Origin: Fonticella tunisiensis
Lineage (GTDB): Bacteria > Bacillota > Clostridia > Clostridiales > Caloramatoraceae
Direction: 5' to 3'
DNA: 64,000 bases
Assembly (NCBI RefSeq): GCF_004364155.1
Contig: NZ_SOAZ01000007.1
Coordinates: forward strand, 1 to 64,000
The notes under the pieces are model-generated. The model searched no databases. It saw nothing but the letters and a program-made list of their open reading frames with translations, and had not been told where the DNA came from. Below, in pieces: positions 1-64,000 of this stretch. Positions within the stretch are counted from its first letter, which is position 1. Each line of letters starts with the position of its first letter. Both the position numbers and the translations under genes were made by a program.

Positions 1-434
1 TTTAAAATTTTTAAATTGTTAGGCTTTTTTGGTGTGCCCTTTTTTGCTTCACCTACAAAAATCCGAATTTAGAATTCTTTCTTTGTTTAAAACTCCCTGT
101 CTAAATTCCTGTTTTTTTAAAGAAGGCTAATTTTTCAGCTAAAATTTTAATGAGTTTTGCAATTGCCTAATATAAATAATTCTCAAGAATCCTTTATCCT
201 GTGTGGAATAACATTTTCATCAGTACCATCTTAGGGAGGCATTGGAATATTGCTTTTAATCTCTGATAGTTTTTAATAGATATTATTATTTCTGTAATTC
301 CTCCTTTCATTTTTGTTTTATAAATTTAAAAGTTTTTTATTGATAATTTTTATTATCAAACCATTGATTTGTATAGATATATTTCATTAAAAAGAAAATC
401 GAATTCTTGTTTTTTGATGGTTAAAGTAAAGTGT
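1..434. other. AT-rich intergenic DNA downstream of the glycerol operon
   Basis: No ORF with coding character, RNA motif or strong terminator was seen. The minus-strand glycerol operon ends at 435. A weak A/T stem around 390-412 beside a T-run is the only candidate end signal, and it is not convincing. Confidence 0.5.
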
Positions 435-809
435 TTAATTGTAACCACTCCTGTTAACACTTTTCGTTGCAACAATATCTATACCAGTATTTAAAATATT
501 ACTCACAACTACATCGCCAAGTTTAATTGGAGCCCTAACGACTACCTTTTTTAAAACTTTCATACATTCTCCGAGCAATTCCTTTGGGATTGGCTTCTCT
601 GATCTAACAGGTAAAGGTATTTTAACTCCATTTTCAATCAATACAGTTGTTGTTAATATCCTTTTAGGATGCTTAATTTCATCTTCAGCAAAGTTTTTAC
701 CTCTCGCACATTTATTTCCGGTTATTTCACTAATAATGTTTTCTTTAAAGATAACATCAATTTCACATTCGTTAGGACAAATTGTACATACCACTACATT
801 ATTATCCAA
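435..809 (-). CDS. DUF1667 family small cysteine protein of the glycerol operon
   Basis: A 124-residue protein with an N-terminal C8-x2-C11-x3-C15 motif and a fourth cysteine at C34 in a GNKCARG context. The spacing suggests an iron-sulfur or metal site. DUF1667 proteins are usually found with two FAD oxidoreductases in anaerobic glycerol operons, where the trio stands in for GlpABC. The start codon follows directly on the preceding oxidoreductase gene (stop and start adjacent at 809/810), so translation is probably coupled. It is last in a four-gene unit with glpK. The inferred role is electron transfer or a structural subunit of a glycerol-3-phosphate dehydrogenase complex. The biochemical function is unproven, but family membership is fairly sure. 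Confidence 0.85.
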   Translation of the reverse strand: MDNNVVVCTICPNECEIDVIFKENIISEITGNKCARGKNFAEDEIKHPKRILTTTVLIENGVKIPLPVRSEKPIPKELLGECMKVLKKVVVRAPIKLGDVVVSNILNTGIDIVATKSVNRSGYN

Positions 810-2060
810 TTAAATCCCCTCCTCAACATCTATGTATAGTTCTTCTGAAACCTTTGATATTATTTTCGGAGGTAAATTGAATTTAACCATTTTATTTGGC
901 CTAAAATTCTCGGGTTTACCTTTAAATATTAAACCTTTAGAGGATTTTATGGTTAAACATCCATTATTCATAGGTCTGCTAACCCTAAAATAAACATTAA
1001 CCAGGTTATCAATCGTATTCGTTATATATTTTGGAACTGTATATACCAAATTTTTCCCACACTTTAGTATAATCTCATTGCCACGCTCTTTTTTATTTTT
1101 TATAAATTCCACTGCTTTTTGTCCTGCAAGTTCACCTTCTCTACTAACATGATCTACTAAATCATGGACATGAAGAACATTTCCACAGGCGAATATTCCC
1201 GGTATGTTAGTTTGAAGATCATTGTCCACTAAAGGTCCATTTGTTCTTGTATTTAATTCCACTCCTGCCTTTAGGGAGAGTTCATTTTCAGGAATCAAGC
1301 CAACTGAAAGAAGAAGAGTATCGCAGTCTATCCTCTCCTCTGTGCCTTCAATTGGATTGAGTTTTTCATCTACCCTGGACACAACAACCCCCTCAATTCT
1401 GTCTTTTCCTATAATTCTTGTAACAGTAGTAGACAGATAAAGAGGAATATTAAAATCTTCAAGGCACTGCTTTATATTTCTCAATAACCCGTTGGGATAG
1501 GGCATTAATTCAAATACTCCAACGACTTCTATCCCTTCCAGTGTAAGCCTCCTTGCCATAATCAGCCCTATATCTCCTGAACCAAGTATTACAGCTTTAT
1601 TTCCTATTTTCTGATTTTCCATATTTATATATCTTTGAGCTTGTCCTGCCATAAACACCCCAGCCGGCCTCGCTCCAGGTATCATTATGGCTCCTCTTGT
1701 TCTTTCCCTGCAGCCCATGGCCAGGATAACAGCGCCGGACTCAATTTTTAATAACCCTTTATCGTTAACAGCAGTAATCGCCCTGTCCTTTGAAATATTT
1801 ATTACCATTGTATTTAAAAGGACATCGATATTCATTTCATTAACTTTATTAATAAACCTCTCAGCATATTCCGGTCCCGTTAATTCTTCCTTAAAATACT
1901 GAAGCCCAAAACCGGGATGTATGCACTGATTTAATATTCCCCCGAGTTCTTCATTTCTCTCAAGTATCAATACGCTACAATCTCCTTTTTTAGCCTCAAT
2001 TGCTGCTGCAAGACCTGCCGGTCCACCGCCTATCACCGTAACATCATATTTCAGTTTCAT
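810..2060 (-). CDS. FAD/NAD(P)-dependent oxidoreductase, GlpB-like partner of the glycerol-3-phosphate dehydrogenase
   Basis: A 416-residue flavoprotein of the pyridine nucleotide-disulfide oxidoreductase superfamily. The N-terminus has the FAD dinucleotide-binding motif VIGGGPAG (about residues 9-16). A second Rossmann motif, ILGSGDIG, near residue 160 would bind NAD(P). A GIFACGN segment near residue 295 is the typical C-terminal FAD motif. No CxxC redox pair is visible in the classical disulfide position, so it probably passes electrons between NAD(H) and its partner rather than through a thiol. The start codon overlaps the stop of the upstream FAD enzyme (2057-2060), which implies tight co-translation. 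Context with glpK points to glycerol-3-phosphate oxidation. The electron acceptor cannot be read from sequence. Confidence 0.88.
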   Translation of the reverse strand: MKLKYDVTVIGGGPAGLAAAIEAKKGDCSVLILERNEELGGILNQCIHPGFGLQYFKEELTGPEYAERFINKVNEMNIDVLLNTMVINISKDRAITAVNDKGLLKIESGAVILAMGCRERTRGAIMIPGARPAGVFMAGQAQRYINMENQKIGNKAVILGSGDIGLIMARRLTLEGIEVVGVFELMPYPNGLLRNIKQCLEDFNIPLYLSTTVTRIIGKDRIEGVVVSRVDEKLNPIEGTEERIDCDTLLLSVGLIPENELSLKAGVELNTRTNGPLVDNDLQTNIPGIFACGNVLHVHDLVDHVSREGELAGQKAVEFIKNKKERGNEIILKCGKNLVYTVPKYITNTIDNLVNVYFRVSRPMNNGCLTIKSSKGLIFKGKPENFRPNKMVKFNLPPKIISKVSEELYIDVEEGI

Positions 2061-3517
2061 TCTCTACTCTCCTCCTGTCCTTTCATTTTGCCAAAAATAA
2101 GTTTGGACTTTTCATTCTCCAGCAGTACCTCATCTTTAGGTATTCCAAGCTCTCTGGAGAGTATGGATACTATCCTGTGCTGGCAAAAACCGCCCTGGCA
2201 TCTTCCCATGCCCGCTCTTGTCCTTCTTTTTACTCCGTCAACCGTTACTGCACCAACAGGCCTGTTGATTGCGCTTAATATTTCGCCCTCAGTTACTGTT
2301 TCACATCTACATATTACCCTGCCGTAACTTGGCTTCTTTCTTATGAGCTCATCCTTTTCCTCATCGGTAAGCTCACTGAAATCCAAAATCGGTGTCCTGT
2401 AGGGATTAAACGATTTCTTTTCCTTTAAATCAAGCCCTTCATTTGATAAGATATCTCTAACCATTTCAGCTATAGCCGGTGCTGATGCTACACCAGGTGA
2501 CTGTATACCTATGGCATTTATAAAGCCCTTTACTTTTTTGGATGCTTCTATTACAAAATCATTAGTGTTTGTTTCTACAGGTCTAAGTCCTGCAAATTGT
2601 CTGATTAAAAACCTTTTTTCTATATCAGGCACTAAATGTTTGGCTCCATTTAAAAGCTCTTCAATTCCTTCTTTTGTCACTGAAATATCTTCCTTATCCT
2701 CCGTCATCCTTGCAGTTGAACCAACAATTATATTCCCGTGTACTGTTGGTATTACAACGATACCCTTAGTACGATTTCCTGGCAGTGGAAATAAAACCGT
2801 ATTTAATTCAAATCCTATAGCTTTATCCATTACAAGCAGCTCTCCGAATCTTGGCTTAATTTCATAATCTTCAATACCAACAAGCTTTGCTATATAATCT
2901 CCGTAAACTCCTGCTGCATTTACTATAAACCTCGCCTGATATTCCCTGTTCTGTGTAGTAATGTTAAAAAATTCATCGTTTTTCGTAATGCCAACAACTT
3001 TTTGATTTCTATAAATTTTTACGTCATTTTCTGAAGCATTTTCAGCAAAGGCAATTGCAACCTCAAATGGATCTGCTATACCTGCAGTCGGCGCATAAAG
3101 AGCGTATTTTGCAGCTCTATTTACTCTTGGCTCGATTTTAAATATCTCATCCCTTTCTATTATCCTGAGGCCGGGAACTCCATTTTTTTTACCATTTTCA
3201 TAGAGTTTATTCAAAACCTCAGTATCCTTATCCTCAAATCCCACTACCATAGAACCCGTGTTTTTATATTCAAATCCAAGTTCTTTAGCAAGTTTTGGAT
3301 ACATAAGTGCACCCTTACAATTAACCTTTGCCTTCATGGTAGACGGGTTTGGGTCATATCCGGAGTGAATTACTCCCCCATTACCCTTTGTTGTTCCGGA
3401 AGCAATATCCATATTTGCCTCTAAGAGCGCTGCCTTTAAGTCAAATTTTGAAAGCTCCCTTGCTATTGCAGTTCCTGTAATACCTCCACCAATGATAACA
3501 ACATCAAATTTAAGCAT
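2057..3517 (-). CDS. GlpA-like FAD-dependent glycerol-3-phosphate dehydrogenase with C-terminal BFD-type [2Fe-2S] domain
   Basis: A 486-residue protein with an N-terminal DAO-type FAD fold (VVIIGGGITG near residues 6-15, followed by the GNGGVIHSGYD region). The C-terminal BFD-like ferredoxin domain has cysteines C403, C405, C440 and C445 (CRC and CQGGFC motifs). This is the domain order of anaerobic GlpA subunits and clostridial relatives. Expected reaction: oxidation of sn-glycerol 3-phosphate to dihydroxyacetone phosphate, with electrons leaving through the Fe-S domain to the partner subunits. It lies 84 bp downstream of glpK in the same orientation. Related amino-acid or 2-hydroxyglutarate oxidases share this fold, so the substrate assignment rests on operon context. 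Confidence 0.9.
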   Translation of the reverse strand: MLKFDVVIIGGGITGTAIARELSKFDLKAALLEANMDIASGTTKGNGGVIHSGYDPNPSTMKAKVNCKGALMYPKLAKELGFEYKNTGSMVVGFEDKDTEVLNKLYENGKKNGVPGLRIIERDEIFKIEPRVNRAAKYALYAPTAGIADPFEVAIAFAENASENDVKIYRNQKVVGITKNDEFFNITTQNREYQARFIVNAAGVYGDYIAKLVGIEDYEIKPRFGELLVMDKAIGFELNTVLFPLPGNRTKGIVVIPTVHGNIIVGSTARMTEDKEDISVTKEGIEELLNGAKHLVPDIEKRFLIRQFAGLRPVETNTNDFVIEASKKVKGFINAIGIQSPGVASAPAIAEMVRDILSNEGLDLKEKKSFNPYRTPILDFSELTDEEKDELIRKKPSYGRVICRCETVTEGEILSAINRPVGAVTVDGVKRRTRAGMGRCQGGFCQHRIVSILSRELGIPKDEVLLENEKSKLIFGKMKGQEESRE

Positions 3518-3601
3518 TAGCCATCACCTACCCCATTCATCATAACCAGACCTGGGATGTTTTCCCTTCCCAGACTTGATAAATTTATATATTATATCGT
3601 G

Positions 3602-5092
3602 CTATTTTTTAAGCCATCCCTTTGAAAATTGAACCGCCTTAACCCAGTTGCTATAGAGCTCATCTCTCATTGAGTTATCCATTTGAGGATAGAATTCCCT
3701 GTCAACTTTCCAAAGTGACTTTATTTCATCCTCGTTTTTCCATATTCCAGAGCCTATTCCTGCAAGGTATGCTGCCCCCAGGGAGGTGGTTTCAACATCC
3801 TTTGGCCTAATAACAGTGCAGTTTAATATATCCGCCTGGAATTGCATCAGGAAGTTATTATTAGCTGCTCCACCATCAACCTTTAAAAACTTCAATTTGA
3901 TACCGGATTTATTTTCCATTTCGTCAAGAAGGTCCCTTGTCTGATATGCCAGAGATTCAAGAGTAGCTCTTATTATATGTGCCTTTGTTGCGTTAGAAGT
4001 CAATCCTATTATCATCCCCCTTGCGTACATATCCCAGTGAGGTGCTCCAAGCCCTGTAAATGCCGGTACAAAGTAAACACCAGCATTGTCCTTAACGCTT
4101 TCCGCAATACTTTCAGTTTCACTTGATGCTTTTATCATATTTAAAGAATCTCTTAGCCACTGTATAGCTGAGCCCGCTGTAAAAATGCTGGCTCCCATCG
4201 AATACTTGACCTTATTGTTTATTCCCCAGGCTAATGTTAAAAGGCCTTTATCCGTGAAAACCGGCTTATCACCAGTAAACATAAGAGGAACACAGCTTGT
4301 TCCATATGTGTTTTTAGCTGTCCCTTCCTCAAAGCAAGCCTGTCCAAAGAGAGCTGCCTGTTGATCCCCAGCAATACCTGTTATAGGAATTTCATATCCA
4401 AACAAGCTTTTATCCGTGTATCCGAACAACCCAACAGATGGTTTAGCCTCAGGAAGAATATTTTCTGGAACCCCTAGTATTTGAAGCAATTCCTTATCCC
4501 ATTCTATTGTATTTACATTAAATAACATTGTTCTTGAAGCGTTGGAATAATCTGTGGCATGGACTCTACCACCTGTTAAATTCCAGAGTATCCATGTATC
4601 TATTGTTCCAAAAAGCAATTCACCTTTTTCTGCTCTTCTTCTAACACCGAGAACGTTATCGAGTATCCATTTAATCTTAGATGCAGAATATACAGGATCT
4701 ATAACAAGTCCGGTTTTTTTATTAAAAATTTCTGTATACCCTTTGTCTATAAGATCTGAGCATATTTCTGTTGTTCTTCTGCATGCCCATACAATTGAAT
4801 TATATACGGGTTCTCCAGTTCTCTTGTCCCATATGGTTGTTGTTTCCCTTTGATTTGTAATACCAATTGAAGCAATATCCTTTCCTGTCATATTGGCTTT
4901 AGAAAGTGCCCTTTGAGCAACCTCTAGGGTTATTGTCCAAATTTCCTTTGGATCATGCTCAACCCAGCCTGGTCTCGGATAATGTTGAGTAAACTCCTTA
5001 TATTCCATTGCTACTCTATCTCCATTGTCATCAAAAATTATGGCTCTTGACCCTGTTGTCCCCTGGTCGATTACAAGGATATGTCCTGGCAT
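3602..5092 (-). CDS. glpK: glycerol kinase
   Basis: A 496-residue FGGY-family kinase, the usual length of GlpK. The N-terminal phosphate-binding segment VIDQGTTGSRAIIFD, the GITNQRETT region and the C-terminal LKVDGGAANNNFLMQ motif are all diagnostic. It phosphorylates glycerol with ATP to glycerol 3-phosphate in the cytoplasm, which the enzymes encoded immediately downstream would oxidise. It is the first gene of the operon. The only recognisable promoter upstream is a sigma-54 -24/-12 element about 96-111 bp from the start codon, so expression should depend on the enhancer-binding protein encoded next door. Confidence 0.97.
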   Translation of the reverse strand: MPGHILVIDQGTTGSRAIIFDDNGDRVAMEYKEFTQHYPRPGWVEHDPKEIWTITLEVAQRALSKANMTGKDIASIGITNQRETTTIWDKRTGEPVYNSIVWACRRTTEICSDLIDKGYTEIFNKKTGLVIDPVYSASKIKWILDNVLGVRRRAEKGELLFGTIDTWILWNLTGGRVHATDYSNASRTMLFNVNTIEWDKELLQILGVPENILPEAKPSVGLFGYTDKSLFGYEIPITGIAGDQQAALFGQACFEEGTAKNTYGTSCVPLMFTGDKPVFTDKGLLTLAWGINNKVKYSMGASIFTAGSAIQWLRDSLNMIKASSETESIAESVKDNAGVYFVPAFTGLGAPHWDMYARGMIIGLTSNATKAHIIRATLESLAYQTRDLLDEMENKSGIKLKFLKVDGGAANNNFLMQFQADILNCTVIRPKDVETTSLGAAYLAGIGSGIWKNEDEIKSLWKVDREFYPQMDNSMRDELYSNWVKAVQFSKGWLKK

Positions 5093-5187
5093 GTAATATA
5101 TTCCCCCTTTTTAAATTAAAATAAATCCGTACAACCGCTAAAACTATTGTTCTTTATAGATTTCTATCGTACTCATAAATTATATTA

Positions 5188-5203
5188 TGCAATTAATGTG
5201 CCA
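5188..5203 (-). promoter_or_regulatory. sigma-54 (-24/-12) promoter of the glpK operon
   Basis: On the minus strand the sequence reads TGGCAC, five bases, TTGCA, a perfect match to the sigma-54 consensus with correct GG/GC spacing. It lies about 96 bp upstream of the glpK start codon and downstream of the terminator of a sigma-54 activator gene. No competing sigma-A promoter is obvious between it and glpK. Confidence 0.9.
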
Positions 5204-5210
5204 TAATCAT

Positions 5211-5262
5211 AAAAAAATGCAGCTATATTGAAGCCCTCAATTTTCAATATAGCCGCTTTTTT
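5211..5262. terminator. rho-independent terminator after the sigma-54 activator gene
   Basis: A stem of about 12-14 bp (GCTATATTGAA paired with TTCAATATAGC) has T-runs on both sides. On the minus strand it ends the activator transcript just before the sigma-54 promoter of glpK, separating the two units. Confidence 0.85.
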
Positions 5263-5285
5263 CATATTAATCGTTTTACAACTTC

Positions 5286-5302
5286 TTGGTACTAATTACC
5301 AA
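5286..5302. promoter_or_regulatory. candidate enhancer (upstream activating) site for the sigma-54 activator
   Basis: A perfect inverted repeat, TTGGTA-CTAAT-TACCAA, lies about 85-100 bp upstream of the -24/-12 element, the usual distance for enhancer-binding proteins. It is the only clear dyad in this gap apart from the terminator. Assignment to the neighbouring regulator is inference. Confidence 0.5.
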
Positions 5303-5338
5303 CATAATGCTATATCTTACCATGGATAATAAACTATT

Positions 5339-7375
5339 TTATTCCTCCTCTTCATTTCTGCAAATTCCGTATTTTCTTGCCTTTGCCGCCACAGTTTTAT
5401 GAGTAAGTCCAAGTGCTTTTCCTGCTGAATTAAAGCTTCCATATCTCTCCAGTGCCATTCTAATGATTTCTTTTTCGTAATCATCCCAAGTAAGAATCTC
5501 TTTATTTAAAATTGAGCTTAATAAATTTTCCTCATTTTCAGCTGCTTTATCACTTATGTACATTGGTAAATCTTCAATCCCAATTAGTGTCCCGTCGGCC
5601 AAAGTAACTACTCTTTCAATAATATTTTCAAGCTCCCTGACATTACCAGGCCACCTGTATGCAATCAATGCATTCTGAGCCTCAGAGGTAAATCCTTTTA
5701 CATTTTTACCTAATTTATTATTTACCTTATTCAAGAAAAACTCTGTAAGAATGGGTATATCCTCTTTCCTCTCCCTTAACGGAGGAAGTAAAATAGGTAT
5801 TACATTTAACCTATAATATAAATCCTCTCTAAACTCTCCATCAAGTACCATTTTCTCAAGATCTCTGTTAGTTGCTGCAATTACTCTTACATCAACTTTT
5901 ATGGTTTCTTCTCCTCCAACTCTTTCAAACTCCATTGTTTGAAGTACTCTTAGTAGCTTTGCCTGCATACTCTTTTCCATTTCACCTATCTCATCTAAAA
6001 ACAAAGTACCTTTATTGGCAAGTTCAAATTTGCCAAGCTTCTTCTTAAATGCCCCTGTAAATGAACCCTTTTCATGGCCAAAAAGCTCACTTTCCAGGAG
6101 GTTTGAAGGTATAGCAGCACAGTTTATCCTTATAAATGGTCCATTTGCTCTATCGCTGCAATAATGAATTCCTTCTGCAATTAACTCTTTGCCGGTACCA
6201 CTCTCTCCCCTTATAATAACGGTTGCTGTACTCTTCGCTGCCTTTTGAGCTATAGCAAGTGCATCAAGAACTTTGCCACTTTTTCCAATAAATTTTTCAT
6301 AAAACTGGTAAGGAGTTTTAGTCCTATGTAATTCCTGTTCAAGATATTCCGCCTTTGCTGTGACTTGATTCAATTTTTCAAGTAAAATTTGAACCTCATC
6401 AACGCTCTTAATCGCTGAAACTACTCCTGTCACTTCACCATCAACTATTATGGGACTTACATTTGCAACTATCTTTCGCCCATTTTCTTTTGTACATATG
6501 CTATCAGATATTCGTTTTCCTTCTCTAAGTGCTCTTATCCTTACCCCATTAGGAGATATGTCCTTTAAATTTTTTCCGATTAAATTGGTTTCTTTTTCAT
6601 TTAGTATCATTAAATAAGCTGGATTAACATATGTTATATACCCTTCTCTATCGACAACACAAATGCCATCCTGTACATTTTCTAAAACAAGTTGAAGCCT
6701 TTGATGAAGCTCCTTCATCTCTCTTAACCTGTCGGTCATAGTTTCAATTGTTGATATATCCTCAAATACAGCTATGGCACCTTTAACATGCCCATCTATT
6801 ACAATAGGAGTTCGGTTTGTAATAATAACTGATTCCCCTATTACCTGCTTGCATCCTATTTCCGGTGTTTTTTTTTGTCTTACTATATGCAATCTAGAAT
6901 TGGGAATAACATCATATATTTTTTTGCCAATTGCATCCTTTGCTTTGACTTTCATTATTCTTTCGGCTGATGTATTAAAAATATTAATAATATCATTTTC
7001 ATCTATCACAATTAAGCCATTTGCTATATTATTATAAATTTGATCAAAGGTAAAAGTATTATACTGTATTAGGTTGTCAACCTCGTTAATATCATCATCA
7101 TTCCTCATCTGAAAGTCACTTTCTAAAAAGTCAATCATCTCCTCAACTGCCGCATCTGCTTTTTCTCCATCAGCAGAAATTATGATTTCATCTCCTTTTT
7201 TTATTTTTAGCAAAGCAAGAGGCATTAGTATTGTACCTGGTACATTATATTGGTTTTTGTATTTAAAAAACAAGGTTGTATTATATTTGTTTTGTAATTC
7301 ATGAGCCTTTTGTACAACCATTGCTGCTGCACGTACATGAATTCCCTTTTCATGTTTTATTATTGCACTCCTCAT
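5339..7375 (-). CDS. sigma-54-dependent transcriptional activator with HPr, two PAS, AAA+ and Fis domains
   Basis: 678 residues. Residues 1-88 form an HPr-like domain with the phospho-acceptor context GIHVRAAA (His13, Arg15 retained). Two PAS domains follow at about 105-215 and 225-335. The AAA+ sigma-54 interaction domain spans about 360-590, with Walker A GESGTGKE, a GSFTGA version of the GAFTGA loop and the Walker B segment LFLDEIGE. A Fis-type helix-turn-helix lies at about 635-672. It should bind an enhancer and drive sigma-54 RNA polymerase. It is encoded directly upstream of, and co-oriented with, the glpK operon, which has a perfect sigma-54 promoter, so it is the likely activator of glycerol use. 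The HPr domain suggests input from the PTS phosphorelay, and the PAS domains a second signal. Confidence 0.93.
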
Positions 7376-7731
7376 GGAAATTCCCCCTATATTCCAAAAT
7401 ATTATTAAAATATATTAATCCTTATATATTTCAAATATATAAATAACAAACATCTACTACTGGAAATATAAGTTTATATACTTTATTTGAAATGCATATC
7501 AACAATTGAATCTTAAAGCTAATACATCATTCTATTTGAGATTCACTTTAATTAAGAAAATAATTTTGAAATGAAATTAAAAATATTTAAAATACTGGAT
7601 ACAGTGAACTTAGATTTATATATTTAAACTTACTTATACAAATTTTATATACAAAATTAAATGAAATATCTTTTCTTTTCATATGTTATATTAAAAATAA
7701 ATTTATTACAAATCCTACCTTATTTGATTAA
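7376..7731. other. very AT-rich leader region of the sigma-54 activator gene
   Basis: About 350 bp of A/T-rich DNA with short direct repeats and no ORF. It must hold the activator promoter on the minus strand, but no single -35/-10 pair stands out. Confidence 0.4.
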
Positions 7732-7780
7732 AACTAAAAACAGTAGCAAAATTTGATTTTTGCTACTGTTTTTAGTTTAA
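7732..7780. terminator. bidirectional terminator after the LysM-M23 peptidase gene
   Basis: A near-perfect stem, AAAACAGTAGCAAAA with TTTTGCTACTGTTTTT, around a short loop, with A-run and T-run flanks. It lies about 50 bp past the stop of the minus-strand peptidase gene. Confidence 0.88.
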
Positions 7781-7831
7781 TTTCAATATTTTATAGAATT
7801 TTATGAAAATTCATTTTTGTTTTTGCTAAAC

Positions 7832-8803
7832 CTATCTTAAATACGACAACGGATTTACCGGAACACTATTAAACCTTATTTCAAAATGTAGGTGAGGACC
7901 CGTTACTCTTCCGGTTGCACCTACCTTTGCAATTGCCTGACCTCTCTTAACGTTTTGCCCTACACTTACAAGGCTTTTTGAAAGGTGTGCATAATATGTC
8001 TCCATTCCATTCCCATGATCTACTATTATCAGTCTGCCGTAGGTACCTCTGTAACCCGAAAAAACTACCTTGCCGCTAAGGGCAGCACTTACAGTTGTCC
8101 CAACAGGTGCAGCTAAGTCTATTCCTTTATGGAACTCTCCCCACCTCTGTCCGAAGGCTGAGGTAAAACGCCCCGATAGAGGCCATATAATCCCTGCGTA
8201 CGCTGCATTACTTAAGGCCGACTTTGTAGAAGCGCTTCCTCTAGAAGTTGCTGTCCTAACGGATGTATCTCTATTTTGGACCTCGGAAGCCAACAGTTTG
8301 GCTTCACCTGGCAGTATTATTTCCTTTCCAAATTTCACATCATTTAAGGATGTAATGGAATTTATCCTTGCTATATCCTCCAGTTTAATTTTATACCTTG
8401 ATGCTATATCCCAGAGAGCATCTCCCTTTTTTATTTTATATACAACACCATTTATTGATGGAAATTTTAGTTCCTGACCCACTTTAATGATATCATTTTT
8501 ATCTATTAAGTTTGATTCAGCAATTGAATCTACACTAATGCCATATCTTTTTGCAATGGCTTCCAGTGTATCCCCCGATTTAACAGTATATCTGATGATC
8601 TCAGCCTTTTTACTTTTCTGATTTTGTGTGGACTCTTCCTTTGAACCTAGCTCTAATTCAGTTTTCGGCTGTGGTATTAAAGCTAACATTTGACTATTAA
8701 GATATACCTCAGATGTTTTTTTTGAAGAACTTATGGCAAATGCTAATGCTGTCACGGCTGCTAAAATTGCAGATATAAGCACAACTTTTTTAACACTTTT
8801 CAT
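7832..8803 (-). CDS. LysM-containing M23 family metallopeptidase
   Basis: 323 residues. An N-terminal hydrophobic segment (about 5-24) is a signal peptide or anchor. Two LysM peptidoglycan-binding domains follow at about 71-115 and 121-166. A C-terminal M23 lysostaphin-type peptidase starts near residue 205. Zinc ligands are visible in FHKGIDLA (HxxxD) and in PHLHFE, with the catalytic-type histidine in TYYAHLS. It should act outside the membrane, cutting peptide cross-links of peptidoglycan. Start chosen at 8803 because a strong GAGGAGG Shine-Dalgarno lies 7 bases upstream. The leader is a c-di-AMP riboswitch, matching the known use of this riboswitch class for cell-wall hydrolases. It is monocistronic, with a strong terminator behind it. 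Confidence 0.95.
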   Translation of the reverse strand: MKSVKKVVLISAILAAVTALAFAISSSKKTSEVYLNSQMLALIPQPKTELELGSKEESTQNQKSKKAEIIRYTVKSGDTLEAIAKRYGISVDSIAESNLIDKNDIIKVGQELKFPSINGVVYKIKKGDALWDIASRYKIKLEDIARINSITSLNDVKFGKEIILPGEAKLLASEVQNRDTSVRTATSRGSASTKSALSNAAYAGIIWPLSGRFTSAFGQRWGEFHKGIDLAAPVGTTVSAALSGKVVFSGYRGTYGRLIIVDHGNGMETYYAHLSKSLVSVGQNVKRGQAIAKVGATGRVTGPHLHFEIRFNSVPVNPLSYLR

Positions 8804-8821
8804 TTGTTTTCCTCCTCTATT

Positions 8822-8921
8822 CTGCTTACGAGGTTAGTTGACGGGTTAGGCCATAGAGTGTAGCCCTCTTTACGATTCACCCCAAAGGTAGGTCCCCCGT
8901 TCCAGTTTCCTGGATTCAGCG
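8822..8921 (-). ncRNA. c-di-AMP riboswitch (ydaO/yuaA class)
   Basis: Read on the minus strand, the leader shows the conserved blocks of this class in order: CGCTGAATCC, ACGGGGGACC, TTTGGGGTGAATC, AGGGCTAC, GGCCTAACCCGTCA and CTAACCTCGTAAGC. They match the Bacillus subtilis ydaO aptamer closely. A short P1 helix (GCU/AGC) closes the aptamer. The 3' end lies only about six bases from the Shine-Dalgarno of the downstream peptidase, leaving no room for the usual terminator. Control is therefore probably at translation, perhaps by the CCUC of the aptamer's 3' strand pairing with GAGGAGG. An ORF overlapping this RNA is not a gene. Confidence 0.95.
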
Positions 8922-9121
8922 TTATCACCAATTCATAATTATTGGTATATGTAGCTTTAAAATTGAATTTTGTATACGTATAACTGTAAAGTAATGTTTT
9001 ACAAACATCTCCTTTCTTTATATCATTAGCTACAAAATATAAAATACTACAAAATATTATAATACGCAAATATGTTATCCTATACTAACAATAAATATAA
9101 AATGAGTTATATTATTCCTGA

Positions 9122-9171
9122 AATAAAAAAGGATGGTTAAAGTTGTTTTGATTTAGAACAAATTTAACCAC
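9122..9171 (-). terminator. terminator after the GH1 glycosidase gene
   Basis: An imperfect stem (TGGTTAAA with TTTAACCA, extended by TTGTT/GAACAA) is followed on the minus strand by CCTTTTTTATTT. Confidence 0.7.
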
Positions 9172-9195
9172 CTCTGGTATAGAATAGTTAATGAC

Positions 9196-9229
9196 GCCCA
9201 ATAGATATATTTCCATATATCTATTGGGC
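9196..9229. terminator. perfect 15-bp hairpin downstream of the GH1 gene
   Basis: GCCCAATAGATATAT pairs perfectly with ATATATCTATTGGGC around a TTCC loop. Neither side has a long T-run, so it may be an mRNA 3'-end stabiliser rather than a terminator itself. The T-run hairpin at 9122-9171 follows it. Confidence 0.6.
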
Positions 9230-9265
9230 ATTACTCTTTTGACTTTGACTGATTTTTAAATTTTT

Positions 9266-10705
9266 CTATTTATAATCATACTGGAAATCGTCGTATTCAA
9301 ACTTTCCATTCTTAATTACTTCCTTAATCCAGTGACCAGACTTCTTAATTCTTCTGTTTCTATTATCCTTAAGATCAATTTCTACAAATCCATATCTGTT
9401 TCTGAAGGCATTCATAGGGGATACGTTATCAGTAAAGTTCCACATATGGTATGCGACACAATTTGCTCCCTCTTCAACTGCCTTAAAGAGCCATCTCAAA
9501 TGGTCAGCAACATAGTCGATTCTATAGTCGTCCTGAATCACGCCATTTGCATCCTTGTGGGCTTCTTCTCCCATTACTCCCATTCCGTTTTCCATAACCA
9601 TCCATTCTATGTTGTTATATCTATACTTTATGGTCATTGCTAAATCATAAAGTCCTCTGGCGTAGATTTCCCATCCCCTCGAAACGTTCATCTTGGCACC
9701 TGGCATTGACCAGTTTTCAAAGTAGTACTCTGCGCTAAACGGGATTTCTTCATTCCATTTGGAAGTTCTAGCCTTTACTCTTCTTGGGGCATAGTAGTTA
9801 ATTCCAAGAATATCTATAGTATTATTCTTTATTAAGGCCAGTTCATCTGCAGTATAGTCAAACAGGCAGTTGTGCTTCTTTAATGTTTCTATAAGCTTTC
9901 CAGGGAAAGTTCCAAGTATGCATGGATCCATATAAATTCTATCTGTAAGAAGTTCTGCCATTTCAGCAGCTGCCTTATCCGCTTCGTTATCTGAGCGCGG
10001 ATATGTAGGAGAGGCATTTATTATAATTCCTATTTTACCTCCATCATTATGGTATCCCTTTTCCCTAAAGAGCTTAACTGCCTTTGCAGTTGCCAAAACC
10101 TTGTTGTAGTTCCACTGCATAAATTCCTTGTAGTCTGACTTGAATGGATACCACATGGCTTCGGATATTCCAAGCATTGGAACTACTATTGGTTCGTTAA
10201 AGGTATACCATATTTTAACTCTGTCGCTGAAGGCTTCAAATACCTTTTCAACATACTTTAAGTAAAACTCTATAACCTTCTTGCTTCCCCAGCCCCCGTA
10301 ATTTTTTATGAGGTAATCTGGAAGCTCCCAGTGTTCAAGGCAAATTATTGGCTGAATCCCCTTGTCTATAAGCTCATTTATAACATCATTATAGAATCTC
10401 AGGGCATCTTCGCTAACTTCAGCAGTTTCATAGTTAGTTATAAATCTGGACCAGTCAATTGAAGTTCTGTAGGATTGCAGTCCAAGTTCCTTCATTATCG
10501 CAATATCTTCCTTGTATCTTGAATAAAAATCAGTGGCAACGGCAGTTCCATATCCTTCATACCATCTTTCGGGTACAGCTTTATAAAAAGCATCTGCCCA
10601 GCTTATCTGATTTTCCAGCTTTCCCTTCCATCCCTCAGTTTGCCATGCTGAAGCAGAAGTACCTATCTTAAAATTTTTTGGAATGTTAAACGTTCTTTTT
10701 GCCAT
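9266..10705 (-). CDS. glycoside hydrolase family 1 (beta-glucosidase or 6-phospho-beta-glucosidase)
   Basis: 479 residues from the chosen start. The GH1 acid/base motif TFNEP lies near residue 168 and the nucleophile motif MENG near residue 371. The N-terminal GTSASAWQTEG segment and the C-terminal NRYGF segment fit the family. The start at 10705 (MAKRTF) is preferred over an upstream ATG at 10732, since AGGAGG lies eight bases before it and the upstream ATG has no ribosome binding site. It hydrolyses beta-glucosides in the cytoplasm. Whether the substrate is phosphorylated is unresolved: the C-terminal loop (VSPMNAFRNRYGF) only partly resembles the phosphate-binding S-x-K-x-Y pattern of 6-phospho enzymes. 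A GPH-type symporter encoded at 13.3 kb could supply unphosphorylated substrate. Confidence 0.9.
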   Translation of the reverse strand: MAKRTFNIPKNFKIGTSASAWQTEGWKGKLENQISWADAFYKAVPERWYEGYGTAVATDFYSRYKEDIAIMKELGLQSYRTSIDWSRFITNYETAEVSEDALRFYNDVINELIDKGIQPIICLEHWELPDYLIKNYGGWGSKKVIEFYLKYVEKVFEAFSDRVKIWYTFNEPIVVPMLGISEAMWYPFKSDYKEFMQWNYNKVLATAKAVKLFREKGYHNDGGKIGIIINASPTYPRSDNEADKAAAEMAELLTDRIYMDPCILGTFPGKLIETLKKHNCLFDYTADELALIKNNTIDILGINYYAPRRVKARTSKWNEEIPFSAEYYFENWSMPGAKMNVSRGWEIYARGLYDLAMTIKYRYNNIEWMVMENGMGVMGEEAHKDANGVIQDDYRIDYVADHLRWLFKAVEEGANCVAYHMWNFTDNVSPMNAFRNRYGFVEIDLKDNRNRRIKKSGHWIKEVIKNGKFEYDDFQYDYK

Positions 10706-10987
10706 ATATAATACCTCCTGATCAACTAACATTTCACATAATATTCTGCCCAGAATTTATTTTTATACTATTTTAAATAGTACACCCTTTTCAATGGATA
10801 TTTCAAGCTTTTTATTTGAAATTTTACATATTTCATCTAAAAAGATATTGATTAGACATTATTTATCAACATACCATCTGCGATTTAAATCAACAATGAG
10901 CATAATAAAAACAAAGAATTCTTTAAGAGCGATGGATATACCTAATAATTCCCTGGGAAGAAATGAGTGGGAAATTAAAAAAGGAAA

Positions 10988-13126
10988 TCATCCACATATC
11001 TGCATTCTTTCATCAAGAATGCAGATGCTCAAAAGAAGCCTTTTAACACCCCATTTCTCAAAATCTATTGCAACCACATCCTTTTCAATATATTTTACAC
11101 GGCCATACCCAAAGGTTTTATGAAACACTCTGGTTCCAATTGAGATATTGATGTGCTGGCCCATGTTGTTGGTCTCTCTACTTTTACTTACTACCTTACC
11201 AATTTCTTCATTCGCTTTGATTATTTCCTTAACCACATTTATAAATTCAGAGCTTCGTATTCGCTTACTTCCACTTCCTTTAATATCAAAAAGATAAAGA
11301 TTGTTTTTAGCCCTTGTTATTCCAACATAAAACAGCCTTTTCTCCTCCTCATACAGGCTGCTGTCCTTTTCTATACCTTGTTTTCTCATGCTTTCCTGGG
11401 TTGGAAATTGGCCGTCTATAACATCTATTAAATAGCACGTATCAAACTCCAGCCCCTTACTGCCGTGAATTGTGGTCACTGTAACTGCATTTTTATTTTT
11501 ATTGTATTTCGATCTATCCATTATATTTTCAAGCTCACCGAGCCTTGCTATAAATTGCACTATAGATGTGGTATTTCCTGCAATATATTCAAGGATTGAA
11601 ATTATCGTTTCAAGGCTTTGGAGTGAATATCCTTCCTCGGAAGCTCTTTTTAGATAATCTTTATACTCAAGCTCATTATATATAAAGTCTATTGCTGCAC
11701 CCGGAGATTTATTCGATAGCTCTGAAAACTTACCCCTCAGGCTGTGGACCTTCCCTCTCTGACCAGGGGTTAAAAAAGGAACCATTAAGAGCCTTTGAAA
11801 TATGGACAAATCATCTTCTGAATTTTTTATGTGATCAATTGCTGCTTTCGGAAGGTATGAATTAACCTTGTAATATATTCTTTCAAAGGAATCAACATCA
11901 TGCTTATTAAGTGCAACATTGAGCATAGCTATGATGTCCTGTGCCACCCAGTGCCTGGACAGGGATACCTTGCTGTCCTTCATATAAAACTTAATGTTGT
12001 TTCTATCAAGGGCATCTATAAGCGGTATGGAGGACAAATTGTTTCTAAACAGAACAGCGTAATCATTTAGATTAGAGGCATTCTTAAATGAATCTATTAT
12101 GTATTTTAACTGTTCCACCACACTTCCCACTTCTATTATTTGTACAGGGCTTTCATCCTCCCTCTCCGCCTTCATGTTTTTATCATATCTTTTTGTATTG
12201 CTCTTAATGAAATTGTTAGCAAGATTTACTATGTTTTTAGTCGATCTATAGTTCTTCTCCATAAAATATATTTTTGCATCGGGATATACTGTTTTAAAGT
12301 TCAGCATATAATCAGGTTCTGCCGCTCTGAAGCCATATATGCTCTGATCATCATCACCCACCATATAAAGATTGTTTGACGGGCTTACAACAAGCTGAAC
12401 CAGTTTATTTTGAATCAGGCTTGAATCCTGCGATTCATCAACGGTAACATACCTGTACTGTCTTCTATAAAATTGAAGAATTCTGTCGTTTTTATTGAGT
12501 ATTTCATAGGACATAGACAGCATGTCATCGTAATCTATATAATTATACCTCTCTTTAATCCTTTTATATCTATTGTAAATTTCCCTGAAATTGCTTATTT
12601 TAATCTGACTTTCACTTATCTCATCGATGTTCAGCATGGCGTTTTTAACATACCCTATGCTGTTTATAAGCTCATCCAGCCTGTCTTCGCCAATATACTC
12701 ATTGTTTATTTCCCTGTATATGTTTTTTAATATTGAAACCTTGTTTATGGGCTGCGTTGTATCTTCTATTATATTGTACCTTCGGCCGCTAATTCTTTCA
12801 TAGTTTCTAATTACCGATAGGGCAAAGCTGTGAATTGTTGAAAAGGTTATTCCTGCTGACACAGTATCCCCAAAAAGGTAGTTGAACCTCTCTTTCATAT
12901 CTATCGCCGAGGCCTTGCTGAAGGTTAAAGAAAGGATGTTTTTAGGGTTGATGCCGTAAATTGACGTAAGTATACCAAGCCTCACTATAAGGGTTGTTGT
13001 TTTTCCAGCACCGGGCACTGCAAGCACAAGACATGGCCCATCCTTATGAAGGGCTGCTGCTTTTTGCTGTTCGTTTAAGTTTATATTAAATTTTTCACTT
13101 ATGTATTTAAAGAACTTTTCGTACAC
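10988..13126 (-). CDS. UvrD/Rep-family superfamily I DNA helicase
   Basis: About 712 residues. Helicase motifs are in order: motif I AVPGAGKTTT, motif II VDESQDSS, motif III MVGDDDQSIYGFRAAE, motif IV NYRST, motif V TIHGSKGLEFD and motif VI VGITRAKNNLYLF. The C-terminal GTRVFHKTFGYGRV segment is the RNA-polymerase or nucleic-acid binding tail seen in PcrA-like proteins. It is an ATP-dependent 3'-5' helicase for repair or replication restart. A GTG start at 13126 is chosen because AGGTGA precedes it; an ATG at 13162 in frame lacks a ribosome binding site. It is shorter and more diverged than housekeeping PcrA and is probably an additional paralogue. A 12-bp hairpin lies inside the last codons. 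Confidence 0.9.
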   Translation of the reverse strand: MYEKFFKYISEKFNINLNEQQKAAALHKDGPCLVLAVPGAGKTTTLIVRLGILTSIYGINPKNILSLTFSKASAIDMKERFNYLFGDTVSAGITFSTIHSFALSVIRNYERISGRRYNIIEDTTQPINKVSILKNIYREINNEYIGEDRLDELINSIGYVKNAMLNIDEISESQIKISNFREIYNRYKRIKERYNYIDYDDMLSMSYEILNKNDRILQFYRRQYRYVTVDESQDSSLIQNKLVQLVVSPSNNLYMVGDDDQSIYGFRAAEPDYMLNFKTVYPDAKIYFMEKNYRSTKNIVNLANNFIKSNTKRYDKNMKAEREDESPVQIIEVGSVVEQLKYIIDSFKNASNLNDYAVLFRNNLSSIPLIDALDRNNIKFYMKDSKVSLSRHWVAQDIIAMLNVALNKHDVDSFERIYYKVNSYLPKAAIDHIKNSEDDLSIFQRLLMVPFLTPGQRGKVHSLRGKFSELSNKSPGAAIDFIYNELEYKDYLKRASEEGYSLQSLETIISILEYIAGNTTSIVQFIARLGELENIMDRSKYNKNKNAVTVTTIHGSKGLEFDTCYLIDVIDGQFPTQESMRKQGIEKDSSLYEEEKRLFYVGITRAKNNLYLFDIKGSGSKRIRSSEFINVVKEIIKANEEIGKVVSKSRETNNMGQHINISIGTRVFHKTFGYGRVKYIEKDVVAIDFEKWGVKRLLLSICILDERMQICG

Positions 13127-13324
13127 AATATCACCTGTAAACAATATGTATAGTATTTTCATATCATATATTGTATTCTATCCTTGCTTTCTTCCTTTGT
13201 ACTATATCAAAAAACGATTGAAAAATCCACTGCCATTACTTAAATACCATCTTTTATTTGTCTATAGAATTATGCTAATATAGTCTCGTAAACTGACAAA
13301 ATTCTCTAGGATAGGAGTGTTAAA

Positions 13325-14776
13325 TTGGACAATATTGTAAACAACCAGGAACACAGAAAGATACCCGTTATTGATAAAATAGGCTACGGCTCAGGGAACT
13401 TCAGTGTTGGCGTTTCCATGCAGGTTGTAGGCGCCTATTTAGTATTTTATTGCACTGCAATTCTTGGCATACCGGGAAGTCTTGTTGGTTTAGCGGTTAG
13501 TCTCAGCATCGTATGGGATGCTGTTACAGATCCCCTTATGGGATACTTTTCAGACATTACAAGATCTAAAACCTTTGGAAGGAGGCATCTTTACCTGCTT
13601 ATTGGAGGTATTGGAATAGCCCTGACTAATTTCTTTTTATGGAACATCGATGCTTCTTTACCGGATCATATAAAATTTACTTTTATTTTTATAGATATAC
13701 TGGCTGTTAAAACCTTTATGACTATTTTTACAACTCCCTATACAGCCCTGGGTGCTGAACTGTCTAACGACTACAATGAAAGAACCACAATACAGGGGAT
13801 TAAAACTATATTCTTCCTATTGGGATTATCCTTAGTTTCTGTTATAGGCATGTATATTTTCTTTCAGCCAACCCATGAATACCCTGTAGGTCAATTAAAT
13901 CCTAAAGCCTACAACCACATGGGCCTGTTTTCTTCAATAATAGTTGTGATTTTTGCGCTGATATGCTATTTATCGACTAAAAAATATATACCCCTGCTTA
14001 ACCAGCCTGAAATTAAGAGCGACAACAGGCTGTGGATTTTAAACCTTGTTGCATCCTTTAAGTCAATATTTTCAAATAGCACCTTTAGATATGTAGCCTT
14101 TACATACATGTTTACAAACATCTCATCTGCCCTTCTAAGCAATATAGGGCTGCATGTTTTTACCTATACCTTCTTGCTTAGCAGCCAGCAGATTGCTGTT
14201 ATCGTGGGAATTCAGCTTTTAGTAAGCATTCTGTCGCAGCCAGCATGGACGATTATATCTAAAAAATTAGATAAAAAGCCTGCCATGAACTTAGGCCTTT
14301 TCATTTGTATAGCTGCAAGCTTCATATTTCTTATAATGGTACTGCTAAAGGACTTTATAAAGGGAAGTGCAGGCTACTTCATACCCTTTGCAGCAATTGG
14401 GGGATTCGGTACCGGAGGATTATTTACTCTGCCCCTTTCAATGATAGCAGATATAATAGATCAGGATGAGCTAAAAACTGGCAAACGCTCCGAGGGCACT
14501 TATTATGGCTGCCTCACACTGCTATATAAATTCACCCAGTCGATTACCCTGCTTTTAATTGGATTCCTGCTGGATATTGTAAATTTTGATGCCAGCCTTC
14601 TGGTTCAATCTGAAGGCACCGTTGTAATTTTGGGGTTAATATTGGGAATTGGATCAATATTAAGCTTTGCAGCAGCATTTATGAGCCTTGCTGGATACAA
14701 GCTTAATAGAGAAAAGGTTGAACAGATTCAAATGCAGATCATGGAGGTAAAAAAAGCGAAAAGTATGAACATATAA
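13325..14776 (+). CDS. MFS glycoside-pentoside-hexuronide (GPH) cation symporter
   Basis: 483 residues with about 12 hydrophobic segments. The GPH signature after TM2 (WDAVTDPLMGYFSD, then TRSKTFGRRH) and the central GTGGLFTLPLSMIADIID segment are clear. It should import a sugar or glycoside with a cation. Translation appears to start at TTG (13325), with AGGAGT seven bases upstream; no ATG sits at a better place. It is transcribed alone and ends at a strong bidirectional terminator. The nearby GH1 enzyme (opposite strand, beyond the helicase) suggests a beta-glucoside substrate, but they are not in one operon. Confidence 0.9.
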   Translation: MDNIVNNQEHRKIPVIDKIGYGSGNFSVGVSMQVVGAYLVFYCTAILGIPGSLVGLAVSLSIVWDAVTDPLMGYFSDITRSKTFGRRHLYLLIGGIGIALTNFFLWNIDASLPDHIKFTFIFIDILAVKTFMTIFTTPYTALGAELSNDYNERTTIQGIKTIFFLLGLSLVSVIGMYIFFQPTHEYPVGQLNPKAYNHMGLFSSIIVVIFALICYLSTKKYIPLLNQPEIKSDNRLWILNLVASFKSIFSNSTFRYVAFTYMFTNISSALLSNIGLHVFTYTFLLSSQQIAVIVGIQLLVSILSQPAWTIISKKLDKKPAMNLGLFICIAASFIFLIMVLLKDFIKGSAGYFIPFAAIGGFGTGGLFTLPLSMIADIIDQDELKTGKRSEGTYYGCLTLLYKFTQSITLLLIGFLLDIVNFDASLLVQSEGTVVILGLILGIGSILSFAAAFMSLAGYKLNREKVEQIQMQIMEVKKAKSMNI

Positions 14777-14810
14777 AATACGAATATTACAATTGGCACT
14801 TTTTGTGCAT

Positions 14811-14862
14811 AACCCCTTAAAGTGAACATGTTTAATGACTGCCTGTTTCACTTTAAGGGGTT
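14811..14862. terminator. bidirectional terminator between GPH symporter and glycyl radical enzyme genes
   Basis: A stem of about 16 bp, AACCCCTTAAAGTGAA with TTCACTTTAAGGGGTT, lies between converging genes. Confidence 0.88.
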
Positions 14863-14907
14863 ATTTAAATGTTTGCCTTACCTTTATAAAATAATATATT
14901 CCATCTA

Positions 14908-17313
14908 CTACAGCCTTTGCTCTGTTCTACTTATTATGTCCTCCTGGGTTGTCGGGTCCAGGGTTACAAACTGTGCGCAGTAGCCCGCTACCCTTACTAT
15001 TATATCTCTGTATTTTTCAGGCTCCCTTTGAGCAGCCCTCAGGGTTTCTGTTGATATTATATTAAACTGCACATGCCATCCCTTCATGGCGATAAAGCTC
15101 TTAAGAAGTATTATAAACTTCTCAAAGCCTACTTCATCTGACAGAAGGTCTGGGGAGAATTTAATATTTAACAACTGTCCTCCTGTCATAAGGATAGTTG
15201 GAAGCTTTGTAACTGATTTAAACACAGAAGTCGGGCCCTTATAGTCAGTACCCTGTACCGGTGATGCCCCTTCAGCAGCGGGAGTATATGCCTTTCTTCC
15301 ATCGGGTGTAGCACCTGTTACAGCTCCCATAGGCACATTGGAGGATATTCCTGATGTGGACAGTCCATAGTTTCCGCCTATAGGTCCCTTTCCATATCTT
15401 GTGTTTTTATATTTTGTTATTTCCTTTATATATGAGTTATATATATCCACTGCGATGCTGTCAACATAGTCTATATCATTGCCATACTTTGGAGCCTTTA
15501 GCATCAACTTTCTTATTCTTTCTCCCTCTACCCCTTCGAAGTTGGTATCAAGGGCCCTTTCGACTTCCTCTAGTGTTAAGATCTTATCCTCATATACCAG
15601 CTTTTTAAGTGCTGCAAAGGAGTTAGCTGCATTGGCAAGCCCAACCTGAAGTCCGGAAACGATATCGTATACCGCTCCTCCTTCCTTTGCAGTTTTTGCC
15701 CTTTCTATACAGTTGTCTATAAGGGAAGAGCAGAATATATCAGGATACTCGAGAAGATTTGTATCTGCAATTTTATCAAGGGCAACAGAAAGCTTTGTAT
15801 AATATGCTATATTCTTTTCCCATGCCCTCCAGAGGCTTTCATAGTCCTTAAAATCCCTGAGCCTTCCATTTCCACTTAACAGTGTATGTCCGGTTCTTTT
15901 ATCATAACCGTCATTTAAAGTTAGCTCAAAGACTTTAATTAAGTTCAAAAAACTCATTCCTGTACATCTGTAGCCCCACTTGCCTGGAACAGCCACCTCT
16001 ACGCAGCCTACCATCGTGTAGTTAAATGCATCCCTGTATTCTACTCCCCTGTTTAGAAGGGCAGGTATTATTATTTCATCGTTGTGTATTGCAGGCATTC
16101 CAAAGCCCGTTGCTATGACCTCCCCACACTCCCTTATAAACTTCTCGGAGGTGTTAGAATGTACCCTGGCGGAAAGGTTAGGCTGGGTAAGCTTGGCCTC
16201 TCCAACGCTTTCAAGTATTAGGAAGCTAAGGTCGTTTACAGCATCTGAGTAATCAGGATTTGTACCCCCAATGGTTACGTTTTGGTAGGTCGGGTACCCT
16301 GCACCATAGCCAGAGTGGGAAGTTGGCCTTATTTTAAGTATTGAATAGAGCTTTATCCACAGACACTGAAGAAGTTCCTTGGCAAAGTCCCTGTCTATTA
16401 TACCCTTTTCTATATCGTTTTTATAATAGGGATATAAATATTGGTCAACCCTTCCGAGGGAAGCTGAATGCCCGTTGCTTTCAATTTGTATAACTAAATG
16501 TATAAACCATACCATCTGCACAGCCTCATAGAAGCTTGTTGGGGGCTTTTCAGGAATTCTTTCGCATATTTTGGAAATGTTTAAAAGCTCTTCCCTTCTC
16601 CTTTCATCCTCTTCCTTTATGGATAACTCACGAGCTAGCTTTGAATATCTCTTTGCAAAATTTATTACACTTTTATTTGCTATTATCACAGACTCTAAAA
16701 AGGCCTTTTCCCTTAATGCATCGTTTTCACTTATGTCAACCCTTGAAAGTCGCTCTTCAGCCTCCTTGATTATACCCTCTAACCCTACTTTCAGGGCCTT
16801 TTCAAAATCAGGCACTATGTGGCCATCCCCCGATGTCATGTTACCCTCTCCGTGGATTACCTTGACCTCAGAGGCTTTTCTGATTTCCTCTGGCATTACG
16901 GCATCGCATTTATCCCTCAAGGTTTTTCCCTTCCAGTAACTTATAATATCCATTAGCTCATCTATATGCTCTTCTGGAAGATAAAAGTTGTCCCCTTCTC
17001 TTTTATCGAAGTTTCCCTTTTCCTTTAGCTCCTTCTCCATCCATTCCACTGCATATTCGGGAAAAATAGGAGCGGTCCTTTCTTCACATGCCTGATTTCC
17101 AACAATGAGTTCTCCATCTTTAATATAGATACTCATGTTTTCAAGTGTCTTTTCAAGTGCCCTTGCCCTTTTTATATACACAGGCTGGGCTTCATTTTCC
17201 TTATAGGCCTGGGTTACATATCTTGCCCTTTCAATACAGACCATTGGCCTCTGTGACATCACCGATTCTCTTAGTTTTTTTATTCTTTCACTTTTAATTT
17301 CGTAGGTTTTCAT
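14908..17313 (-). CDS. glycyl radical enzyme (PFL-like; candidate anhydrohexitol-6-phosphate lyase)
   Basis: 801 residues from the start at 17313, where GGGGGGAAAG precedes ATG (a GTG 21 bases upstream is less likely). The thiyl-radical cysteine lies in MVGCVEVAVPG (Cys437, Glu439) and the glycyl radical site in RVAGYCAQF near the C-terminus (Gly777). The GRVDQYLYPYY segment is typical of PflD/YbiW-type enzymes and differs from true pyruvate formate-lyase, which has adjacent catalytic cysteines. Its activase is encoded just upstream, and a DeoR regulator and an FSA-type aldolase are encoded divergently. E. coli YbiW and PflD, with the same partners, were reported to open 1,5-anhydroglucitol- or anhydromannitol-6-phosphate to 1-deoxyfructose-6-phosphate. 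A glycerol or diol dehydratase is the alternative. The enzyme must be made anaerobically. Confidence 0.9.
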   Translation of the reverse strand: MKTYEIKSERIKKLRESVMSQRPMVCIERARYVTQAYKENEAQPVYIKRARALEKTLENMSIYIKDGELIVGNQACEERTAPIFPEYAVEWMEKELKEKGNFDKREGDNFYLPEEHIDELMDIISYWKGKTLRDKCDAVMPEEIRKASEVKVIHGEGNMTSGDGHIVPDFEKALKVGLEGIIKEAEERLSRVDISENDALREKAFLESVIIANKSVINFAKRYSKLARELSIKEEDERRREELLNISKICERIPEKPPTSFYEAVQMVWFIHLVIQIESNGHSASLGRVDQYLYPYYKNDIEKGIIDRDFAKELLQCLWIKLYSILKIRPTSHSGYGAGYPTYQNVTIGGTNPDYSDAVNDLSFLILESVGEAKLTQPNLSARVHSNTSEKFIRECGEVIATGFGMPAIHNDEIIIPALLNRGVEYRDAFNYTMVGCVEVAVPGKWGYRCTGMSFLNLIKVFELTLNDGYDKRTGHTLLSGNGRLRDFKDYESLWRAWEKNIAYYTKLSVALDKIADTNLLEYPDIFCSSLIDNCIERAKTAKEGGAVYDIVSGLQVGLANAANSFAALKKLVYEDKILTLEEVERALDTNFEGVEGERIRKLMLKAPKYGNDIDYVDSIAVDIYNSYIKEITKYKNTRYGKGPIGGNYGLSTSGISSNVPMGAVTGATPDGRKAYTPAAEGASPVQGTDYKGPTSVFKSVTKLPTILMTGGQLLNIKFSPDLLSDEVGFEKFIILLKSFIAMKGWHVQFNIISTETLRAAQREPEKYRDIIVRVAGYCAQFVTLDPTTQEDIISRTEQRL

Positions 17314-17326
17314 AATCTTTCCCCCC

Positions 17327-18226
17327 TTATCCACCTATTACACATTTAATTCCAGACTCTTCAACAATTTTCTTTAACCTTTCAATATATGCCTTATCCT
17401 GTTTTTCGATATCCTTAAGTTCATATTTTTTTTGCAGCCTTCTGTATTTATCAGCTCCCAGAGAATGATAGGGAAGAAGGTGTATCTCTTTTATGGAACA
17501 CTCCGCTGCGAGTTTTATGGTGTTTTTAATGTTTCCCTCACTGTCATTTATATTAGTAATCAGCGGAACTCTTAATATTATATTTCCATGAACTGTCGAA
17601 AGCTTTCTCAAGTTTTCTAATATGAGTTTATTAGAAACTCCTGTAAACCTTTCATGCATTTCATTATCAGTGTGCTTTACATCAAAAAGTATGGTATTTG
17701 TATAAAGGCCTATTTTCTTAAGCTCCACAAAACTTCCATATCCACTTGTCTCTATAGCTGTGTTTATATAGTTATCCCTGCAGAGCTTAAGGAGCTCGAG
17801 CACAAAGCCAGAGTTCATCAACACCTCCCCTCCCGATACCGTTACCCCTCCCCCTGACTGCCTGTAAAATATAGTATCCTTTATGATCTCTTCAAACACC
17901 TCTTCAACAGTCATGATTTTCCCAGCGAGTTCCAGAGCTGACATAGGGCAGGCACTGGTGCATAACCCACATCCGTCGCACAGCTCCTTATTTATCTTGA
18001 TACCTGTCTCTGTTTTCGTTAGGGCATTCTTTAGACAAGCCCTTACGCAGCTTCCGCATAGAATACATTTTTCGCTGCTGTAGAATAGCTCATTTTCTCT
18101 CCTCTGTGTTTCGGGGTTGCTGCACCACTTGCACCTTAAAGGACAGCCTTTAATGAACACTACAGTTCTTATGCCGGGGCCGTCATGTATTGCATAGTGT
18201 TCAATTTCACAGATTACAGTTTTCAT
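17327..18226 (-). CDS. glycyl radical enzyme activating protein (radical SAM)
   Basis: 299 residues. The radical SAM cluster motif is C28-x3-C32-x2-C35 (GCPLRCKWCSNPE). An inserted two-cluster ferredoxin domain follows, C54-x2-C57-x2-C60-x3-C64 and C83-x2-C86-x2-C89-x3-C93, typical of activases for PflD/YbiW/glycerol dehydratase-type enzymes rather than PflA. It uses SAM to install the glycyl radical on the enzyme encoded directly downstream (14 bp gap). The Shine-Dalgarno region is a run of nine Gs (18235-18243) ending eight bases before ATG, an unusual ribosome binding site that could slip. Confidence 0.95.
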   Translation of the reverse strand: MKTVICEIEHYAIHDGPGIRTVVFIKGCPLRCKWCSNPETQRRENELFYSSEKCILCGSCVRACLKNALTKTETGIKINKELCDGCGLCTSACPMSALELAGKIMTVEEVFEEIIKDTIFYRQSGGGVTVSGGEVLMNSGFVLELLKLCRDNYINTAIETSGYGSFVELKKIGLYTNTILFDVKHTDNEMHERFTGVSNKLILENLRKLSTVHGNIILRVPLITNINDSEGNIKNTIKLAAECSIKEIHLLPYHSLGADKYRRLQKKYELKDIEKQDKAYIERLKKIVEESGIKCVIGG

Positions 18227-18306
18227 GGATGGATCCCCCCCCCGCTGCCTGATTAGTCCTTACAGGCATGTTTTTATAAATTCAAGCAAAATTTATATTA
18301 TTATTT

Positions 18307-18316
18307 ATTATCATTT
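18307..18316. promoter_or_regulatory. candidate DeoR-type operator half, activase side
   Basis: ATTATCATTT lies in an AT-rich block upstream of the activase gene and is nearly repeated at 18584-18593 next to the divergent deoR-like gene. A shared motif on both sides of a regulator-controlled divergent region suggests an operator. Binding is inferred only. Confidence 0.35.
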
Positions 18317-18373
18317 GTTTTCGTTTAATTTTATTTTATACCTCAAACTTTAACCAGTCAATATGATTTACAT

Positions 18374-18475
18374 ATAATTTAACGCGCTGCGCTACTCTGA
18401 AAATCCCATTGGAATAAAAGCAGAAAAAATATACAGATCGACGCTGCAATAAAAAATATATGTAATGAACAACTA
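18374..18475 (-). repeat. dispersed foldback element, truncated copy A
   Basis: It shares with the 49.0 kb copy the terminal repeat, then CTACTCTGAAAA, CCATTGGAATAAAAGCAGA and GACGCTGC-ATAAAAAATATAT. Only one end is clear; the rest of the element is missing. It lies inside the divergent promoter region between the activase and deoR-like genes. Confidence 0.75.
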
Positions 18476-18583
18476 TAGGCTATTAATTAACCTGTACAGC
18501 GATTGGATTTTATAATTATTTACTATGTCGAAAATATGGTGTACAATAAAGTTAGTTGTATTTATTTTCTTTTATTATTAATT

Positions 18584-18593
18584 ATTATCGTTT
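18584..18593. promoter_or_regulatory. candidate DeoR-type operator half, regulator side
   Basis: ATTATCGTTT, differing by one base from the 18307 motif, ends 12 bases before the regulator's start codon. Its position would allow autorepression. Confidence 0.35.
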
Positions 18594-18605
18594 AAGGTGA
18601 TTTAA

Positions 18606-19367
18606 ATGTTTGCAGAAGAAAGACTCAATCAAATTTTAGATATCCTAAAAAGGGATGGAAGGGTTTTTGTTAAGGACCTCAGCGCCAGGTTCAACGTGTC
18701 TGAAGCCATGATAAGAAAGGACCTTCAGCGCCTTGAGAGGGAAGGGAAGCTTAAAAGAACCTACGGTGGTGCCATACTGGAAAGGAAAAAGGCGGAAAGT
18801 ACAAGCATAGATGCCAGGTTGATAAAAAATATGGATATAAAGCTTAAGATAGCCGAAAAGGCCTACGAACAGCTTGAGGATATGGACATTATATTTCTCG
18901 ACATATCAAGCATAAATTATCTTATAGCAAAACTTGTGGCATCAAGGGATAAGAAAATAACTATTGTAACTAACATGGTTGAAATAACCTCTCTTTTTAC
19001 AAAAAATATCTATACCAGCCTTATTTGCATTGGTGGAGTGTATAATAAAATGCTTGGTGGGGTGGTTGGTTCTGCCGCCATTGAAAGCATTTCAAAACAC
19101 AGGTATGATAAGGCCTTTATTGGAAGCTGCGGAGTTAACATATATGACTGCAGCATAAGCAACTTTGACCTTGAGGAGGGCAACACCAAAAAAGCCATTA
19201 TTAAGGCTTCAAAGAAGGTTTATTTGGTCATGGAAAATGAGAAGTTTTTCTTTGACGGTTCCTATCGATTTGCAAACCTCAAGGATGCAGATTTCATCAT
19301 CACCGAAGATAGACCCGAGGAAAAGATAATTGAATTCCTCGAAAAGAATAATATAGGAATAATTTAA
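18606..19367 (+). CDS. DeoR/GlpR family transcriptional regulator
   Basis: 253 residues. The N-terminal winged helix-turn-helix carries the DeoR signature (VKDLSARFNVSEAMIRKDL, then GKLKRTYGGA; about residues 18-60). The C-terminal DeoRC sugar-phosphate sensor domain follows, with the IVTNMVEI, LICIGGVYN and AFIGSCGV segments. It is probably a repressor responding to a sugar phosphate. It is divergent from the activase and glycyl radical enzyme genes and 57 bp upstream of the aldolase gene, so it likely controls both directions. The promoter region contains a repeated ATTATC(A/G)TTT motif and a fragment of a dispersed repeat. Confidence 0.93.
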   Translation: MFAEERLNQILDILKRDGRVFVKDLSARFNVSEAMIRKDLQRLEREGKLKRTYGGAILERKKAESTSIDARLIKNMDIKLKIAEKAYEQLEDMDIIFLDISSINYLIAKLVASRDKKITIVTNMVEITSLFTKNIYTSLICIGGVYNKMLGGVVGSAAIESISKHRYDKAFIGSCGVNIYDCSISNFDLEEGNTKKAIIKASKKVYLVMENEKFFFDGSYRFANLKDADFIITEDRPEEKIIEFLEKNNIGII

Positions 19368-19424
19368 CTTCTTTTACTGGTTTTGGTTTTTAAATGCAAA
19401 TATATAAATGAAAGGATGATTAAA

Positions 19425-20105
19425 ATGCTTTATTTATTGGACACTGCTAATTTAGATGCAATTAAAAGGGCCTTTGATCTATATCCCTTAGGCGGTGTAA
19501 CCACGAACCCCACTATTATATCAAAGGAAAAGAAAAATTTTCTCGATATATTAAGGGACATAAGGGAAGTAATAGGGAAAGATAGCATGCTCCATGTTCA
19601 AGCCCTTGGTACAAAGGCAGATGAAATTGTGAGGGAAGCAGAATACCTCTGTGAAGCTGTAGGGGGAAATCTGTACATAAAGATACCGGTAATACCTGAA
19701 GGCATAAAAGCAGTGAAGATGTTAAAGAAAAAGGGTATTAAAACTACAGCTACGGCAATTTTTACAGCTGAGCAGGCTCTTATGGCTGCTTCTGCCGGTG
19801 CTGAATTTGTTGCCCCCTACGTAAATAGAATTGACAACATAGGAGGCAACGGGGTGGGCGTTGTATCAGAAATAGTTCATCTATTCGATACCTTTGGAAT
19901 GGATGCAAAGGTACTTGCAGCCTCCTTCAAAAACGTCCAGCAGGTTCACGAAGTTGCCCTCAATGGGGGACATGCTGTGACCGTAAGTGCAGATATAATG
20001 GACGGACTCCTTTATCATCCTCTAACCGACTGGAGCGTAAATCAATTTATAAAGGACTGGGAAGGAGCCTACGGAGAAGGGAAATTAACCTTCGATGTAA
20101 AATAA
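19425..20105 (+). CDS. fsa: fructose-6-phosphate aldolase / transaldolase-like protein (FSA/TalC family)
   Basis: 226 residues, the short length of FSA/MipB/TalC enzymes rather than full transaldolases. LLDTANLDAIKRA at the N-terminus, GGVTTNPTII, the Schiff-base lysine in YIKIPV (Lys86) and TATAIFTAEQA are family hallmarks. The start at 19425 is preferred because AAAGGATG precedes the ATG; a TTG extension to 19383 adds residues not seen in the family. FSA cleaves or forms fructose-6-phosphate-like sugars using dihydroxyacetone or hydroxyacetone. With the divergent glycyl radical enzyme it would cleave 1-deoxyfructose-6-phosphate to glyceraldehyde-3-phosphate and hydroxyacetone. No hydroxyacetone reductase (gldA) is encoded in the window. 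Confidence 0.93.
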   Translation: MLYLLDTANLDAIKRAFDLYPLGGVTTNPTIISKEKKNFLDILRDIREVIGKDSMLHVQALGTKADEIVREAEYLCEAVGGNLYIKIPVIPEGIKAVKMLKKKGIKTTATAIFTAEQALMAASAGAEFVAPYVNRIDNIGGNGVGVVSEIVHLFDTFGMDAKVLAASFKNVQQVHEVALNGGHAVTVSADIMDGLLYHPLTDWSVNQFIKDWEGAYGEGKLTFDVK

Positions 20106-20146
20106 ACCTTTCTATACATGTCAAAAGATGTCCAACTAATCAGTTA

Positions 20147-20182
20147 AAATAAAGGGGCTGTATCAATCAACCCCTTTATTTT
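20147..20182. terminator. bidirectional terminator after the aldolase gene
   Basis: AAAATAAAGGGG pairs with CCCCTTTATTTT around a 12-base loop, between converging genes. Confidence 0.9.
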
Positions 20183-20241
20183 ATACATACATCCGTATCA
20201 AATGCAGAACTATTTAATTAACTGTACCTATTCAAATGTTC

Positions 20242-21183
20242 CTATTCTATATCCTCAAAGGGATTGAAATCTTTAACGGTCATTTCATCCTTTAGCTCTA
20301 CTTTGTCACAATAAGGAATAAATACCTGTTGATCCTGTAATAATTTTATCTTCAGGTATAGTACAACCTTCTCAGTCAAGGTCTGGAATGTGTGTTCATC
20401 CGGGTTTTTGTTAACTTTAGTTTGATCCCTTTCAATGTCCTCTTCACAGATTTTGGCGAAAACTAATTCGCAGCGTACTTCTTCATTGAAGAATTCGAAA
20501 TCCTGAAAATCCTGCTCAGTGCTTTTTTTGCCTAAAAGCTCAGGATCAAATATTTCTACCTCAGTTTGAGGGAATCTTTTAACAAATTGTGGGTATACTA
20601 CGAATGGCACCTCTGTTACACATTCAAAAGGAACTTTTACTGTTGTATGTTTTATTCTTCCATTAATACCATTTTCATCAGCACATTCTACCGTAGAATA
20701 CTCGATATTTTTTCTAAGAAATCCTCTAAGGAACAGTTTATTGGTTTTTGGTATGAGCTTACACTGCGTTAAAAATACATTCTTTTTTATTCTCTTAATA
20801 TCTAAAGCTGGTTCCTCCAGTTTAATTGATGATTCAAAGTCAATCTGTACAGTAAATTCAGATAATACTACAGGAACTTTGACAACTGCCGGTCCTTTTA
20901 TCGGGCATGGATACTGAGGCCAGTTCTTGCACTCTCCAAGAGTTCTTGGTTTTATAATTTTTGCATCACATGAAACAGGCTTATGGCAAGATTCATTAGC
21001 GACAGCAAACTCCCCCATTGTTCTTTCTGGCTCTGAAGCCTTTGAACTGGATGCAGCAGGACAGGAGCGATCATTGGTGCTCTCAGTTTCATCGAAATTT
21101 TTTTGGCCCATTATTTTCACACTGAGTATATCGGATTTACCAATATAGTCATTGGTGCTGGCTATTTCATTCATGTTTTCCAT
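20242..21183 (-). CDS. SPOCS/DUF3794-like spore-surface protein, paralogue 1
   Basis: 313 residues. A variable, Ser/Glu-rich N-terminal 90 residues precede a core of about 220 residues shared with three neighbours: LGECKNWP, then KVPVVLSEFTVQIDF, KLEEPALDIKRIKKNVF, LTQCKLIPKT, RKNIEYSTVEC, TTVKVPFECVT and a C-terminal FQTLTEKVVLYLKIKLLQDQ. The VPVVLxE/LTQCKLIP/RKNIEY pattern is that of DUF3794/SPOCS-like proteins linked to spore coat or exosporium of clostridia. No signal peptide or membrane segment is seen, as expected for mother-cell proteins that assemble on the spore. Start chosen with AGGAGGATG nearby. Exact function unknown; a structural spore role is inferred. Confidence 0.8.
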   Translation of the reverse strand: MENMNEIASTNDYIGKSDILSVKIMGQKNFDETESTNDRSCPAASSSKASEPERTMGEFAVANESCHKPVSCDAKIIKPRTLGECKNWPQYPCPIKGPAVVKVPVVLSEFTVQIDFESSIKLEEPALDIKRIKKNVFLTQCKLIPKTNKLFLRGFLRKNIEYSTVECADENGINGRIKHTTVKVPFECVTEVPFVVYPQFVKRFPQTEVEIFDPELLGKKSTEQDFQDFEFFNEEVRCELVFAKICEEDIERDQTKVNKNPDEHTFQTLTEKVVLYLKIKLLQDQQVFIPYCDKVELKDEMTVKDFNPFEDIE

Positions 21184-21399
21184 AATAACATCCTCCTATT
21201 ATTATGATATTTATCTCTTTAATATTAATATATTTCTTTTCCGACAAAATGTTCCAATAACATTGAAGATATTTTTATTTTTAAGTAATTTAGTCGAATT
21301 ATGCTATCCAGATTTCAATTAAAGATTTTTTTCATACCCATATTTTTAATACTTAAGCTTTAATAGCACTGCACATTAAGTAATTTCCATAATTTATGC

Positions 21400-21463
21400 A
21401 TAAAAAGCAGGGCGGTTCATTCTTCCACCCTTTTAACAGGATAAGTGGAGGATAATCCGCCCC
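21400..21463 (-). terminator. terminator after SPOCS paralogue 2
   Basis: A long interrupted stem (GGGCGG with CCGCCC, plus inner CCAC/GTGG) is followed on the minus strand by CTGCTTTTTATG. Confidence 0.8.
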
Positions 21464-21474
21464 AAATGAATTAG

Positions 21475-22269
21475 CTATTCTTCATTGGCTTCTTTAACAT
21501 CTTCCATTGGGTCATATTCTTTAAATGTCATGGCATCCTTATTATCTTTTAAATCGCAGTAAGGAATGAAAACCTGCTGATCCTGTAATAATTTAATCTT
21601 TAACAACAAAACAACTTTTTCGGTAAAGGTCTGGAAGGTATTTTCAAATGAATCACCTGATACAGGAGTTTGCCTGCCTTCTTCTTCCTCTTCGGCAATT
21701 TTAGCCCATACTAATTCACAGCGAACTTCTTCATTGAAGGGCTCGAAATCCAGGAAAGTCTGCTCATCTGTTCTCTTACCTAAAAGCTCAGGATCAAATA
21801 TTTCTACTTCTTTTTGTGGTTCCCTTTTTGTAAATTCTGGGTAGCGAAGGAACTTTACATCTGTGCAGCATTCGAATGGAACTTTGCAAGTTGAATGCCT
21901 TATAGCTCCACTGATGCAAGAATTATCAGGCCTGCATTCTACCGTAGAATATTCAATATTTTTTCTAATAAATCCTTCAATCAAGAGCTTGTTAGTTTTG
22001 GGTATAAGCTTGCATTGTGTTAAATATACATGCTTTTTAATTCTCTTGATGTCGAGGGCAGGTTCTTCCAGCCTAACATCTGATTTAATACAGATCTGAA
22101 CAACAAATTCAGAAAGCACTACGGGAATCTTTGCTACTAATGGTCCGTAATTTGGTCTTGGGTACTTCGGCCAGTTTCTGCATTCCCCAAGGGTTCTGTT
22201 GTCTATAACATCCGCCTCGCATTCTGGCAAAGGATTTATTTTATCAGGTTTTGAGCACATATTCGACAT
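21475..22269 (-). CDS. SPOCS/DUF3794-like spore-surface protein, paralogue 2
   Basis: 264 residues, with a short N-terminal region followed by the shared core (LGECRNWPKYP, AKIPVVLSEFVVQICI, LTQCKLIPKT, RKNIEYSTVEC, FNEEVRCELVWAKI, VLLLKIKLLQDQQVFIPYC). Of the four paralogues it has the shortest pre-core segment apart from paralogue 4, and an acidic C-terminus (EDVKEANEE). AGGAGGTTTC precedes the ATG by several bases. It has its own strong terminator, so each paralogue seems to be a separate unit. Conserved cysteines (LTQC, VEC, PFEC, VRCEL) could cross-link in an insoluble coat layer. Confidence 0.8.
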   Translation of the reverse strand: MSNMCSKPDKINPLPECEADVIDNRTLGECRNWPKYPRPNYGPLVAKIPVVLSEFVVQICIKSDVRLEEPALDIKRIKKHVYLTQCKLIPKTNKLLIEGFIRKNIEYSTVECRPDNSCISGAIRHSTCKVPFECCTDVKFLRYPEFTKREPQKEVEIFDPELLGKRTDEQTFLDFEPFNEEVRCELVWAKIAEEEEEGRQTPVSGDSFENTFQTFTEKVVLLLKIKLLQDQQVFIPYCDLKDNKDAMTFKEYDPMEDVKEANEE

Positions 22270-22493
22270 ATTTGAAACCTCCTATTTTTGCATATTAGGG
22301 GGGATTTTTTCTTACACATCCCTATTCCTAGTAACATTATATTTGTTTTTCTTAAAATGGTTACAAATATTGTAGAATATTTATATTTTTTGTTGAATTA
22401 TGTCAAATTTCATAATATAACTAAATATATCTAACTTGTGGCTTAGTTGTATTTATTTTTGTTAATAGTTATACCGTTCTGAGTTAATAAATA

Positions 22494-22554
22494 AACAGGA
22501 TATTTTATTCCCCCCTTCTTTATAGAAAGGTAAGAATACAATATCCTGTTTCAT
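22494..22554. terminator. long-loop hairpin near the dispersed repeat
   Basis: AAACAGGATATT pairs with AATATCCTGTTT around a loop of about 37 bases with a weak internal stem. It lies beyond a dispersed element (22572-22746) downstream of paralogue 3. It may be that gene's original terminator, now separated from it. Confidence 0.5.
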
Positions 22555-22571
22555 CATTCTTTCCATCAATC

Positions 22572-22746
22572 TTAAATTAACCTGTTGTGCTAGCTCAGGA
22601 GCTGAACGGAGATAAAAAATATATGAAATTCACATTTTTCAAATCCCGAGCCTTAGAACTTCTTTGCTAAGCGTGCCGGTGAATGAAATATATTTTTTAT
22701 CGCAGCGTCGATCTGTAAATTTATCTAGCGCAACGAGTTAAATTAA
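22572..22746 (+). repeat. dispersed foldback element, short-form copy B
   Basis: The left end TTAAATTAACCTGTTGTGCT is inverted at the right end (AGCGCAACGAGTTAAATTAA). Inside are the arms GATAAAAAATATATGAAATT and GAATGAAATATATTTTTTAT. Relative to the long copies, about 95 bases between CACA and TTTTTCAAATC are missing. The 60.9 kb copy lacks the same segment, so this is a defined subtype. Confidence 0.85.
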
Positions 22747-22789
22747 CCTATTGTATCAGCTTTTTTAAAGCGGACAATTAGAACTCCTG
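22738..22789 (+). repeat. fragment of the dispersed element abutting copy B
   Basis: Immediately after copy B a second left-end-like sequence (TTAAATTAACCTATTGTATC) is followed by AAAGCGGACAATTAGAAC. This matches AAAGCGGGCAACTAGAAG in the long copies. It is diverged and lacks the remaining arms. Confidence 0.55.
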
Positions 22790-22827
22790 AACATATATTT
22801 CCTAAAATATGTTCATAGCCGATAAAA

Positions 22828-23748
22828 CTATGTGCTATTGGATAAACTGGATTTATCTTTATCTAAAGGAGTGCTGCAAATCCCGTATATGTTTACCTGC
22901 TGATTCTGCAATAGCTTTAACTTTAAAAACAATACCATTTTCTCAACAATGGTCTGAAAAGTATGTTCATGTGCAAGCTCATCATTAACCTGCGCTTCAT
23001 CCTGCTTTATGTCCGATTCAAAAATTTTTACCTTCTCTATTTCACAAAACACTTTTTCTGTAAAATATTCACAATCAACAAATTCTTCCATCGAAATATT
23101 TTTATCGATAAAGTCACTCTTAAGCAGTTCTTCCTCTATGCGGGGATTTTTATTAGGTACATCGGGATAAACGTTAAAGTTCACCTTTGTAACACAATCA
23201 AAGGGAATATGCACCGTTGTATGTTTTATATTCCCACTTATGCTTTTTTCGCCTATACATTTAACAGCAGCATATTCTATATTCTTTCTGATAATTCCAC
23301 TTATAAACAGTTTGCTGGCTTCAGTTACAAGCTTACATTGAGTTAAATGTACATTCTTCTTAACACGCTTAATTTCAAGTGCCGGCTCCTCCAATTTTAT
23401 TATGGATTCAATGTTAATTTGAACCCAAAACTCCGCCAGGACAACAGGAATTTTAGCTACCAAAAAGCCATCCTTTCCAAGGGGCTTAACTGAAACGTTG
23501 CCGCATTCTACAAGGGTTTTTGCTTCACATACCTTTCCTTTATATTCATTTTTCTCCTCACTACCCTGATTATCTTCGCTTTTATTATCCGTTAAAAGAA
23601 CCTCACTTTTTAAACCATCAATACCGATTTCATCAAGATCATCTACTTTTTCAATTCTTTCCTTCTCATTATCAATTGATTTAGAACGGGTCTGTTCATT
23701 AATAAGACTTTTCTTGTCATTATGTTTTCTATGCTTATGTTTTCCCAT
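22828..23748 (-). CDS. SPOCS/DUF3794-like spore-surface protein, diverged paralogue 3
   Basis: 306 residues. The N-terminal 80 residues are highly charged, starting with a Lys/His-rich stretch (KHKHRKHNDKKS) and then an acidic region, quite unlike the other three. The core is recognisable but diverged: KIPVVLAEFWVQINI, KLEEPALEIKRVKKNVH, LTQCKLVTEASKL, RKNIEYAAVKC, TTVHIPFDCVTKVNF and FQTIVEKMVLFLKLKLLQNQQV. The usual LGECxNWP is replaced by LVECGNVS. The basic start could bind acidic partners or nucleic acid. The dispersed element copy B and a hairpin follow the gene. Confidence 0.78.
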   Translation of the reverse strand: MGKHKHRKHNDKKSLINEQTRSKSIDNEKERIEKVDDLDEIGIDGLKSEVLLTDNKSEDNQGSEEKNEYKGKVCEAKTLVECGNVSVKPLGKDGFLVAKIPVVLAEFWVQINIESIIKLEEPALEIKRVKKNVHLTQCKLVTEASKLFISGIIRKNIEYAAVKCIGEKSISGNIKHTTVHIPFDCVTKVNFNVYPDVPNKNPRIEEELLKSDFIDKNISMEEFVDCEYFTEKVFCEIEKVKIFESDIKQDEAQVNDELAHEHTFQTIVEKMVLFLKLKLLQNQQVNIYGICSTPLDKDKSSLSNST

Positions 23749-23885
23749 CCTTATTTCCCCCTACCATTTTTAAACCAAGGCATCAATAGTTTGCTGCAAA
23801 ATTCTACTATTACTATAATATGCATAATATATACCATATGAAACTAATTTTTATAAGTATTTAAGTAATTCCTATATTAAAATAC

Positions 23886-23926
23886 AAAAAAAACTCAAAT
23901 CCTTCTATATAGATTTGAGTTTTTAT
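23886..23926. terminator. bidirectional terminator after SPOCS paralogue 4
   Basis: AAAACTCAAATC pairs with GATTTGAGTTTT around a 10-base loop, with A and T runs on either side. Confidence 0.88.
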
Positions 23927-23986
23927 AAATTTTAATCTCTATTTATGCCCCAATTCAGATATTAAATAGCTTCACTCTAATTATAT

Positions 23987-24793
23987 CTATTCCTTATTTA
24001 CTTCGTCTATATCCTCAAAGGGATTAAACTCCTTTACAAAATCACCTTCCTGCATATCAGAATCAACTGCATCATACCCGCTAACCTTTACCTGTTGATC
24101 CTGCAATAATTTTAGCTTTAAATAAAGAACAACCTTTTCCGTTAGTATTTGGAAGGTATGCTCATCAGGGCTATCCTTAATAGCTGTCTGGTCTTCTTCG
24201 ATATCTTCTTCGCATATTTTGGCATAAACAAGCTCGCATCGAACCTCTTCGTTAAATATCTCAAAATCCTGAAAATCCTGTTCGGTGGCTTTTCTACCGA
24301 GCAGCTCCGGGTCAAACATCTCTATCTCTGATTGAGGCATTCTCGGATCAAACTTTGGATAAATCATAAAGGGTACCCGCGTAACACATTCAAAGGGGAC
24401 CTTTACTGTTGTATGTTTTATTTCACCATTAATTCCATTCTTGTCAGCACACTGTACTGTGGAATATTCAATATTCTTTCTTATAAATCCTCTAATAAAG
24501 AGTTTATCGGTCTTCGGTATAAGCTTACATTGGGTGAGGTACACATTTTTTTTAATTCTTTTAATCTCCAGGGCAGGCTCTTCCAGCTTAATTACTGATT
24601 CAAAGTCAATTTGAACTGTGAATTCTGATAAAACTACTGGAACCTTGATTACTACAGGTCCTTTTGTAGCCCGGGGATATTTAGGCCAGTTTTTGCATTC
24701 TCCAAGGGTTCTTGGTTTGATGAGCTTTGCATTACATGAAGAAGAGCTATACTTTAAATCATTTACGTCAGTGCAATCATTAACATTTCCCAT
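23987..24793 (-). CDS. SPOCS/DUF3794-like spore-surface protein, paralogue 4
   Basis: 268 residues, the closest relative of paralogue 1: LIKPRTLGECKNWPKYP, KVPVVLSEFTVQIDFES, YLTQCKLIPKTDKL, RKNIEYSTVQC, VKVPFECVTRVPFMIYP, EIEMFDPELLGRK, EEVRCELVYAKI, HTFQILTEKVVLYLKLK and LLQDQQV, ending with EFNPFEDIDEVNKE, also like paralogue 1. A recent tandem duplication is likely. AGGAGGTTGC lies before the ATG. It is divergently placed from the G2-domain gene across 463 bp of AT-rich DNA. A spore-surface role is inferred from family and from the other sporulation genes in the window. Confidence 0.8.
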   Translation of the reverse strand: MGNVNDCTDVNDLKYSSSSCNAKLIKPRTLGECKNWPKYPRATKGPVVIKVPVVLSEFTVQIDFESVIKLEEPALEIKRIKKNVYLTQCKLIPKTDKLFIRGFIRKNIEYSTVQCADKNGINGEIKHTTVKVPFECVTRVPFMIYPKFDPRMPQSEIEMFDPELLGRKATEQDFQDFEIFNEEVRCELVYAKICEEDIEEDQTAIKDSPDEHTFQILTEKVVLYLKLKLLQDQQVKVSGYDAVDSDMQEGDFVKEFNPFEDIDEVNKE

Positions 24794-25256
24794 ATTTGCA
24801 ACCTCCTATTCAGTTATTCTAAAAAGCGATCTCTAATTACAATATATTCCCTCATATATCATTTTGTTCCATGATGCGTATGATTTTTTTATTTTTTGAA
24901 CATTACCATCGAAGTATGTTATATCCATGAAATTAATAGTTTTAATTATATAGTATTATTATATTGTTAATACCCCATAGTGTTACAAAGCATCCCTAAT
25001 GGCAGACATTGCAGCAACACTTTCTTCAAACTGGTATAAAAATTAATAATAATTGTTATCAAGAACTTTTTCCCATCTAAAACCTTGTATTTCATATACC
25101 TTAAGTATTGTTGTTTTAAGGAATATTGTGTCTAAAATGATAACAAGTTTGAGTAATATTTCATAAATTATAATTAGGTATAATTTTTTTCAGAAACTGT
25201 CAGCAGCACAATGCGCTACTTATATAGATAATTTTTTAAAAAGGAGTTGATTATAA
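24794..25256. other. AT-rich divergent promoter region, spore-surface genes
   Basis: 463 bp between divergent genes. No ORF, structured RNA or confident promoter was found. Sporulation sigma (E/K/G) promoters are expected here, but no clean consensus match is visible. Confidence 0.4.
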
Positions 25257-26315
25257 GTGACACGCCGTCATAACATAAAAAAAAGATTTTATAACCCGTG
25301 GCTTGATGATAGAGATTACTCATCAGAAGAATTTTCTAAAGTAGATGATCTGGAAAATAAATCTAAAACAAGTAATAGCTCAAGCGGCTTAAATAAATCC
25401 CTGGAGTATATACCCTATAACGAACCTATTGAGCCAAATGACTTTCAAGGTTTCAACATCATTAAAGTTAATCAGTCCGACATAATATCGCATGAGACTG
25501 AAACCATAAATGATGAAACTCCGCCTGCAGCAGACTCCCGCGATGACTTAGTAGAGAATGAAAATGAAGCCGGGCCGGCAAATGTAGAGGAAATAGAAGA
25601 TACACCCGATACCGCAGAAGTAGTTGAAGAAAAACTGATAGATGAACCAATGAACCTGATACAGGAAGATGTCAGTGAAGAGGTTGAAGAGAAAATAGTC
25701 AAAGAGGATTCAGAGGAGGCCCACGAGGATGTTGATATTATAATGGATAAAAATAATGATGACAGCGATTTAAAAGGGACAGAAATGCACTGTCTCATTG
25801 ATAATACAGGTTATGCAGAAATGTTTGAAACGGTGGATGGAAGAGGGATTGCCCCTGGATACTTTGTAACCCTTGATGGAATAAAAGTAAGGAGATTTAG
25901 ATATGGAGATAACTATGTACTTGGTGTTACAAGCGCTGCGCCTGGGGTGCTGTGCAATAGTGGAGAATATAGATGGAAAAACAAGTTCTTGACAGATGAA
26001 TGGGGAAGAATCCAATATGAAGAAATAACCATCTCCGAAGAATTAAATGGGGATATTAAAGCATCTGAAAGGGTAGAAAGGAGGCCACTAATAAACAATA
26101 ACTGGAACAGGAACACAAAATATGTTCCAAGGTCTAAAAGATCAGAATGGGTTTCAGTGGTTATAACAGGCAGAGTTCTCGTAAGGGATGATGGTACCTG
26201 CAGAGTAAATGGATACTGTCTGCCAAACGGAGAAGGAATTGCAACTTCCTGGTATTCTGGATTTAGAGTTTTAGAGCGCAGGGGAGCCAATCAAATAGTA
26301 ATTTTAATTAAATAG
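25257..26315 (+). CDS. acidic protein with C-terminal peptidase G2-type autoproteolytic domain
   Basis: 352 residues, GTG start with AAGGAG upstream. Residues about 20-180 are low-complexity, very rich in Glu and Asp and probably disordered. From about residue 183 it shows a pattern I recognise from peptidase G2 (intramolecular chaperone autoproteolytic) domains: GYAEMFETVDGRG, PGYFVTLDGIKVR, YVLGVTSAAPGVL and especially LTDEWGRIQYEE. In phage appendage proteins such domains trimerise a fibre and then cut themselves off. In clostridia they occur on spore-surface-like proteins. It has no signal peptide. Divergent from SPOCS paralogue 4, it may be part of the same spore layer. Autocleavage is untested. 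Confidence 0.75.
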   Translation: MTRRHNIKKRFYNPWLDDRDYSSEEFSKVDDLENKSKTSNSSSGLNKSLEYIPYNEPIEPNDFQGFNIIKVNQSDIISHETETINDETPPAADSRDDLVENENEAGPANVEEIEDTPDTAEVVEEKLIDEPMNLIQEDVSEEVEEKIVKEDSEEAHEDVDIIMDKNNDDSDLKGTEMHCLIDNTGYAEMFETVDGRGIAPGYFVTLDGIKVRRFRYGDNYVLGVTSAAPGVLCNSGEYRWKNKFLTDEWGRIQYEEITISEELNGDIKASERVERRPLINNNWNRNTKYVPRSKRSEWVSVVITGRVLVRDDGTCRVNGYCLPNGEGIATSWYSGFRVLERRGANQIVILIK

Positions 26316-26346
26316 ATACGAAAATCAGAATATGATTCCATTTTAA

Positions 26347-26400
26347 AAAGGGGCAGTCAATAACCAATAATTTATTTATGTTATTAACCGTCCCCTTGTT
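26347..26400. terminator. bidirectional terminator between G2-domain and GGDEF/HD-GYP genes
   Basis: AAGGGGCAGTCAATAAC pairs imperfectly with GTTATTAACCGTCCCCTT. It overlaps the stop codon of the minus-strand gene. Confidence 0.8.
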
Positions 26401-28093
26401 AAATTATATCAAGTTTATCTTTATTTTCCTGAATTACTTCTATAAAAGCCTGAGCAATAACCGGATCGAATTGTCCACCACTGCACCTTTTTAGCTCTTC
26501 TACAGCCTCATCATATGTTTTCCTTGTATTGTAAGGCCTGTTTGAGGTCATTGCATCAAAGCTGTCAACCACCGTAAGAATTCTTGCAAGATATGGTATT
26601 TCATCACCCTTTAATCCACCGGGATATCCCCTTCCATCATATCTTTCATGATGATGTAAAATTAGAGGTATTACCTTCTTCAGGGAATCAACGTTTTTAA
26701 TTATTTCTACCCCATTGGCAGGGTGCTGCTTGAGTGTTTCCCATTCATCCTTTGTAAGGGGCATCCTTTTAATTAGTATTTCCTTTGCAATATTTATTTT
26801 TCCTATATCGTGGAGATATGCACCATACTTTAACGTTTTCTTGTCCACATCGTTTAAGCCCAGTTTATCAGAAATCAGCCTGCAGTACATTACAACCCTT
26901 TCGGTATGCCCGTAGGTATATCTATCCTTTGCATTGATTACACTTATAAGGGTTTTTATGGATGTTATAAGATCGATATGCTCTGCTTCAATATCTTTCT
27001 TTAATTCCTCCAGAATAGAGTAGTAGCTCTCTACCCTGTTTTTGTTGAAGAATTTAGCTCTATAAAGGGCATCATCCGCACTTTTTATTAGCTCAACTTC
27101 GTTCTGGGCCTTGTGCGGAAAAGTAGATATACCAATGGATGCTGTAATCCTTCCGTTTGGTTGATTTTCCTCCCCAGGAAATTTCGTTTGCTCAACATCC
27201 CTTCTGATGACCTCAGCTATTGAAACAGCTTCCTTTTCAGTGGTATTTGGTAATATTACGGCAAACTCCTCCCCGCCATATCTAGCTACAATATCTTCTT
27301 TTCTAACATTTCTCTTTAAAATCATAGCGATGTTTTTAAGTATCTCATCTCCTGCCTGATGTCCGTAAAGATCATTGTAATGCTTAAAATAATCGATATC
27401 CATTAATATAATCGAAAGGGGATATCCTGAGCTTCTAGCCTTCTTCAGTTCATTTTTAAGGGAATCGTGAAAATATCTATGATTATATACTTGAGTTAGC
27501 CCATCTATATTAGCTAGATGAGAAAGTTTTTCCCTGTACTCATTTTCAACTTTAACATAATATCCTAGTGGCCATGCCGTCAGCATAAAGACTCCTATAA
27601 GAATTAAATCGTTTTCAAAATTTTTGTTTACGCTTTCACTTCCAGCATACGCCAGATCTATTGATAATACTATTAATGAAGATACAGATGCTAAAATTAT
27701 TCCTTGTTTGATGCCTGCCTGTATTGTGGAGGTTATAATAATGAATAAAAACAGGAATTTATACTGGCTAGTATTTGCTCCAGATATAACTATTAATATT
27801 GAGAATATCAATATGAAGACTAAATTCTCTATCGTCTGGGCCGACTTAAAATGTTTCATTAGAAGATTTCTCTTGGATGAAAACGACCATAAACCAAATA
27901 TAAGTACCATTATGCAAATTGATAGTCCAACAGAAAGAGAACTAAAATATTTTTCATTGGAATAAATTATGGTAGTACCATCATTAAAAAAGTGTGCGAA
28001 GATGATTATTCCACTAAAAAGTAAGGAAGCTAGTCTTACAATCGATACTATTTCATATATCTTTTGTTGTCTTTTATCCTCAATATGCATCAT
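26399..28093 (-). CDS. membrane GGDEF and HD-GYP protein (c-di-GMP turnover)
   Basis: 564 residues. About six membrane segments fill residues 15-190. A GGDEF domain (about 205-365) has an active-type YGGEEF motif and an RKED I-site five residues before it, so synthesis with product inhibition is possible. An HD-GYP domain (about 380-560) has HDIGK and HHERYDGRGYP, the residues of an active c-di-GMP phosphodiesterase. The protein could make or degrade c-di-GMP in response to a membrane signal. It is downstream of the agr locus on the same strand but separated by a terminator. Both activities may not coexist; one domain may only be regulatory. Confidence 0.93.
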   Translation of the reverse strand: MMHIEDKRQQKIYEIVSIVRLASLLFSGIIIFAHFFNDGTTIIYSNEKYFSSLSVGLSICIMVLIFGLWSFSSKRNLLMKHFKSAQTIENLVFILIFSILIVISGANTSQYKFLFLFIIITSTIQAGIKQGIILASVSSLIVLSIDLAYAGSESVNKNFENDLILIGVFMLTAWPLGYYVKVENEYREKLSHLANIDGLTQVYNHRYFHDSLKNELKKARSSGYPLSIILMDIDYFKHYNDLYGHQAGDEILKNIAMILKRNVRKEDIVARYGGEEFAVILPNTTEKEAVSIAEVIRRDVEQTKFPGEENQPNGRITASIGISTFPHKAQNEVELIKSADDALYRAKFFNKNRVESYYSILEELKKDIEAEHIDLITSIKTLISVINAKDRYTYGHTERVVMYCRLISDKLGLNDVDKKTLKYGAYLHDIGKINIAKEILIKRMPLTKDEWETLKQHPANGVEIIKNVDSLKKVIPLILHHHERYDGRGYPGGLKGDEIPYLARILTVVDSFDAMTSNRPYNTRKTYDEAVEELKRCSGGQFDPVIAQAFIEVIQENKDKLDII

Positions 28094-28118
28094 ATTTTCA
28101 CACCTGTTTCATGAATAT

Positions 28119-28160
28119 TAAAAAGTAAGTAAAGGCCGGAAAATCGGCCCCTACTTTACT
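28119..28160 (-). terminator. terminator of the agr locus
   Basis: A stem (AGTAAAGTAGGGGCCG with CGGCCTTTACTTACT) begins at the agrD stop codon, and TTTTTAAT follows on the minus strand. Confidence 0.85.
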
Positions 28161-28293
28161 CTTCTCTTAAGGCTTTTGGCTCTTCAGGCTGGTAATAACC
28201 AAATACACATGCTGAAGCTGATGTTGAGAGAGCGAAAAGTGTAAACAATCCTGCTCCTAAAGTTACCATCAGCTTAGTAAATCTTTTTCCCAT
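28156..28293 (-). CDS. agrD: AgrD-type cyclic (thio)lactone autoinducer peptide precursor
   Basis: 45 residues. An amphipathic N-terminal helix (MGKRFTKLMVTLGAGL) leads to a hydrophobic stretch. The peptide core ACVFGYY follows, with Cys29 as the expected ring-forming residue, and then the conserved clostridial AgrD tail YQPEEPKAL. The start at 28293 is chosen because GGGAGGGAG precedes it; a longer frame from 28338 lies inside agrB. It overlaps the 3' end of agrB by about 20 bases. AgrB would cut the tail and close the ring between the Cys thiol and a carboxyl a few residues on. The mature peptide size is not predictable from sequence alone. Confidence 0.9.
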   Translation of the reverse strand: MGKRFTKLMVTLGAGLFTLFALSTSASACVFGYYQPEEPKALREE

Positions 28294-28960
28294 TCTTCTC
28301 CCTCCCCATAAACAAAAATGCTTTTCTAAAAAGCTCATCTATTGCTCCAAGCATTAAATGCCCTGTTTTCGTAAGGGTAAAAGCCTGCCAGATTACACCT
28401 ATGTATATACAAAGGGCACAGGCTAATACAATTTGTATATCGTATATGTAATAAAGGGCATTTAATACTGCGGCAGCCAAGAACAAAAGATTAAGCATAC
28501 ATAAAGATTTTCTTTTCAATCTTCTCCTAGTTTCAGCTTTTTTTATTGGCTTTGCCGCACTATCCACCGGTGCCAATTTACTAACTATAAAATAGGATAG
28601 TGCAAAGCTTATTATTCCTGCTAAAGCAATTTGATAGAAATCCATAAAGCTAACTGCTGTATTTACAAGTATCCCAAGCAAGGTGGAAATTACTGCTCCA
28701 ATGAGGGCACACCGATTGGGTGAGCTTGAATGGGCTCCTCCAGAATACTTTCTTAAAAGGCTTATCGATAGGGATATGACAAGCGCCTGTACAAGTACAT
28801 TAAATATAATTCCAAAGGTAATTACCAATAATATGGACCAAACTGTTTGTATAAAAGCAAAGGCACCGTAGGCAATGATTTCCTCTCGTTCCTTATCCAT
28901 GTTTAAAGTTGAAGATATTCCATATGCAAGTGCCTTTGAGACTCTTTCAATTAGAAACAT
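28274..28960 (-). CDS. agrB: AgrB-type peptide-processing membrane endopeptidase
   Basis: About 228 residues from the start at 28960 (MFLIERV), preceded by AGAGGGGAC; an upstream in-frame ATG at 29005 has no site. The conserved RKYSGGAHSSSPNRCAL segment holds the catalytic His (GGAH) and Cys of the AgrB family. Five to six membrane segments follow the cytoplasmic N-terminus. It processes the AgrD precursor encoded by the overlapping downstream gene. Its start overlaps the end of an upstream small membrane protein gene (28947), giving a tight three-gene unit. No AgrA response regulator or full AgrC kinase is encoded in the window. Confidence 0.93.
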   Translation of the reverse strand: MFLIERVSKALAYGISSTLNMDKEREEIIAYGAFAFIQTVWSILLVITFGIIFNVLVQALVISLSISLLRKYSGGAHSSSPNRCALIGAVISTLLGILVNTAVSFMDFYQIALAGIISFALSYFIVSKLAPVDSAAKPIKKAETRRRLKRKSLCMLNLLFLAAAVLNALYYIYDIQIVLACALCIYIGVIWQAFTLTKTGHLMLGAIDELFRKAFLFMGREKNGKKIY

Positions 28961-29423
28961 GACTTTGTCCCCTCTTTGGTTTATTGAATACCCTGTAAAG
29001 CACAATAGTGGTTAAAGCAAAAAATATTAGGGAAGGTGAACTATATAAAAGTTTCATGCCAGGATCCTTAAAAACGTCTTCAAGCCTTATATTAAGGAAA
29101 CTATTCAGTATAAAAACATTGAGCCATTCCGATAAAAACATAATTATAGTTGAAACCAATGCAGCTGATACGGCTTTAATAGTTTCAATTTTATTAATTG
29201 CTGAAGTTAATAAAATATGGATCATAATGATTATTATTGTGTGAACCCCAAAATGTATTGGCAGCATCCTGACTAAATAAATGGTTATCCCGAGAAGTAA
29301 AGCCGATATACAATATCTATCCCTATCAATGGCTTTCCTGCCTAATGCGTAGGAGGCAAGAATGAAGGCAAAGCCCTCAGGTATAGTTCTCAAGAAAAGC
29401 TCCAGCATCGACAATTTCAACAT
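28947..29423 (-). CDS. small membrane protein resembling the sensor portion of AgrC-type kinases
   Basis: 158 residues with about five hydrophobic segments (residues 8-25, 38-55, 58-75, 82-103, 128-148) and no soluble domain. The overall pattern (LFLRTIPEGFAFILASYALG and the LPIHFGVHTI segment) is like the N-terminal transmembrane sensor half of AgrC-type receptors, but the histidine kinase half is absent. It overlaps agrB by about 14 bases and so is co-translated. It could be a receptor, an immunity or export partner, or a maturation factor. The resemblance to AgrC is my reading of the pattern, not a search result. Confidence 0.6.
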   Translation of the reverse strand: MLKLSMLELFLRTIPEGFAFILASYALGRKAIDRDRYCISALLLGITIYLVRMLPIHFGVHTIIIIMIHILLTSAINKIETIKAVSAALVSTIIMFLSEWLNVFILNSFLNIRLEDVFKDPGMKLLYSSPSLIFFALTTIVLYRVFNKPKRGQSHVSN

Positions 29424-29677
29424 ACAATTAATCCCTTTCTACATTTTCTTGTTTTTTTAGACTTCATATTAAATTATATCATCTAATTATACAAAACAAA
29501 TATTAAAATTATTTTAATATTTGATATTTTAATACCGCGTTCAGCTGCATTAAGTTAAAAAAGCCAGATAGTCTGGATTTTCATTCTCCAGGCTAGATAG
29601 CATAAAAATTAAGCCTTATGCACTTCCCTTCTAAACGCATGCCTTTACATAGTTATTCCGCTAAATACACAAAGAAT
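29424..29677. other. AT-rich promoter region of the agr locus
   Basis: About 250 bp with no ORF. It must hold the promoter of the small membrane protein-agrB-agrD unit. A short CCAGATAGTCTGG dyad is present near 29568, of unknown meaning. Confidence 0.4.
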
Positions 29678-29728
29678 AGGGGACGGCTGCAACAATTGCT
29701 TTTTATGCAAAAGTTGTGAACCGTCCCT
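29678..29728 (-). terminator. terminator after the APC permease gene
   Basis: A long stem (AGGGACGG with CCGTCCCC, extended by inner pairing of ACAACTTTTGC with GCAATTGTTG) lies directly at the stop of the permease gene. Confidence 0.75.
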
Positions 29729-29731
29729 GGT

Positions 29732-31069
29732 TTATTTCCTCTTGATATACGTGTAAACAGGAAGCCCGAGCAGCGTTATTATTATTCCATATACTGCATG
29801 TGCAGTATTTGTAAACAGCATGCTGATTATAATATACAACCCCCCTGCTATTCCTATGATAGGAACGATGGGATATAGTGGCACTACATAAGGCCTTTCT
29901 AAATGCCTGTGCTTTGACCTTAAAATAAATATGCCTGCCACTGTCATAACGAAGAATATCCACATAACAAATACAGAAAGATTTGTTAGCGTATCAAAGG
30001 AACCGCTTAGAATATATGTTGATGCAATTATTACCTCAAATAAAAACATATTTAAAGGGGTTTCAAACCTATCATTGACTTTTCCAAAGAATTTATAAAA
30101 GGGGAATAATCTATTCTGAGCCATTGCAAAGGGTATTCTAACGCCAGTCATTAAATAACCGTTCAGTGCTCCGAATATTGAAACCATTATTCCCGCTGCT
30201 ATTATGCCTGCTCCTACATTTCCAAATAAAATCACTGCAGCATCTGATGCTGGCTTGCTGGAGCCTATAACGTCCTGTAACGGCATAATGTTTACAATGG
30301 CAATATTGATTAAAATGTATACTGCTATAGTAATTGCAAGACCTAATATGATTGCCCGTGGAAGATCCCTTTTAGGGTTTTTAAGCTCCCCCGCCATGTT
30401 GCCTACGCCAATCCATCCGTCATATGCCCACAGGGTTCCAAGTACAGCTGCACCAAAGCCTGCTGCCCCTGCAGAACCAGTGGATACAGTATTTGAAAAG
30501 CTATGGGCCTGTCCTTTAACTAAACCAAAAACTATAATTGCAAAAATAGGTATGAGCTTTCCAACGGTAGAGATAAACTGAACCTTACTTCCAATCTTTG
30601 TTGATATAATATTCAGAAGCATTATGAAAAACATAATAAATATTGCCAGTATTTTTTGATAAATCCCTGTAATTGGAATAAAATACGTTGATTGAGTAAC
30701 AAACACAATTGCAAGGGCTGCAGCTACTCCTGGAACATATATGAGGGCCTGAACCCATCCAAACAGAAATGCCCACCTCTCACCATAAAGCTCTTTTAAA
30801 TATACAAATACCCCACCTGTTTTGGGTATTGCAGCTGCGATTTCTGCTGCTGTAAGAGCTGATGCCATTGTAATTAAACCGCCAATTACCCAGGCTAAAA
30901 CTCCGGGTATAGGTGCTCCTGCATTTTTAAATACTGTAGATGCTTTAAAAAATATGCCTGCCCCTATAACCACTCCTATAACCATAGTTATAGCTTCCGG
31001 CAATCCTACTTCTCTTTTAAGGCTTTTAGAGACACTAACATTACTATTCTTCTCTTTTACTGCTTCCAA
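29732..31069 (-). CDS. APC family amino acid permease
   Basis: 445 residues with about 12 membrane segments. The N-terminal APC signature GLPEAITMVIGVVIGAGIF is followed by KTGGVFVYLKELYG and the WVQALIYVPG region, typical of LAT-like or amino acid-polyamine transporters. Translation seems to start at a TTG (31069), with GAAGGGATGG upstream. It is probably an importer or exchanger of amino acids; the substrate cannot be told. Single gene with its own terminator. Confidence 0.9.
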   Translation of the reverse strand: MEAVKEKNSNVSVSKSLKREVGLPEAITMVIGVVIGAGIFFKASTVFKNAGAPIPGVLAWVIGGLITMASALTAAEIAAAIPKTGGVFVYLKELYGERWAFLFGWVQALIYVPGVAAALAIVFVTQSTYFIPITGIYQKILAIFIMFFIMLLNIISTKIGSKVQFISTVGKLIPIFAIIVFGLVKGQAHSFSNTVSTGSAGAAGFGAAVLGTLWAYDGWIGVGNMAGELKNPKRDLPRAIILGLAITIAVYILINIAIVNIMPLQDVIGSSKPASDAAVILFGNVGAGIIAAGIMVSIFGALNGYLMTGVRIPFAMAQNRLFPFYKFFGKVNDRFETPLNMFLFEVIIASTYILSGSFDTLTNLSVFVMWIFFVMTVAGIFILRSKHRHLERPYVVPLYPIVPIIGIAGGLYIIISMLFTNTAHAVYGIIITLLGLPVYTYIKRK

Positions 31070-31440
31070 AGTTATACCATCCCTTCATTAAATTTTCCTT
31101 TCAATCTACTTAAAAAAACTACATAACTGATGTGTTTTATCAGTAAGCCGCTTCCAACCTCCTTGCGTTCTCCAAGTAAACATTTATACTCATATATACG
31201 AAAAGGACATTGAGTAAAATAACGTAAAGAAAGCATAGCCGCTACCTTACTCACTGCCCTGTCATTTGAAATTTTCATAAATACATATTAAACATATAAC
31301 TTTATTTTATTAGCATTTAATGCACCAGTCAATGAAATTTTCATCCATTATGGTTATAGGTTCCAAATTATAATATTGCGTTTGTAAAAAATAAAATCTC
31401 ATATATAATTTAATTAGAAATATTTAATGGAGGGGATAAT
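31070..31440. other. divergent intergenic region between permease and deoD
   Basis: About 370 bp. Short ORFs here show no coding character. AATGGAGGGG before the deoD start is its Shine-Dalgarno. No purine riboswitch motif was seen. Confidence 0.4.
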
Positions 31441-32148
31441 ATGATTCCAACGCCTCATATCAACGTTAAGGAAAAGGGCATAATTGCCGAAACAATACTC
31501 CTTCCAGGAGACCCATTGCGCGCAAAATTTATCGCAGATAACTATCTGGAAAACGCCGTTCAATTTAATGAAGTTAGAAATATGTTGGGCTTCACCGGTA
31601 TATATAAGGGTAAAAGGATTTCGGTTATGGGTACAGGAATGGGCATGCCCTCGATAGGCATTTATTCCTATGAATTGATTCACTTTTATGGAGTTAAAAA
31701 TTTGATACGCATAGGCTCCTGCGGCTCACTACAGGAAAACGTAAAAATCCGTGACATTGTAATAGGCATGTCCTCATCTACCGACTCAAATTTTGCACAA
31801 CAGTACAATTTACCAGGTACCTATGCACCTACAGCATCCTGGGAGTTGTTAAAGAAAGCCGTTGATGTGGCAGAAAGAAAGGGAATTGAAGTTAAAGTAG
31901 GGAACATTCTCTCATCCGATGTATTCTACGGAGATGACCCTGAATCATGGAAAAAATGGGCTAAAATGGGGGTTCTGGCTGTAGAAATGGAAGCAGCTGC
32001 TCTTTACATGAATGCAGCACGTGCAGGCGCTAACGCCCTATGTATTTTGACCGTATCAGATTCGCTCGTTACACACGAGGCAACCTCCTCGGAAGAAAGG
32101 CAAAAGTCCTTTACCCAGATGATGGAGATAGCTTTAGAGCTGGCATAG
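31441..32148 (+). CDS. deoD: purine-nucleoside phosphorylase (DeoD type)
   Basis: 235 residues, the standard length. [13 protein letters not shown] near the N-terminus, [25 protein letters not shown] and [13 protein letters not shown] (nucleoside-binding Glu) are all diagnostic, and TVSDSL near the end holds the catalytic Asp. It splits purine (deoxy)nucleosides with phosphate into base and (deoxy)ribose-1-phosphate in the cytoplasm. A strong GGAGGGG site precedes the ATG. A small redox protein gene follows after about 60 bp. Confidence 0.97.
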
Positions 32149-32210
32149 CTAAGTGGTTATTTCTTAGTTAATCGCTATACATAAAAACTTTTGCAGGAAT
32201 GGTGATACAT

Positions 32211-32471
32211 ATGAAGCAGGTAATTATGTTCACTATGAAGTCCTGTCCTTACTGCAGGCAGGCTTTTACGTGGATGGAGGAACTAAAAAAGGAAAATCCA
32301 GAATATTCCAATATTGATATCAATATAATAGATGAAACCCTTAATCCAGATGTAGCAAGCCAATATGACTACTATTATGTACCAACCTACTATGTCGACG
32401 GCGTTAAGATTCATGAAGGAGCCGCCACTAAAGAGATAATCCGCACAGTGTTTGAAAAGGCTTTGAGATAA
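32211..32471 (+). CDS. glutaredoxin/thioredoxin-fold small redox protein
   Basis: 86 residues with CPYC as the active-site motif near the N-terminus (MFTMKSCPYCRQA), and a cis-proline context (YYVPTYYVDG) near residue 60, as in glutaredoxins. Start chosen at 32211, where GGTGAT precedes it; an ATG at 32199 sits too close to AGGA. Probably a thiol-disulfide reductant in the cytoplasm. It may share a transcript with deoD, but the functional link is unclear. Confidence 0.85.
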   Translation: MKQVIMFTMKSCPYCRQAFTWMEELKKENPEYSNIDINIIDETLNPDVASQYDYYYVPTYYVDGVKIHEGAATKEIIRTVFEKALR

Positions 32472-32811
32472 AAGAAACATAAGGCTGGAGATACAGTAAA
32501 TGTTGTAATAATTAGGAATAAAAGTAGAATAAACTTAAAATTGACCTTTTCTGAGGATAAATAAATTCCCAAAATTAAAAGAAGGGCTGAAGATAAGTTC
32601 AAAAATATGCAAGCTTATCTTCAGCCCTATTTAACTTTTATCATAATTCTAATCACATAAAGACTTACTTACATCAAGATTAAAATTGTAAATGAAATTA
32701 ATAATTTTATATATTGCATTAATAGCTTTACAATGTTAAAATTAGTTCGCATAAATATTCTAGATAATTTGTAATTATGCGTATTGATAACAACAAAAAG
32801 GAGGTATTAAT
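32472..32811. other. intergenic region with terminator and promoter of the YfcC gene
   Basis: 340 bp. A terminator lies at 32583-32628. The rest is AT-rich leader ending in AAAAAGGAGG before the GTG start at 32812. Confidence 0.5.
32583..32628 (+). terminator. terminator after deoD and the glutaredoxin-like gene
   Basis: AGGGCTGAAGATAAG pairs perfectly with CTTATCTTCAGCCCT, followed by ATTTAACTTTT. Confidence 0.9.
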
Positions 32812-34227
32812 GTGTCTAGTAATGTAGAAATCCCAAAAAGAAAGTTTAATGTTCCACATACTTTCGTCATCATATTTACCATACTTATTATCGTTGCCCT
32901 TGCAACATGGGTAATTCCCAGTGGCGAATATGATAGAGTAAAAAACGCTCAGGGAAGAACAGTAGTTGTTGCAAATTCATTCCATTTTATTAAAAGCGTC
33001 CCAGCCGGCATCGGTGACCTCTTTATGGCACCACTTAAGGGATTTACATCAAAGGCTGAAGTTGCAGGATTTATACTTATAGTTGGCGGTGCCTTTGCCG
33101 TAATACAAAGAACAAATGCAATTAATTCAGGAATTTTAAAAGTTGTAAAAGTCCTTAAGGGAAGAGAAATACTTCTTATCCCGATTGTTATGACACTATT
33201 TTCAATTGGCGGCGCAGTTATAGGTATGGCCGAAGAAACAATACCCTTTGCTGTAATATTCGTTCCACTGGCTTTAGCCCTTGGCTATGATTCTATTGTA
33301 GGAATGAGCCTTGCCTTCGTTGGCGCAACCGTTGGATTTTCATCCGCAATGTTCAATCCTTTCACAGTAGGTATTGCTAAAGGAATTGCAGAAACCCCAA
33401 TAAAGGCAGGACTTATGTATAGAACAGTGACATGGGCTATATTCACTATTATAGCCATAGCCTTTGTAATGTGGTATGCAAACAGGGTTAAGAAAAATCC
33501 AAAGCTCAGTGTTATGTATGAACTAGATCAGAAAAGAAGGGAAGAGCTTCATCTAGAAAACAGTATGGAAGAAGAATTTAAATCCTCCCATGCTGCGGTG
33601 CTTACAACTCTTCTTCTAGGTATTGGACTTATAATTTATGGAGTATTGAAGTATGAATGGTATATAGGTGAAATTGCAGCAGTATTCCTTGGAATTGGAA
33701 TAGCTGCAGGTTTAATAGGAGGCCTTTCCTTAAACGATATCGCCGAAACCTTCATACTTGGCGCAAAGGATTTAATTGGGGCTGCAATGGTTGTAGGACT
33801 TGCAAACGCAATTGTTACTCTTGCAAACGAAGCCAAGATTATGGACACAATACTCTATGGACTTGCAAAGTTTATAGAGCCTCTTCCAACACTTCTATCA
33901 GGATACGCAATGCTTATAGTTCAATCCATTATCAACTTCTTCGTTGGTTCAGGAACTGGACAGGCTGCCCTAACTATACCTATCATGTATCCTCTTGGAG
34001 AACTTGTTGGAATAAGCAGAGAGACATCCATTTTAATATATCAGTTTGGTAATGGATTTACTGATCTTATTTTCCCAACCTCAGGAACATTAATTGCAAC
34101 ACTTGGTCTTGCAAGAATACCATTTGAAAAATGGGCAAAATGGGTATCTAAGGTATTAGTAATGCTATTCATACTTCAGATTTTATTCATAACACCTGTT
34201 ATACTTTTCCCATCCCTTTTGAATTAA
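32812..34227 (+). CDS. YfcC family membrane carrier
   Basis: 471 residues with about 11-12 membrane segments. The sequence (NVPHTFVIIFTILIIVA, WVIPSGEYDR, GMAEETIPFAVIFVPL, a GSGTGQAALTIPIMYPL motif near the end) matches the YfcC group of the DcuC/ion-transporter superfamily. Members are annotated as C4-dicarboxylate, short peptide or basic amino acid carriers. GTG start with AAGGAGG seven bases before it. An M20 amidohydrolase gene follows after 61 bp, suggesting import of an acylated amino acid or dipeptide that the amidohydrolase then cuts. The substrate is unproven. Confidence 0.9.
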   Translation: MSSNVEIPKRKFNVPHTFVIIFTILIIVALATWVIPSGEYDRVKNAQGRTVVVANSFHFIKSVPAGIGDLFMAPLKGFTSKAEVAGFILIVGGAFAVIQRTNAINSGILKVVKVLKGREILLIPIVMTLFSIGGAVIGMAEETIPFAVIFVPLALALGYDSIVGMSLAFVGATVGFSSAMFNPFTVGIAKGIAETPIKAGLMYRTVTWAIFTIIAIAFVMWYANRVKKNPKLSVMYELDQKRREELHLENSMEEEFKSSHAAVLTTLLLGIGLIIYGVLKYEWYIGEIAAVFLGIGIAAGLIGGLSLNDIAETFILGAKDLIGAAMVVGLANAIVTLANEAKIMDTILYGLAKFIEPLPTLLSGYAMLIVQSIINFFVGSGTGQAALTIPIMYPLGELVGISRETSILIYQFGNGFTDLIFPTSGTLIATLGLARIPFEKWAKWVSKVLVMLFILQILFITPVILFPSLLN

Positions 34228-34288
34228 AAATTAACATCAAAGGAATAAGAAGTTTTTTCTTACTCCTTTAAATAAAGGAGGACATAAG

Positions 34289-35410
34289 ATGGATTTAAAG
34301 AAGGTTATTCAAGATAAATTGGATACTATTAAGTCTTTAAGGATTAAGCTCCATGAAAATGCTGAGCTTTCATATCAGGAGTTTAAAACACAAAAGATAA
34401 TTATGGATTTTCTAAATGAGCTTAATATTCCAGCCGTTAAAATGGCGGAAACAGGTGTTGTTGGAGTTCTAAACGAAGGAAAAAGCTGTATAGGAATAAG
34501 GGCCGATATGGATGCTCTTCCGGTAAATGGAGTTTCCCACGCCTGCGGGCATGATTACCATATGGCTGTTGCCCTTGGCACAGCACTGGTTCTTAAAGAA
34601 TTGGGCTTTGAAAAATGCGTTAAGTTTGTATTTCAGCCTGCTGAAGAAGCAGAAGGTGGCGCTCTCCCTATGATCAATGAAGGGGTTCTCGAAAACCCCA
34701 CAGTAAAATATATGATCGGGTACCACGTATGGCCAGGCCTTCCTGTTGGAAAGATAGAGGTTGGAAAGGGCGCTTCAATGGCATCGGTGGATGATTTTAA
34801 CATAACCTTTAAGGGTATAGGCGGCCATGCAGCAATGCCCCATATCTGTAAAAACCCTATTTTCCCTGCTATGGATTTAATCCAGGCTATAACAATGAAG
34901 TCCAGAATAGAAACTGATCCCCTAAACAGCCACGTAATAACCTTCTCTTCCTTTAACGCAGGAACTACCAACAACGTAATACCCGCTGAGGCTGTGGTTA
35001 AGGGAACAGCACGTACCTTTGACAACAAGCTTAGAAAAAAAATACATGAGGATATCGTTGCCCAGGCAAAGCTGTCTGCAGAAAAGTACGGCTGTGAAGC
35101 AGTTGTTGACTATATAGTTCAATATCCACCTGTTATAAGCGATGATGCCCTTACAGAGGAATTTATAGAGGTATCAAATAAAACCCTTGGAAGTGAAAAT
35201 GTACTGCCTCTCATTAAAACCTTTGGTGCAGAGGATTTTGCTTTCTTCGCAGAAAGGGTTCCATCAGTGCACTTTAGACTTGGAATATCAAATGGTATAA
35301 AGGGCAACCACCCACTTCACTCACCCTACTTTGATGTTGATGATGATGCAATTTTCTATGGTATATACACTGTGGCAAGCTTCGTTTTACACCTTGCAGA
35401 TAGAGTATAA
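34289..35410 (+). CDS. M20 family metallo-amidohydrolase
   Basis: 373 residues. Metal-binding motifs include IRADMDALPV, the HACGHDYHMA segment, the catalytic Glu pair in QPAEEAEGG, and YHVWPGLPVG; the C-terminal HSPYFDVDD gives the last ligand region. This is the hippurate hydrolase/IAA-amino acid hydrolase/N-acyl-amino acid deacylase group, with the usual lid domain inserted at about 170-290. Strong AAAGGAGG before ATG. It lies downstream of a YfcC-type carrier and likely hydrolyses what that carrier imports. It is shorter at the catalytic loop (VNGVSHACGHD) than many homologues, but no key residue is missing. Confidence 0.93.
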   Translation: MDLKKVIQDKLDTIKSLRIKLHENAELSYQEFKTQKIIMDFLNELNIPAVKMAETGVVGVLNEGKSCIGIRADMDALPVNGVSHACGHDYHMAVALGTALVLKELGFEKCVKFVFQPAEEAEGGALPMINEGVLENPTVKYMIGYHVWPGLPVGKIEVGKGASMASVDDFNITFKGIGGHAAMPHICKNPIFPAMDLIQAITMKSRIETDPLNSHVITFSSFNAGTTNNVIPAEAVVKGTARTFDNKLRKKIHEDIVAQAKLSAEKYGCEAVVDYIVQYPPVISDDALTEEFIEVSNKTLGSENVLPLIKTFGAEDFAFFAERVPSVHFRLGISNGIKGNHPLHSPYFDVDDDAIFYGIYTVASFVLHLADRV

Positions 35411-35442
35411 AGGATAATTTCTGTTTGTTATTCAATATTTAA

Positions 35443-35475
35443 CCCCCGGTTATTAGTTTTACCGGGGCTTTTTTA
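35443..35475 (+). terminator. terminator after the YfcC-M20 unit
   Basis: CCCCGGT pairs with ACCGGGG around a 10-base loop, followed by CTTTTTT. Confidence 0.92.
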
Positions 35476-35584
35476 AATTCCTATAATCTATTTGGAAATT
35501 ACATAATCTTTTATTAACTAGCCCTGGAACTAACGTGCATCTTTGGCTTCAGACTGCATGACATGGATTTTAAGGGTATGATGG

Positions 35585-36088
35585 TTATGTCAATATATCA
35601 ATCACTTTTTCCCTAATGCATTTTGTAATTCCATAGTATTGGTGGCACCTTACCACATATTTACCAAGGGCACCATCAATGCATCTTGAATCATCTATAA
35701 TTACAAATTTTTCTACATTCTTGTCTGAATTTTCCTTGAGCCACATCATTATTTCTTCTTCCCGGGTAAGCCAGACTGAACCTCCATGATCGAAGGGAGT
35801 TACACCAATGACCCTATTATCAAGATTGTATTTTCCCAAGTTTTTCATAAGATTTGACCAGTATTCATCTCCCTCTTCTCCACAACCATATCTCCACGTT
35901 GATGAGATAACAATATATGCATCAGTCTTGTCAATTATCTCCTTCAGGTTCTCCATTGCTGCGGGATCAAAATTAAACTGCATTCCATATTCAAACTCTC
36001 CATTGTTTCGTTTGATCTGTTCCTCCATATATCTTTCAGTATTTAGTACACCGTTTATATCTAAAAATATGATTTTCAATTTAGGCAC
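35585..36088 (-). CDS. HAD-fold protein of the Swiss-army-knife RNA-repair-associated type
   Basis: 167 residues. HAD motif I is FLDINGVLN (Asp10 nucleophile, but Asn12 where most active HAD phosphatases have Asp). VISSTWRYG is the motif II region and VIIDDSRC motif IV. The layout fits the small HAD proteins often called hydrolases or linked to SAK RNA-repair proteins. Asn in place of the general acid may reduce phosphatase activity. It is encoded alone between a terminator and a dispersed element, with a GGGGGTG site before the start. Substrate unknown. Confidence 0.75.
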   Translation of the reverse strand: MPKLKIIFLDINGVLNTERYMEEQIKRNNGEFEYGMQFNFDPAAMENLKEIIDKTDAYIVISSTWRYGCGEEGDEYWSNLMKNLGKYNLDNRVIGVTPFDHGGSVWLTREEEIMMWLKENSDKNVEKFVIIDDSRCIDGALGKYVVRCHQYYGITKCIREKVIDILT

Positions 36089-36192
36089 CCCCTTAAAGTG
36101 TATTCTTCTTTTAAAATCGCAATTATTTAAAAATTTTTATATAATGTTTCTGAAGATGATATTCGCTTACTAATATTTTATTATCACAGCTT

Positions 36193-36222
36193 ATTATAAA
36201 AGAGAACTAGCATAACAAATTA
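36193..36222 (-). repeat. inverted end fragment of the dispersed element next to copy C
   Basis: On the minus strand this reads TTTGTTATGCTAGTTCTC followed by TTTTATAA. It matches the outer left end of the 49.0 kb copy (TTGTTGTGCTAGTTCTTTAT), but points away from copy C. Confidence 0.5.
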
Positions 36223-36231
36223 ATTATATAA

Positions 36232-36564
36232 TAGCTCCGTATGAAACAAAATTCACCACAATATTATGAAAACAGTTTCTAAATTAATCTGTCGTTCCAG
36301 TTCAAGAACTAAAGCGGAGATAAAAAATATATGAAATTCACATAAAGCGGGCAACTAGAAGTTCTTGGCGAAGGGATGCAGAAAAATCCTAGAACTTTCG
36401 TTTGTTTGAGTTGGGCGAGTTTAACGAAAGTTCTTGATTTTTCAAATCCCGAGCCTTAGAACTTCTTTGTTAAGCGTACTAGTGAATGAAATATATTTTT
36501 TATCGCAGCGTCGGTCTGTATATGCTTTCCACTTATAATCCAATGAACTTTTCAGAGTAGCATA
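36232..36564 (+). repeat. dispersed foldback element, long-form copy C
   Basis: About 330 bp. Order: TAGCTCCGTATGAAACAAAA, arm GGAGATAAAAAATATATG, AACTAGAAGTTCTTGGCG, CCTAGAACTTTCGTTTG, AACGAAAGTTCTTGATTT, CCTTAGAACTTCTTTG, arm GAATGAAATATATTTTTTAT and TTTTCAGAGTAGCA. It is nearly identical to copy E2 at 61.1 kb except at the right end. It lies between the HAD gene and the glucan synthase gene. Confidence 0.88.
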
Positions 36565-36601
36565 TCTCCAAAATACAAATGAGGCAGGAAAATCCTGCCT
36601 T

Positions 36602-39600
36602 TTAACCTAATACAACTTCAACGCTGTGGAATTTTTCATCATCCACAAGCTTTATCGTCTTATCACCTAGGACAACTCCATCCATTTTAACTTCCTTAAC
36701 ACCACGGTTTACCCCAGCCGGGTTGCTTACATTTATTATATAATCAGTCTTGTTGTATTTATATCTTATCTTAAATTCCTTCCAGTAGGATGGAATGCAT
36801 GGGTCTATTATGAGCGAACTTCCCTTCTTTTTAAATCCCAGTATTTCTTCAAGACCTACTTTATACATCCAGCCGGAGGATCCGGTGTACCAGGTCCATC
36901 CACCCCTTCCAACGTGGGGTTCTACAGCATATACATCTGCCGCCATAACATAGGGCTCAACCTTGTACCTTGCACAATCAAGATCAGTCATAGTGTGATT
37001 TATCGGATTTATTAAACTGAAAAGGCTGTAGGCCTTATTGCCATAACCCATCCTGGCGAAGGCATATACTACCCATGTTGCTGCATGGGTATATTGTCCT
37101 CCATTCTCCCTTACTCCAGGAACATAGCCTTTAATATATCCAGGGGAAAGATCCCCTTTGTCAAAGGGAGGTGTAAACAGTTTTATTAGACCCTCATCCT
37201 CCATAACAAGATAGTTTTCAACGGAATTCATAGCCTTTTCAGCCCTCTTATGATTTCCAGCACCGGAAATAACTGCCCAGCTCTGTGCAATGGAATCTAT
37301 TTTACATTCGCTGTTTATTGATGAACCAAGGGGCTTTCCATCATCAAAGTAGGCCCTTAGATACCATTCTCCATCCCATGCGTTTTTCTCAATTGAATCA
37401 GCAATATATTGAACTATTTCTTCATATCTTTCGGCCTTTTCTTTATCATTTGCTATTTTGCATAGTGGAATAAATTTCTTTAATGTATGGCAAATAAACC
37501 ATCCAAGCCATATGCTCTCACCTCTGCCTTTATTGCCAACGGTATTCATACCATCGTTCCAGTCCCCTGATCCCATAAGAGGAATTCCATGTTCACCAAA
37601 CTTTAATCCCCTCTCCAGGGCTCTTATACAATGCTCATAAACAGTTGATTTTTGTTCCGATACTTTAGGGACACCATACCTTTCATCCTCCTTTTCACCA
37701 AGGGGGGCATCCTCAAGGTATGGAACCTCAAGGTACAATATATCTGTATCGCCAGTTTTTTCTACATACTCTGCAGTAACATAGGGAAGCCAGAGCAAAT
37801 CATCGGAAAACTTTGTTCTTATTCCTTTTTCACCTGCACCTGGGTGCCACCAGTGTTGCACATCCCCCTCAACAAATTGATGAGCGCAGTGGAGGATGAT
37901 CTGGTTTTTAGCTATTTCAGGATAGATATTCAAAAGGCTCATTACATCCTGAAGCTGATCCCTAAAACCATAGGCACCGCCTGATTGATAGAAGGCGGAT
38001 CTCGCCCATATTCTACATGATAGGGTCTGGTATAAAAGCCATGTATTCATTATAATGTTAAACCTATCATCGGGGGTTGCTATCTGCAGCCTGTTAAGAA
38101 GCTCATCCCAGACACCCTTAGCCTCTTCAAGGGCAGCTTTACACTTGGTTAAATCTTTATACTTCATAATAAGCTGAGTTAGATTATCCATGCTTTTAAC
38201 CTGGCCCAACATGAACACTAATTCCTGCTCATCATCCTCCTTTATACTAAGGGATGTTTGAATAACGCAGCATGGATCAAAACCTGTTCCGTATTGTTTA
38301 CTAAGGCCTTCATACCCTAGTGCCTTAGGGCTTTTAAAGTCTCCAGCGTTTCCTACAAATTCAAGCCTGTTTCCTGTAAAGCTTTTAACCTCAAGGGATG
38401 AGGAGATAAAGGCAATTCTGCCAGGAAAATCTGAATTATAGGAATTTTGTACTATAAAGGCGCCCAGGTTTTCATCAAATTGTGTTATAATATGTTGCTG
38501 AGTAATCTGGTCTGTAACTCCAAGAACAGGCCTTATGTAGTAATATAGTGAAAGCCTTCTCTCTGTACCCGAAACGTTTTTAAGCTTTACGAGTGAGAGC
38601 TTGACAGGTTCATCCCTTGTAACAAAAACAGTAAGCTGCTGCTCTATCCCATGGCTTGAATGTAAAAACCTCGAGTAGCCCAATCCATGGCTTATGACAT
38701 AACCTTCCTTTTCACGCACTGGAAGGGGAGTAATTGTCCATATCTCTCCAGTTTCATCGTCCCTTATGTATATTATTTCGCCTGGAGGGTCAGATACAGG
38801 GTCATTTGACCATGGAGTAAGCTTGTTTTCCCTGCTGTTTTCAGACCAGGTAAACCCACCACCTGTATCAGTTACTGTAAAACCAAAGTTTTTGTTTGAT
38901 ATAACGTTGATCCATGGTGCAGGGGTAAAAATATTATCTTTAAGGATAATTGTATATTCCTTATTGTCATTGTCAAACCCACCATAACCGTTGTAATATA
39001 AGAGCGGCGAATACATAAGGTTATCCGGGTAATGGCAGGGTATTTTACTTGCCTTAAGTATATTTTGGGCCTCCTTCGCTTCAAAATAGGTTAATTGTTT
39101 TTTAATGCTCCCCTCATCAGCGTTTATAATAATTCTCGATGCTGAATAGAGTAAAATTCTATCCTCTTCAGGCATTAAAGCTGCATTTCTTACGAATATA
39201 CCTCCAGCCCTGTCAATAAGCTCCCTTCCATGGCCTGCTGAAACTAAATCCCTTATGAGGTTTAGAAGTGGTTCAAAATAATCGCTTTCATCTTGATTTA
39301 ATATCACAAGGTCCACCTTTAATCCCCTTGAACGCCAGTATTCATGGGCCCTTAGCATGGTTTTTACACCCTCTATACTCTCAGCTTTGCTTATAGTTAC
39401 CAGAACAATAGGTAAGTCTCCTGATATTCCATATGCCCATAGGCCAGGCTGACCCTTTCTATTCCTCATGATATATTCTTCATACCTTTTCTTAACCGGA
39501 CTTATAAAAAGTATGTGTGATATTAAAGAGTTAAATATTTTAGCGTCGGACTCCTTAAAGTTAAAGTAGGAATTATCTATATTTCCCCTTAGATAAGCGA

Positions 39601-42600
39601 GTTCAAAACTTCTCTCAGCATTTAAAGGGTCTGAGTATTTTTTGCACAGCTCTATTATAGAATTTCTATTTTCAGCAGCTCCTGTGGTATAGTATAAAAC
39701 TGATGATTTTCCGGGAGCTATTTTAACTTTTTTTCTTATACTGAATATAGGATCCAGCACTGCCCCAACGGTATCCGTAAGTGGATGGGACATTCCCCTG
39801 GGATCCTTAAGGTTTTGCCCTCTTCCTATAAACTTATACCTGTCCGTTTCAAAATCCAGATCGCCTATGCTTTCCACATCAGCGGAAAGGGTATGAAACG
39901 CCCATAGTGTTTTTTTACCTTCTTCCCTCGGCCTCCTCGATGCAATGATGCTGCTAAAATCTCTTAAGGCTTCAGTTCTTACAAAAAGATTGTTGAAGGC
40001 AGGGTGTGCTATATCCGCCATATGTGGTGAAAGTACGGGCTCCAAATAGCTGGTACATTCAATTGTTGCATCTTCAGAACCATGATTGAATATAGTAAGC
40101 TTCCTGACCTCGCAGTTATCCTCAGGTGATACACACACCTCCATATGGGTTTCTATCGAACCATCAATCCGTTCAAACTTGGCTTTATCGCTGGAGAAAA
40201 TAACCTTATATCTATCAGGTATGGCGTTTACAGGTTCAATGGTTGACGACCACACTTTATTTGAATTTACATCCCTTAAATATATAAAGGTTCCATATTT
40301 TTTAGATGATAAATCCTCTCGCCATCTGGTAACCATGATATCCCCAAGTTTGCTGTAGGAATAGCCAAAATTGGAAACCATGATGGAGTACGTTCCATTT
40401 GAGAGTAAATGGCAGACAGGGATAGGAGACTCGGGCAAACCTAATTCCCTTACATAATTAAACCCTTCGTATTCCTCAGTCTTAAATGGAACAACATCCT
40501 CTTTGATTTCCTTTGTTATTATGGCTCTTACAGGTATCCTTTCCTGAAGTAAAAACTCACCTGCACGTACTGCCGGGTCGGAATGAAATCTTTTTACCAG
40601 TATATTGTTGTTAAAATAGTTATTAAGGGCTGTTATAATCATACCCTGGTGATGGGCCATGAAGCTTTTTACAACCGCATATTTCTGACTGCGGGGCATT
40701 CTTTCCGGTGTAAAATCAACGGATTCATAAAATCCATACTTTCCCTCAAGATTATATTCTGTAAGCTTATGCAGGTTTAATAGAGCATCCTTTGGACTAA
40801 ATGGCAGAGCGAGTATGGTTGAATATGGTGATATAACCATATCCTTTACAAGCCCTCTTTTAAGCCCTAAATCAGGCACTCCAAAGGCTTTATACTGATA
40901 ATTTAAAATGTGGTCAAAACCATGGTAGCCTGACTCCGAGGTTCCCCATGGCACTTTTCTGCTTCTGCCATATTTGATCTGTGCATTTATAACTGTAGAG
41001 TAAGTTTCACCTAACAGAGTATTTTTGTAAGTTCTCATTATTATAGGCGGCATCAGATATTCAAACATCGTTCCGGTCCATGAGACAAGGCTTCTATAGC
41101 CATCAATATCAACCAGAGACCTTCCAAGCCTTGACCAGTGTGAAGGTGAAACCTCCCTTTTTGCTATGGCAAGATAGCTTGTAATCCTGGCCTCTGAGGC
41201 AAGAAGGTCATAATATGAATTTATAAGTTTGTCATTTGAAACATCATATCCGATTGAAAAAAGTTCTCTCTTTTTGTCATAGAGGGACTCAAATTTCATG
41301 TCAGCGATTAGTTTCTCTATTCTAAATATCAATGAATCTATAAGGCTTATCTGATTTTGAACTTTCTCAACATCATCATCTGCATTATTTTTATGCAGTA
41401 GTTTTTCATGGTGTTCCTTTAACCCTTCCTTTAAAGTTATGTAATACCCCATTAAATTGCCGCTGTCAACTGTTGATATAAATTTCGGCATTAATACTTC
41501 AAGGGTTCTTGTATCATACCAGTTATACAGATGCCCGTTCCATTTTTCCATCCTTTCAATGGTACCTATGGTTTTATCAAGTTTTTCAAGCATTTCTGAT
41601 GTCGTTATATACCCAAGATCCCTTGCAGATAGAATAGCCATAAGTAGAAACCCTATATTTGTAGGGGAAGTTCTATGTGCAACCCTCTCAACGGGCTCCT
41701 CCTGATAATTATCAACCGGCAAATAGTTGTTCTCCTCATTTGCAAACTCCTCATAAAAATTCCACGTTTTCCTCGAAATTCTTCTGAGGAATTCGTTATC
41801 TTCATCGGACAATTCAATTTTAGGTTCTGCTGCAGGCTGGCTTATATAATATGCAACAGCTGGAGACAGGGCCCAGACGATTAATAGGGGTATAATCGCA
41901 ATAAGGTTTTCCCTTCTAAATACAAAGGCTACAGCATATAAAACAGCTGATTCGATTAAAACAGGATACATCCTGTTAATATAACCTTTAAAATCATTAG
42001 ACATATTTTTTTCAACTTCTGCAGCGGTAACCCATTCCAGCAAGTTGCGTTTTGATACAAAAACCCTGTATAAAGACTTTAAAGCTGCATCCATCATAAT
42101 ATAGCTGTGATAGGGTAAAAAAATGAAGTTAAGCAGGCATTGATAGAACGCAGCTTTAAACCCATAAATAAGGTCTCCATTTACCCTTATTCCAGGACAG
42201 TTGTAATATTTTAATGCAAGATAATCAGCAAGGTTTAAAAGTATAGGTAAAAAAACAGTTAAAACAGCAAAACTGAGCCACAACGAAGGTGTTCCGGGAA
42301 GGAATAGAATTCCTGATATTATTACCAGCATTAACGATGTTGAAACAAGGCTTCTTCTAAGGTTATCAAAAAGCTTCCACCTTGAAAGGAGGCTTATGGG
42401 ATTTTTTATTCTTTTGCCATATCTGTTCTTTATATATGGGAAAAGCCAGCGTATTGTCTGCCAGTCTCCCCTTACCCACCTGTGAAGTCTCATAATGTAG
42501 GAACTGTATTTTTCTGGATAGCCATCAATGAGCTCTATATCAGTTGCAAGCCCTGTTCTTAAATAGCTTCCCTCAATAAGATCATGGCTTAAAAGGGTAT

Positions 42601-44686
42601 TTTCAGGAATAGCTTCATCAAGGGCCTTTATGAATATATCGATGTCGTAAATTCCTTTCCCTGTAAAAATGCCTTCATGGAACAAATCCTGATACACATC
42701 TGATACAGCAGCTGTATATGGGTCAATGCCGCCTGAACCCGCAAATATCCTTGTGAACAGGGATTTATTTGTGCTTACTATATTGATTCCGATTCTGGGC
42801 TGAATTAACCCATACCCTTCTATGACTATTCCCTTTTTATCATCAAATACAGCTTTATTAAGGGGGTGAGATATGGCCCCAATTAAAGACCTGGCCCTGC
42901 CTATTGGAAGAATGGTGTCTGCATCAAGGGTAATTACATATTTAGCCCTCTTCAGGTTTTCAATATTTCCAGTGATTGTTGAGAAAGTAGTGTTTTTATC
43001 ACCCTTAATGAGCCTGTTAAACTCTAATACTGCACCTCTTTTTCTGTCCCATCCCATCCATCTTCCCTGCCTGTCGTTATAAATCCTTCTCCTGCATAAA
43101 AAGTAAAATTTATTGTCCCCATATTTTCTATTGAGTTCCTCAATCATATCCCTTGCCGTATTTAGAATATCCTCATCTTCATCATTAAATTCACTGCCGC
43201 TGTCCTTTAAATCGCCTACAAGTGCAAAATATATATTATCTTCATTGTTTGCCATGTAAGTTACTTCAAGGTTTCTTATAAGCTCTATGACTCTTTTCAC
43301 ATTTGGAAGTATTGTAGGAACTATTATTATAGTAGTACATTCTTCAGGTATTCCATTTCTAAGCTCAAGTTTAGGTATAAAATCGGGCGTTTTTAAATGG
43401 GTGATAATCCAGTTTGTAATTGTTACAGCTATCTCACTTGAAGGAATCAGGGCTATAATCAAAGTCAACGCTGCAATCAACAAAGGGGCCTTAACAGCAC
43501 TTGTATACGAATATAAAGCCAATCCCAGGGATAGAATAGCTGTAATTATGGCTACAGGTAAAACGTACACAGCAAGAACATTCTTCTTTAATCCCGAAGG
43601 ATTTTTTTCAATGTCCCTTATCAGATAAGTCCTGCCCTTTCCAGCAAGATAATATCCAACATGGGATGAAGCCTTGGAGATATCCTCATATTTTAACGTA
43701 CAATCAAGTGCGGTTCTTGCAACCTGAATTTCAGAAACTTTATACCTTTCAGCGATTTTTTCTACCTGCCTCCTGTAATAGTTTCTTGATTCAAAATCCT
43801 GTTCCATGTAATAACCGGAAGGGTCTTTGCGCAGAATTCCTTCCACATGGGATAGTGACTCAAAAATCTCATTAAAATCAAGTGCCGATATAAGCCTGAG
43901 GCTCGTTATGCAGTTGCCTATGGAGATTTTCAGGGCGGCCTGTTCATTATGCTCATGTTTTATTACTTCTTCCATAGAAGTATTAAACTCGTGAAGCCTG
44001 TCATCTATATATCTAAAAAGTTCTTCTTCATTAACCTCAAGGCTCTTGATAAATCTTGAAAGCCTCTCAATATATGCATAATTTATCGAATCCATGCTGG
44101 TAAAGGTTTTTTTAATTTCGTTGAAAATTTCATTATGATCTTTACCTTTAAATCTTTCAACGTTACTCCATTCCTTATGAATGTCACTAATGACCTGGCA
44201 AATGTCTGCTATTTTTTCAACAAGGGCTATTCTAAGCATTGTTGATATGGACCACAGCTCAGCCATGGAAAGGGGCTCTATGGTCTGATATGCTTTTATA
44301 AACTCGATAATCTGCTTTTTATCTAATTTACCATCCGTATGATTTATAAGCTCAAGGCAAATTGCAAAGGTTCTTGGATAACCCTTAAGAGAACCGCTTT
44401 GAATCGTCCTGAGTTTTTTTAAAAATCTTCTGCTGCAATTTGCCATTATCCATTTAACCTGTTCTTCAATAATGTAGTAGTTGTCAAGAAGCCACTCTGA
44501 GGCAGGGCAGAGGGACTTGTTATTTTTTGCTCTATCTTTGAGAAATCTGTATACTCGTGATATCCTAATAAAATTATTATCCAATCTATTAAGAATTAGT
44601 TTATTATACTCTCCCTGCTTTGATACAATATGGTCTTTAGCTATATTTTTTCCATGGAGATAAAGTTCATGGGAGTTTAGAATCAT
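36602..44686 (-). CDS. cyclic beta-1,2-glucan synthase-like protein (GT84, glycoamylase and GH94 domains)
   Basis: About 2,694 residues, close to bacterial cyclic glucan synthases. A soluble N-terminal region precedes membrane segments at about 365-430. A GT84-type glycosyltransferase follows (LDADTILP near residue 587). More membrane segments lie at about 775-820 and 905-950. A glycoamylase (GH144-like) domain spans roughly 960-1400. Two beta-sandwich regions lead to a C-terminal GH94 phosphorylase-type domain with the catalytic GSGDWNDGMN near residue 2374 and VEPYVMAADVY further on. It should polymerise glucose from UDP-glucose into beta-1,2-glucan, cyclise it and trim it. Start at 44686 (MILNSHE) has AGAGGTGG upstream; a GTG 12 bases earlier does not. 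It is 20 bp after a nucleotidyltransferase gene, so the two are an operon. Confidence 0.9.
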   Translation of the reverse strand: MILNSHELYLHGKNIAKDHIVSKQGEYNKLILNRLDNNFIRISRVYRFLKDRAKNNKSLCPASEWLLDNYYIIEEQVKWIMANCSRRFLKKLRTIQSGSLKGYPRTFAICLELINHTDGKLDKKQIIEFIKAYQTIEPLSMAELWSISTMLRIALVEKIADICQVISDIHKEWSNVERFKGKDHNEIFNEIKKTFTSMDSINYAYIERLSRFIKSLEVNEEELFRYIDDRLHEFNTSMEEVIKHEHNEQAALKISIGNCITSLRLISALDFNEIFESLSHVEGILRKDPSGYYMEQDFESRNYYRRQVEKIAERYKVSEIQVARTALDCTLKYEDISKASSHVGYYLAGKGRTYLIRDIEKNPSGLKKNVLAVYVLPVAIITAILSLGLALYSYTSAVKAPLLIAALTLIIALIPSSEIAVTITNWIITHLKTPDFIPKLELRNGIPEECTTIIIVPTILPNVKRVIELIRNLEVTYMANNEDNIYFALVGDLKDSGSEFNDEDEDILNTARDMIEELNRKYGDNKFYFLCRRRIYNDRQGRWMGWDRKRGAVLEFNRLIKGDKNTTFSTITGNIENLKRAKYVITLDADTILPIGRARSLIGAISHPLNKAVFDDKKGIVIEGYGLIQPRIGINIVSTNKSLFTRIFAGSGGIDPYTAAVSDVYQDLFHEGIFTGKGIYDIDIFIKALDEAIPENTLLSHDLIEGSYLRTGLATDIELIDGYPEKYSSYIMRLHRWVRGDWQTIRWLFPYIKNRYGKRIKNPISLLSRWKLFDNLRRSLVSTSLMLVIISGILFLPGTPSLWLSFAVLTVFLPILLNLADYLALKYYNCPGIRVNGDLIYGFKAAFYQCLLNFIFLPYHSYIMMDAALKSLYRVFVSKRNLLEWVTAAEVEKNMSNDFKGYINRMYPVLIESAVLYAVAFVFRRENLIAIIPLLIVWALSPAVAYYISQPAAEPKIELSDEDNEFLRRISRKTWNFYEEFANEENNYLPVDNYQEEPVERVAHRTSPTNIGFLLMAILSARDLGYITTSEMLEKLDKTIGTIERMEKWNGHLYNWYDTRTLEVLMPKFISTVDSGNLMGYYITLKEGLKEHHEKLLHKNNADDDVEKVQNQISLIDSLIFRIEKLIADMKFESLYDKKRELFSIGYDVSNDKLINSYYDLLASEARITSYLAIAKREVSPSHWSRLGRSLVDIDGYRSLVSWTGTMFEYLMPPIIMRTYKNTLLGETYSTVINAQIKYGRSRKVPWGTSESGYHGFDHILNYQYKAFGVPDLGLKRGLVKDMVISPYSTILALPFSPKDALLNLHKLTEYNLEGKYGFYESVDFTPERMPRSQKYAVVKSFMAHHQGMIITALNNYFNNNILVKRFHSDPAVRAGEFLLQERIPVRAIITKEIKEDVVPFKTEEYEGFNYVRELGLPESPIPVCHLLSNGTYSIMVSNFGYSYSKLGDIMVTRWREDLSSKKYGTFIYLRDVNSNKVWSSTIEPVNAIPDRYKVIFSSDKAKFERIDGSIETHMEVCVSPEDNCEVRKLTIFNHGSEDATIECTSYLEPVLSPHMADIAHPAFNNLFVRTEALRDFSSIIASRRPREEGKKTLWAFHTLSADVESIGDLDFETDRYKFIGRGQNLKDPRGMSHPLTDTVGAVLDPIFSIRKKVKIAPGKSSVLYYTTGAAENRNSIIELCKKYSDPLNAERSFELAYLRGNIDNSYFNFKESDAKIFNSLISHILFISPVKKRYEEYIMRNRKGQPGLWAYGISGDLPIVLVTISKAESIEGVKTMLRAHEYWRSRGLKVDLVILNQDESDYFEPLLNLIRDLVSAGHGRELIDRAGGIFVRNAALMPEEDRILLYSASRIIINADEGSIKKQLTYFEAKEAQNILKASKIPCHYPDNLMYSPLLYYNGYGGFDNDNKEYTIILKDNIFTPAPWINVISNKNFGFTVTDTGGGFTWSENSRENKLTPWSNDPVSDPPGEIIYIRDDETGEIWTITPLPVREKEGYVISHGLGYSRFLHSSHGIEQQLTVFVTRDEPVKLSLVKLKNVSGTERRLSLYYYIRPVLGVTDQITQQHIITQFDENLGAFIVQNSYNSDFPGRIAFISSSLEVKSFTGNRLEFVGNAGDFKSPKALGYEGLSKQYGTGFDPCCVIQTSLSIKEDDEQELVFMLGQVKSMDNLTQLIMKYKDLTKCKAALEEAKGVWDELLNRLQIATPDDRFNIIMNTWLLYQTLSCRIWARSAFYQSGGAYGFRDQLQDVMSLLNIYPEIAKNQIILHCAHQFVEGDVQHWWHPGAGEKGIRTKFSDDLLWLPYVTAEYVEKTGDTDILYLEVPYLEDAPLGEKEDERYGVPKVSEQKSTVYEHCIRALERGLKFGEHGIPLMGSGDWNDGMNTVGNKGRGESIWLGWFICHTLKKFIPLCKIANDKEKAERYEEIVQYIADSIEKNAWDGEWYLRAYFDDGKPLGSSINSECKIDSIAQSWAVISGAGNHKRAEKAMNSVENYLVMEDEGLIKLFTPPFDKGDLSPGYIKGYVPGVRENGGQYTHAATWVVYAFARMGYGNKAYSLFSLINPINHTMTDLDCARYKVEPYVMAADVYAVEPHVGRGGWTWYTGSSGWMYKVGLEEILGFKKKGSSLIIDPCIPSYWKEFKIRYKYNKTDYIINVSNPAGVNRGVKEVKMDGVVLGDKTIKLVDDEKFHSVEVVLG

Positions 44687-44706
44687 ATGCTCTGCCACCT
44701 CTTAAA

Positions 44707-47160
44707 TCATTTATTATTTATTATAAAGTTTAGTTTTTCCTTTACCTGGGCTGATAGCTCCTCTGCAAACTCCTGACAATAGCCCTCCACAAATATATTA
44801 AGAACCGGGCGGCTATTGTCTGGAAGAATTAATGTCCAGCCCTTTTCGGTATTTAGTTTAATGCCCTCAAAAAGCTCAAGTACATCATTATTATTCTCAT
44901 CTATTAACTGCCTTATAACCCTTCCCCTTTCTTCAAAGCTGCAGTTAACTTCTTCCTTACACATATAAAACTCTGGAAGTTCATCAACAACGTCGAAAAG
45001 GGATAGAGAATTTTCTATCAAAAATTCAGTAATTTTACCTAATGCAAGTGCAGGATCGAAGTAAAGCAAATACTGAAGGTATACATACTCGTTTGTATCA
45101 CTCAAATAAAGTAGCTCGTTTATAAAATCAGAATTCGATGCTTTTGTCCTCTTTACCCTTGCATTAAAGGTCTTGGCCATTTCATCTATTATCATTGTAG
45201 ATGTATGTGGTATCACCAGGGTATTGGCATTTTGTTTAAGGGCAATTAAGGATGATAGTACTGAATACTTATCCCTGTCTATAACCCTCCCTTTATTATC
45301 GATTAAAACAATACCATCGGTGTCAATAATGGAACAAATAAGATAGGGCTTATCTTTGATGTCATTGACAATTTTTTTAGCATATTCCTCAAGGCTGGAG
45401 TGTTCTTTAAAGGTATAATCACAATGAACCCTGCAGCCAATATCTTTAAGGAATAAAGATACTATATCCAAAGCCCTATCATCAGCTGAAGCTAGAAATA
45501 TATCAGGAGATTTTGATTTTATCCTTTCTATATTCTTTATTTGTAATAAATTATTGAGCACATAAAGGGATGAGAAATTTTCAACCCTTATAATATTTCC
45601 AAGTTCAGAGGCATTACATCTTTCAAAATCCTGTCTGGTAAAAAGATGTTCAATTTTCTTTTCTTTATTACGCTCTATATCCCCACCCTTAATATTTAAG
45701 AATTGTATATAAACCTTGTTACCGTTGTCACTGTCACTTGAGATGTGAATACCACCTCCGGCTTTATAAAACCTTGTGGCATATCTACTTACAAATAGGG
45801 GTATGTCATCTATGTTTATAACCTTAACTCCAGAGGACAATATTCCTGATGCCAGTGATTCCTTAATAATGCCTGCCGGCTTTGATCCATCTGAGCTTAT
45901 AACCAGTGGAAGATCTTTACCCATAACAGACGCAAAGGCCGAACCTAAAAGGGATGCAAATTCGGGAGTGACATCTATGTTGATTTCCCCACTAATTCCT
46001 CTATCATCAAATGTTAGTCTTGAATATTTTGTCCCCCATACAAGATTTTTATCAACGATTGAATGTTCCTTTATATATTTATTGGGCCAGATTTTTATAT
46101 CAGGCTTCACTATAACACAGCTTGATATGTTGGTTTCACTGCCGGTTACAGAACCTTCAAAAAAGTTTACAAGTTCCTTTGTAACCACCTTGCTGCAAAT
46201 TATTGAACCTCTGATCTGGTTGTTTCCACCAATTCTATTAAAGTCCCACAAAACGCTGTGTTTTATTGAGGTATTTTCGGATACAACAGTGTTATTTCCA
46301 ATGATTGAATATGGGCCTATGCTACTGCCGCTCTTGATTAAACAATTGCTGCCAATGTAACAGGGGCCCTTTAATACAGCATCATCGCTTATTATGGTAT
46401 TTCTTCCAACCCATATACCCTTCATCTTTTTTACAGCATCAAGTTCTACATCTACCTTTCCGTCAAGTACATCAAAATTAGTTTGCAAGTAGGAATTTAA
46501 ATCGCCTATATCACACCAGTATTCATCAGTTATGTATCCAAACATAGGAACGTTGTCATTTAATAGCCGTGGAAACAGGTCTCTGCTGAAATCGAAATTG
46601 TCACCCTTTTTATAGTAATTGAACACCTCCGGTTCAAGTATATATATGCCTGTATTTATAGTGTCGCTAAAGACCTCTCCCCATCCTGGCTTTTCAAGGA
46701 ATCTAATGATCCGTCCCTCACTGTTTGTTATTACAATTCCGAATTCAAGGGGAATGGATTCTCTCTTAAGTACAAGGGTAGCCTTTGAACCCTTGGATAT
46801 ATGATATTTGATGGCTTTTTTCAGATTAATATCGGTCAAAGCATCCCCGCTTATAACAATAAAAGTATCGTCTAAAAACTCCTTTGCATTTAAAACGCTT
46901 CCACCGGTTCCAAGGGGTTTTTCTTCTATGAAATAGGTTAAGTTAACTCCAAACCTTTTTCCATCTAAAAAGTAATCTACAATGGAATCAGGAAGGTAAT
47001 AAAGCGTTGAAGCGATGTCTTTTATATCATGTTTTTTTAAAAGATTAATAATATGTTCCATCGTAGGTTTTCCGGCTACAGGAACCATTGGCTTTGGAAT
47101 AGAGCATGTAAGGGGCCTTAGCCTTGTTCCTTCCCCACCGGCCATTATAACTGCCTTCAT
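44707..47160 (-). CDS. sugar-1-phosphate nucleotidyltransferase fused to hexapeptide and phosphomutase-like domains
   Basis: 817 residues. The N-terminal NTP-transferase domain (1-235) has MAGGEGTRLRPLTCSIPKPM and a typical GTGGSVLNA loop. A left-handed beta-helix lies at about 250-370 (IGSNCLIKSGSSIGPYSIIG). A phosphomannomutase-like region covers about 385-815. In that region the phospho-serine loop expected as TASHNP reads ISSDSDN, so mutase activity is doubtful. The family makes GDP-mannose or NDP-glucose. The glucan synthase gene 20 bp downstream needs UDP-glucose, so supply of a sugar nucleotide is likely, but the base and sugar are not determined. Start at 47160 has GAGAGGTG six bases before it; GTG at 47169 is the alternative. 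Confidence 0.9.
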   Translation of the reverse strand: MKAVIMAGGEGTRLRPLTCSIPKPMVPVAGKPTMEHIINLLKKHDIKDIASTLYYLPDSIVDYFLDGKRFGVNLTYFIEEKPLGTGGSVLNAKEFLDDTFIVISGDALTDINLKKAIKYHISKGSKATLVLKRESIPLEFGIVITNSEGRIIRFLEKPGWGEVFSDTINTGIYILEPEVFNYYKKGDNFDFSRDLFPRLLNDNVPMFGYITDEYWCDIGDLNSYLQTNFDVLDGKVDVELDAVKKMKGIWVGRNTIISDDAVLKGPCYIGSNCLIKSGSSIGPYSIIGNNTVVSENTSIKHSVLWDFNRIGGNNQIRGSIICSKVVTKELVNFFEGSVTGSETNISSCVIVKPDIKIWPNKYIKEHSIVDKNLVWGTKYSRLTFDDRGISGEINIDVTPEFASLLGSAFASVMGKDLPLVISSDGSKPAGIIKESLASGILSSGVKVINIDDIPLFVSRYATRFYKAGGGIHISSDSDNGNKVYIQFLNIKGGDIERNKEKKIEHLFTRQDFERCNASELGNIIRVENFSSLYVLNNLLQIKNIERIKSKSPDIFLASADDRALDIVSLFLKDIGCRVHCDYTFKEHSSLEEYAKKIVNDIKDKPYLICSIIDTDGIVLIDNKGRVIDRDKYSVLSSLIALKQNANTLVIPHTSTMIIDEMAKTFNARVKRTKASNSDFINELLYLSDTNEYVYLQYLLYFDPALALGKITEFLIENSLSLFDVVDELPEFYMCKEEVNCSFEERGRVIRQLIDENNNDVLELFEGIKLNTEKGWTLILPDNSRPVLNIFVEGYCQEFAEELSAQVKEKLNFIINNK

Positions 47161-47286
47161 ATTCGTCACCTCTCTTAAATTAGTTTTTATAAGTACAAAC
47201 TGTTTTATGCAATTTTGATATAGAATAAAATAAGAGTTCTTCCTAAGCGATGTTCAAAGGGTTCCTGTGAAGGGTAGGAAATGTTA

Positions 47287-47326
47287 TTAAAAAAGGTGGA
47301 AGACAAAACTGTCTTTCACCTTTTTG
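47287..47326 (-). terminator. terminator after the Crp/Fnr-type gene (inner hairpin)
   Basis: AAAAGGTGAAAGACA pairs with TGTCTTCCACCTTTT; TTTTTTAAT follows on the minus strand. Confidence 0.88.
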
Positions 47327-47339
47327 ACTTTATTAAATT

Positions 47340-47376
47340 GGGGACATATCTTCTTTTTAGAAATGTCCCCTTTTCC
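47340..47376. terminator. second hairpin after the Crp/Fnr-type gene
   Basis: GGGGACAT pairs with ATGTCCCC, with a TTTTCC run on the plus strand. It lies between the regulator stop and the stronger terminator. Confidence 0.55.
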
Positions 47377-47406
47377 TTTACAATTTCCAATCTATAAACT
47401 AACTTT

Positions 47407-48099
47407 CTATCTTACTATCCTTTTAAGAGCTTCTATGTCCTTAATCTTTACCGATTCCCTATGGAATTCTATTATCCCTTCATCTCTCATCCTGCACATC
47501 TCCCGCGATAATGATGGACGGGATACATTTAAAAAATCAGCTAGTTCGTTACGATTTAGCGGCATCCTAATTACAGCTGTGCCAGCCTTTTTATATTGTT
47601 CAAGAAAATATGCGCTTATCTTGCCCCTAATGCTCCTAATTGTCAGATATTCAACCTTTCTGTTTAACATATATGCCTTTTCAGATATTATGCTTAACAT
47701 ATTTGAGATAAGGATGCTATGACTTGCGCACGATGTCTCACACCTTTTCGCAATCTTTTCATGTGGTATAAACATAACTTCACATTGCCCCTGTGCCATA
47801 ACAGTTGCCGGCCAAACTCCTATCCCTGAAAATGCAGCTATCTCCCCAAACATCTCACCTGGTCCGATCACAGACATAATAACCCTGTCTCCTGCAGCGT
47901 TCTCCTTAAACACAGTCGCCTGGCCGAATAGAATTATCCCAATTTCCTCAAGCTTTTCTCCAGAAATAACTATATTGTCATTTTTTCGGTAGCATTTCAC
48001 CTTTGGATTCATGCAGTGGAATATAGCATTTATATCATCAGCGCTCATTTCCTTAAACAGTATGCATGAAGACAACTTCTTCAACCATTTTTCAAACAT
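47407..48099 (-). CDS. Crp/Fnr family transcriptional regulator
   Basis: 230 residues. The cyclic-nucleotide-binding-type beta barrel (about 20-140) includes GEMFGEIAAFSGIGVWPATV. A C-terminal winged helix (about 150-225) has the recognition segment RNELADFLNVSRPSLSREM. Cysteines are scattered (Cys12, Cys28, Cys36 and others), but the N-terminal four-cysteine cluster of oxygen-sensing FNR is not clear. It is divergent from a 4Fe-4S protein gene across 112 bp that contains a GTAAC-ATAG-GTTAC dyad, so it likely controls that gene and itself. A redox or nitrosative stress role is suggested by context. Confidence 0.92.
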   Translation of the reverse strand: MFEKWLKKLSSCILFKEMSADDINAIFHCMNPKVKCYRKNDNIVISGEKLEEIGIILFGQATVFKENAAGDRVIMSVIGPGEMFGEIAAFSGIGVWPATVMAQGQCEVMFIPHEKIAKRCETSCASHSILISNMLSIISEKAYMLNRKVEYLTIRSIRGKISAYFLEQYKKAGTAVIRMPLNRNELADFLNVSRPSLSREMCRMRDEGIIEFHRESVKIKDIEALKRIVR

Positions 48100-48119
48100 T
48101 TTTATCCACCACCACTATG

Positions 48120-48133
48120 GTAACATAGGTTAC
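48120..48133. promoter_or_regulatory. candidate Crp/Fnr operator overlapping the -35 of the 4Fe-4S gene
   Basis: The perfect inverted repeat GTAAC-ATAG-GTTAC lies in the divergent gap. It overlaps a possible -35 (TTACAG, 48130) that is 17 bases from TATTAT (48153). Its position allows control of the plus-strand gene. The dyad has the right length for this family but is not the FNR consensus. Confidence 0.45.
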
Positions 48134-48211
48134 AGACTTTCTCATAAGATTTTATTATAATATTTATTAAAACGCAATACAGGTCGGATTTAATTGGGGA
48201 GGTTATATACT

Positions 48212-48931
48212 ATGAAAAGAAAAATTGTAAAGATCGACGAAGAAAAATGTACTGGCTGTGGTATCTGCATCGACGCCTGCCATGAGGGAGCGCTTCAACT
48301 AGTAGATGGAAAGGCAAAGCTTGTATCCGAGTCATACTGCGATGGACTAGGAGCATGCCTTCCTGAATGCCCTGCAAATGCAATAACGCTTGAAGAGCGC
48401 GATGCTGCCGAATATGACGAGGAGGCAGTTAAAAAGCATATGGAATCAAAGAACAACCATACACATCAGAAGCTTGCATGTGGATGTCCTGGCACCCTTG
48501 CAGTGTCGATTAGGAAAAGTTCTGATAAATCAAGCAGGCCAGAGGCAAATACCATTCCTACCAAATCACAGCTTAGGCAGTGGCCCTGCCAGATAAGACT
48601 TGTACCGCCGAATGCTTCATATTTTGAAAATGCCCATCTGTTAGTGGCTGCTGACTGCACGGCATATGCATATGCAAACATTCACAATGATTTCATGGTC
48701 AATAGGATAACCATAATAGGGTGTCCAAAATTGGATGATACAAATTATGCTGAAAAATTTACAGAAATATTAGAAGCCCATGAAATAAAGAGCATCACTG
48801 TGCTTCGAATGGAGGTGCCCTGTTGTGGAGGCATCGTGAATGCAGTTAATCAGGCCCTTTTAAACAGCAGCCGGATGATCCCCTTGCAGGTTGTTACAAT
48901 AGGCGTTGACGGAAACATCATGGAAAAATAA
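48212..48931 (+). CDS. 4Fe-4S ferredoxin-type protein divergent from a Crp/Fnr regulator gene
   Basis: 239 residues from the start at 48212, with GGGGAGG nine bases upstream (a TTG at 48194 is unlikely). Two cluster motifs lie near the N-terminus: CTGCGICIDACHEGA and YCDGLGACLPECPA. The second has the wider cysteine spacing typical of this family. The C-terminal half has further cysteines (LACGCPG, PCQIRL, ADCTAYAY, GCPK, PCCGG), which could bind another cluster or metal. Such proteins often sit with Crp/Fnr regulators and hybrid-cluster protein genes and probably take part in electron transfer. Precise role unknown. Confidence 0.85.
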   Translation: MKRKIVKIDEEKCTGCGICIDACHEGALQLVDGKAKLVSESYCDGLGACLPECPANAITLEERDAAEYDEEAVKKHMESKNNHTHQKLACGCPGTLAVSIRKSSDKSSRPEANTIPTKSQLRQWPCQIRLVPPNASYFENAHLLVAADCTAYAYANIHNDFMVNRITIIGCPKLDDTNYAEKFTEILEAHEIKSITVLRMEVPCCGGIVNAVNQALLNSSRMIPLQVVTIGVDGNIMEK

Positions 48932-48945
48932 TAAAAAATATTGAT

Positions 48946-49010
48946 CTCTCCCCATCCTTCATGCATTTATATCCTGAAACGTATTCAACGTGAAGGCGGG
49001 AGAGTTTATC
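48946..49010 (+). terminator. terminator after the 4Fe-4S protein gene
   Basis: CTCTCCCCATCCTTCA pairs with TGAAGGCGGGAGAG (one mismatch) around a long loop, followed by TTTATCC. Confidence 0.75.
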
Positions 49011-49041
49011 CTTCAACCTATATTTACAACTGAAAACATCT

Positions 49042-49455
49042 AAAATCAACTTGTTGTGCTACTCTGAAAAGCCCATTGGAATAAAAGCAGAAAATATCTA
49101 CAGGCCGACGCTGCGATAAAAAATATATTTCATTCACCAGCACGCTTAGCAAAGAAGTTCTAAGGCTTGAGATTTGAAAAATCAAGAACTTTCGTTAAAC
49201 TCGCTTCTCTCAAACAAACGAAAGTTCTAGGATTTTTCTGCATCCCTTCGCCTAGAACTTCTAGTTGCACGCCTAATGTGAATTTCATATATTTTTTATC
49301 TCCGCTTAGGTACTGCAAAACGTTAAGGTAAATACAAAAGCTTTCTTGGCTTAAATTTAGATTATTACTATTGAAACTGTTTTCATAATCTTGTGGTGAA
49401 TTTTGTTTCATGCCGAGCGAGTTTTGTTGTTTATAAAGAACTAGCACAACAATTT
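49042..49455 (-). repeat. dispersed foldback element, long-form copy D with perfect end repeats
   Basis: About 410 bp. TTGTTGTGCTA (49051-49061) is exactly inverted at 49442-49452. Between them, on the minus strand, are ATGAAACAAAATTCACCACA, GGAGATAAAAAATATATG, AACTAGAAGTTCTAGGCG, CCTAGAACTTTCGTTTG, AACGAAAGTTCTTGATTT, CCTTAGAACTTCTTTG and GAATGAAATATATTTTTTAT. The left part differs from copies C and E2 over about 60 bases. The internal open frame is not conserved in the other copies. Confidence 0.9.
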
Positions 49456-49512
49456 CTATTTATGTATAACTATGATAATTTTCATATATATAACAAAATA
49501 GAAATTCCCTCT

Positions 49513-50610
49513 TCATTTTTTAGCAAATCTATTTCTAATCATAATAATAATGCATAATATTAAAGGAATACCTATCTGAAATGGCAGATGGAGATAAATC
49601 GGAACTAATTTTAATCCTATCTCAAGGTGTTCAGGTACGTTGCTTGCAATGTTTAGGGAGGCTACAAAAACGGTTATACCTACAAAGATAATAATAAATC
49701 TTTTTTTTATATTCAATATATCCTGCATTCCACATATGGCTGCAAAAGTAAAAACTGCAATTTTAAAGAATCCTCCAACTATCAACAAAGTAATTGCAAT
49801 GGAGTCCAGCCTTTGAATAAAGTTACCTATGCTCACCTTGCCCAAACTTTTCAATAGGGGAAAGGTTGCATTTTCAATAATTGTCGGACCGAGAATGCTG
49901 ATGTTTAATGCGATTATAGAACTTAAAATCAATCCACTCAGCATTATGGCTGCTTCTCCAACTTTTAACACCTTCCCAGGGCTGCCTAAATTCGAGAAAA
50001 ACATCATAAAAACCACAGTTTCCCCGAAGGGAAATGTCAGCGTTACAGGAAATGCTGTTGTTAAAACAGGCTTCCATCCCTGCTCAAGAATAGGCAGGAG
50101 GTTTTCTCCCTTTGGCAAGCCTGCTGCAAATGCTAATAAAGGGAAAAGAAATCCAAGAAACATAAAAACAACGAAAAAAATTTCTCCTGACCTTCCCAGC
50201 ACCTCAATACCTAGATAACTGCCATATGCAACAACCAGCATGATAAATAAATTCGCTGCAGCAATAGGTGTTTCCGGAAGTGCAGTAGTTACAAGCAGCT
50301 CCCCAAAGTCCCTTAAAACTCTTGCAGCTATATACATGAAATAAAATATATATAAAAGTGCCAATGCCTTGCCCGGTATCTTTCCCAAGCTCCTTTGCAG
50401 TAAAATAGAAAAGGAAAGCTCAGGATAATTTTTATAAATATAATGATAACTCAAAAATAGGAAGCTGCCGCCAACCATTCCAAGAAGGATTGCCAGCCAG
50501 GCATCCTGCTTTGCTTTTGTCCCTACCCCTATAACAATTGCGCTGCCTAATTCAAATAAAACCATAAGTGAAAAAAGCTGAGATGAAGTAATCTTTGGTT
50601 TATGTGTCAT
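49513..50610 (-). CDS. gerAB: GerAB-type spore germination permease subunit
   Basis: About 365 residues with roughly ten membrane segments, the layout of the APC-like GerAB/KinB subunit of germinant receptors. ITSSQLFSLMVLFELGSAI at the start and YIAARVLRDFGELLV are family features. It sits in the inner spore membrane and takes part in germinant recognition. Start at 50610 (MTHKPK) has GGAGG upstream; an ATG at 50628 lacks a site. It is last in the operon behind GerAA and GerAC genes, about 180 bp after the latter, a wider gap than elsewhere in the cluster. Confidence 0.93.
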   Translation of the reverse strand: MTHKPKITSSQLFSLMVLFELGSAIVIGVGTKAKQDAWLAILLGMVGGSFLFLSYHYIYKNYPELSFSILLQRSLGKIPGKALALLYIFYFMYIAARVLRDFGELLVTTALPETPIAAANLFIMLVVAYGSYLGIEVLGRSGEIFFVVFMFLGFLFPLLAFAAGLPKGENLLPILEQGWKPVLTTAFPVTLTFPFGETVVFMMFFSNLGSPGKVLKVGEAAIMLSGLILSSIIALNISILGPTIIENATFPLLKSLGKVSIGNFIQRLDSIAITLLIVGGFFKIAVFTFAAICGMQDILNIKKRFIIIFVGITVFVASLNIASNVPEHLEIGLKLVPIYLHLPFQIGIPLILCIIIMIRNRFAKK

Positions 50611-50791
50611 AAATAGCCCTACCTCCATTCAGCGTCGAAGCTATCCAGTAAAAATGATGGATGAAGACAATCTTTGATTAATACATATAAAACCAGGTAG
50701 TTATATCCTATTTGGCAGCATAGACCATAGAAAATGCTTCCCTTTAAGCAATTATTGCTATGACAACAGGAGTTATCTGCTTCATTCTAAT

Positions 50792-51991
50792 TTACTTCTT
50801 ACTTTTTGTCTGCTCGGGTGAGTTGGTTATGGTACCTGTTCGCCTGATTTTTGCATCTACGCTGACATCTACAGATAGCCTTTCGAATTCTTCATTCCAT
50901 TTTTCCTTTAACTCCTTCCAAGCCTTTGGGTTTTCTCTGCGGATGGTTTCTCCGAACCCAAATATATCGCTTCCCAAATTCTGTGCCTTTCCTATGGCCA
51001 ATTTCTTTTTCTCTTTTACAACCTCCTCTAAAGCATCTTCTATTTGCCTGATGTTTTCAGGTTTTGTTAAGTCTAAATCACATTCCGATTCCCCTATATT
51101 TCCCTCCATACTGAGCTCCACCTTTGCCTTCGGCTTTCCATTTTCTATCTTACCCTTTATATTGGATTTTGTTCGTAAAACCTCAACACTTAATTTACCG
51201 CCCCCGGGACATTCTACGGTTGTAATTGTGCTCTTAACATTCCCCATAACATAGTTATATCCCAAACTCTCTTCCTCGCTAAGCCAGCCAACCAGCCTAT
51301 CCTTCTTAAATACAGCTAAATTACCAATTCTCTGAATAGATGAAAGCTTGGAGCTTTTCAAGTTTTCAAGAGTCATTCCTGTGTCCGCATTTCCTGATAA
51401 TGTTATTCCAGTAAGAACTGGATTTTTACCGTCACTTGTAAAATCATTAGTTAGTTCGTCTAGCTTCACTGCGTGTGTGGATGACCATGATTTTTCTGAT
51501 ATCTCAAGGCCCTGGGCAATTTTATTGGCTGGTATTTTTTCCAGTTGAGTCAATACTTTCAATACTGATTCTGCTTTCGTATTTTTAGCTGCTAATATAT
51601 AAAAATCTATTCGGAACTCTGAATCCCTTGAAAGAAAATCTATTATTTTTGCAATCCCATCCCTTGCTAATTCTTCTCCCAGTACAACGACTCTAATATG
51701 AGATAAATAAACCCTTCTTGGAGATTCAAGGGTTATGCGGCGCAGCGCCTCAAAAACCGTTTTTCCTGTAGCGCTAAAAATCACAACAGGAGAACGCTGA
51801 CCAGTTCCTTTTTCTGCAGAGATTTCGCTGGGATTTATTACCTCAACCGTGACCTGGTACCCATCGCCACTCTTATCAATACCTATTGCCGATGCAATGG
51901 CAAGCTCATTTAATTCTCTCTTGCTCCAGCAGCCGGTAAGAAAATTTGTAAGCATAATTAACGTTATTATTAGAGCCATCCCTTTCTTCAT
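50792..51991 (-). CDS. gerAC: GerAC-type (Ger(x)C) germination lipoprotein
   Basis: 399 residues. The signal peptide with lipobox LTGC places the lipidated Cys at residue 21. CWSKRELNELAIASAIGID right after it is the classic GerC N-terminus, and the three-domain GerC fold fills the rest. It is anchored on the outer side of the inner spore membrane as part of the germinant receptor with GerAA and GerAB. It lies 40 bp after the GerAA gene. The order A-C-B differs from the usual A-B-C. Confidence 0.94.
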   Translation of the reverse strand: MKKGMALIITLIMLTNFLTGCWSKRELNELAIASAIGIDKSGDGYQVTVEVINPSEISAEKGTGQRSPVVIFSATGKTVFEALRRITLESPRRVYLSHIRVVVLGEELARDGIAKIIDFLSRDSEFRIDFYILAAKNTKAESVLKVLTQLEKIPANKIAQGLEISEKSWSSTHAVKLDELTNDFTSDGKNPVLTGITLSGNADTGMTLENLKSSKLSSIQRIGNLAVFKKDRLVGWLSEEESLGYNYVMGNVKSTITTVECPGGGKLSVEVLRTKSNIKGKIENGKPKAKVELSMEGNIGESECDLDLTKPENIRQIEDALEEVVKEKKKLAIGKAQNLGSDIFGFGETIRRENPKAWKELKEKWNEEFERLSVDVSVDAKIRRTGTITNSPEQTKSKK

Positions 51992-52031
51992 ACGTAAAAC
52001 TTCCTTTATTTAAAGATACCAATCATCATTT

Positions 52032-53609
52032 CTACTTTCTATTCCCAGGATTTCTCCCTCGTACAGCATCATTGCCTCTAATAAAGTTAGGACGCTTGAA
52101 AACCCCAAAGCGAGGCAGACGAACCATTGCATCCTTTTGATCCTGCATTATTAAAGGAGCCATTGGAGACATATAAGGCACTCCAAAGGAGCTAAGGCCG
52201 CATAGATGAAGAACCATTGCGATTAAACCAAGGACAATTCCAAATAATCCAAATGTTGAAGCTAATATCAAAAACAAAAATCTGAGAATTCTTATTGACA
52301 TCGCCATATTGAAGGCCGGAGAAACAAAGTTGCTAATTGCAGTAACAGAAACAACGATAACCATAGCAGGTGAAACAATTCCCGCCCTAACCGCCGCTTC
52401 TCCAAGAACCAGTGCCCCTACAATGGAAATAGCCGATCCAACGGCCCTTGGAAGCCTTATTCCTGCCTCACGCAATATTTCAAAGGAGATCTCCATAAGC
52501 AAAGCTTCTACGGCTGCAGGAAATGGCACCCCCTCCCTCTGGGCAGCTATGCTTACCAAAAGGGTGGTAGGTATCATTTCCTGATGAAAGGTTGTAGCTG
52601 CAACATAAAAAGAAGGTACCAGCAAAGCAAGAAAAAAACACATAAATCTCAATAGACGGATTAGGGTGCTTATATCAAAACGATGATAGTAGTCCTCAGA
52701 TGCCTGAAAAAACTGTATGAAGACAACGGGAACCAACAAAACGAAGGGAGTGCCATCCACTAAAATCGCAACGCGGCCCTCAAGTATTGCCGATACAACC
52801 TTATCCGGACGTTCTGTGTTATATATCGTAGGAAAGAGGCTATAGGGTGCATCTTGAACAAACTCTTCAATATATCCGCTTTCCAGTACTGCATCTATGT
52901 CAATGCTGTCCAGGCGCCTGTGTACTTCCTGAACTACCCTGTCACTGGCAACTCCCTTTATATATGCAATAGAAACGTCTGTTTTTGTTCTACGTCCTAA
53001 TCTCCTTGTTTCTATCCAGAAGTTAGGATCCCTTATTCTTCTTCTTAAAAGCGCCGTGTTAGTTCTTAATGTTTCTGTAAAACCGTCCCTTGGACCCCTT
53101 ACCACACTTTCTGAGCCTGGTTCCTCGATTCCGCGATCGGTCCATCCCTTCGTGCCAATGGCCATCCCACGCGAAACTCCATTTATAATCACAATGGTAT
53201 CTCCCGATAGCAGATGGAGGAAAAGTTCATTAAAATCCACGATTTCCTTAACCTCGCCAGCTGGAAGAACTGCCTTTTTTAATACTTGAAGTTCATTTTC
53301 CTGCAAAAATACAGTCGAATCCAGCTCCGCTTCTCTTAAATTCAACATCAGGGCTTCAAGTATAAATCTTTGCACAATGTTTTTATCTATTAGACCATCA
53401 ACATAAACGATGCCTATGTGCATCTGACCGTATTTCCCCGCATAAAATTCCCTGACAACGATATCCGAGCTATTACCAAGGGTTTCCTGGATTCTCTCCA
53501 GGTTTTCCTTAAGATCCTGAGTTAATGAATTACCCGAACTTTTTATAACTTCATTTTTTTGATTCGAATTAGGCTGTTTTTTCTTATAAGAAAGCTTTTT
53601 ATAACTCAT
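52032..53609 (-). CDS. gerAA: GerAA-type spore germination receptor subunit
   Basis: 525 residues. A soluble N-terminal half (about 1-290) has GTKGWTDRGIEEPGSESVVRG-type segments (RGPRDGFTE and TNTALLRRRIRDP) characteristic of GerAA/SpoVAF. It is followed by about five membrane segments and a C-terminal soluble tail. It forms the core of the germinant receptor in the inner spore membrane and works with the GerAC and GerAB subunits encoded downstream. The N-terminal 40 residues are Lys/Gln/Asn-rich. It is first in the operon; the sporulation promoter expected upstream was not clearly seen. Confidence 0.95.
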   Translation of the reverse strand: MSYKKLSYKKKQPNSNQKNEVIKSSGNSLTQDLKENLERIQETLGNSSDIVVREFYAGKYGQMHIGIVYVDGLIDKNIVQRFILEALMLNLREAELDSTVFLQENELQVLKKAVLPAGEVKEIVDFNELFLHLLSGDTIVIINGVSRGMAIGTKGWTDRGIEEPGSESVVRGPRDGFTETLRTNTALLRRRIRDPNFWIETRRLGRRTKTDVSIAYIKGVASDRVVQEVHRRLDSIDIDAVLESGYIEEFVQDAPYSLFPTIYNTERPDKVVSAILEGRVAILVDGTPFVLLVPVVFIQFFQASEDYYHRFDISTLIRLLRFMCFFLALLVPSFYVAATTFHQEMIPTTLLVSIAAQREGVPFPAAVEALLMEISFEILREAGIRLPRAVGSAISIVGALVLGEAAVRAGIVSPAMVIVVSVTAISNFVSPAFNMAMSIRILRFLFLILASTFGLFGIVLGLIAMVLHLCGLSSFGVPYMSPMAPLIMQDQKDAMVRLPRFGVFKRPNFIRGNDAVRGRNPGNRK

Positions 53610-53917
53610 AATAAAAACACCTGCATTTGTTTTTTATAGTTTTTACTGATACTTTGATATTTATTCAAAAATAAGTGATCTGGAAATCTCTGAAAAAGTA
53701 CATGCTTCAGATTGGACATATGTAATATATCAGATATAAAAAGCAGAATTTTTATGTTGATTTTCAATCCCCTCTCTCCACATTGCCGAGGAGTAATATA
53801 ATCTATTATTTTCCGTTATTCCAGGATTCAAGGTAAATCCAGCGGCTCTACTTTTTGCTGTCGAATTTATTTTTGCTTTAATACAATTTGATAACTTCTA
53901 TTTTTCGTACAGTCCCC
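53610..53917. other. divergent region between the ger operon and YhgE gene
   Basis: About 308 bp before the YhgE promoter. A forespore sigma-G promoter for gerAA should lie here on the minus strand, but no match with proper spacing was found. Confidence 0.4.
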
Positions 53918-53946
53918 TTGAAAAACCCTCTAAAATATTGTATAAA
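53918..53946 (+). promoter_or_regulatory. sigma-A promoter of the YhgE/Pip gene
   Basis: TTGAAA, 17 bases, TATAAA: near consensus with ideal spacing, 44 bases upstream of the start codon. Confidence 0.8.
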
Positions 53947-53954
53947 TTTTGTAT

Positions 53955-53968
53955 ACTGACCAGTCAGT
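53955..53968. promoter_or_regulatory. TetR-type operator at the YhgE/Pip transcription start
   Basis: ACTGAC-CA-GTCAGT is a perfect dyad eight bases after the -10 box, where it would cover the transcription start. It is of the kind bound by TetR-family repressors of membrane-protein genes. No TetR gene lies in the window. Confidence 0.6.
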
Positions 53969-53989
53969 TTAGAATAAGGAGGAATTTTT

Positions 53990-56305
53990 ATGACGCTACT
54001 TCAAATTCCCAAGGATGAGCTTAAAACATTATGGAATAACAAAATTAAAATAGTGGCCATAGTTGCTATAATAGCAATTCCGTTATTATATAGTTTTCTA
54101 TATTTAAAGGCCTATTGGGACCCATACGGAAATCTTAAAGACTACCACATAGCTGTGGTCAATATGGATAAAGGTGCTGTCATGGAGGATAAAACTGAAA
54201 ACTTCGGTAAAGACATTATTGATAAACTTAAAGAAAGGCAGGATATTGGCTTCGAATTTGTAGACAGTAAAACCGCCCAGGCTGGTCTTGAAAATGGCAA
54301 ATATTTTGCCGTCATTGAGATACCAGAGGATTTTTCCAAAAGGATTGTTAGTGCCAAGGATGGAAATGTAGTATATCCTTCCATTAATTATTATTCAAAC
54401 AATAAGAAGAATTATATAGGAACTAAGATTTCAGACAGTATTAAAGATCAGATATTAAAGGAAGTAAGGGAAAGTATATCAAAACAGTACGGAGAGATTG
54501 CTTTTAGCACCATAAATGACCTGAAAGATGGTTTAAAGGATGCATCCTCTGGAAGTGACAAGCTTCTAGAGGGAAGTAATACGCTTCATAATGGAATTGA
54601 GACTCTCTCAAAGGGATTAAAAGATTTTGAGAGCCAGGTTCCTGGCCTTCAAAGTGGCACTTCATCCCTCTCTGAAGGAGCAGACAGCTTAAATAAAGGG
54701 TTAAATGAGTTCAATTTAAAGCTTCCTGCCTTATCGGATGCAATTGATCAGCTTCATAGTGGGGCCGATTCCCTTAATGAAGGGTTATCGTCCACAAATG
54801 AAGGAGCCACCCATCTTGTTGAAAAGGCAAAAAGCTTAAAAGATGGAGGCTCTGCTTTAATCAATAACTATGAAAATAATTTACTTCCTGGATACTTACA
54901 GCTGTCCCAGGGTCTTAAGTACGAAGCAGATAATTTAAATGCTGGAGCGCTTCAGGTTCAAGCGGGAGTAAACTCTCTGATTTCATCAGTTGTCCAGACT
55001 CAAGCTGCCCTGGATGAGGCTCAGAAGTATCTGCAGTTATATTTAAAATCTCCCGGCGGAGCCCAAGCTATGGCTGATCCAAATATGCAGGCTTTTTTAT
55101 CAGTCATGCAAAATATATCAAACAGCAATAGTGACGATAAGATAAAGGACCTTCAAAATGAGTTAGATGATTTGATTAAGGGAACTTCAAATTTATCAAA
55201 CCAGCTTGATATGAACAGGGCTGACTCTGCAGTATCAACCTATTATGCAGGGCTTAAGGATTTAAAAGTAAAGGGCATTTTACCATATACCTTTGGAGTT
55301 AACCAATATGTAGATGGTGTTAACAAACTTGCCTCTGGTATTGGTACTCTTTCGCAGGGGGCCTCAAGGTTAGCATCCGGGTTAGACAGTCTAAATGAGA
55401 ATATGTTCTCCCTGTTAGACGCATCAAACAGTTTATATACCGGCTCATCCATCTTAAGTAAAGGTATCCATGAATTAACCTCCAAAATGCCCTCTTTAGC
55501 CTCAGGGGTAGGGCAGTTGTCTCAGGGTTCGCAGGATCTTACCCGGGGCATAAGCACTCTGAGGGATGGTATAAAGGAGCTTAATTACGGTTTAAAGGAT
55601 GGGGTAAAGAATGTTGAGAACAATATTAAGTCCTCAAGCAAGGACCTGGGAGAATTTATAGGAAATCCCGTAAAGGTATCCGAAACTAATGTAAACCCTG
55701 TAGATAACTACGGTTCAGGCCTTGCGCCATATTTTCTCCCCATATCCTTGTGGTTGGGTGCAGTGTTTATGCTTCTTATAATTAAAATTAAAAACGAAAA
55801 CTATAAAACCTTAAACAACCTGCAATTAACAATTGGAAAATATATCCTCTATGCTCTTATAGGTATTATACAAGCTGTTTTATTGGGAGGAATAGTTTTA
55901 TTACTCGGGATAAAGCCCTCAAATTTACCGCTACTTTTTGCCTTCCTGATGTTAATGGCCCTGTCCTTTGATTCCATAATATACTGCTTCATAAGCCTGT
56001 TTGGGCTGGCCGGGGAAGGAATAGCCGTAATACTTCTGGTTCTACAGCTTTGTTCAGATGCAGGTACCTTCCCAATAGAAACTCTGCCCCAATTCTTCCA
56101 GAATATAAGTCCCTATCTGCCATTTACCTATGCCGTTGAGGCAATAAGGGAAATACTCTTTGCTAGTACATTAAATGCCTCAATAATAGTTAAGGACTCG
56201 GTAATTACAATGCTCTTTGGATTGGTGTTTATGGTTATAAATATTATTTTCATAAGAAAAGGTGAAGCGATAAATAAATCTATAGAAGACAGGCTTGCCG
56301 CATAA
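53990..56305 (+). CDS. YhgE/Pip domain membrane protein
   Basis: 771 residues. An N-terminal membrane helix (about 18-40) is followed by the YhgE segment YGNLKDYHIAVVNMDKGA. A long extracellular region (about 180-570) has many repeats of the form SGSDKLLEGSNTL, SEGADSLNKGL and ASGIGTLSQGASRL, likely a coiled or beta-helical stalk. Five to six C-terminal ABC-2-like membrane helices follow. Relatives include phage-infection protein Pip and the T7SS-linked EsaA. Here it may be an export or surface protein. AAGGAGG lies eight bases before the ATG. A clean sigma-A promoter and a TetR-type dyad precede it. Confidence 0.93.
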   Translation: MTLLQIPKDELKTLWNNKIKIVAIVAIIAIPLLYSFLYLKAYWDPYGNLKDYHIAVVNMDKGAVMEDKTENFGKDIIDKLKERQDIGFEFVDSKTAQAGLENGKYFAVIEIPEDFSKRIVSAKDGNVVYPSINYYSNNKKNYIGTKISDSIKDQILKEVRESISKQYGEIAFSTINDLKDGLKDASSGSDKLLEGSNTLHNGIETLSKGLKDFESQVPGLQSGTSSLSEGADSLNKGLNEFNLKLPALSDAIDQLHSGADSLNEGLSSTNEGATHLVEKAKSLKDGGSALINNYENNLLPGYLQLSQGLKYEADNLNAGALQVQAGVNSLISSVVQTQAALDEAQKYLQLYLKSPGGAQAMADPNMQAFLSVMQNISNSNSDDKIKDLQNELDDLIKGTSNLSNQLDMNRADSAVSTYYAGLKDLKVKGILPYTFGVNQYVDGVNKLASGIGTLSQGASRLASGLDSLNENMFSLLDASNSLYTGSSILSKGIHELTSKMPSLASGVGQLSQGSQDLTRGISTLRDGIKELNYGLKDGVKNVENNIKSSSKDLGEFIGNPVKVSETNVNPVDNYGSGLAPYFLPISLWLGAVFMLLIIKIKNENYKTLNNLQLTIGKYILYALIGIIQAVLLGGIVLLLGIKPSNLPLLFAFLMLMALSFDSIIYCFISLFGLAGEGIAVILLVLQLCSDAGTFPIETLPQFFQNISPYLPFTYAVEAIREILFASTLNASIIVKDSVITMLFGLVFMVINIIFIRKGEAINKSIEDRLAA

Positions 56306-56314
56306 TGATATTTT

Positions 56315-56347
56315 AAAGGGTGACTCCTATTGAAGAAGTCACCCTTT
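56315..56347 (+). terminator. terminator after the YhgE/Pip gene
   Basis: AAAGGGTGACT pairs with AGTCACCCTTT around an 11-base loop. The T-run after it is weak. Confidence 0.75.
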
Positions 56348-56479
56348 ATATGTTTATTGTTAAACGTCAAAATAAAACATGTTAATTTTACATGAAAACA
56401 GCATGGATATTTTTTCTCCCTTTGGCCGTGCCCGGCACCTTTATTTATGTATTAAAATTTCTTATATAACTATCCTATA

Positions 56480-57148
56480 CTATGCACCAAGATTATATTC
56501 AGCTATTATTTCTATAGGTTTTAATTGAGGAAATTCATAATTATCCAGCGGTATATCCTTAAGAACGCCGATAATTTCATGGAAGTTGTTTACAAGATTT
56601 AATCCCCTCTCTTCAAGCAAGTGTTCAAGTGAGCGGTTTTCCCATTCAACCCATTTTACATAGCTGGATCGCTCCTTTAGGTAAGCCTCAAACCCATCAT
56701 ATTTACAAGCCTCACTAAGTATTTCATCACAAATATAAAAATTACATACATAGCTTCTATATTTTACTGGTAAAGTGCAGCCTGAACCTGGTTTGATAAA
56801 TGGGCATGCTCTAAAGAAAATGGACTTATCTTGCACAGCATACTGGTTCGACTGCCTGCTTTCCATATACTTTTTATAGCCTATTTCATCAAAATAACCT
56901 TTTGCATGAATATAATAGTTATAAACCTTTACCTCAGGAAGGGTAAGTATTTTGTCAAGTATCTTCAATCCTTCTTCACTTTTTGTCATTTTATGAATAT
57001 CATGAAGTGTAAACTTTGGAAAATACCAACAGCATCCTCTATCCTTTATGCTGCAAAGACTCTTTCCAAAAACGCTGCTGCAATTGCTGCATGAACTACA
57101 AGCATATTGAGGAATATCCTGATCAAATTTTAAATAAATTTTAACCAT
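56480..57148 (-). CDS. YkgJ-like cysteine cluster protein
   Basis: 222 residues. The N-terminal CSSCSNCSSVFGKSLC and DRGCCWYFP cysteines, with CNFYIC further on, resemble the metal-chelating YkgJ family (zinc or Fe-S). No membrane segment. It is encoded alone, with GGAGGAATA before the ATG. Function unknown; the family is associated with protein modification or metal binding. Confidence 0.75.
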   Translation of the reverse strand: MVKIYLKFDQDIPQYACSSCSNCSSVFGKSLCSIKDRGCCWYFPKFTLHDIHKMTKSEEGLKILDKILTLPEVKVYNYYIHAKGYFDEIGYKKYMESRQSNQYAVQDKSIFFRACPFIKPGSGCTLPVKYRSYVCNFYICDEILSEACKYDGFEAYLKERSSYVKWVEWENRSLEHLLEERGLNLVNNFHEIIGVLKDIPLDNYEFPQLKPIEIIAEYNLGA

Positions 57149-57361
57149 ATTATTCCTCCTGTTCCATATATAAAGATATTTATATATCTTTAATTATAGA
57201 CGTGTTTACAGTTAGAATATAAATGGTAAAAATAGTAATATTACATCAAAAAGAAGCCCTATGTTGAGTATAATGTCAAAAATGTTTTAATATCTTAATG
57301 CTATTTCATAATTTATCTACTTTTTCATAGGTATATGATTTTGTCAATTAATGATATTATT

Positions 57362-58135
57362 TTACTTAAAATGAATTTTGCTTCCCAAAACCGCTACAAA
57401 CTGGTTGAATGGAGCAAACTCTCCTTTATTCCACCTTAAATATGTCTCAACAAACCCCAATGTATCCGCATTAGATCTTCCTATAACCCTTTGTACTGCA
57501 ATAAGTTCATATACTTCATCCCTCTGAATATCAATCGGATACAATCCCCCAATAGAAAGCACCCATCCCACAAAGGGGGCTTTTAGCCTGCCATTTTCGT
57601 TATAACTCTCTGCAAGATTCTTTCTTTCATGACAGGATATGTCTATCGTGTATTTCTTATTTAGATTTTTACTTACGATATCTACCTTATAGTAATCCCT
57701 GTATATTACATTATACTTATACTCTTCATTAAATTTTTCAAAGTCAAAGAGTTTCTCCCACCTGTTATTTAGAAAGGAAAATACATAGTTGAAAGTAAAT
57801 CCACCACTTCCTCCGGAGTCTATGCTTATTAAAATGTCATCAACCTTATCCCCTGTAAAATCTCCAAGAAAAAGGGTTGGTCTATAGCCTGCATTTATAT
57901 TTAGAGGTATTTTGATATAGGCATTGGTTTTGGTATCGTACAATGCAATTGCTATGTTATTCGAAAATGCGCTTTCCTCACCGTAAGGTTTGTCCCCTAC
58001 AATGTAAACATCTTCAATTATCCCGTCTCCATTTATATCTCCCTGCTTAAAGTCAAGTATATAGTAACCTCTCCCATTAAAATACATCATCTGCCTGAGG
58101 TTGTGGAAAGGATAGTGCATATATTCCACCTTCAA
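57362..58135 (-). CDS. FG-GAP/VCBS repeat-like protein of unknown function
   Basis: 257 residues with no signal peptide or membrane segment. Two calcium-binding-like loops, GDINGDGIIEDVYIVG (about 32-47) and GDFTGDKVDDILISID (about 91-106), resemble FG-GAP/VCBS beta-propeller repeats. The C-terminus (PFVGWVLSIGGLYPIDIQ) resembles hypothetical clostridial proteins encoded near spore genes. It lies 70 bp downstream of an unknown gene on the same strand. A structural or spore-coat role is only a guess. Confidence 0.65.
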   Translation of the reverse strand: MKVEYMHYPFHNLRQMMYFNGRGYYILDFKQGDINGDGIIEDVYIVGDKPYGEESAFSNNIAIALYDTKTNAYIKIPLNINAGYRPTLFLGDFTGDKVDDILISIDSGGSGGFTFNYVFSFLNNRWEKLFDFEKFNEEYKYNVIYRDYYKVDIVSKNLNKKYTIDISCHERKNLAESYNENGRLKAPFVGWVLSIGGLYPIDIQRDEVYELIAVQRVIGRSNADTLGFVETYLRWNKGEFAPFNQFVAVLGSKIHFK

Positions 58136-58206
58136 ATAACATCCTATACTTATATAATATGCTGCATCTTAAAATATGGGCTTACTAATATGGCAGAGGT
58201 TTCACA

Positions 58207-59223
58207 TTACAAAAAGAATTCATACATGCCGTATTTCACATCATTGAACAGATCTGTGTCATCTGTAAGAATTACTTCAATATTAAGGGGTTTTGTTATA
58301 TCCTCAAGGGCTAAAAGTACATCCTGCTTTTCAACGTATATTGTTTTTGGAATAATCTTTAAATTTTCCATTGTCTCTATAAATTTGTCCTGTATCTTTT
58401 CCAAATATTCGTCCTTTGTTGATATGTCAAAACCTATAACCTGGCCTGTTTGGCCTTCAATTACAACGACAACAGCGGGGTAATATGGCCTGTCACCTTC
58501 TGCCACAGGTTGAGGGGAGTAAAACCAATCCACTGCCCACAAACCTTGTTTTGATTTTGCCTGTTTCTTTAATCTCTTTAATTTAATTTCGTTATCATAT
58601 ATTGGAACCATCACAGGTTTTCCTTCAACCTTTAACTCTATGATTTCATTTTTCCAAGTTAAATTTCCATTATTTTCTTCAGGCACTCTAATTAAACACT
58701 CTGTTTCATTATTCATAAGAAAATGCGGATTGTCTTTACACTCCAGTGCAACTTCCATCGCCTGATGAAGTATAACCGTCAAGAATCTTACCTGATAGGA
58801 GTTTAAAAACCATGGGAAGTATCCCGGCTCAAAGGTTCTAAATGCTGGCCATTCATTTTTACCTCTAAATTTATATCCAATATCCTTTATTACCTTTAAA
58901 TCCTGTTTATCAAGGTATTCCCTGTTTTCAAAGGATGCCATGAGGCACTTTTGCACATGCATGGCCTCCGGGTTTCCTTCGTACATCCCGCTCTGAATTG
59001 CTAAATAGCTATCCAGTCCCTCGGAACCAATATATGCAGCAAGGGCATATACCTGCCCAAGTTCCCCCATTATGGAGCAGTAAGCAACCTCCCCATCTTC
59101 AGGGTTTTTAACAGCAAATAGATCGGCACTGCTCATCCAGTTCCAGGGCTTTAAAGTTTTAAATTCCATTGCTGCATCATACAACTTTCTCCACTCATCG
59201 CTTAATACCTTAGGAATATCCAT
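58207..59223 (-). CDS. conserved hypothetical protein (two-part, DUF-type)
   Basis: 338 residues with no signal peptide or membrane segment. The N-terminal half is Trp/Tyr-rich (LKPWNWMSSADLFAVKNP, GYFPWFLNSYQVRFLTVILH). The C-terminal half has PYYPAVVVVIEGQTGQVIGF followed by ISTKDEY, a beta-rich fold seen in uncharacterised clostridial proteins. I do not recognise a catalytic motif. The downstream VCBS-like gene may be in the same operon. Function unknown. Confidence 0.7.
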   Translation of the reverse strand: MDIPKVLSDEWRKLYDAAMEFKTLKPWNWMSSADLFAVKNPEDGEVAYCSIMGELGQVYALAAYIGSEGLDSYLAIQSGMYEGNPEAMHVQKCLMASFENREYLDKQDLKVIKDIGYKFRGKNEWPAFRTFEPGYFPWFLNSYQVRFLTVILHQAMEVALECKDNPHFLMNNETECLIRVPEENNGNLTWKNEIIELKVEGKPVMVPIYDNEIKLKRLKKQAKSKQGLWAVDWFYSPQPVAEGDRPYYPAVVVVIEGQTGQVIGFDISTKDEYLEKIQDKFIETMENLKIIPKTIYVEKQDVLLALEDITKPLNIEVILTDDTDLFNDVKYGMYEFFL

Positions 59224-59290
59224 GTTAACTCATCCTTCCATTTTTATTATATTTACCATTATTTACATTTAGCAAATAGATTATACCATG

Positions 59291-59314
59291 TTAAATTAAC
59301 GTGATGTGCTGGTT
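59291..59314 (+). repeat. solo terminal-repeat relic of the dispersed element
   Basis: TTAAATTAACGTGATGTGCT then GGTTATT matches the left end of the elements (TTAAATTAACCTGTTGTGCT) but nothing else follows. It lies between two minus-strand genes. Confidence 0.45.
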
Positions 59315-59332
59315 ATTGAAGGGTTTCATAAC

Positions 59333-60169
59333 CTAACTATAGTTTTCAACAAACCAATCAATTAGCTTCCTTGCAGCACTTCCTTTAGCAGGTATGCAGG
59401 GAAGTTCATCTGCCCTATACCATCCTGCATCGCTTATTTCAACTCCATCTACTTCAATTTCTCCGCCGTCATATTCTGCTGTAAAGGCAACCATAAAGGA
59501 ATTTGGAAAGGGCCATGGCTGACTTCCAAAGTATTTTATATTTTTAACTCTTATTCCCACTTCCTCTGCAACTTCCCTTCTTACACAGTCTTCAAACACT
59601 TCGCCGTATTCCAAAAATCCAGCTATTACGCTGTACATGTTTGAAGAAAAATTTCTATTGTGGGCAAGCAATATCTGATCATCCTTGACAATTGCCACTA
59701 TTATCGCTGGGGAGATGCTGGGGTATGTAGTAAACCCACAGTTTGGGCATATTTTTGCCCTTTCATCGGATTTTCTTTCATTCAGGCTGCCGCACCTTCC
59801 GCAGTATTTATGTGTTCTATCCCAGTTTATTATCTGCATTGCCCTGCTGCATACCGAGAAAGTTTGCTGATCTAATATACTTAAAAGAAATCTTGGTTCC
59901 TTAAATACAAATTTTCCATATTCAGCATTTCCTCCTGATGCATCTGCCGCAAAGCATTTTATACTATCGAAGGTTCCAATATACTCACTTTCTGTATACT
60001 CAATATTAAGCTTACAAACATCTTCGTAATTTGGAAACACTACTTTACTATCTATAATTTTAACAAGTATCTTATCTCCATTTAAAATAAACCACATGTC
60101 TTCACTATTTTTATTTAAATCAGGATTAAAACCAGGTACAAATCTTAAGTAATCGCCGCTTTCAATCAT
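59333..60169 (-). CDS. nudC: NADH pyrophosphatase (NudC)
   Basis: 278 residues. A zinc ribbon (CGRCGSLNERKSDERAKICP with the next Cys in NCG) lies before a Nudix domain. The Nudix box reads GFLEYGEVFEDCVRREVAEE, then VGI. The SQPWPFPNSFM motif just after it is the NudC hallmark. It hydrolyses NAD(H) to NMN(H) and AMP and, in other bacteria, removes NAD caps from RNA. The C-terminal SAARKLIDWF is usual. Single gene with an AGGGGGAG-type site. Confidence 0.96.
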   Translation of the reverse strand: MIESGDYLRFVPGFNPDLNKNSEDMWFILNGDKILVKIIDSKVVFPNYEDVCKLNIEYTESEYIGTFDSIKCFAADASGGNAEYGKFVFKEPRFLLSILDQQTFSVCSRAMQIINWDRTHKYCGRCGSLNERKSDERAKICPNCGFTTYPSISPAIIVAIVKDDQILLAHNRNFSSNMYSVIAGFLEYGEVFEDCVRREVAEEVGIRVKNIKYFGSQPWPFPNSFMVAFTAEYDGGEIEVDGVEISDAGWYRADELPCIPAKGSAARKLIDWFVENYS

Positions 60170-60491
60170 AAAAACTCCCCCTCGTATTAAATATTCTTAT
60201 GGGAATCATTCCCTGTACTACAAAATTTTTTCATATCTATTCTACCATCTTCTTTAAAAGTTACCCCTTTTCTCGAGAAAAACTCTCTGGATATCGATAC
60301 TTCCAAATTCATGACATGGACTAAGTTCAAAAACTATTCAAAATGTTTCCCTTAGTATATAGTAATAATCTTATAATAACTATTATATCAGACTTATCCT
60401 TCATGAAAACAACACAATAATAAAAATACATTTTAGTTAAAAAATTCATCTTCATAAATATTCCTTCCATATTTGTAGAAAATATATATAT
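60170..60491. other. AT-rich divergent gap between nudC and the CmpB-like gene
   Basis: About 322 bp. No terminator, RNA motif or ORF with coding character was found. A TATATATATATG run precedes the 60492 start, which lacks a strong Shine-Dalgarno. Confidence 0.4.
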
Positions 60492-60905
60492 ATGATAGTG
60501 AGATTTTTAGCATATGGATTTGCAGGCTGGTGCATTGAAATATTATGGACAGGGCTCGGCTCCCTTCTAAGTGGGGATATAAACTTAACGGGATATACTT
60601 ATCTATGGATGTTTCCAATATATGGGCTTGGGATTTGTCTGGAACCTGTTCATGATAGAGTACGGAATTTGCCGGTTTTCATAAGGGGAGGTGTCTACAC
60701 CATAATAATTTTGATTATTGAATACTCAACCGGCGCCCTTCTGAGAGAATTACTTGGGGCCTGCCCCTGGGATTACAGCGGCACCCCCTTTTCTGTAAAC
60801 GGTCTTATAAGGCTGGATTATGCACCGGCATGGTTTGTTACTGGGCTGCTTTTTGAAAAGTTTCACGACGCATTGATTTCCATGCAGTATTTAAGAAGAA
60901 TATAA
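60492..60905 (+). CDS. small CmpB-like (putative ABC transporter type IV) membrane protein
   Basis: 137 residues with three to four membrane helices: FLAYGFAGWCIEILWTGLGS, then YLWMFPIYGLGICLEPVHD and a C-terminal RLDYAPAWFVTGLLFEKFHD. It matches the small CmpB-type family of Firmicutes, annotated as putative ABC transporter permease, often without a partner ATPase. No strong ribosome binding site is visible before the ATG at 60492. A dispersed element begins about 20 bases after its stop. Function unknown. Confidence 0.75.
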   Translation: MIVRFLAYGFAGWCIEILWTGLGSLLSGDINLTGYTYLWMFPIYGLGICLEPVHDRVRNLPVFIRGGVYTIIILIIEYSTGALLRELLGACPWDYSGTPFSVNGLIRLDYAPAWFVTGLLFEKFHDALISMQYLRRI

Positions 60906-60925
60906 GTTCCTGCAACACCCAGCTT

Positions 60926-61072
60926 TTTAATTTAACTTGTTGTGTCAGTTCCTTTACAAACAAGCTAAGATAAAAAATATATGAATTTCACATTTTCAAA
61001 TCCCGAGCCTTAGAACTTCTTTGCGCAAGCGTAGTTGTGAGAGCAATATATTTTTATCACAGCGTCTTTTGA
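60926..61072 (+). repeat. dispersed foldback element, short-form copy E1
   Basis: It begins with TTTAATTTAACTTGTTGTG and continues to GATAAAAAATATATGAATTT, CACATTTTCAAATCCCGAGC, CCTTAGAACTTCTTTG and CAATATATTTTTATCACAGC. It lacks the same internal segment as copy B and has no right end of its own; copy E2 follows directly. Confidence 0.82.
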
Positions 61073-61081
61073 AAATAAAAC

Positions 61082-61426
61082 TAGCTCCGTATGAAACAAA
61101 ATTCACCACAATATTATGAAAACAGTTTCTAAATTAATCTGTCGTTCCAGTTCAAGAACTAAGCGGAGATAAAAAATATATGAAATTCACATAAAGCGGG
61201 CAACTAGAAGTTCTTGGCGAAGGGATGCAGAAAAATCCTAGAACTTTCGTTTGTTTGAGCTGGGCGAGTTTAACGAAAGTTCTTGATTTTCAAATCCCGA
61301 GCCTTAGAACTTCTTTGCAAAGCGTGCTGGTGAATGAAATATATTTTTTATCGCAGCGTCGACCTGTAAATTTATCTGCTTTTATTCCAACGGGCTTTTC
61401 AGAGTAGCACAACACGTTAATTTAAA
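61082..61426 (+). repeat. dispersed foldback element, long-form copy E2
   Basis: About 345 bp, nearly identical to copy C: TAGCTCCGTATGAAACAAAA, GGAGATAAAAAATATATG, AACTAGAAGTTCTTGGCG, CCTAGAACTTTCGTTTG, AACGAAAGTTCTTGATTT and GAATGAAATATATTTTTTAT. It has an intact right end, TAGCACAACACGTTAATTTA. E1 and E2 together are bounded by one left and one right terminal repeat, so one may have inserted into the other. Confidence 0.88.
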
Positions 61427-61464
61427 ATCAGGATTTTTTATTTAAACATTAAGTAATTAAGTAA

Positions 61465-61503
61465 TAAGCTCCGGTTCTGTGTGTTTTACAGAATCAGAGC
61501 TTA
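61465..61503 (-). terminator. terminator after the AONS-like gene
   Basis: TAAGCTC-GATTCTGT-type stem pairs with ACAGAA-GAGCTTA, with two mismatches. TTACTTAATT follows on the minus strand. Confidence 0.6.
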
Positions 61504-61544
61504 AAATGTTCACACTGTAATTAGTCTTTATAGAAGTTATTCAC

Positions 61545-62807
61545 TTAAATTCTATCTTTGATAATTGAATACTTCTTTGCTAAATCCTCAATAACGTTCA
61601 GGGCCCTGTCCAAATGCTCCTTCTCATGTGTAGCCATTAAGCTTATTCTTATTCTTGATAGCCTCCTTGAAACTGCGGGATACAAAACAGGGTTAACATA
61701 TATTCCAGCATCATGCAAATCCCTGCACATATTCTTCACTTTCAAATCATCCCCGATTATAATTGGAAAAATGGCTGTCTCAGAATTTCCGATATCAACG
61801 CCAATACGAAGCAGCCCTGACTTGAAATACCTTATATTGTCCCACAGCTTTTCCCTAAGTTCCGGCTCCTCTTCAATTACGTTCAAAGCCTCAATTATGG
61901 ATGCCGTAGATTGTGGTGTCTGTGCAGTAGAAAACATGTAGGATCTTGCATAAAAAGATAAATATGTAATTATCTCCTTAGTGCTGGCTATAAATCCTCC
62001 AACTACTCCAACTGCCTTGCTAAAGGTACCTGCAACTATATCCACTTTTCCTTCGATGTTAAAATGCTCGGGAGTTCCTCTTCCATTTTTACCTATAACC
62101 CCTGTAGCATGGGCCTCATCCACCATCACCAGAGCTCCATAGGCATGGGCAAGCTCCACGATCTTATCCAGATGGGCAATATCTCCATCCATAGAATATA
62201 CCCCATCAACTATAACAATCTTTGTTCTGTATTTATCCTTTACCTTTTTTAAAACCTTCTCCAGAGAATCCATATTGTTGTGTCTAAAAAACTCAACATT
62301 TTTTCCTTTACATCCATCAATGACACTTGCATGCACTAACATATCGAGTATTGCAACTCCGCCTTCTCCTAACAGGGCAGATACAGCACCTGCATTTGAA
62401 CCAAAACCGTTTGTAAATATAATAGCTGATTCGCACCCCTTAAACTTTGCTATTTTCTTTTCTAATTCTGTGTGTAAATCCAGTGTTCCCCCAAGAAGAG
62501 GCACACTTCCTGCACCTGTGCCATACTTTTTAATGGCATTTATACCTGCTTCAATTGTTCTTGGATGTTTGGTAAGGTTTAAATAATCGTTAGATGCAAA
62601 ATATATCATTTCCTTTTCCTGTTTGGTCCACGGGTCAATAACCTTTATTACTGGCCCTGAGCCGCTTGTGCTTACTCTTTTGTAATTTAGATGCTTAAGC
62701 CTGTATGTGTCCTCGTAATACTCATAAAACTTGCGGCAAAGCTTATCAATACCTTCATCTCCCTTATTCAAAAAATCTGCAAGTGTATATTTTGTTGAAT
62801 CCATCAT
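61545..62807 (-). CDS. AONS/KBL family PLP-dependent alpha-oxoamine synthase
   Basis: 420 residues, class II aminotransferase fold. YFASNDYLNLTKHP near residue 70, GSGSVPLLGGT-like binding loop (GAGSVPLLGGTLDLH), VDEAHATGVIG and the PLP lysine in GTFSKAVGVVGG are hallmarks of the 8-amino-7-oxononanoate synthase, 2-amino-3-ketobutyrate CoA ligase and serine palmitoyltransferase group. It condenses an amino acid with an acyl-CoA. About 20-25 extra N-terminal residues compared with BioF. No other biotin or threonine genes adjoin, so the acyl-CoA and amino acid are not determined. Confidence 0.9.
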   Translation of the reverse strand: MMDSTKYTLADFLNKGDEGIDKLCRKFYEYYEDTYRLKHLNYKRVSTSGSGPVIKVIDPWTKQEKEMIYFASNDYLNLTKHPRTIEAGINAIKKYGTGAGSVPLLGGTLDLHTELEKKIAKFKGCESAIIFTNGFGSNAGAVSALLGEGGVAILDMLVHASVIDGCKGKNVEFFRHNNMDSLEKVLKKVKDKYRTKIVIVDGVYSMDGDIAHLDKIVELAHAYGALVMVDEAHATGVIGKNGRGTPEHFNIEGKVDIVAGTFSKAVGVVGGFIASTKEIITYLSFYARSYMFSTAQTPQSTASIIEALNVIEEEPELREKLWDNIRYFKSGLLRIGVDIGNSETAIFPIIIGDDLKVKNMCRDLHDAGIYVNPVLYPAVSRRLSRIRISLMATHEKEHLDRALNVIEDLAKKYSIIKDRI

Positions 62808-63070
62808 ACTTAACCCTCTCCTTTATAAAACTTTTTAACCCCAGTGCTTGTTACATTTAAAACCTCAGTTCCGGCTCCGTTAATACATAAATAAGATTAC
62901 CACCATAGCTTTAATGCAATTAAATATTATATTTAAACTACAGCCGTGCCTTTTAGCATATTTTATATTTTACTACAACATATAATGTTTTGTAAACGTT
63001 TAACAAATAAACCTTTTTATTTCTCTATTTTTATATTATTGAAATAGATTATGCCTTTAATTGAGGTAAT
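62808..63070. other. AT-rich region between PTS and AONS-like genes
   Basis: About 260 bp. It holds the AONS-like gene's promoter on the minus strand. No riboswitch or ORF was seen. Confidence 0.4.
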
Positions 63071-63111
63071 AAAAAGATGGTGTCCCAATTGCTTAAAAGA
63101 CACCATCTTTT
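63071..63111 (-). terminator. terminator after the PTS EIIBC gene
   Basis: AAAAGATGGTGTC pairs perfectly with GACACCATCTTTT around a 14-base loop, with A and T runs on either side. Confidence 0.9.
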
Positions 63112-63152
63112 AATCTTAAATCTTAATAAAAAGGCAATCAACTTTATATATT

Positions 63153-64000
63153 TTACTTCATAAGGGCCTTAATATGTGTTACAAGGGGATCTGCAACTGT
63201 ACCAACGACTATCTGGAAGTTGTTTGAACCCATTTTTAGAATTCCTGTTGCTCCAAGCTCCTTAAGCCTTAACTCATTAACCTTTGAGGCATCCTTTGCA
63301 GTAAGTCTTATTCTTGTCACACATGCATCTATTACACTTATATTTTCCGTTCCACCAACAGCTTCTAGAATTTGTGCTGCTCTCTCCTTAAGTTCCTCAT
63401 TTCTAAGACCTGAAAGCGCTGCAGATTCCTCCTCCATCCTTCCTGGAGTTGGAAGATCAAATTTCTTAATTACATAAAGGAAGAGGAAATAGTAAATAAC
63501 AGCAAATATCAAACCTATTAGAATCATAAGTATCGGTTTGCTTGCAATGCCGAAACTTAGAATATAATCAATGAATCCCGCTGAAAATCCAAATCCCAAT
63601 CTGATTCCAAGGGCTGTTGTTAACGCAAGCGATATGCCTGTCAATACTGCATGTGAAAGATAGAGAACTGGTGCAAGGAACATGAATGTAAATTCTATAG
63701 GTTCAGTAATACCTGTTAAAAATGACGTAAATGCAACGCCAAGGAGCATACCTGCAACTGCTTTTCTCTGTTCCTTCCTGGCGGCTGAAATCATAGCAAT
63801 GCAGGCTGCCGGAAGTGCAAACATCATTATCGGGAAGAAACCAGTCATGAATATTCCAGCCGTTGGGTCCTTTGCAAAGAACCTTGTAAGGTCTCCAGTT
63901 ACAACCTTACCTGCAGCGTTTGTAAATTCACCAAACTGGAACCATACAAATGAGTTAATTACATGATGAAGGCCAAATGGGATTAAAAGCCTGTTTAGAA
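63153..64000 (-). CDS. PTS EIIC-EIIB, glucose/N-acetylglucosamine type (partial, C-terminal part)
   Basis: The open frame runs off the right edge; only about 282 residues are in the window. Upstream of the internal ATG at 63848 the same frame continues with LLIPFGLHHVINSFVWFQFG, a signature of the membrane EIIC. LTGITEPIEFTFMFLAPVLY is the conserved GITE loop. After a linker, the EIIB domain has the phospho-cysteine in VIDACVTRIRLT. No EIIA domain is fused. It imports and phosphorylates a hexose or amino-hexose. The glucose/N-acetylglucosamine group is clear, but the specific sugar is not. Confidence 0.93.
   Translation of the reverse strand, partial: LNRLLIPFGLHHVINSFVWFQFGEFTNAAGKVVTGDLTRFFAKDPTAGIFMTGFFPIMMFALPAACIAMISAARKEQRKAVAGMLLGVAFTSFLTGITEPIEFTFMFLAPVLYLSHAVLTGISLALTTALGIRLGFGFSAGFIDYILSFGIASKPILMILIGLIFAVIYYFLFLYVIKKFDLPTPGRMEEESAALSGLRNEELKERAAQILEAVGGTENISVIDACVTRIRLTAKDASKVNELRLKELGATGILKMGSNNFQIVVGTVADPLVTHIKALMK

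Follow-up and report, generated by a model that had tools for sequence, protein, structure and literature searches.

A two-gene operon in Fonticella tunisiensis encodes a sugar nucleotidyltransferase and a predicted cyclic beta-1,2-glucan synthase

Agrobacterium and Brucella form cyclic beta-1,2-glucans with a giant enzyme, and work on these polymers has centred on the Rhizobiales, in which the glucan functions in the periplasm and during contact with the host. Thermoanaerobacter belongs to the Bacillota, and thus a cyclic beta-1,2-glucan synthase (CGS) from the Bacillota had already been studied before; one review labels this genus Gram-negative. In the Agrobacterium tumefaciens enzyme (Cgs), the aspartates and RW arginine of the GT84 domain, the tyrosine to which the primer glucan is attached, and the CY and GP residues have been defined (PMC10901819). 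For the cyclase domain of the Thermoanaerobacter italicus enzyme (TiCGS), the acid/base E1356, the nucleophile E1442, E1400 and H1536/H1537 have been described (PMC10834661). A literature search on CGS in Gram-positive bacteria, incomplete in its coverage, returned no title or abstract describing an operon of a nucleotidyltransferase and a CGS.

Here we establish the gene structure, domain order, residue conservation, operon organisation and co-occurrence of such a pair. It lies in the window, the whole stretch of 64,000 nucleotides that was analysed. The window covers the first 64 kb of contig 7 in a draft genome of 3.1 Mb, where spoIVA is also present. The features of the locus are as follows.

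36582..36600 (-): terminator-like hairpin directly 3' of the cgs stop, closing the two-gene unit; its position is the argument, the number of such hairpins in the region being not above shuffles
36602..44698 (-): cgs open reading frame, 2698 codons
36602..44686 (-): CGS, predicted 2694 aa (open reading frame, Pfam, alignment to Agrobacterium Cgs, residue table)
36605..40480 (-): C-terminal GH94 phosphorylase part with a Rossmann-like insert region, residues about 1403-2694 (Pfam, alignment, residue table)
40480..41812 (-): GH189 cyclase domain, residues about 959-1402 (alignment to 8wy1 and 8rf0, residue table, insert lengths)
41807..44686 (-): N-terminal scaffold and GT84 (residues 1 to about 960), the latter flanked by hydrophobic helices (alignment to 8rf0, residue table, hydropathy)
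44707..47169 (-): open reading frame of the partner
44707..47160 (-): partner, a fusion of NTP_transferase, left-handed beta-helix and mutase-like domains, 817 aa (Pfam, NCBIfam, solved-structure matches, motif alignment)
47290..47325 (strand unassigned): hairpin with a T-run and a 16-bp stem, between an upstream Crp-type regulator and the operon (folding and sequence)

Both genes occupy the interval 36602-47160 given in the preliminary description, on the minus strand, and its upper end coincides with the start of the partner, an ATG at 47160 preceded by the ribosome-binding site AGAGAGGTGA. The cgs gene follows after 20 bp, and the Shine-Dalgarno sequence AGAGGTGG immediately 5' of the ATG at 44686 sets the predicted length of its product. 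The gene coordinates and domain matches are beyond chance. A palindromic repeat of about 130 bp with strong folding (z -6.0 for the first copy) occurs in two near-identical minus-strand copies at 36350-36480 and about 61200-61330, both intergenic and one of them just 3' of cgs; it is a dispersed hairpin element.

Several other loci in the window, all on the minus strand, deserve mention in their own right. Four tandem paralogues at 20242-24793 share a VKVPVVLSEFxVQI-like core, the first matching DUF7852, and may be related to the spore coat. A c-di-AMP riboswitch (8808-8931, 79 bits) stands directly upstream of a gene for a LysM/M23-type endopeptidase, named from its sequence (7832-8803), and an AgrB-type gene (PF04647) at 28274-29423 overlaps a small membrane-protein reading frame, possibly an agr-like signalling locus. 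In addition, a GH1 glycosidase is encoded at 9266-10732; a recent study connects a GH1 beta-glucosidase of Streptomyces with beta-1,2-glucan, which need not bear on the enzyme here.

The giant protein had been proposed to combine the GT84, glycoamylase-like and GH94 parts of NdvB/CGS, and we found all three. Pfam identified the Glycoamylase domain PF10091, which corresponds to the cyclase, as well as the GH94 supersandwich (E=2.7e-156) and GH94 catalytic (E=2.9e-136) domains. No Pfam model matched GT84, so that annotation by profiles recovered the cyclase and GH94 but not this domain, which was placed by alignment to the Agrobacterium Cgs structures 8rf9 and 8rf0. That alignment covers residues 11-1095 with 703 bits and 1119-2663 with 1245 bits; the cyclase domain scores 536 bits against the TiCGS cyclase domain 8wy1, and the C-terminus aligns with both Cgs and GH94 phosphorylases. 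The folds of the domains are thus settled by homology to solved structures, at the level of sequence. A simple hydropathy plot, which is not a topology prediction, peaks at residues 370-432, 782-830 and 922-953 (about six helices; open reading frame numbering, 4 above that from the ATG). The CGS is the sole carrier of PF10091 and of GH94 in the genome, and therefore no separate GH94-type beta-1,2-glucan phosphorylase was found there.

Counting from the ATG at 44686, we mapped 14 catalytic, catalysis-supporting and primer residues, and every one is present. The GT84 site retains the catalytic D588, D590 and D702 together with D492, R736 and R739; the putative primer tyrosine Y657 lies within a GIDPY motif. 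The cyclase carries the acid/base E1165, the nucleophile E1251, E1209, H1345 and H1346 (roles from TiCGS, PMC10834661), and the GH94 part has the catalytic acid D2375 and D2243. Among 86 full CGS sequences from many phyla, 13 of the 14 columns are strictly invariant, including that of Y657 (86/86), and D492 is kept in 85/86; the background level is 169 invariant columns out of 2631. Loss of catalytic residues from GT84 or GH94, which would have told against the preliminary description, was looked for by alignment, and none is missing. Because the alignment runs nearly end to end, apart from a shortened cyclase insert, and all the residues are in place, the protein very probably makes cyclic beta-1,2-glucan from UDP-glucose.

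The second protein had been described as a sugar nucleotidyltransferase. Its active site is indeed intact, with both the nucleotidyltransferase signature and the metal-binding aspartates in place (GGEGTRLRPLT, GDALTD, FLEKP and WCDIGD are conserved, with minor variation, across 21 homologues), but it is not a plain enzyme of this type: Pfam finds NTP_transferase (E=1.2e-50), hexapeptide repeats and PGM_PMM_I. In this last domain, all four phosphohexomutase motifs (the TASHNP serine loop, DGDxDR metal loop, GEExGG sugar loop and RxSGTEP phosphate loop, visible in canonical form in the reference 1wqa) are degenerate in the partner and its homologues. We therefore reject a working bifunctional mutase; the C-terminal domain is probably no mutase and could have a regulatory or structural role. 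Of the solved structures, 8x7s, a UTP-glucose-1-phosphate uridylyltransferase, comes closest to the partner (233 bits), and the next nucleotidyltransferase reaches 140 bits. On the other hand, the best NCBIfam match is a mannose-1-phosphate guanylyltransferase at 225 bits, below the cut-off of 440, and the partner could thus make another nucleotide sugar. Sequence alone does not fix its substrate.

In 148 sampled genomes of the class, and with shared ancestry ignored, CGS is present in 36/40 carriers of the partner and in 22/108 other genomes; among spoIVA carriers the corresponding figures are 32/36 and 17/69. Reading positions from the class-wide searches for both proteins, we found the partner directly upstream of CGS, with both genes on one contig and strand, in 11 genomes that represent four families (the window's and ten in f23, f25 and f33). 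Within the family of the window's genome, the partner adjoins CGS in nearly every genome that has CGS, and it does so in Geosporobacter and Tepidibacter as well. In the CGS tree, the 16 adjacent cases fall within a single clade of 20 members (support 1.0), and this grouping suggests that the pair arose once. Three genomes of family f25 (loci L186, L188 and L191) have the order nucleotidyltransferase, CGS, phosphoglucomutase (with TASHNP) and phosphoglucose isomerase, the last two assigned by Pfam on L186 and by sequence clustering on the others. This order is a path from fructose-6-phosphate through UDP-glucose to glucan.

Taken together, we consider it likely, with a probability of about 0.8, that the two genes form an operon for cyclic beta-1,2-glucan in which the nucleotidyltransferase makes the donor. 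The most likely job of the partner, as judged from its genomic context, is the conversion of glucose-1-phosphate and UTP into UDP-glucose. By analogy with homologues, the GT84 domain would then glucosylate its own tyrosine Y657 and extend a beta-1,2-glucan chain in the cytoplasm, and the GH94 domain would trim this chain by phosphorolysis, returning glucose-1-phosphate that the partner might recharge. The GH189 domain would finally close the ring by transglycosylation, with E1165 as acid/base and E1251 as nucleophile, and release it. A more specific form of this proposal is tentative, and we put it somewhat short of even odds: the partner may be a dedicated non-GalU UDP-glucose pyrophosphorylase of clostridial cyclic glucan synthesis that recharges the GH94-derived glucose-1-phosphate and, where phosphoglucomutase and phosphoglucose isomerase join the operon, lets it lead from fructose-6-phosphate to the cyclic glucan.

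Other sources of UDP-glucose bear on this question. A canonical GalU is encoded in the window's genome (C15:50381-51163, 412 bits), and the partner is therefore not needed for UDP-glucose here. No GalU above cut-off was found in several genomes that carry both partner and CGS, among them G228 (99% complete) and G179 (93% complete); in G153 it is partial or divergent, and G206 holds a fragment, possibly of a cut gene, with 82 positions matched in a 123-aa frame. Among 22 sampled CGS genomes that lack the partner, 14 also lack GalU, and hence further sources must exist. In a profile search with PF01704 (eukaryote-type UDPGP), the control itself matched nowhere. The absence of GalU as a general proof of partner function is weakened by these 14 genomes, by the fragment in G206 and by the lower completeness of G179. 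The claimed supply of the donor by the operon's nucleotidyltransferase is nevertheless supported by co-occurrence, by the operon with phosphoglucomutase and phosphoglucose isomerase, and by the genomes without GalU, with function read from these patterns.

A rather unlikely alternative keeps the CGS as described but has the partner make a different nucleotide sugar, such as GDP-mannose, for another envelope polymer, the two genes being neighbours by history. The sub-cut-off guanylyltransferase match and the sufficiency of GalU in the window's genome fit this reading, as does a Clostridiaceae-like family (f2) in which the partner does not adjoin CGS. So does the fused architecture, which resembles ManC-annotated proteins. 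One of these, the ManC candidate SCO1388 of Streptomyces coelicolor, resembles the partner by description in having a nucleotidyltransferase and an additional phosphomannomutase domain; the study of SCO1388 established no enzymatic function for it and reports little effect of its disruption on GDP-mannose phenotypes (PMC5982138), and no link to CGS was noted. Against this alternative, the class-wide co-occurrence with CGS is strong even where the genes are apart, the partner shares an operon with phosphoglucomutase and phosphoglucose isomerase, and its closest solved relative uses glucose-1-phosphate. In addition, while some non-adjacent copies lie among housekeeping genes, others neighbour glucan genes, namely a GT4/GT5-type synthase with a glycogen-phosphorylase-like gene (L159) and a GH57 branching enzyme (L178).

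The preliminary description had further suggested that the product may be a polymer of the wall, capsule or spore, which we regard as improbable. The organism has spoIVA, and spoIVA carriers have CGS somewhat more often than other genomes do, but the association is weak (spoIVA in 49/58 CGS genomes against 56/90 others, among the 148 of the class) and CGS also occurs in genomes without spoIVA and widely in Gram-negative phyla. At the loci examined, the conserved neighbours of CGS include no gene for sporulation or the wall, and no exporter was recognised beside it, several neighbours of about 600 aa being judged by N-terminal sequence only. Unlike the Agrobacterium system, the window's genome has no ChvA/NdvA exporter (TIGR01192) above cut-off, the best match reaching 341 against 585 bits; general ABC exporters exist, and export by one of them is possible. 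The suggestion is thus unsupported as to both destination and exporter.

Least probable of all is that, owing to its shortened 4-helix insert, the giant protein makes a beta-1,2-glucan that is linear or a product whose size is altered. The insert has about 31 residues against roughly 110-215 in most homologues, and in Agrobacterium Cgs this motif contributes to dimer contacts. Against this reading, the motif of Agrobacterium protrudes from the catalytic fold (PMC10901819), every cyclase catalytic residue is present in the window's protein, and short inserts go together with full catalytic sites in many Bacillales and other CGS; Bacillus, Paenibacillus, Alicyclobacillus and Pelosinus are among those with a short version.

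Returning to the operon for cyclic beta-1,2-glucan, its synthase belongs to an ordinary and widespread enzyme family. CGS matches were found in 86/99 sampled genomes of the window's order, a few of them partial or weaker, and a cyclase-domain search found CGS in 58/148 sampled genomes of the class. Among the matches listed in a scan of named organisms are Bacillota, Proteobacteria, Acidobacteria, Planctomycetes, Nitrospira, Gemmatimonadetes, Verrucomicrobia and Bacteroidetes. CGS is so common in the Bacillota that its presence in a Gram-positive spore former is ordinary, which corrects the emphasis on Gram-negative bacteria in the preliminary description. In one genome of the window's family, CGS is split into two reading frames of 578 and 2293 aa by a frameshift, a stop or an assembly error (G018, L180, 3845-12476, minus strand).

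In conclusion, since most sampled genomes of a Gram-positive spore-forming order carry a catalytically complete CGS, the polymer should be made without a periplasm like that of the Rhizobiales, and another explanation is needed for its basic role in the cell. Less explored than the synthase, the conserved partner offers a way to test how the supply of the donor is tied to chain trimming and synthesis. Compared with 8x7s and with mannose-1-phosphate guanylyltransferases, which align with its nucleotidyltransferase and beta-helix over about 320 residues, it has an extra C-terminal mutase-like domain that has lost the active-site motifs. TiCGS, the founding GH189 member, is the closest solved relative of the cyclase, sharing the catalytic pair, the supporting glutamate and the two histidines; the middle insert is shorter in the window's protein, and the TiCGS study covered the cyclase domain only (PMC10834661). 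Overall, Agrobacterium Cgs/ChvB (NdvB; 8rf0, 8rf9) has the same domain order nearly from end to end and shares the GT84, primer tyrosine, cyclase and GH94 residues, whereas the cyclase insert in the CGS of the window is shorter by about 100 residues, and this CGS is encoded by a spore-forming member of the Bacillota.
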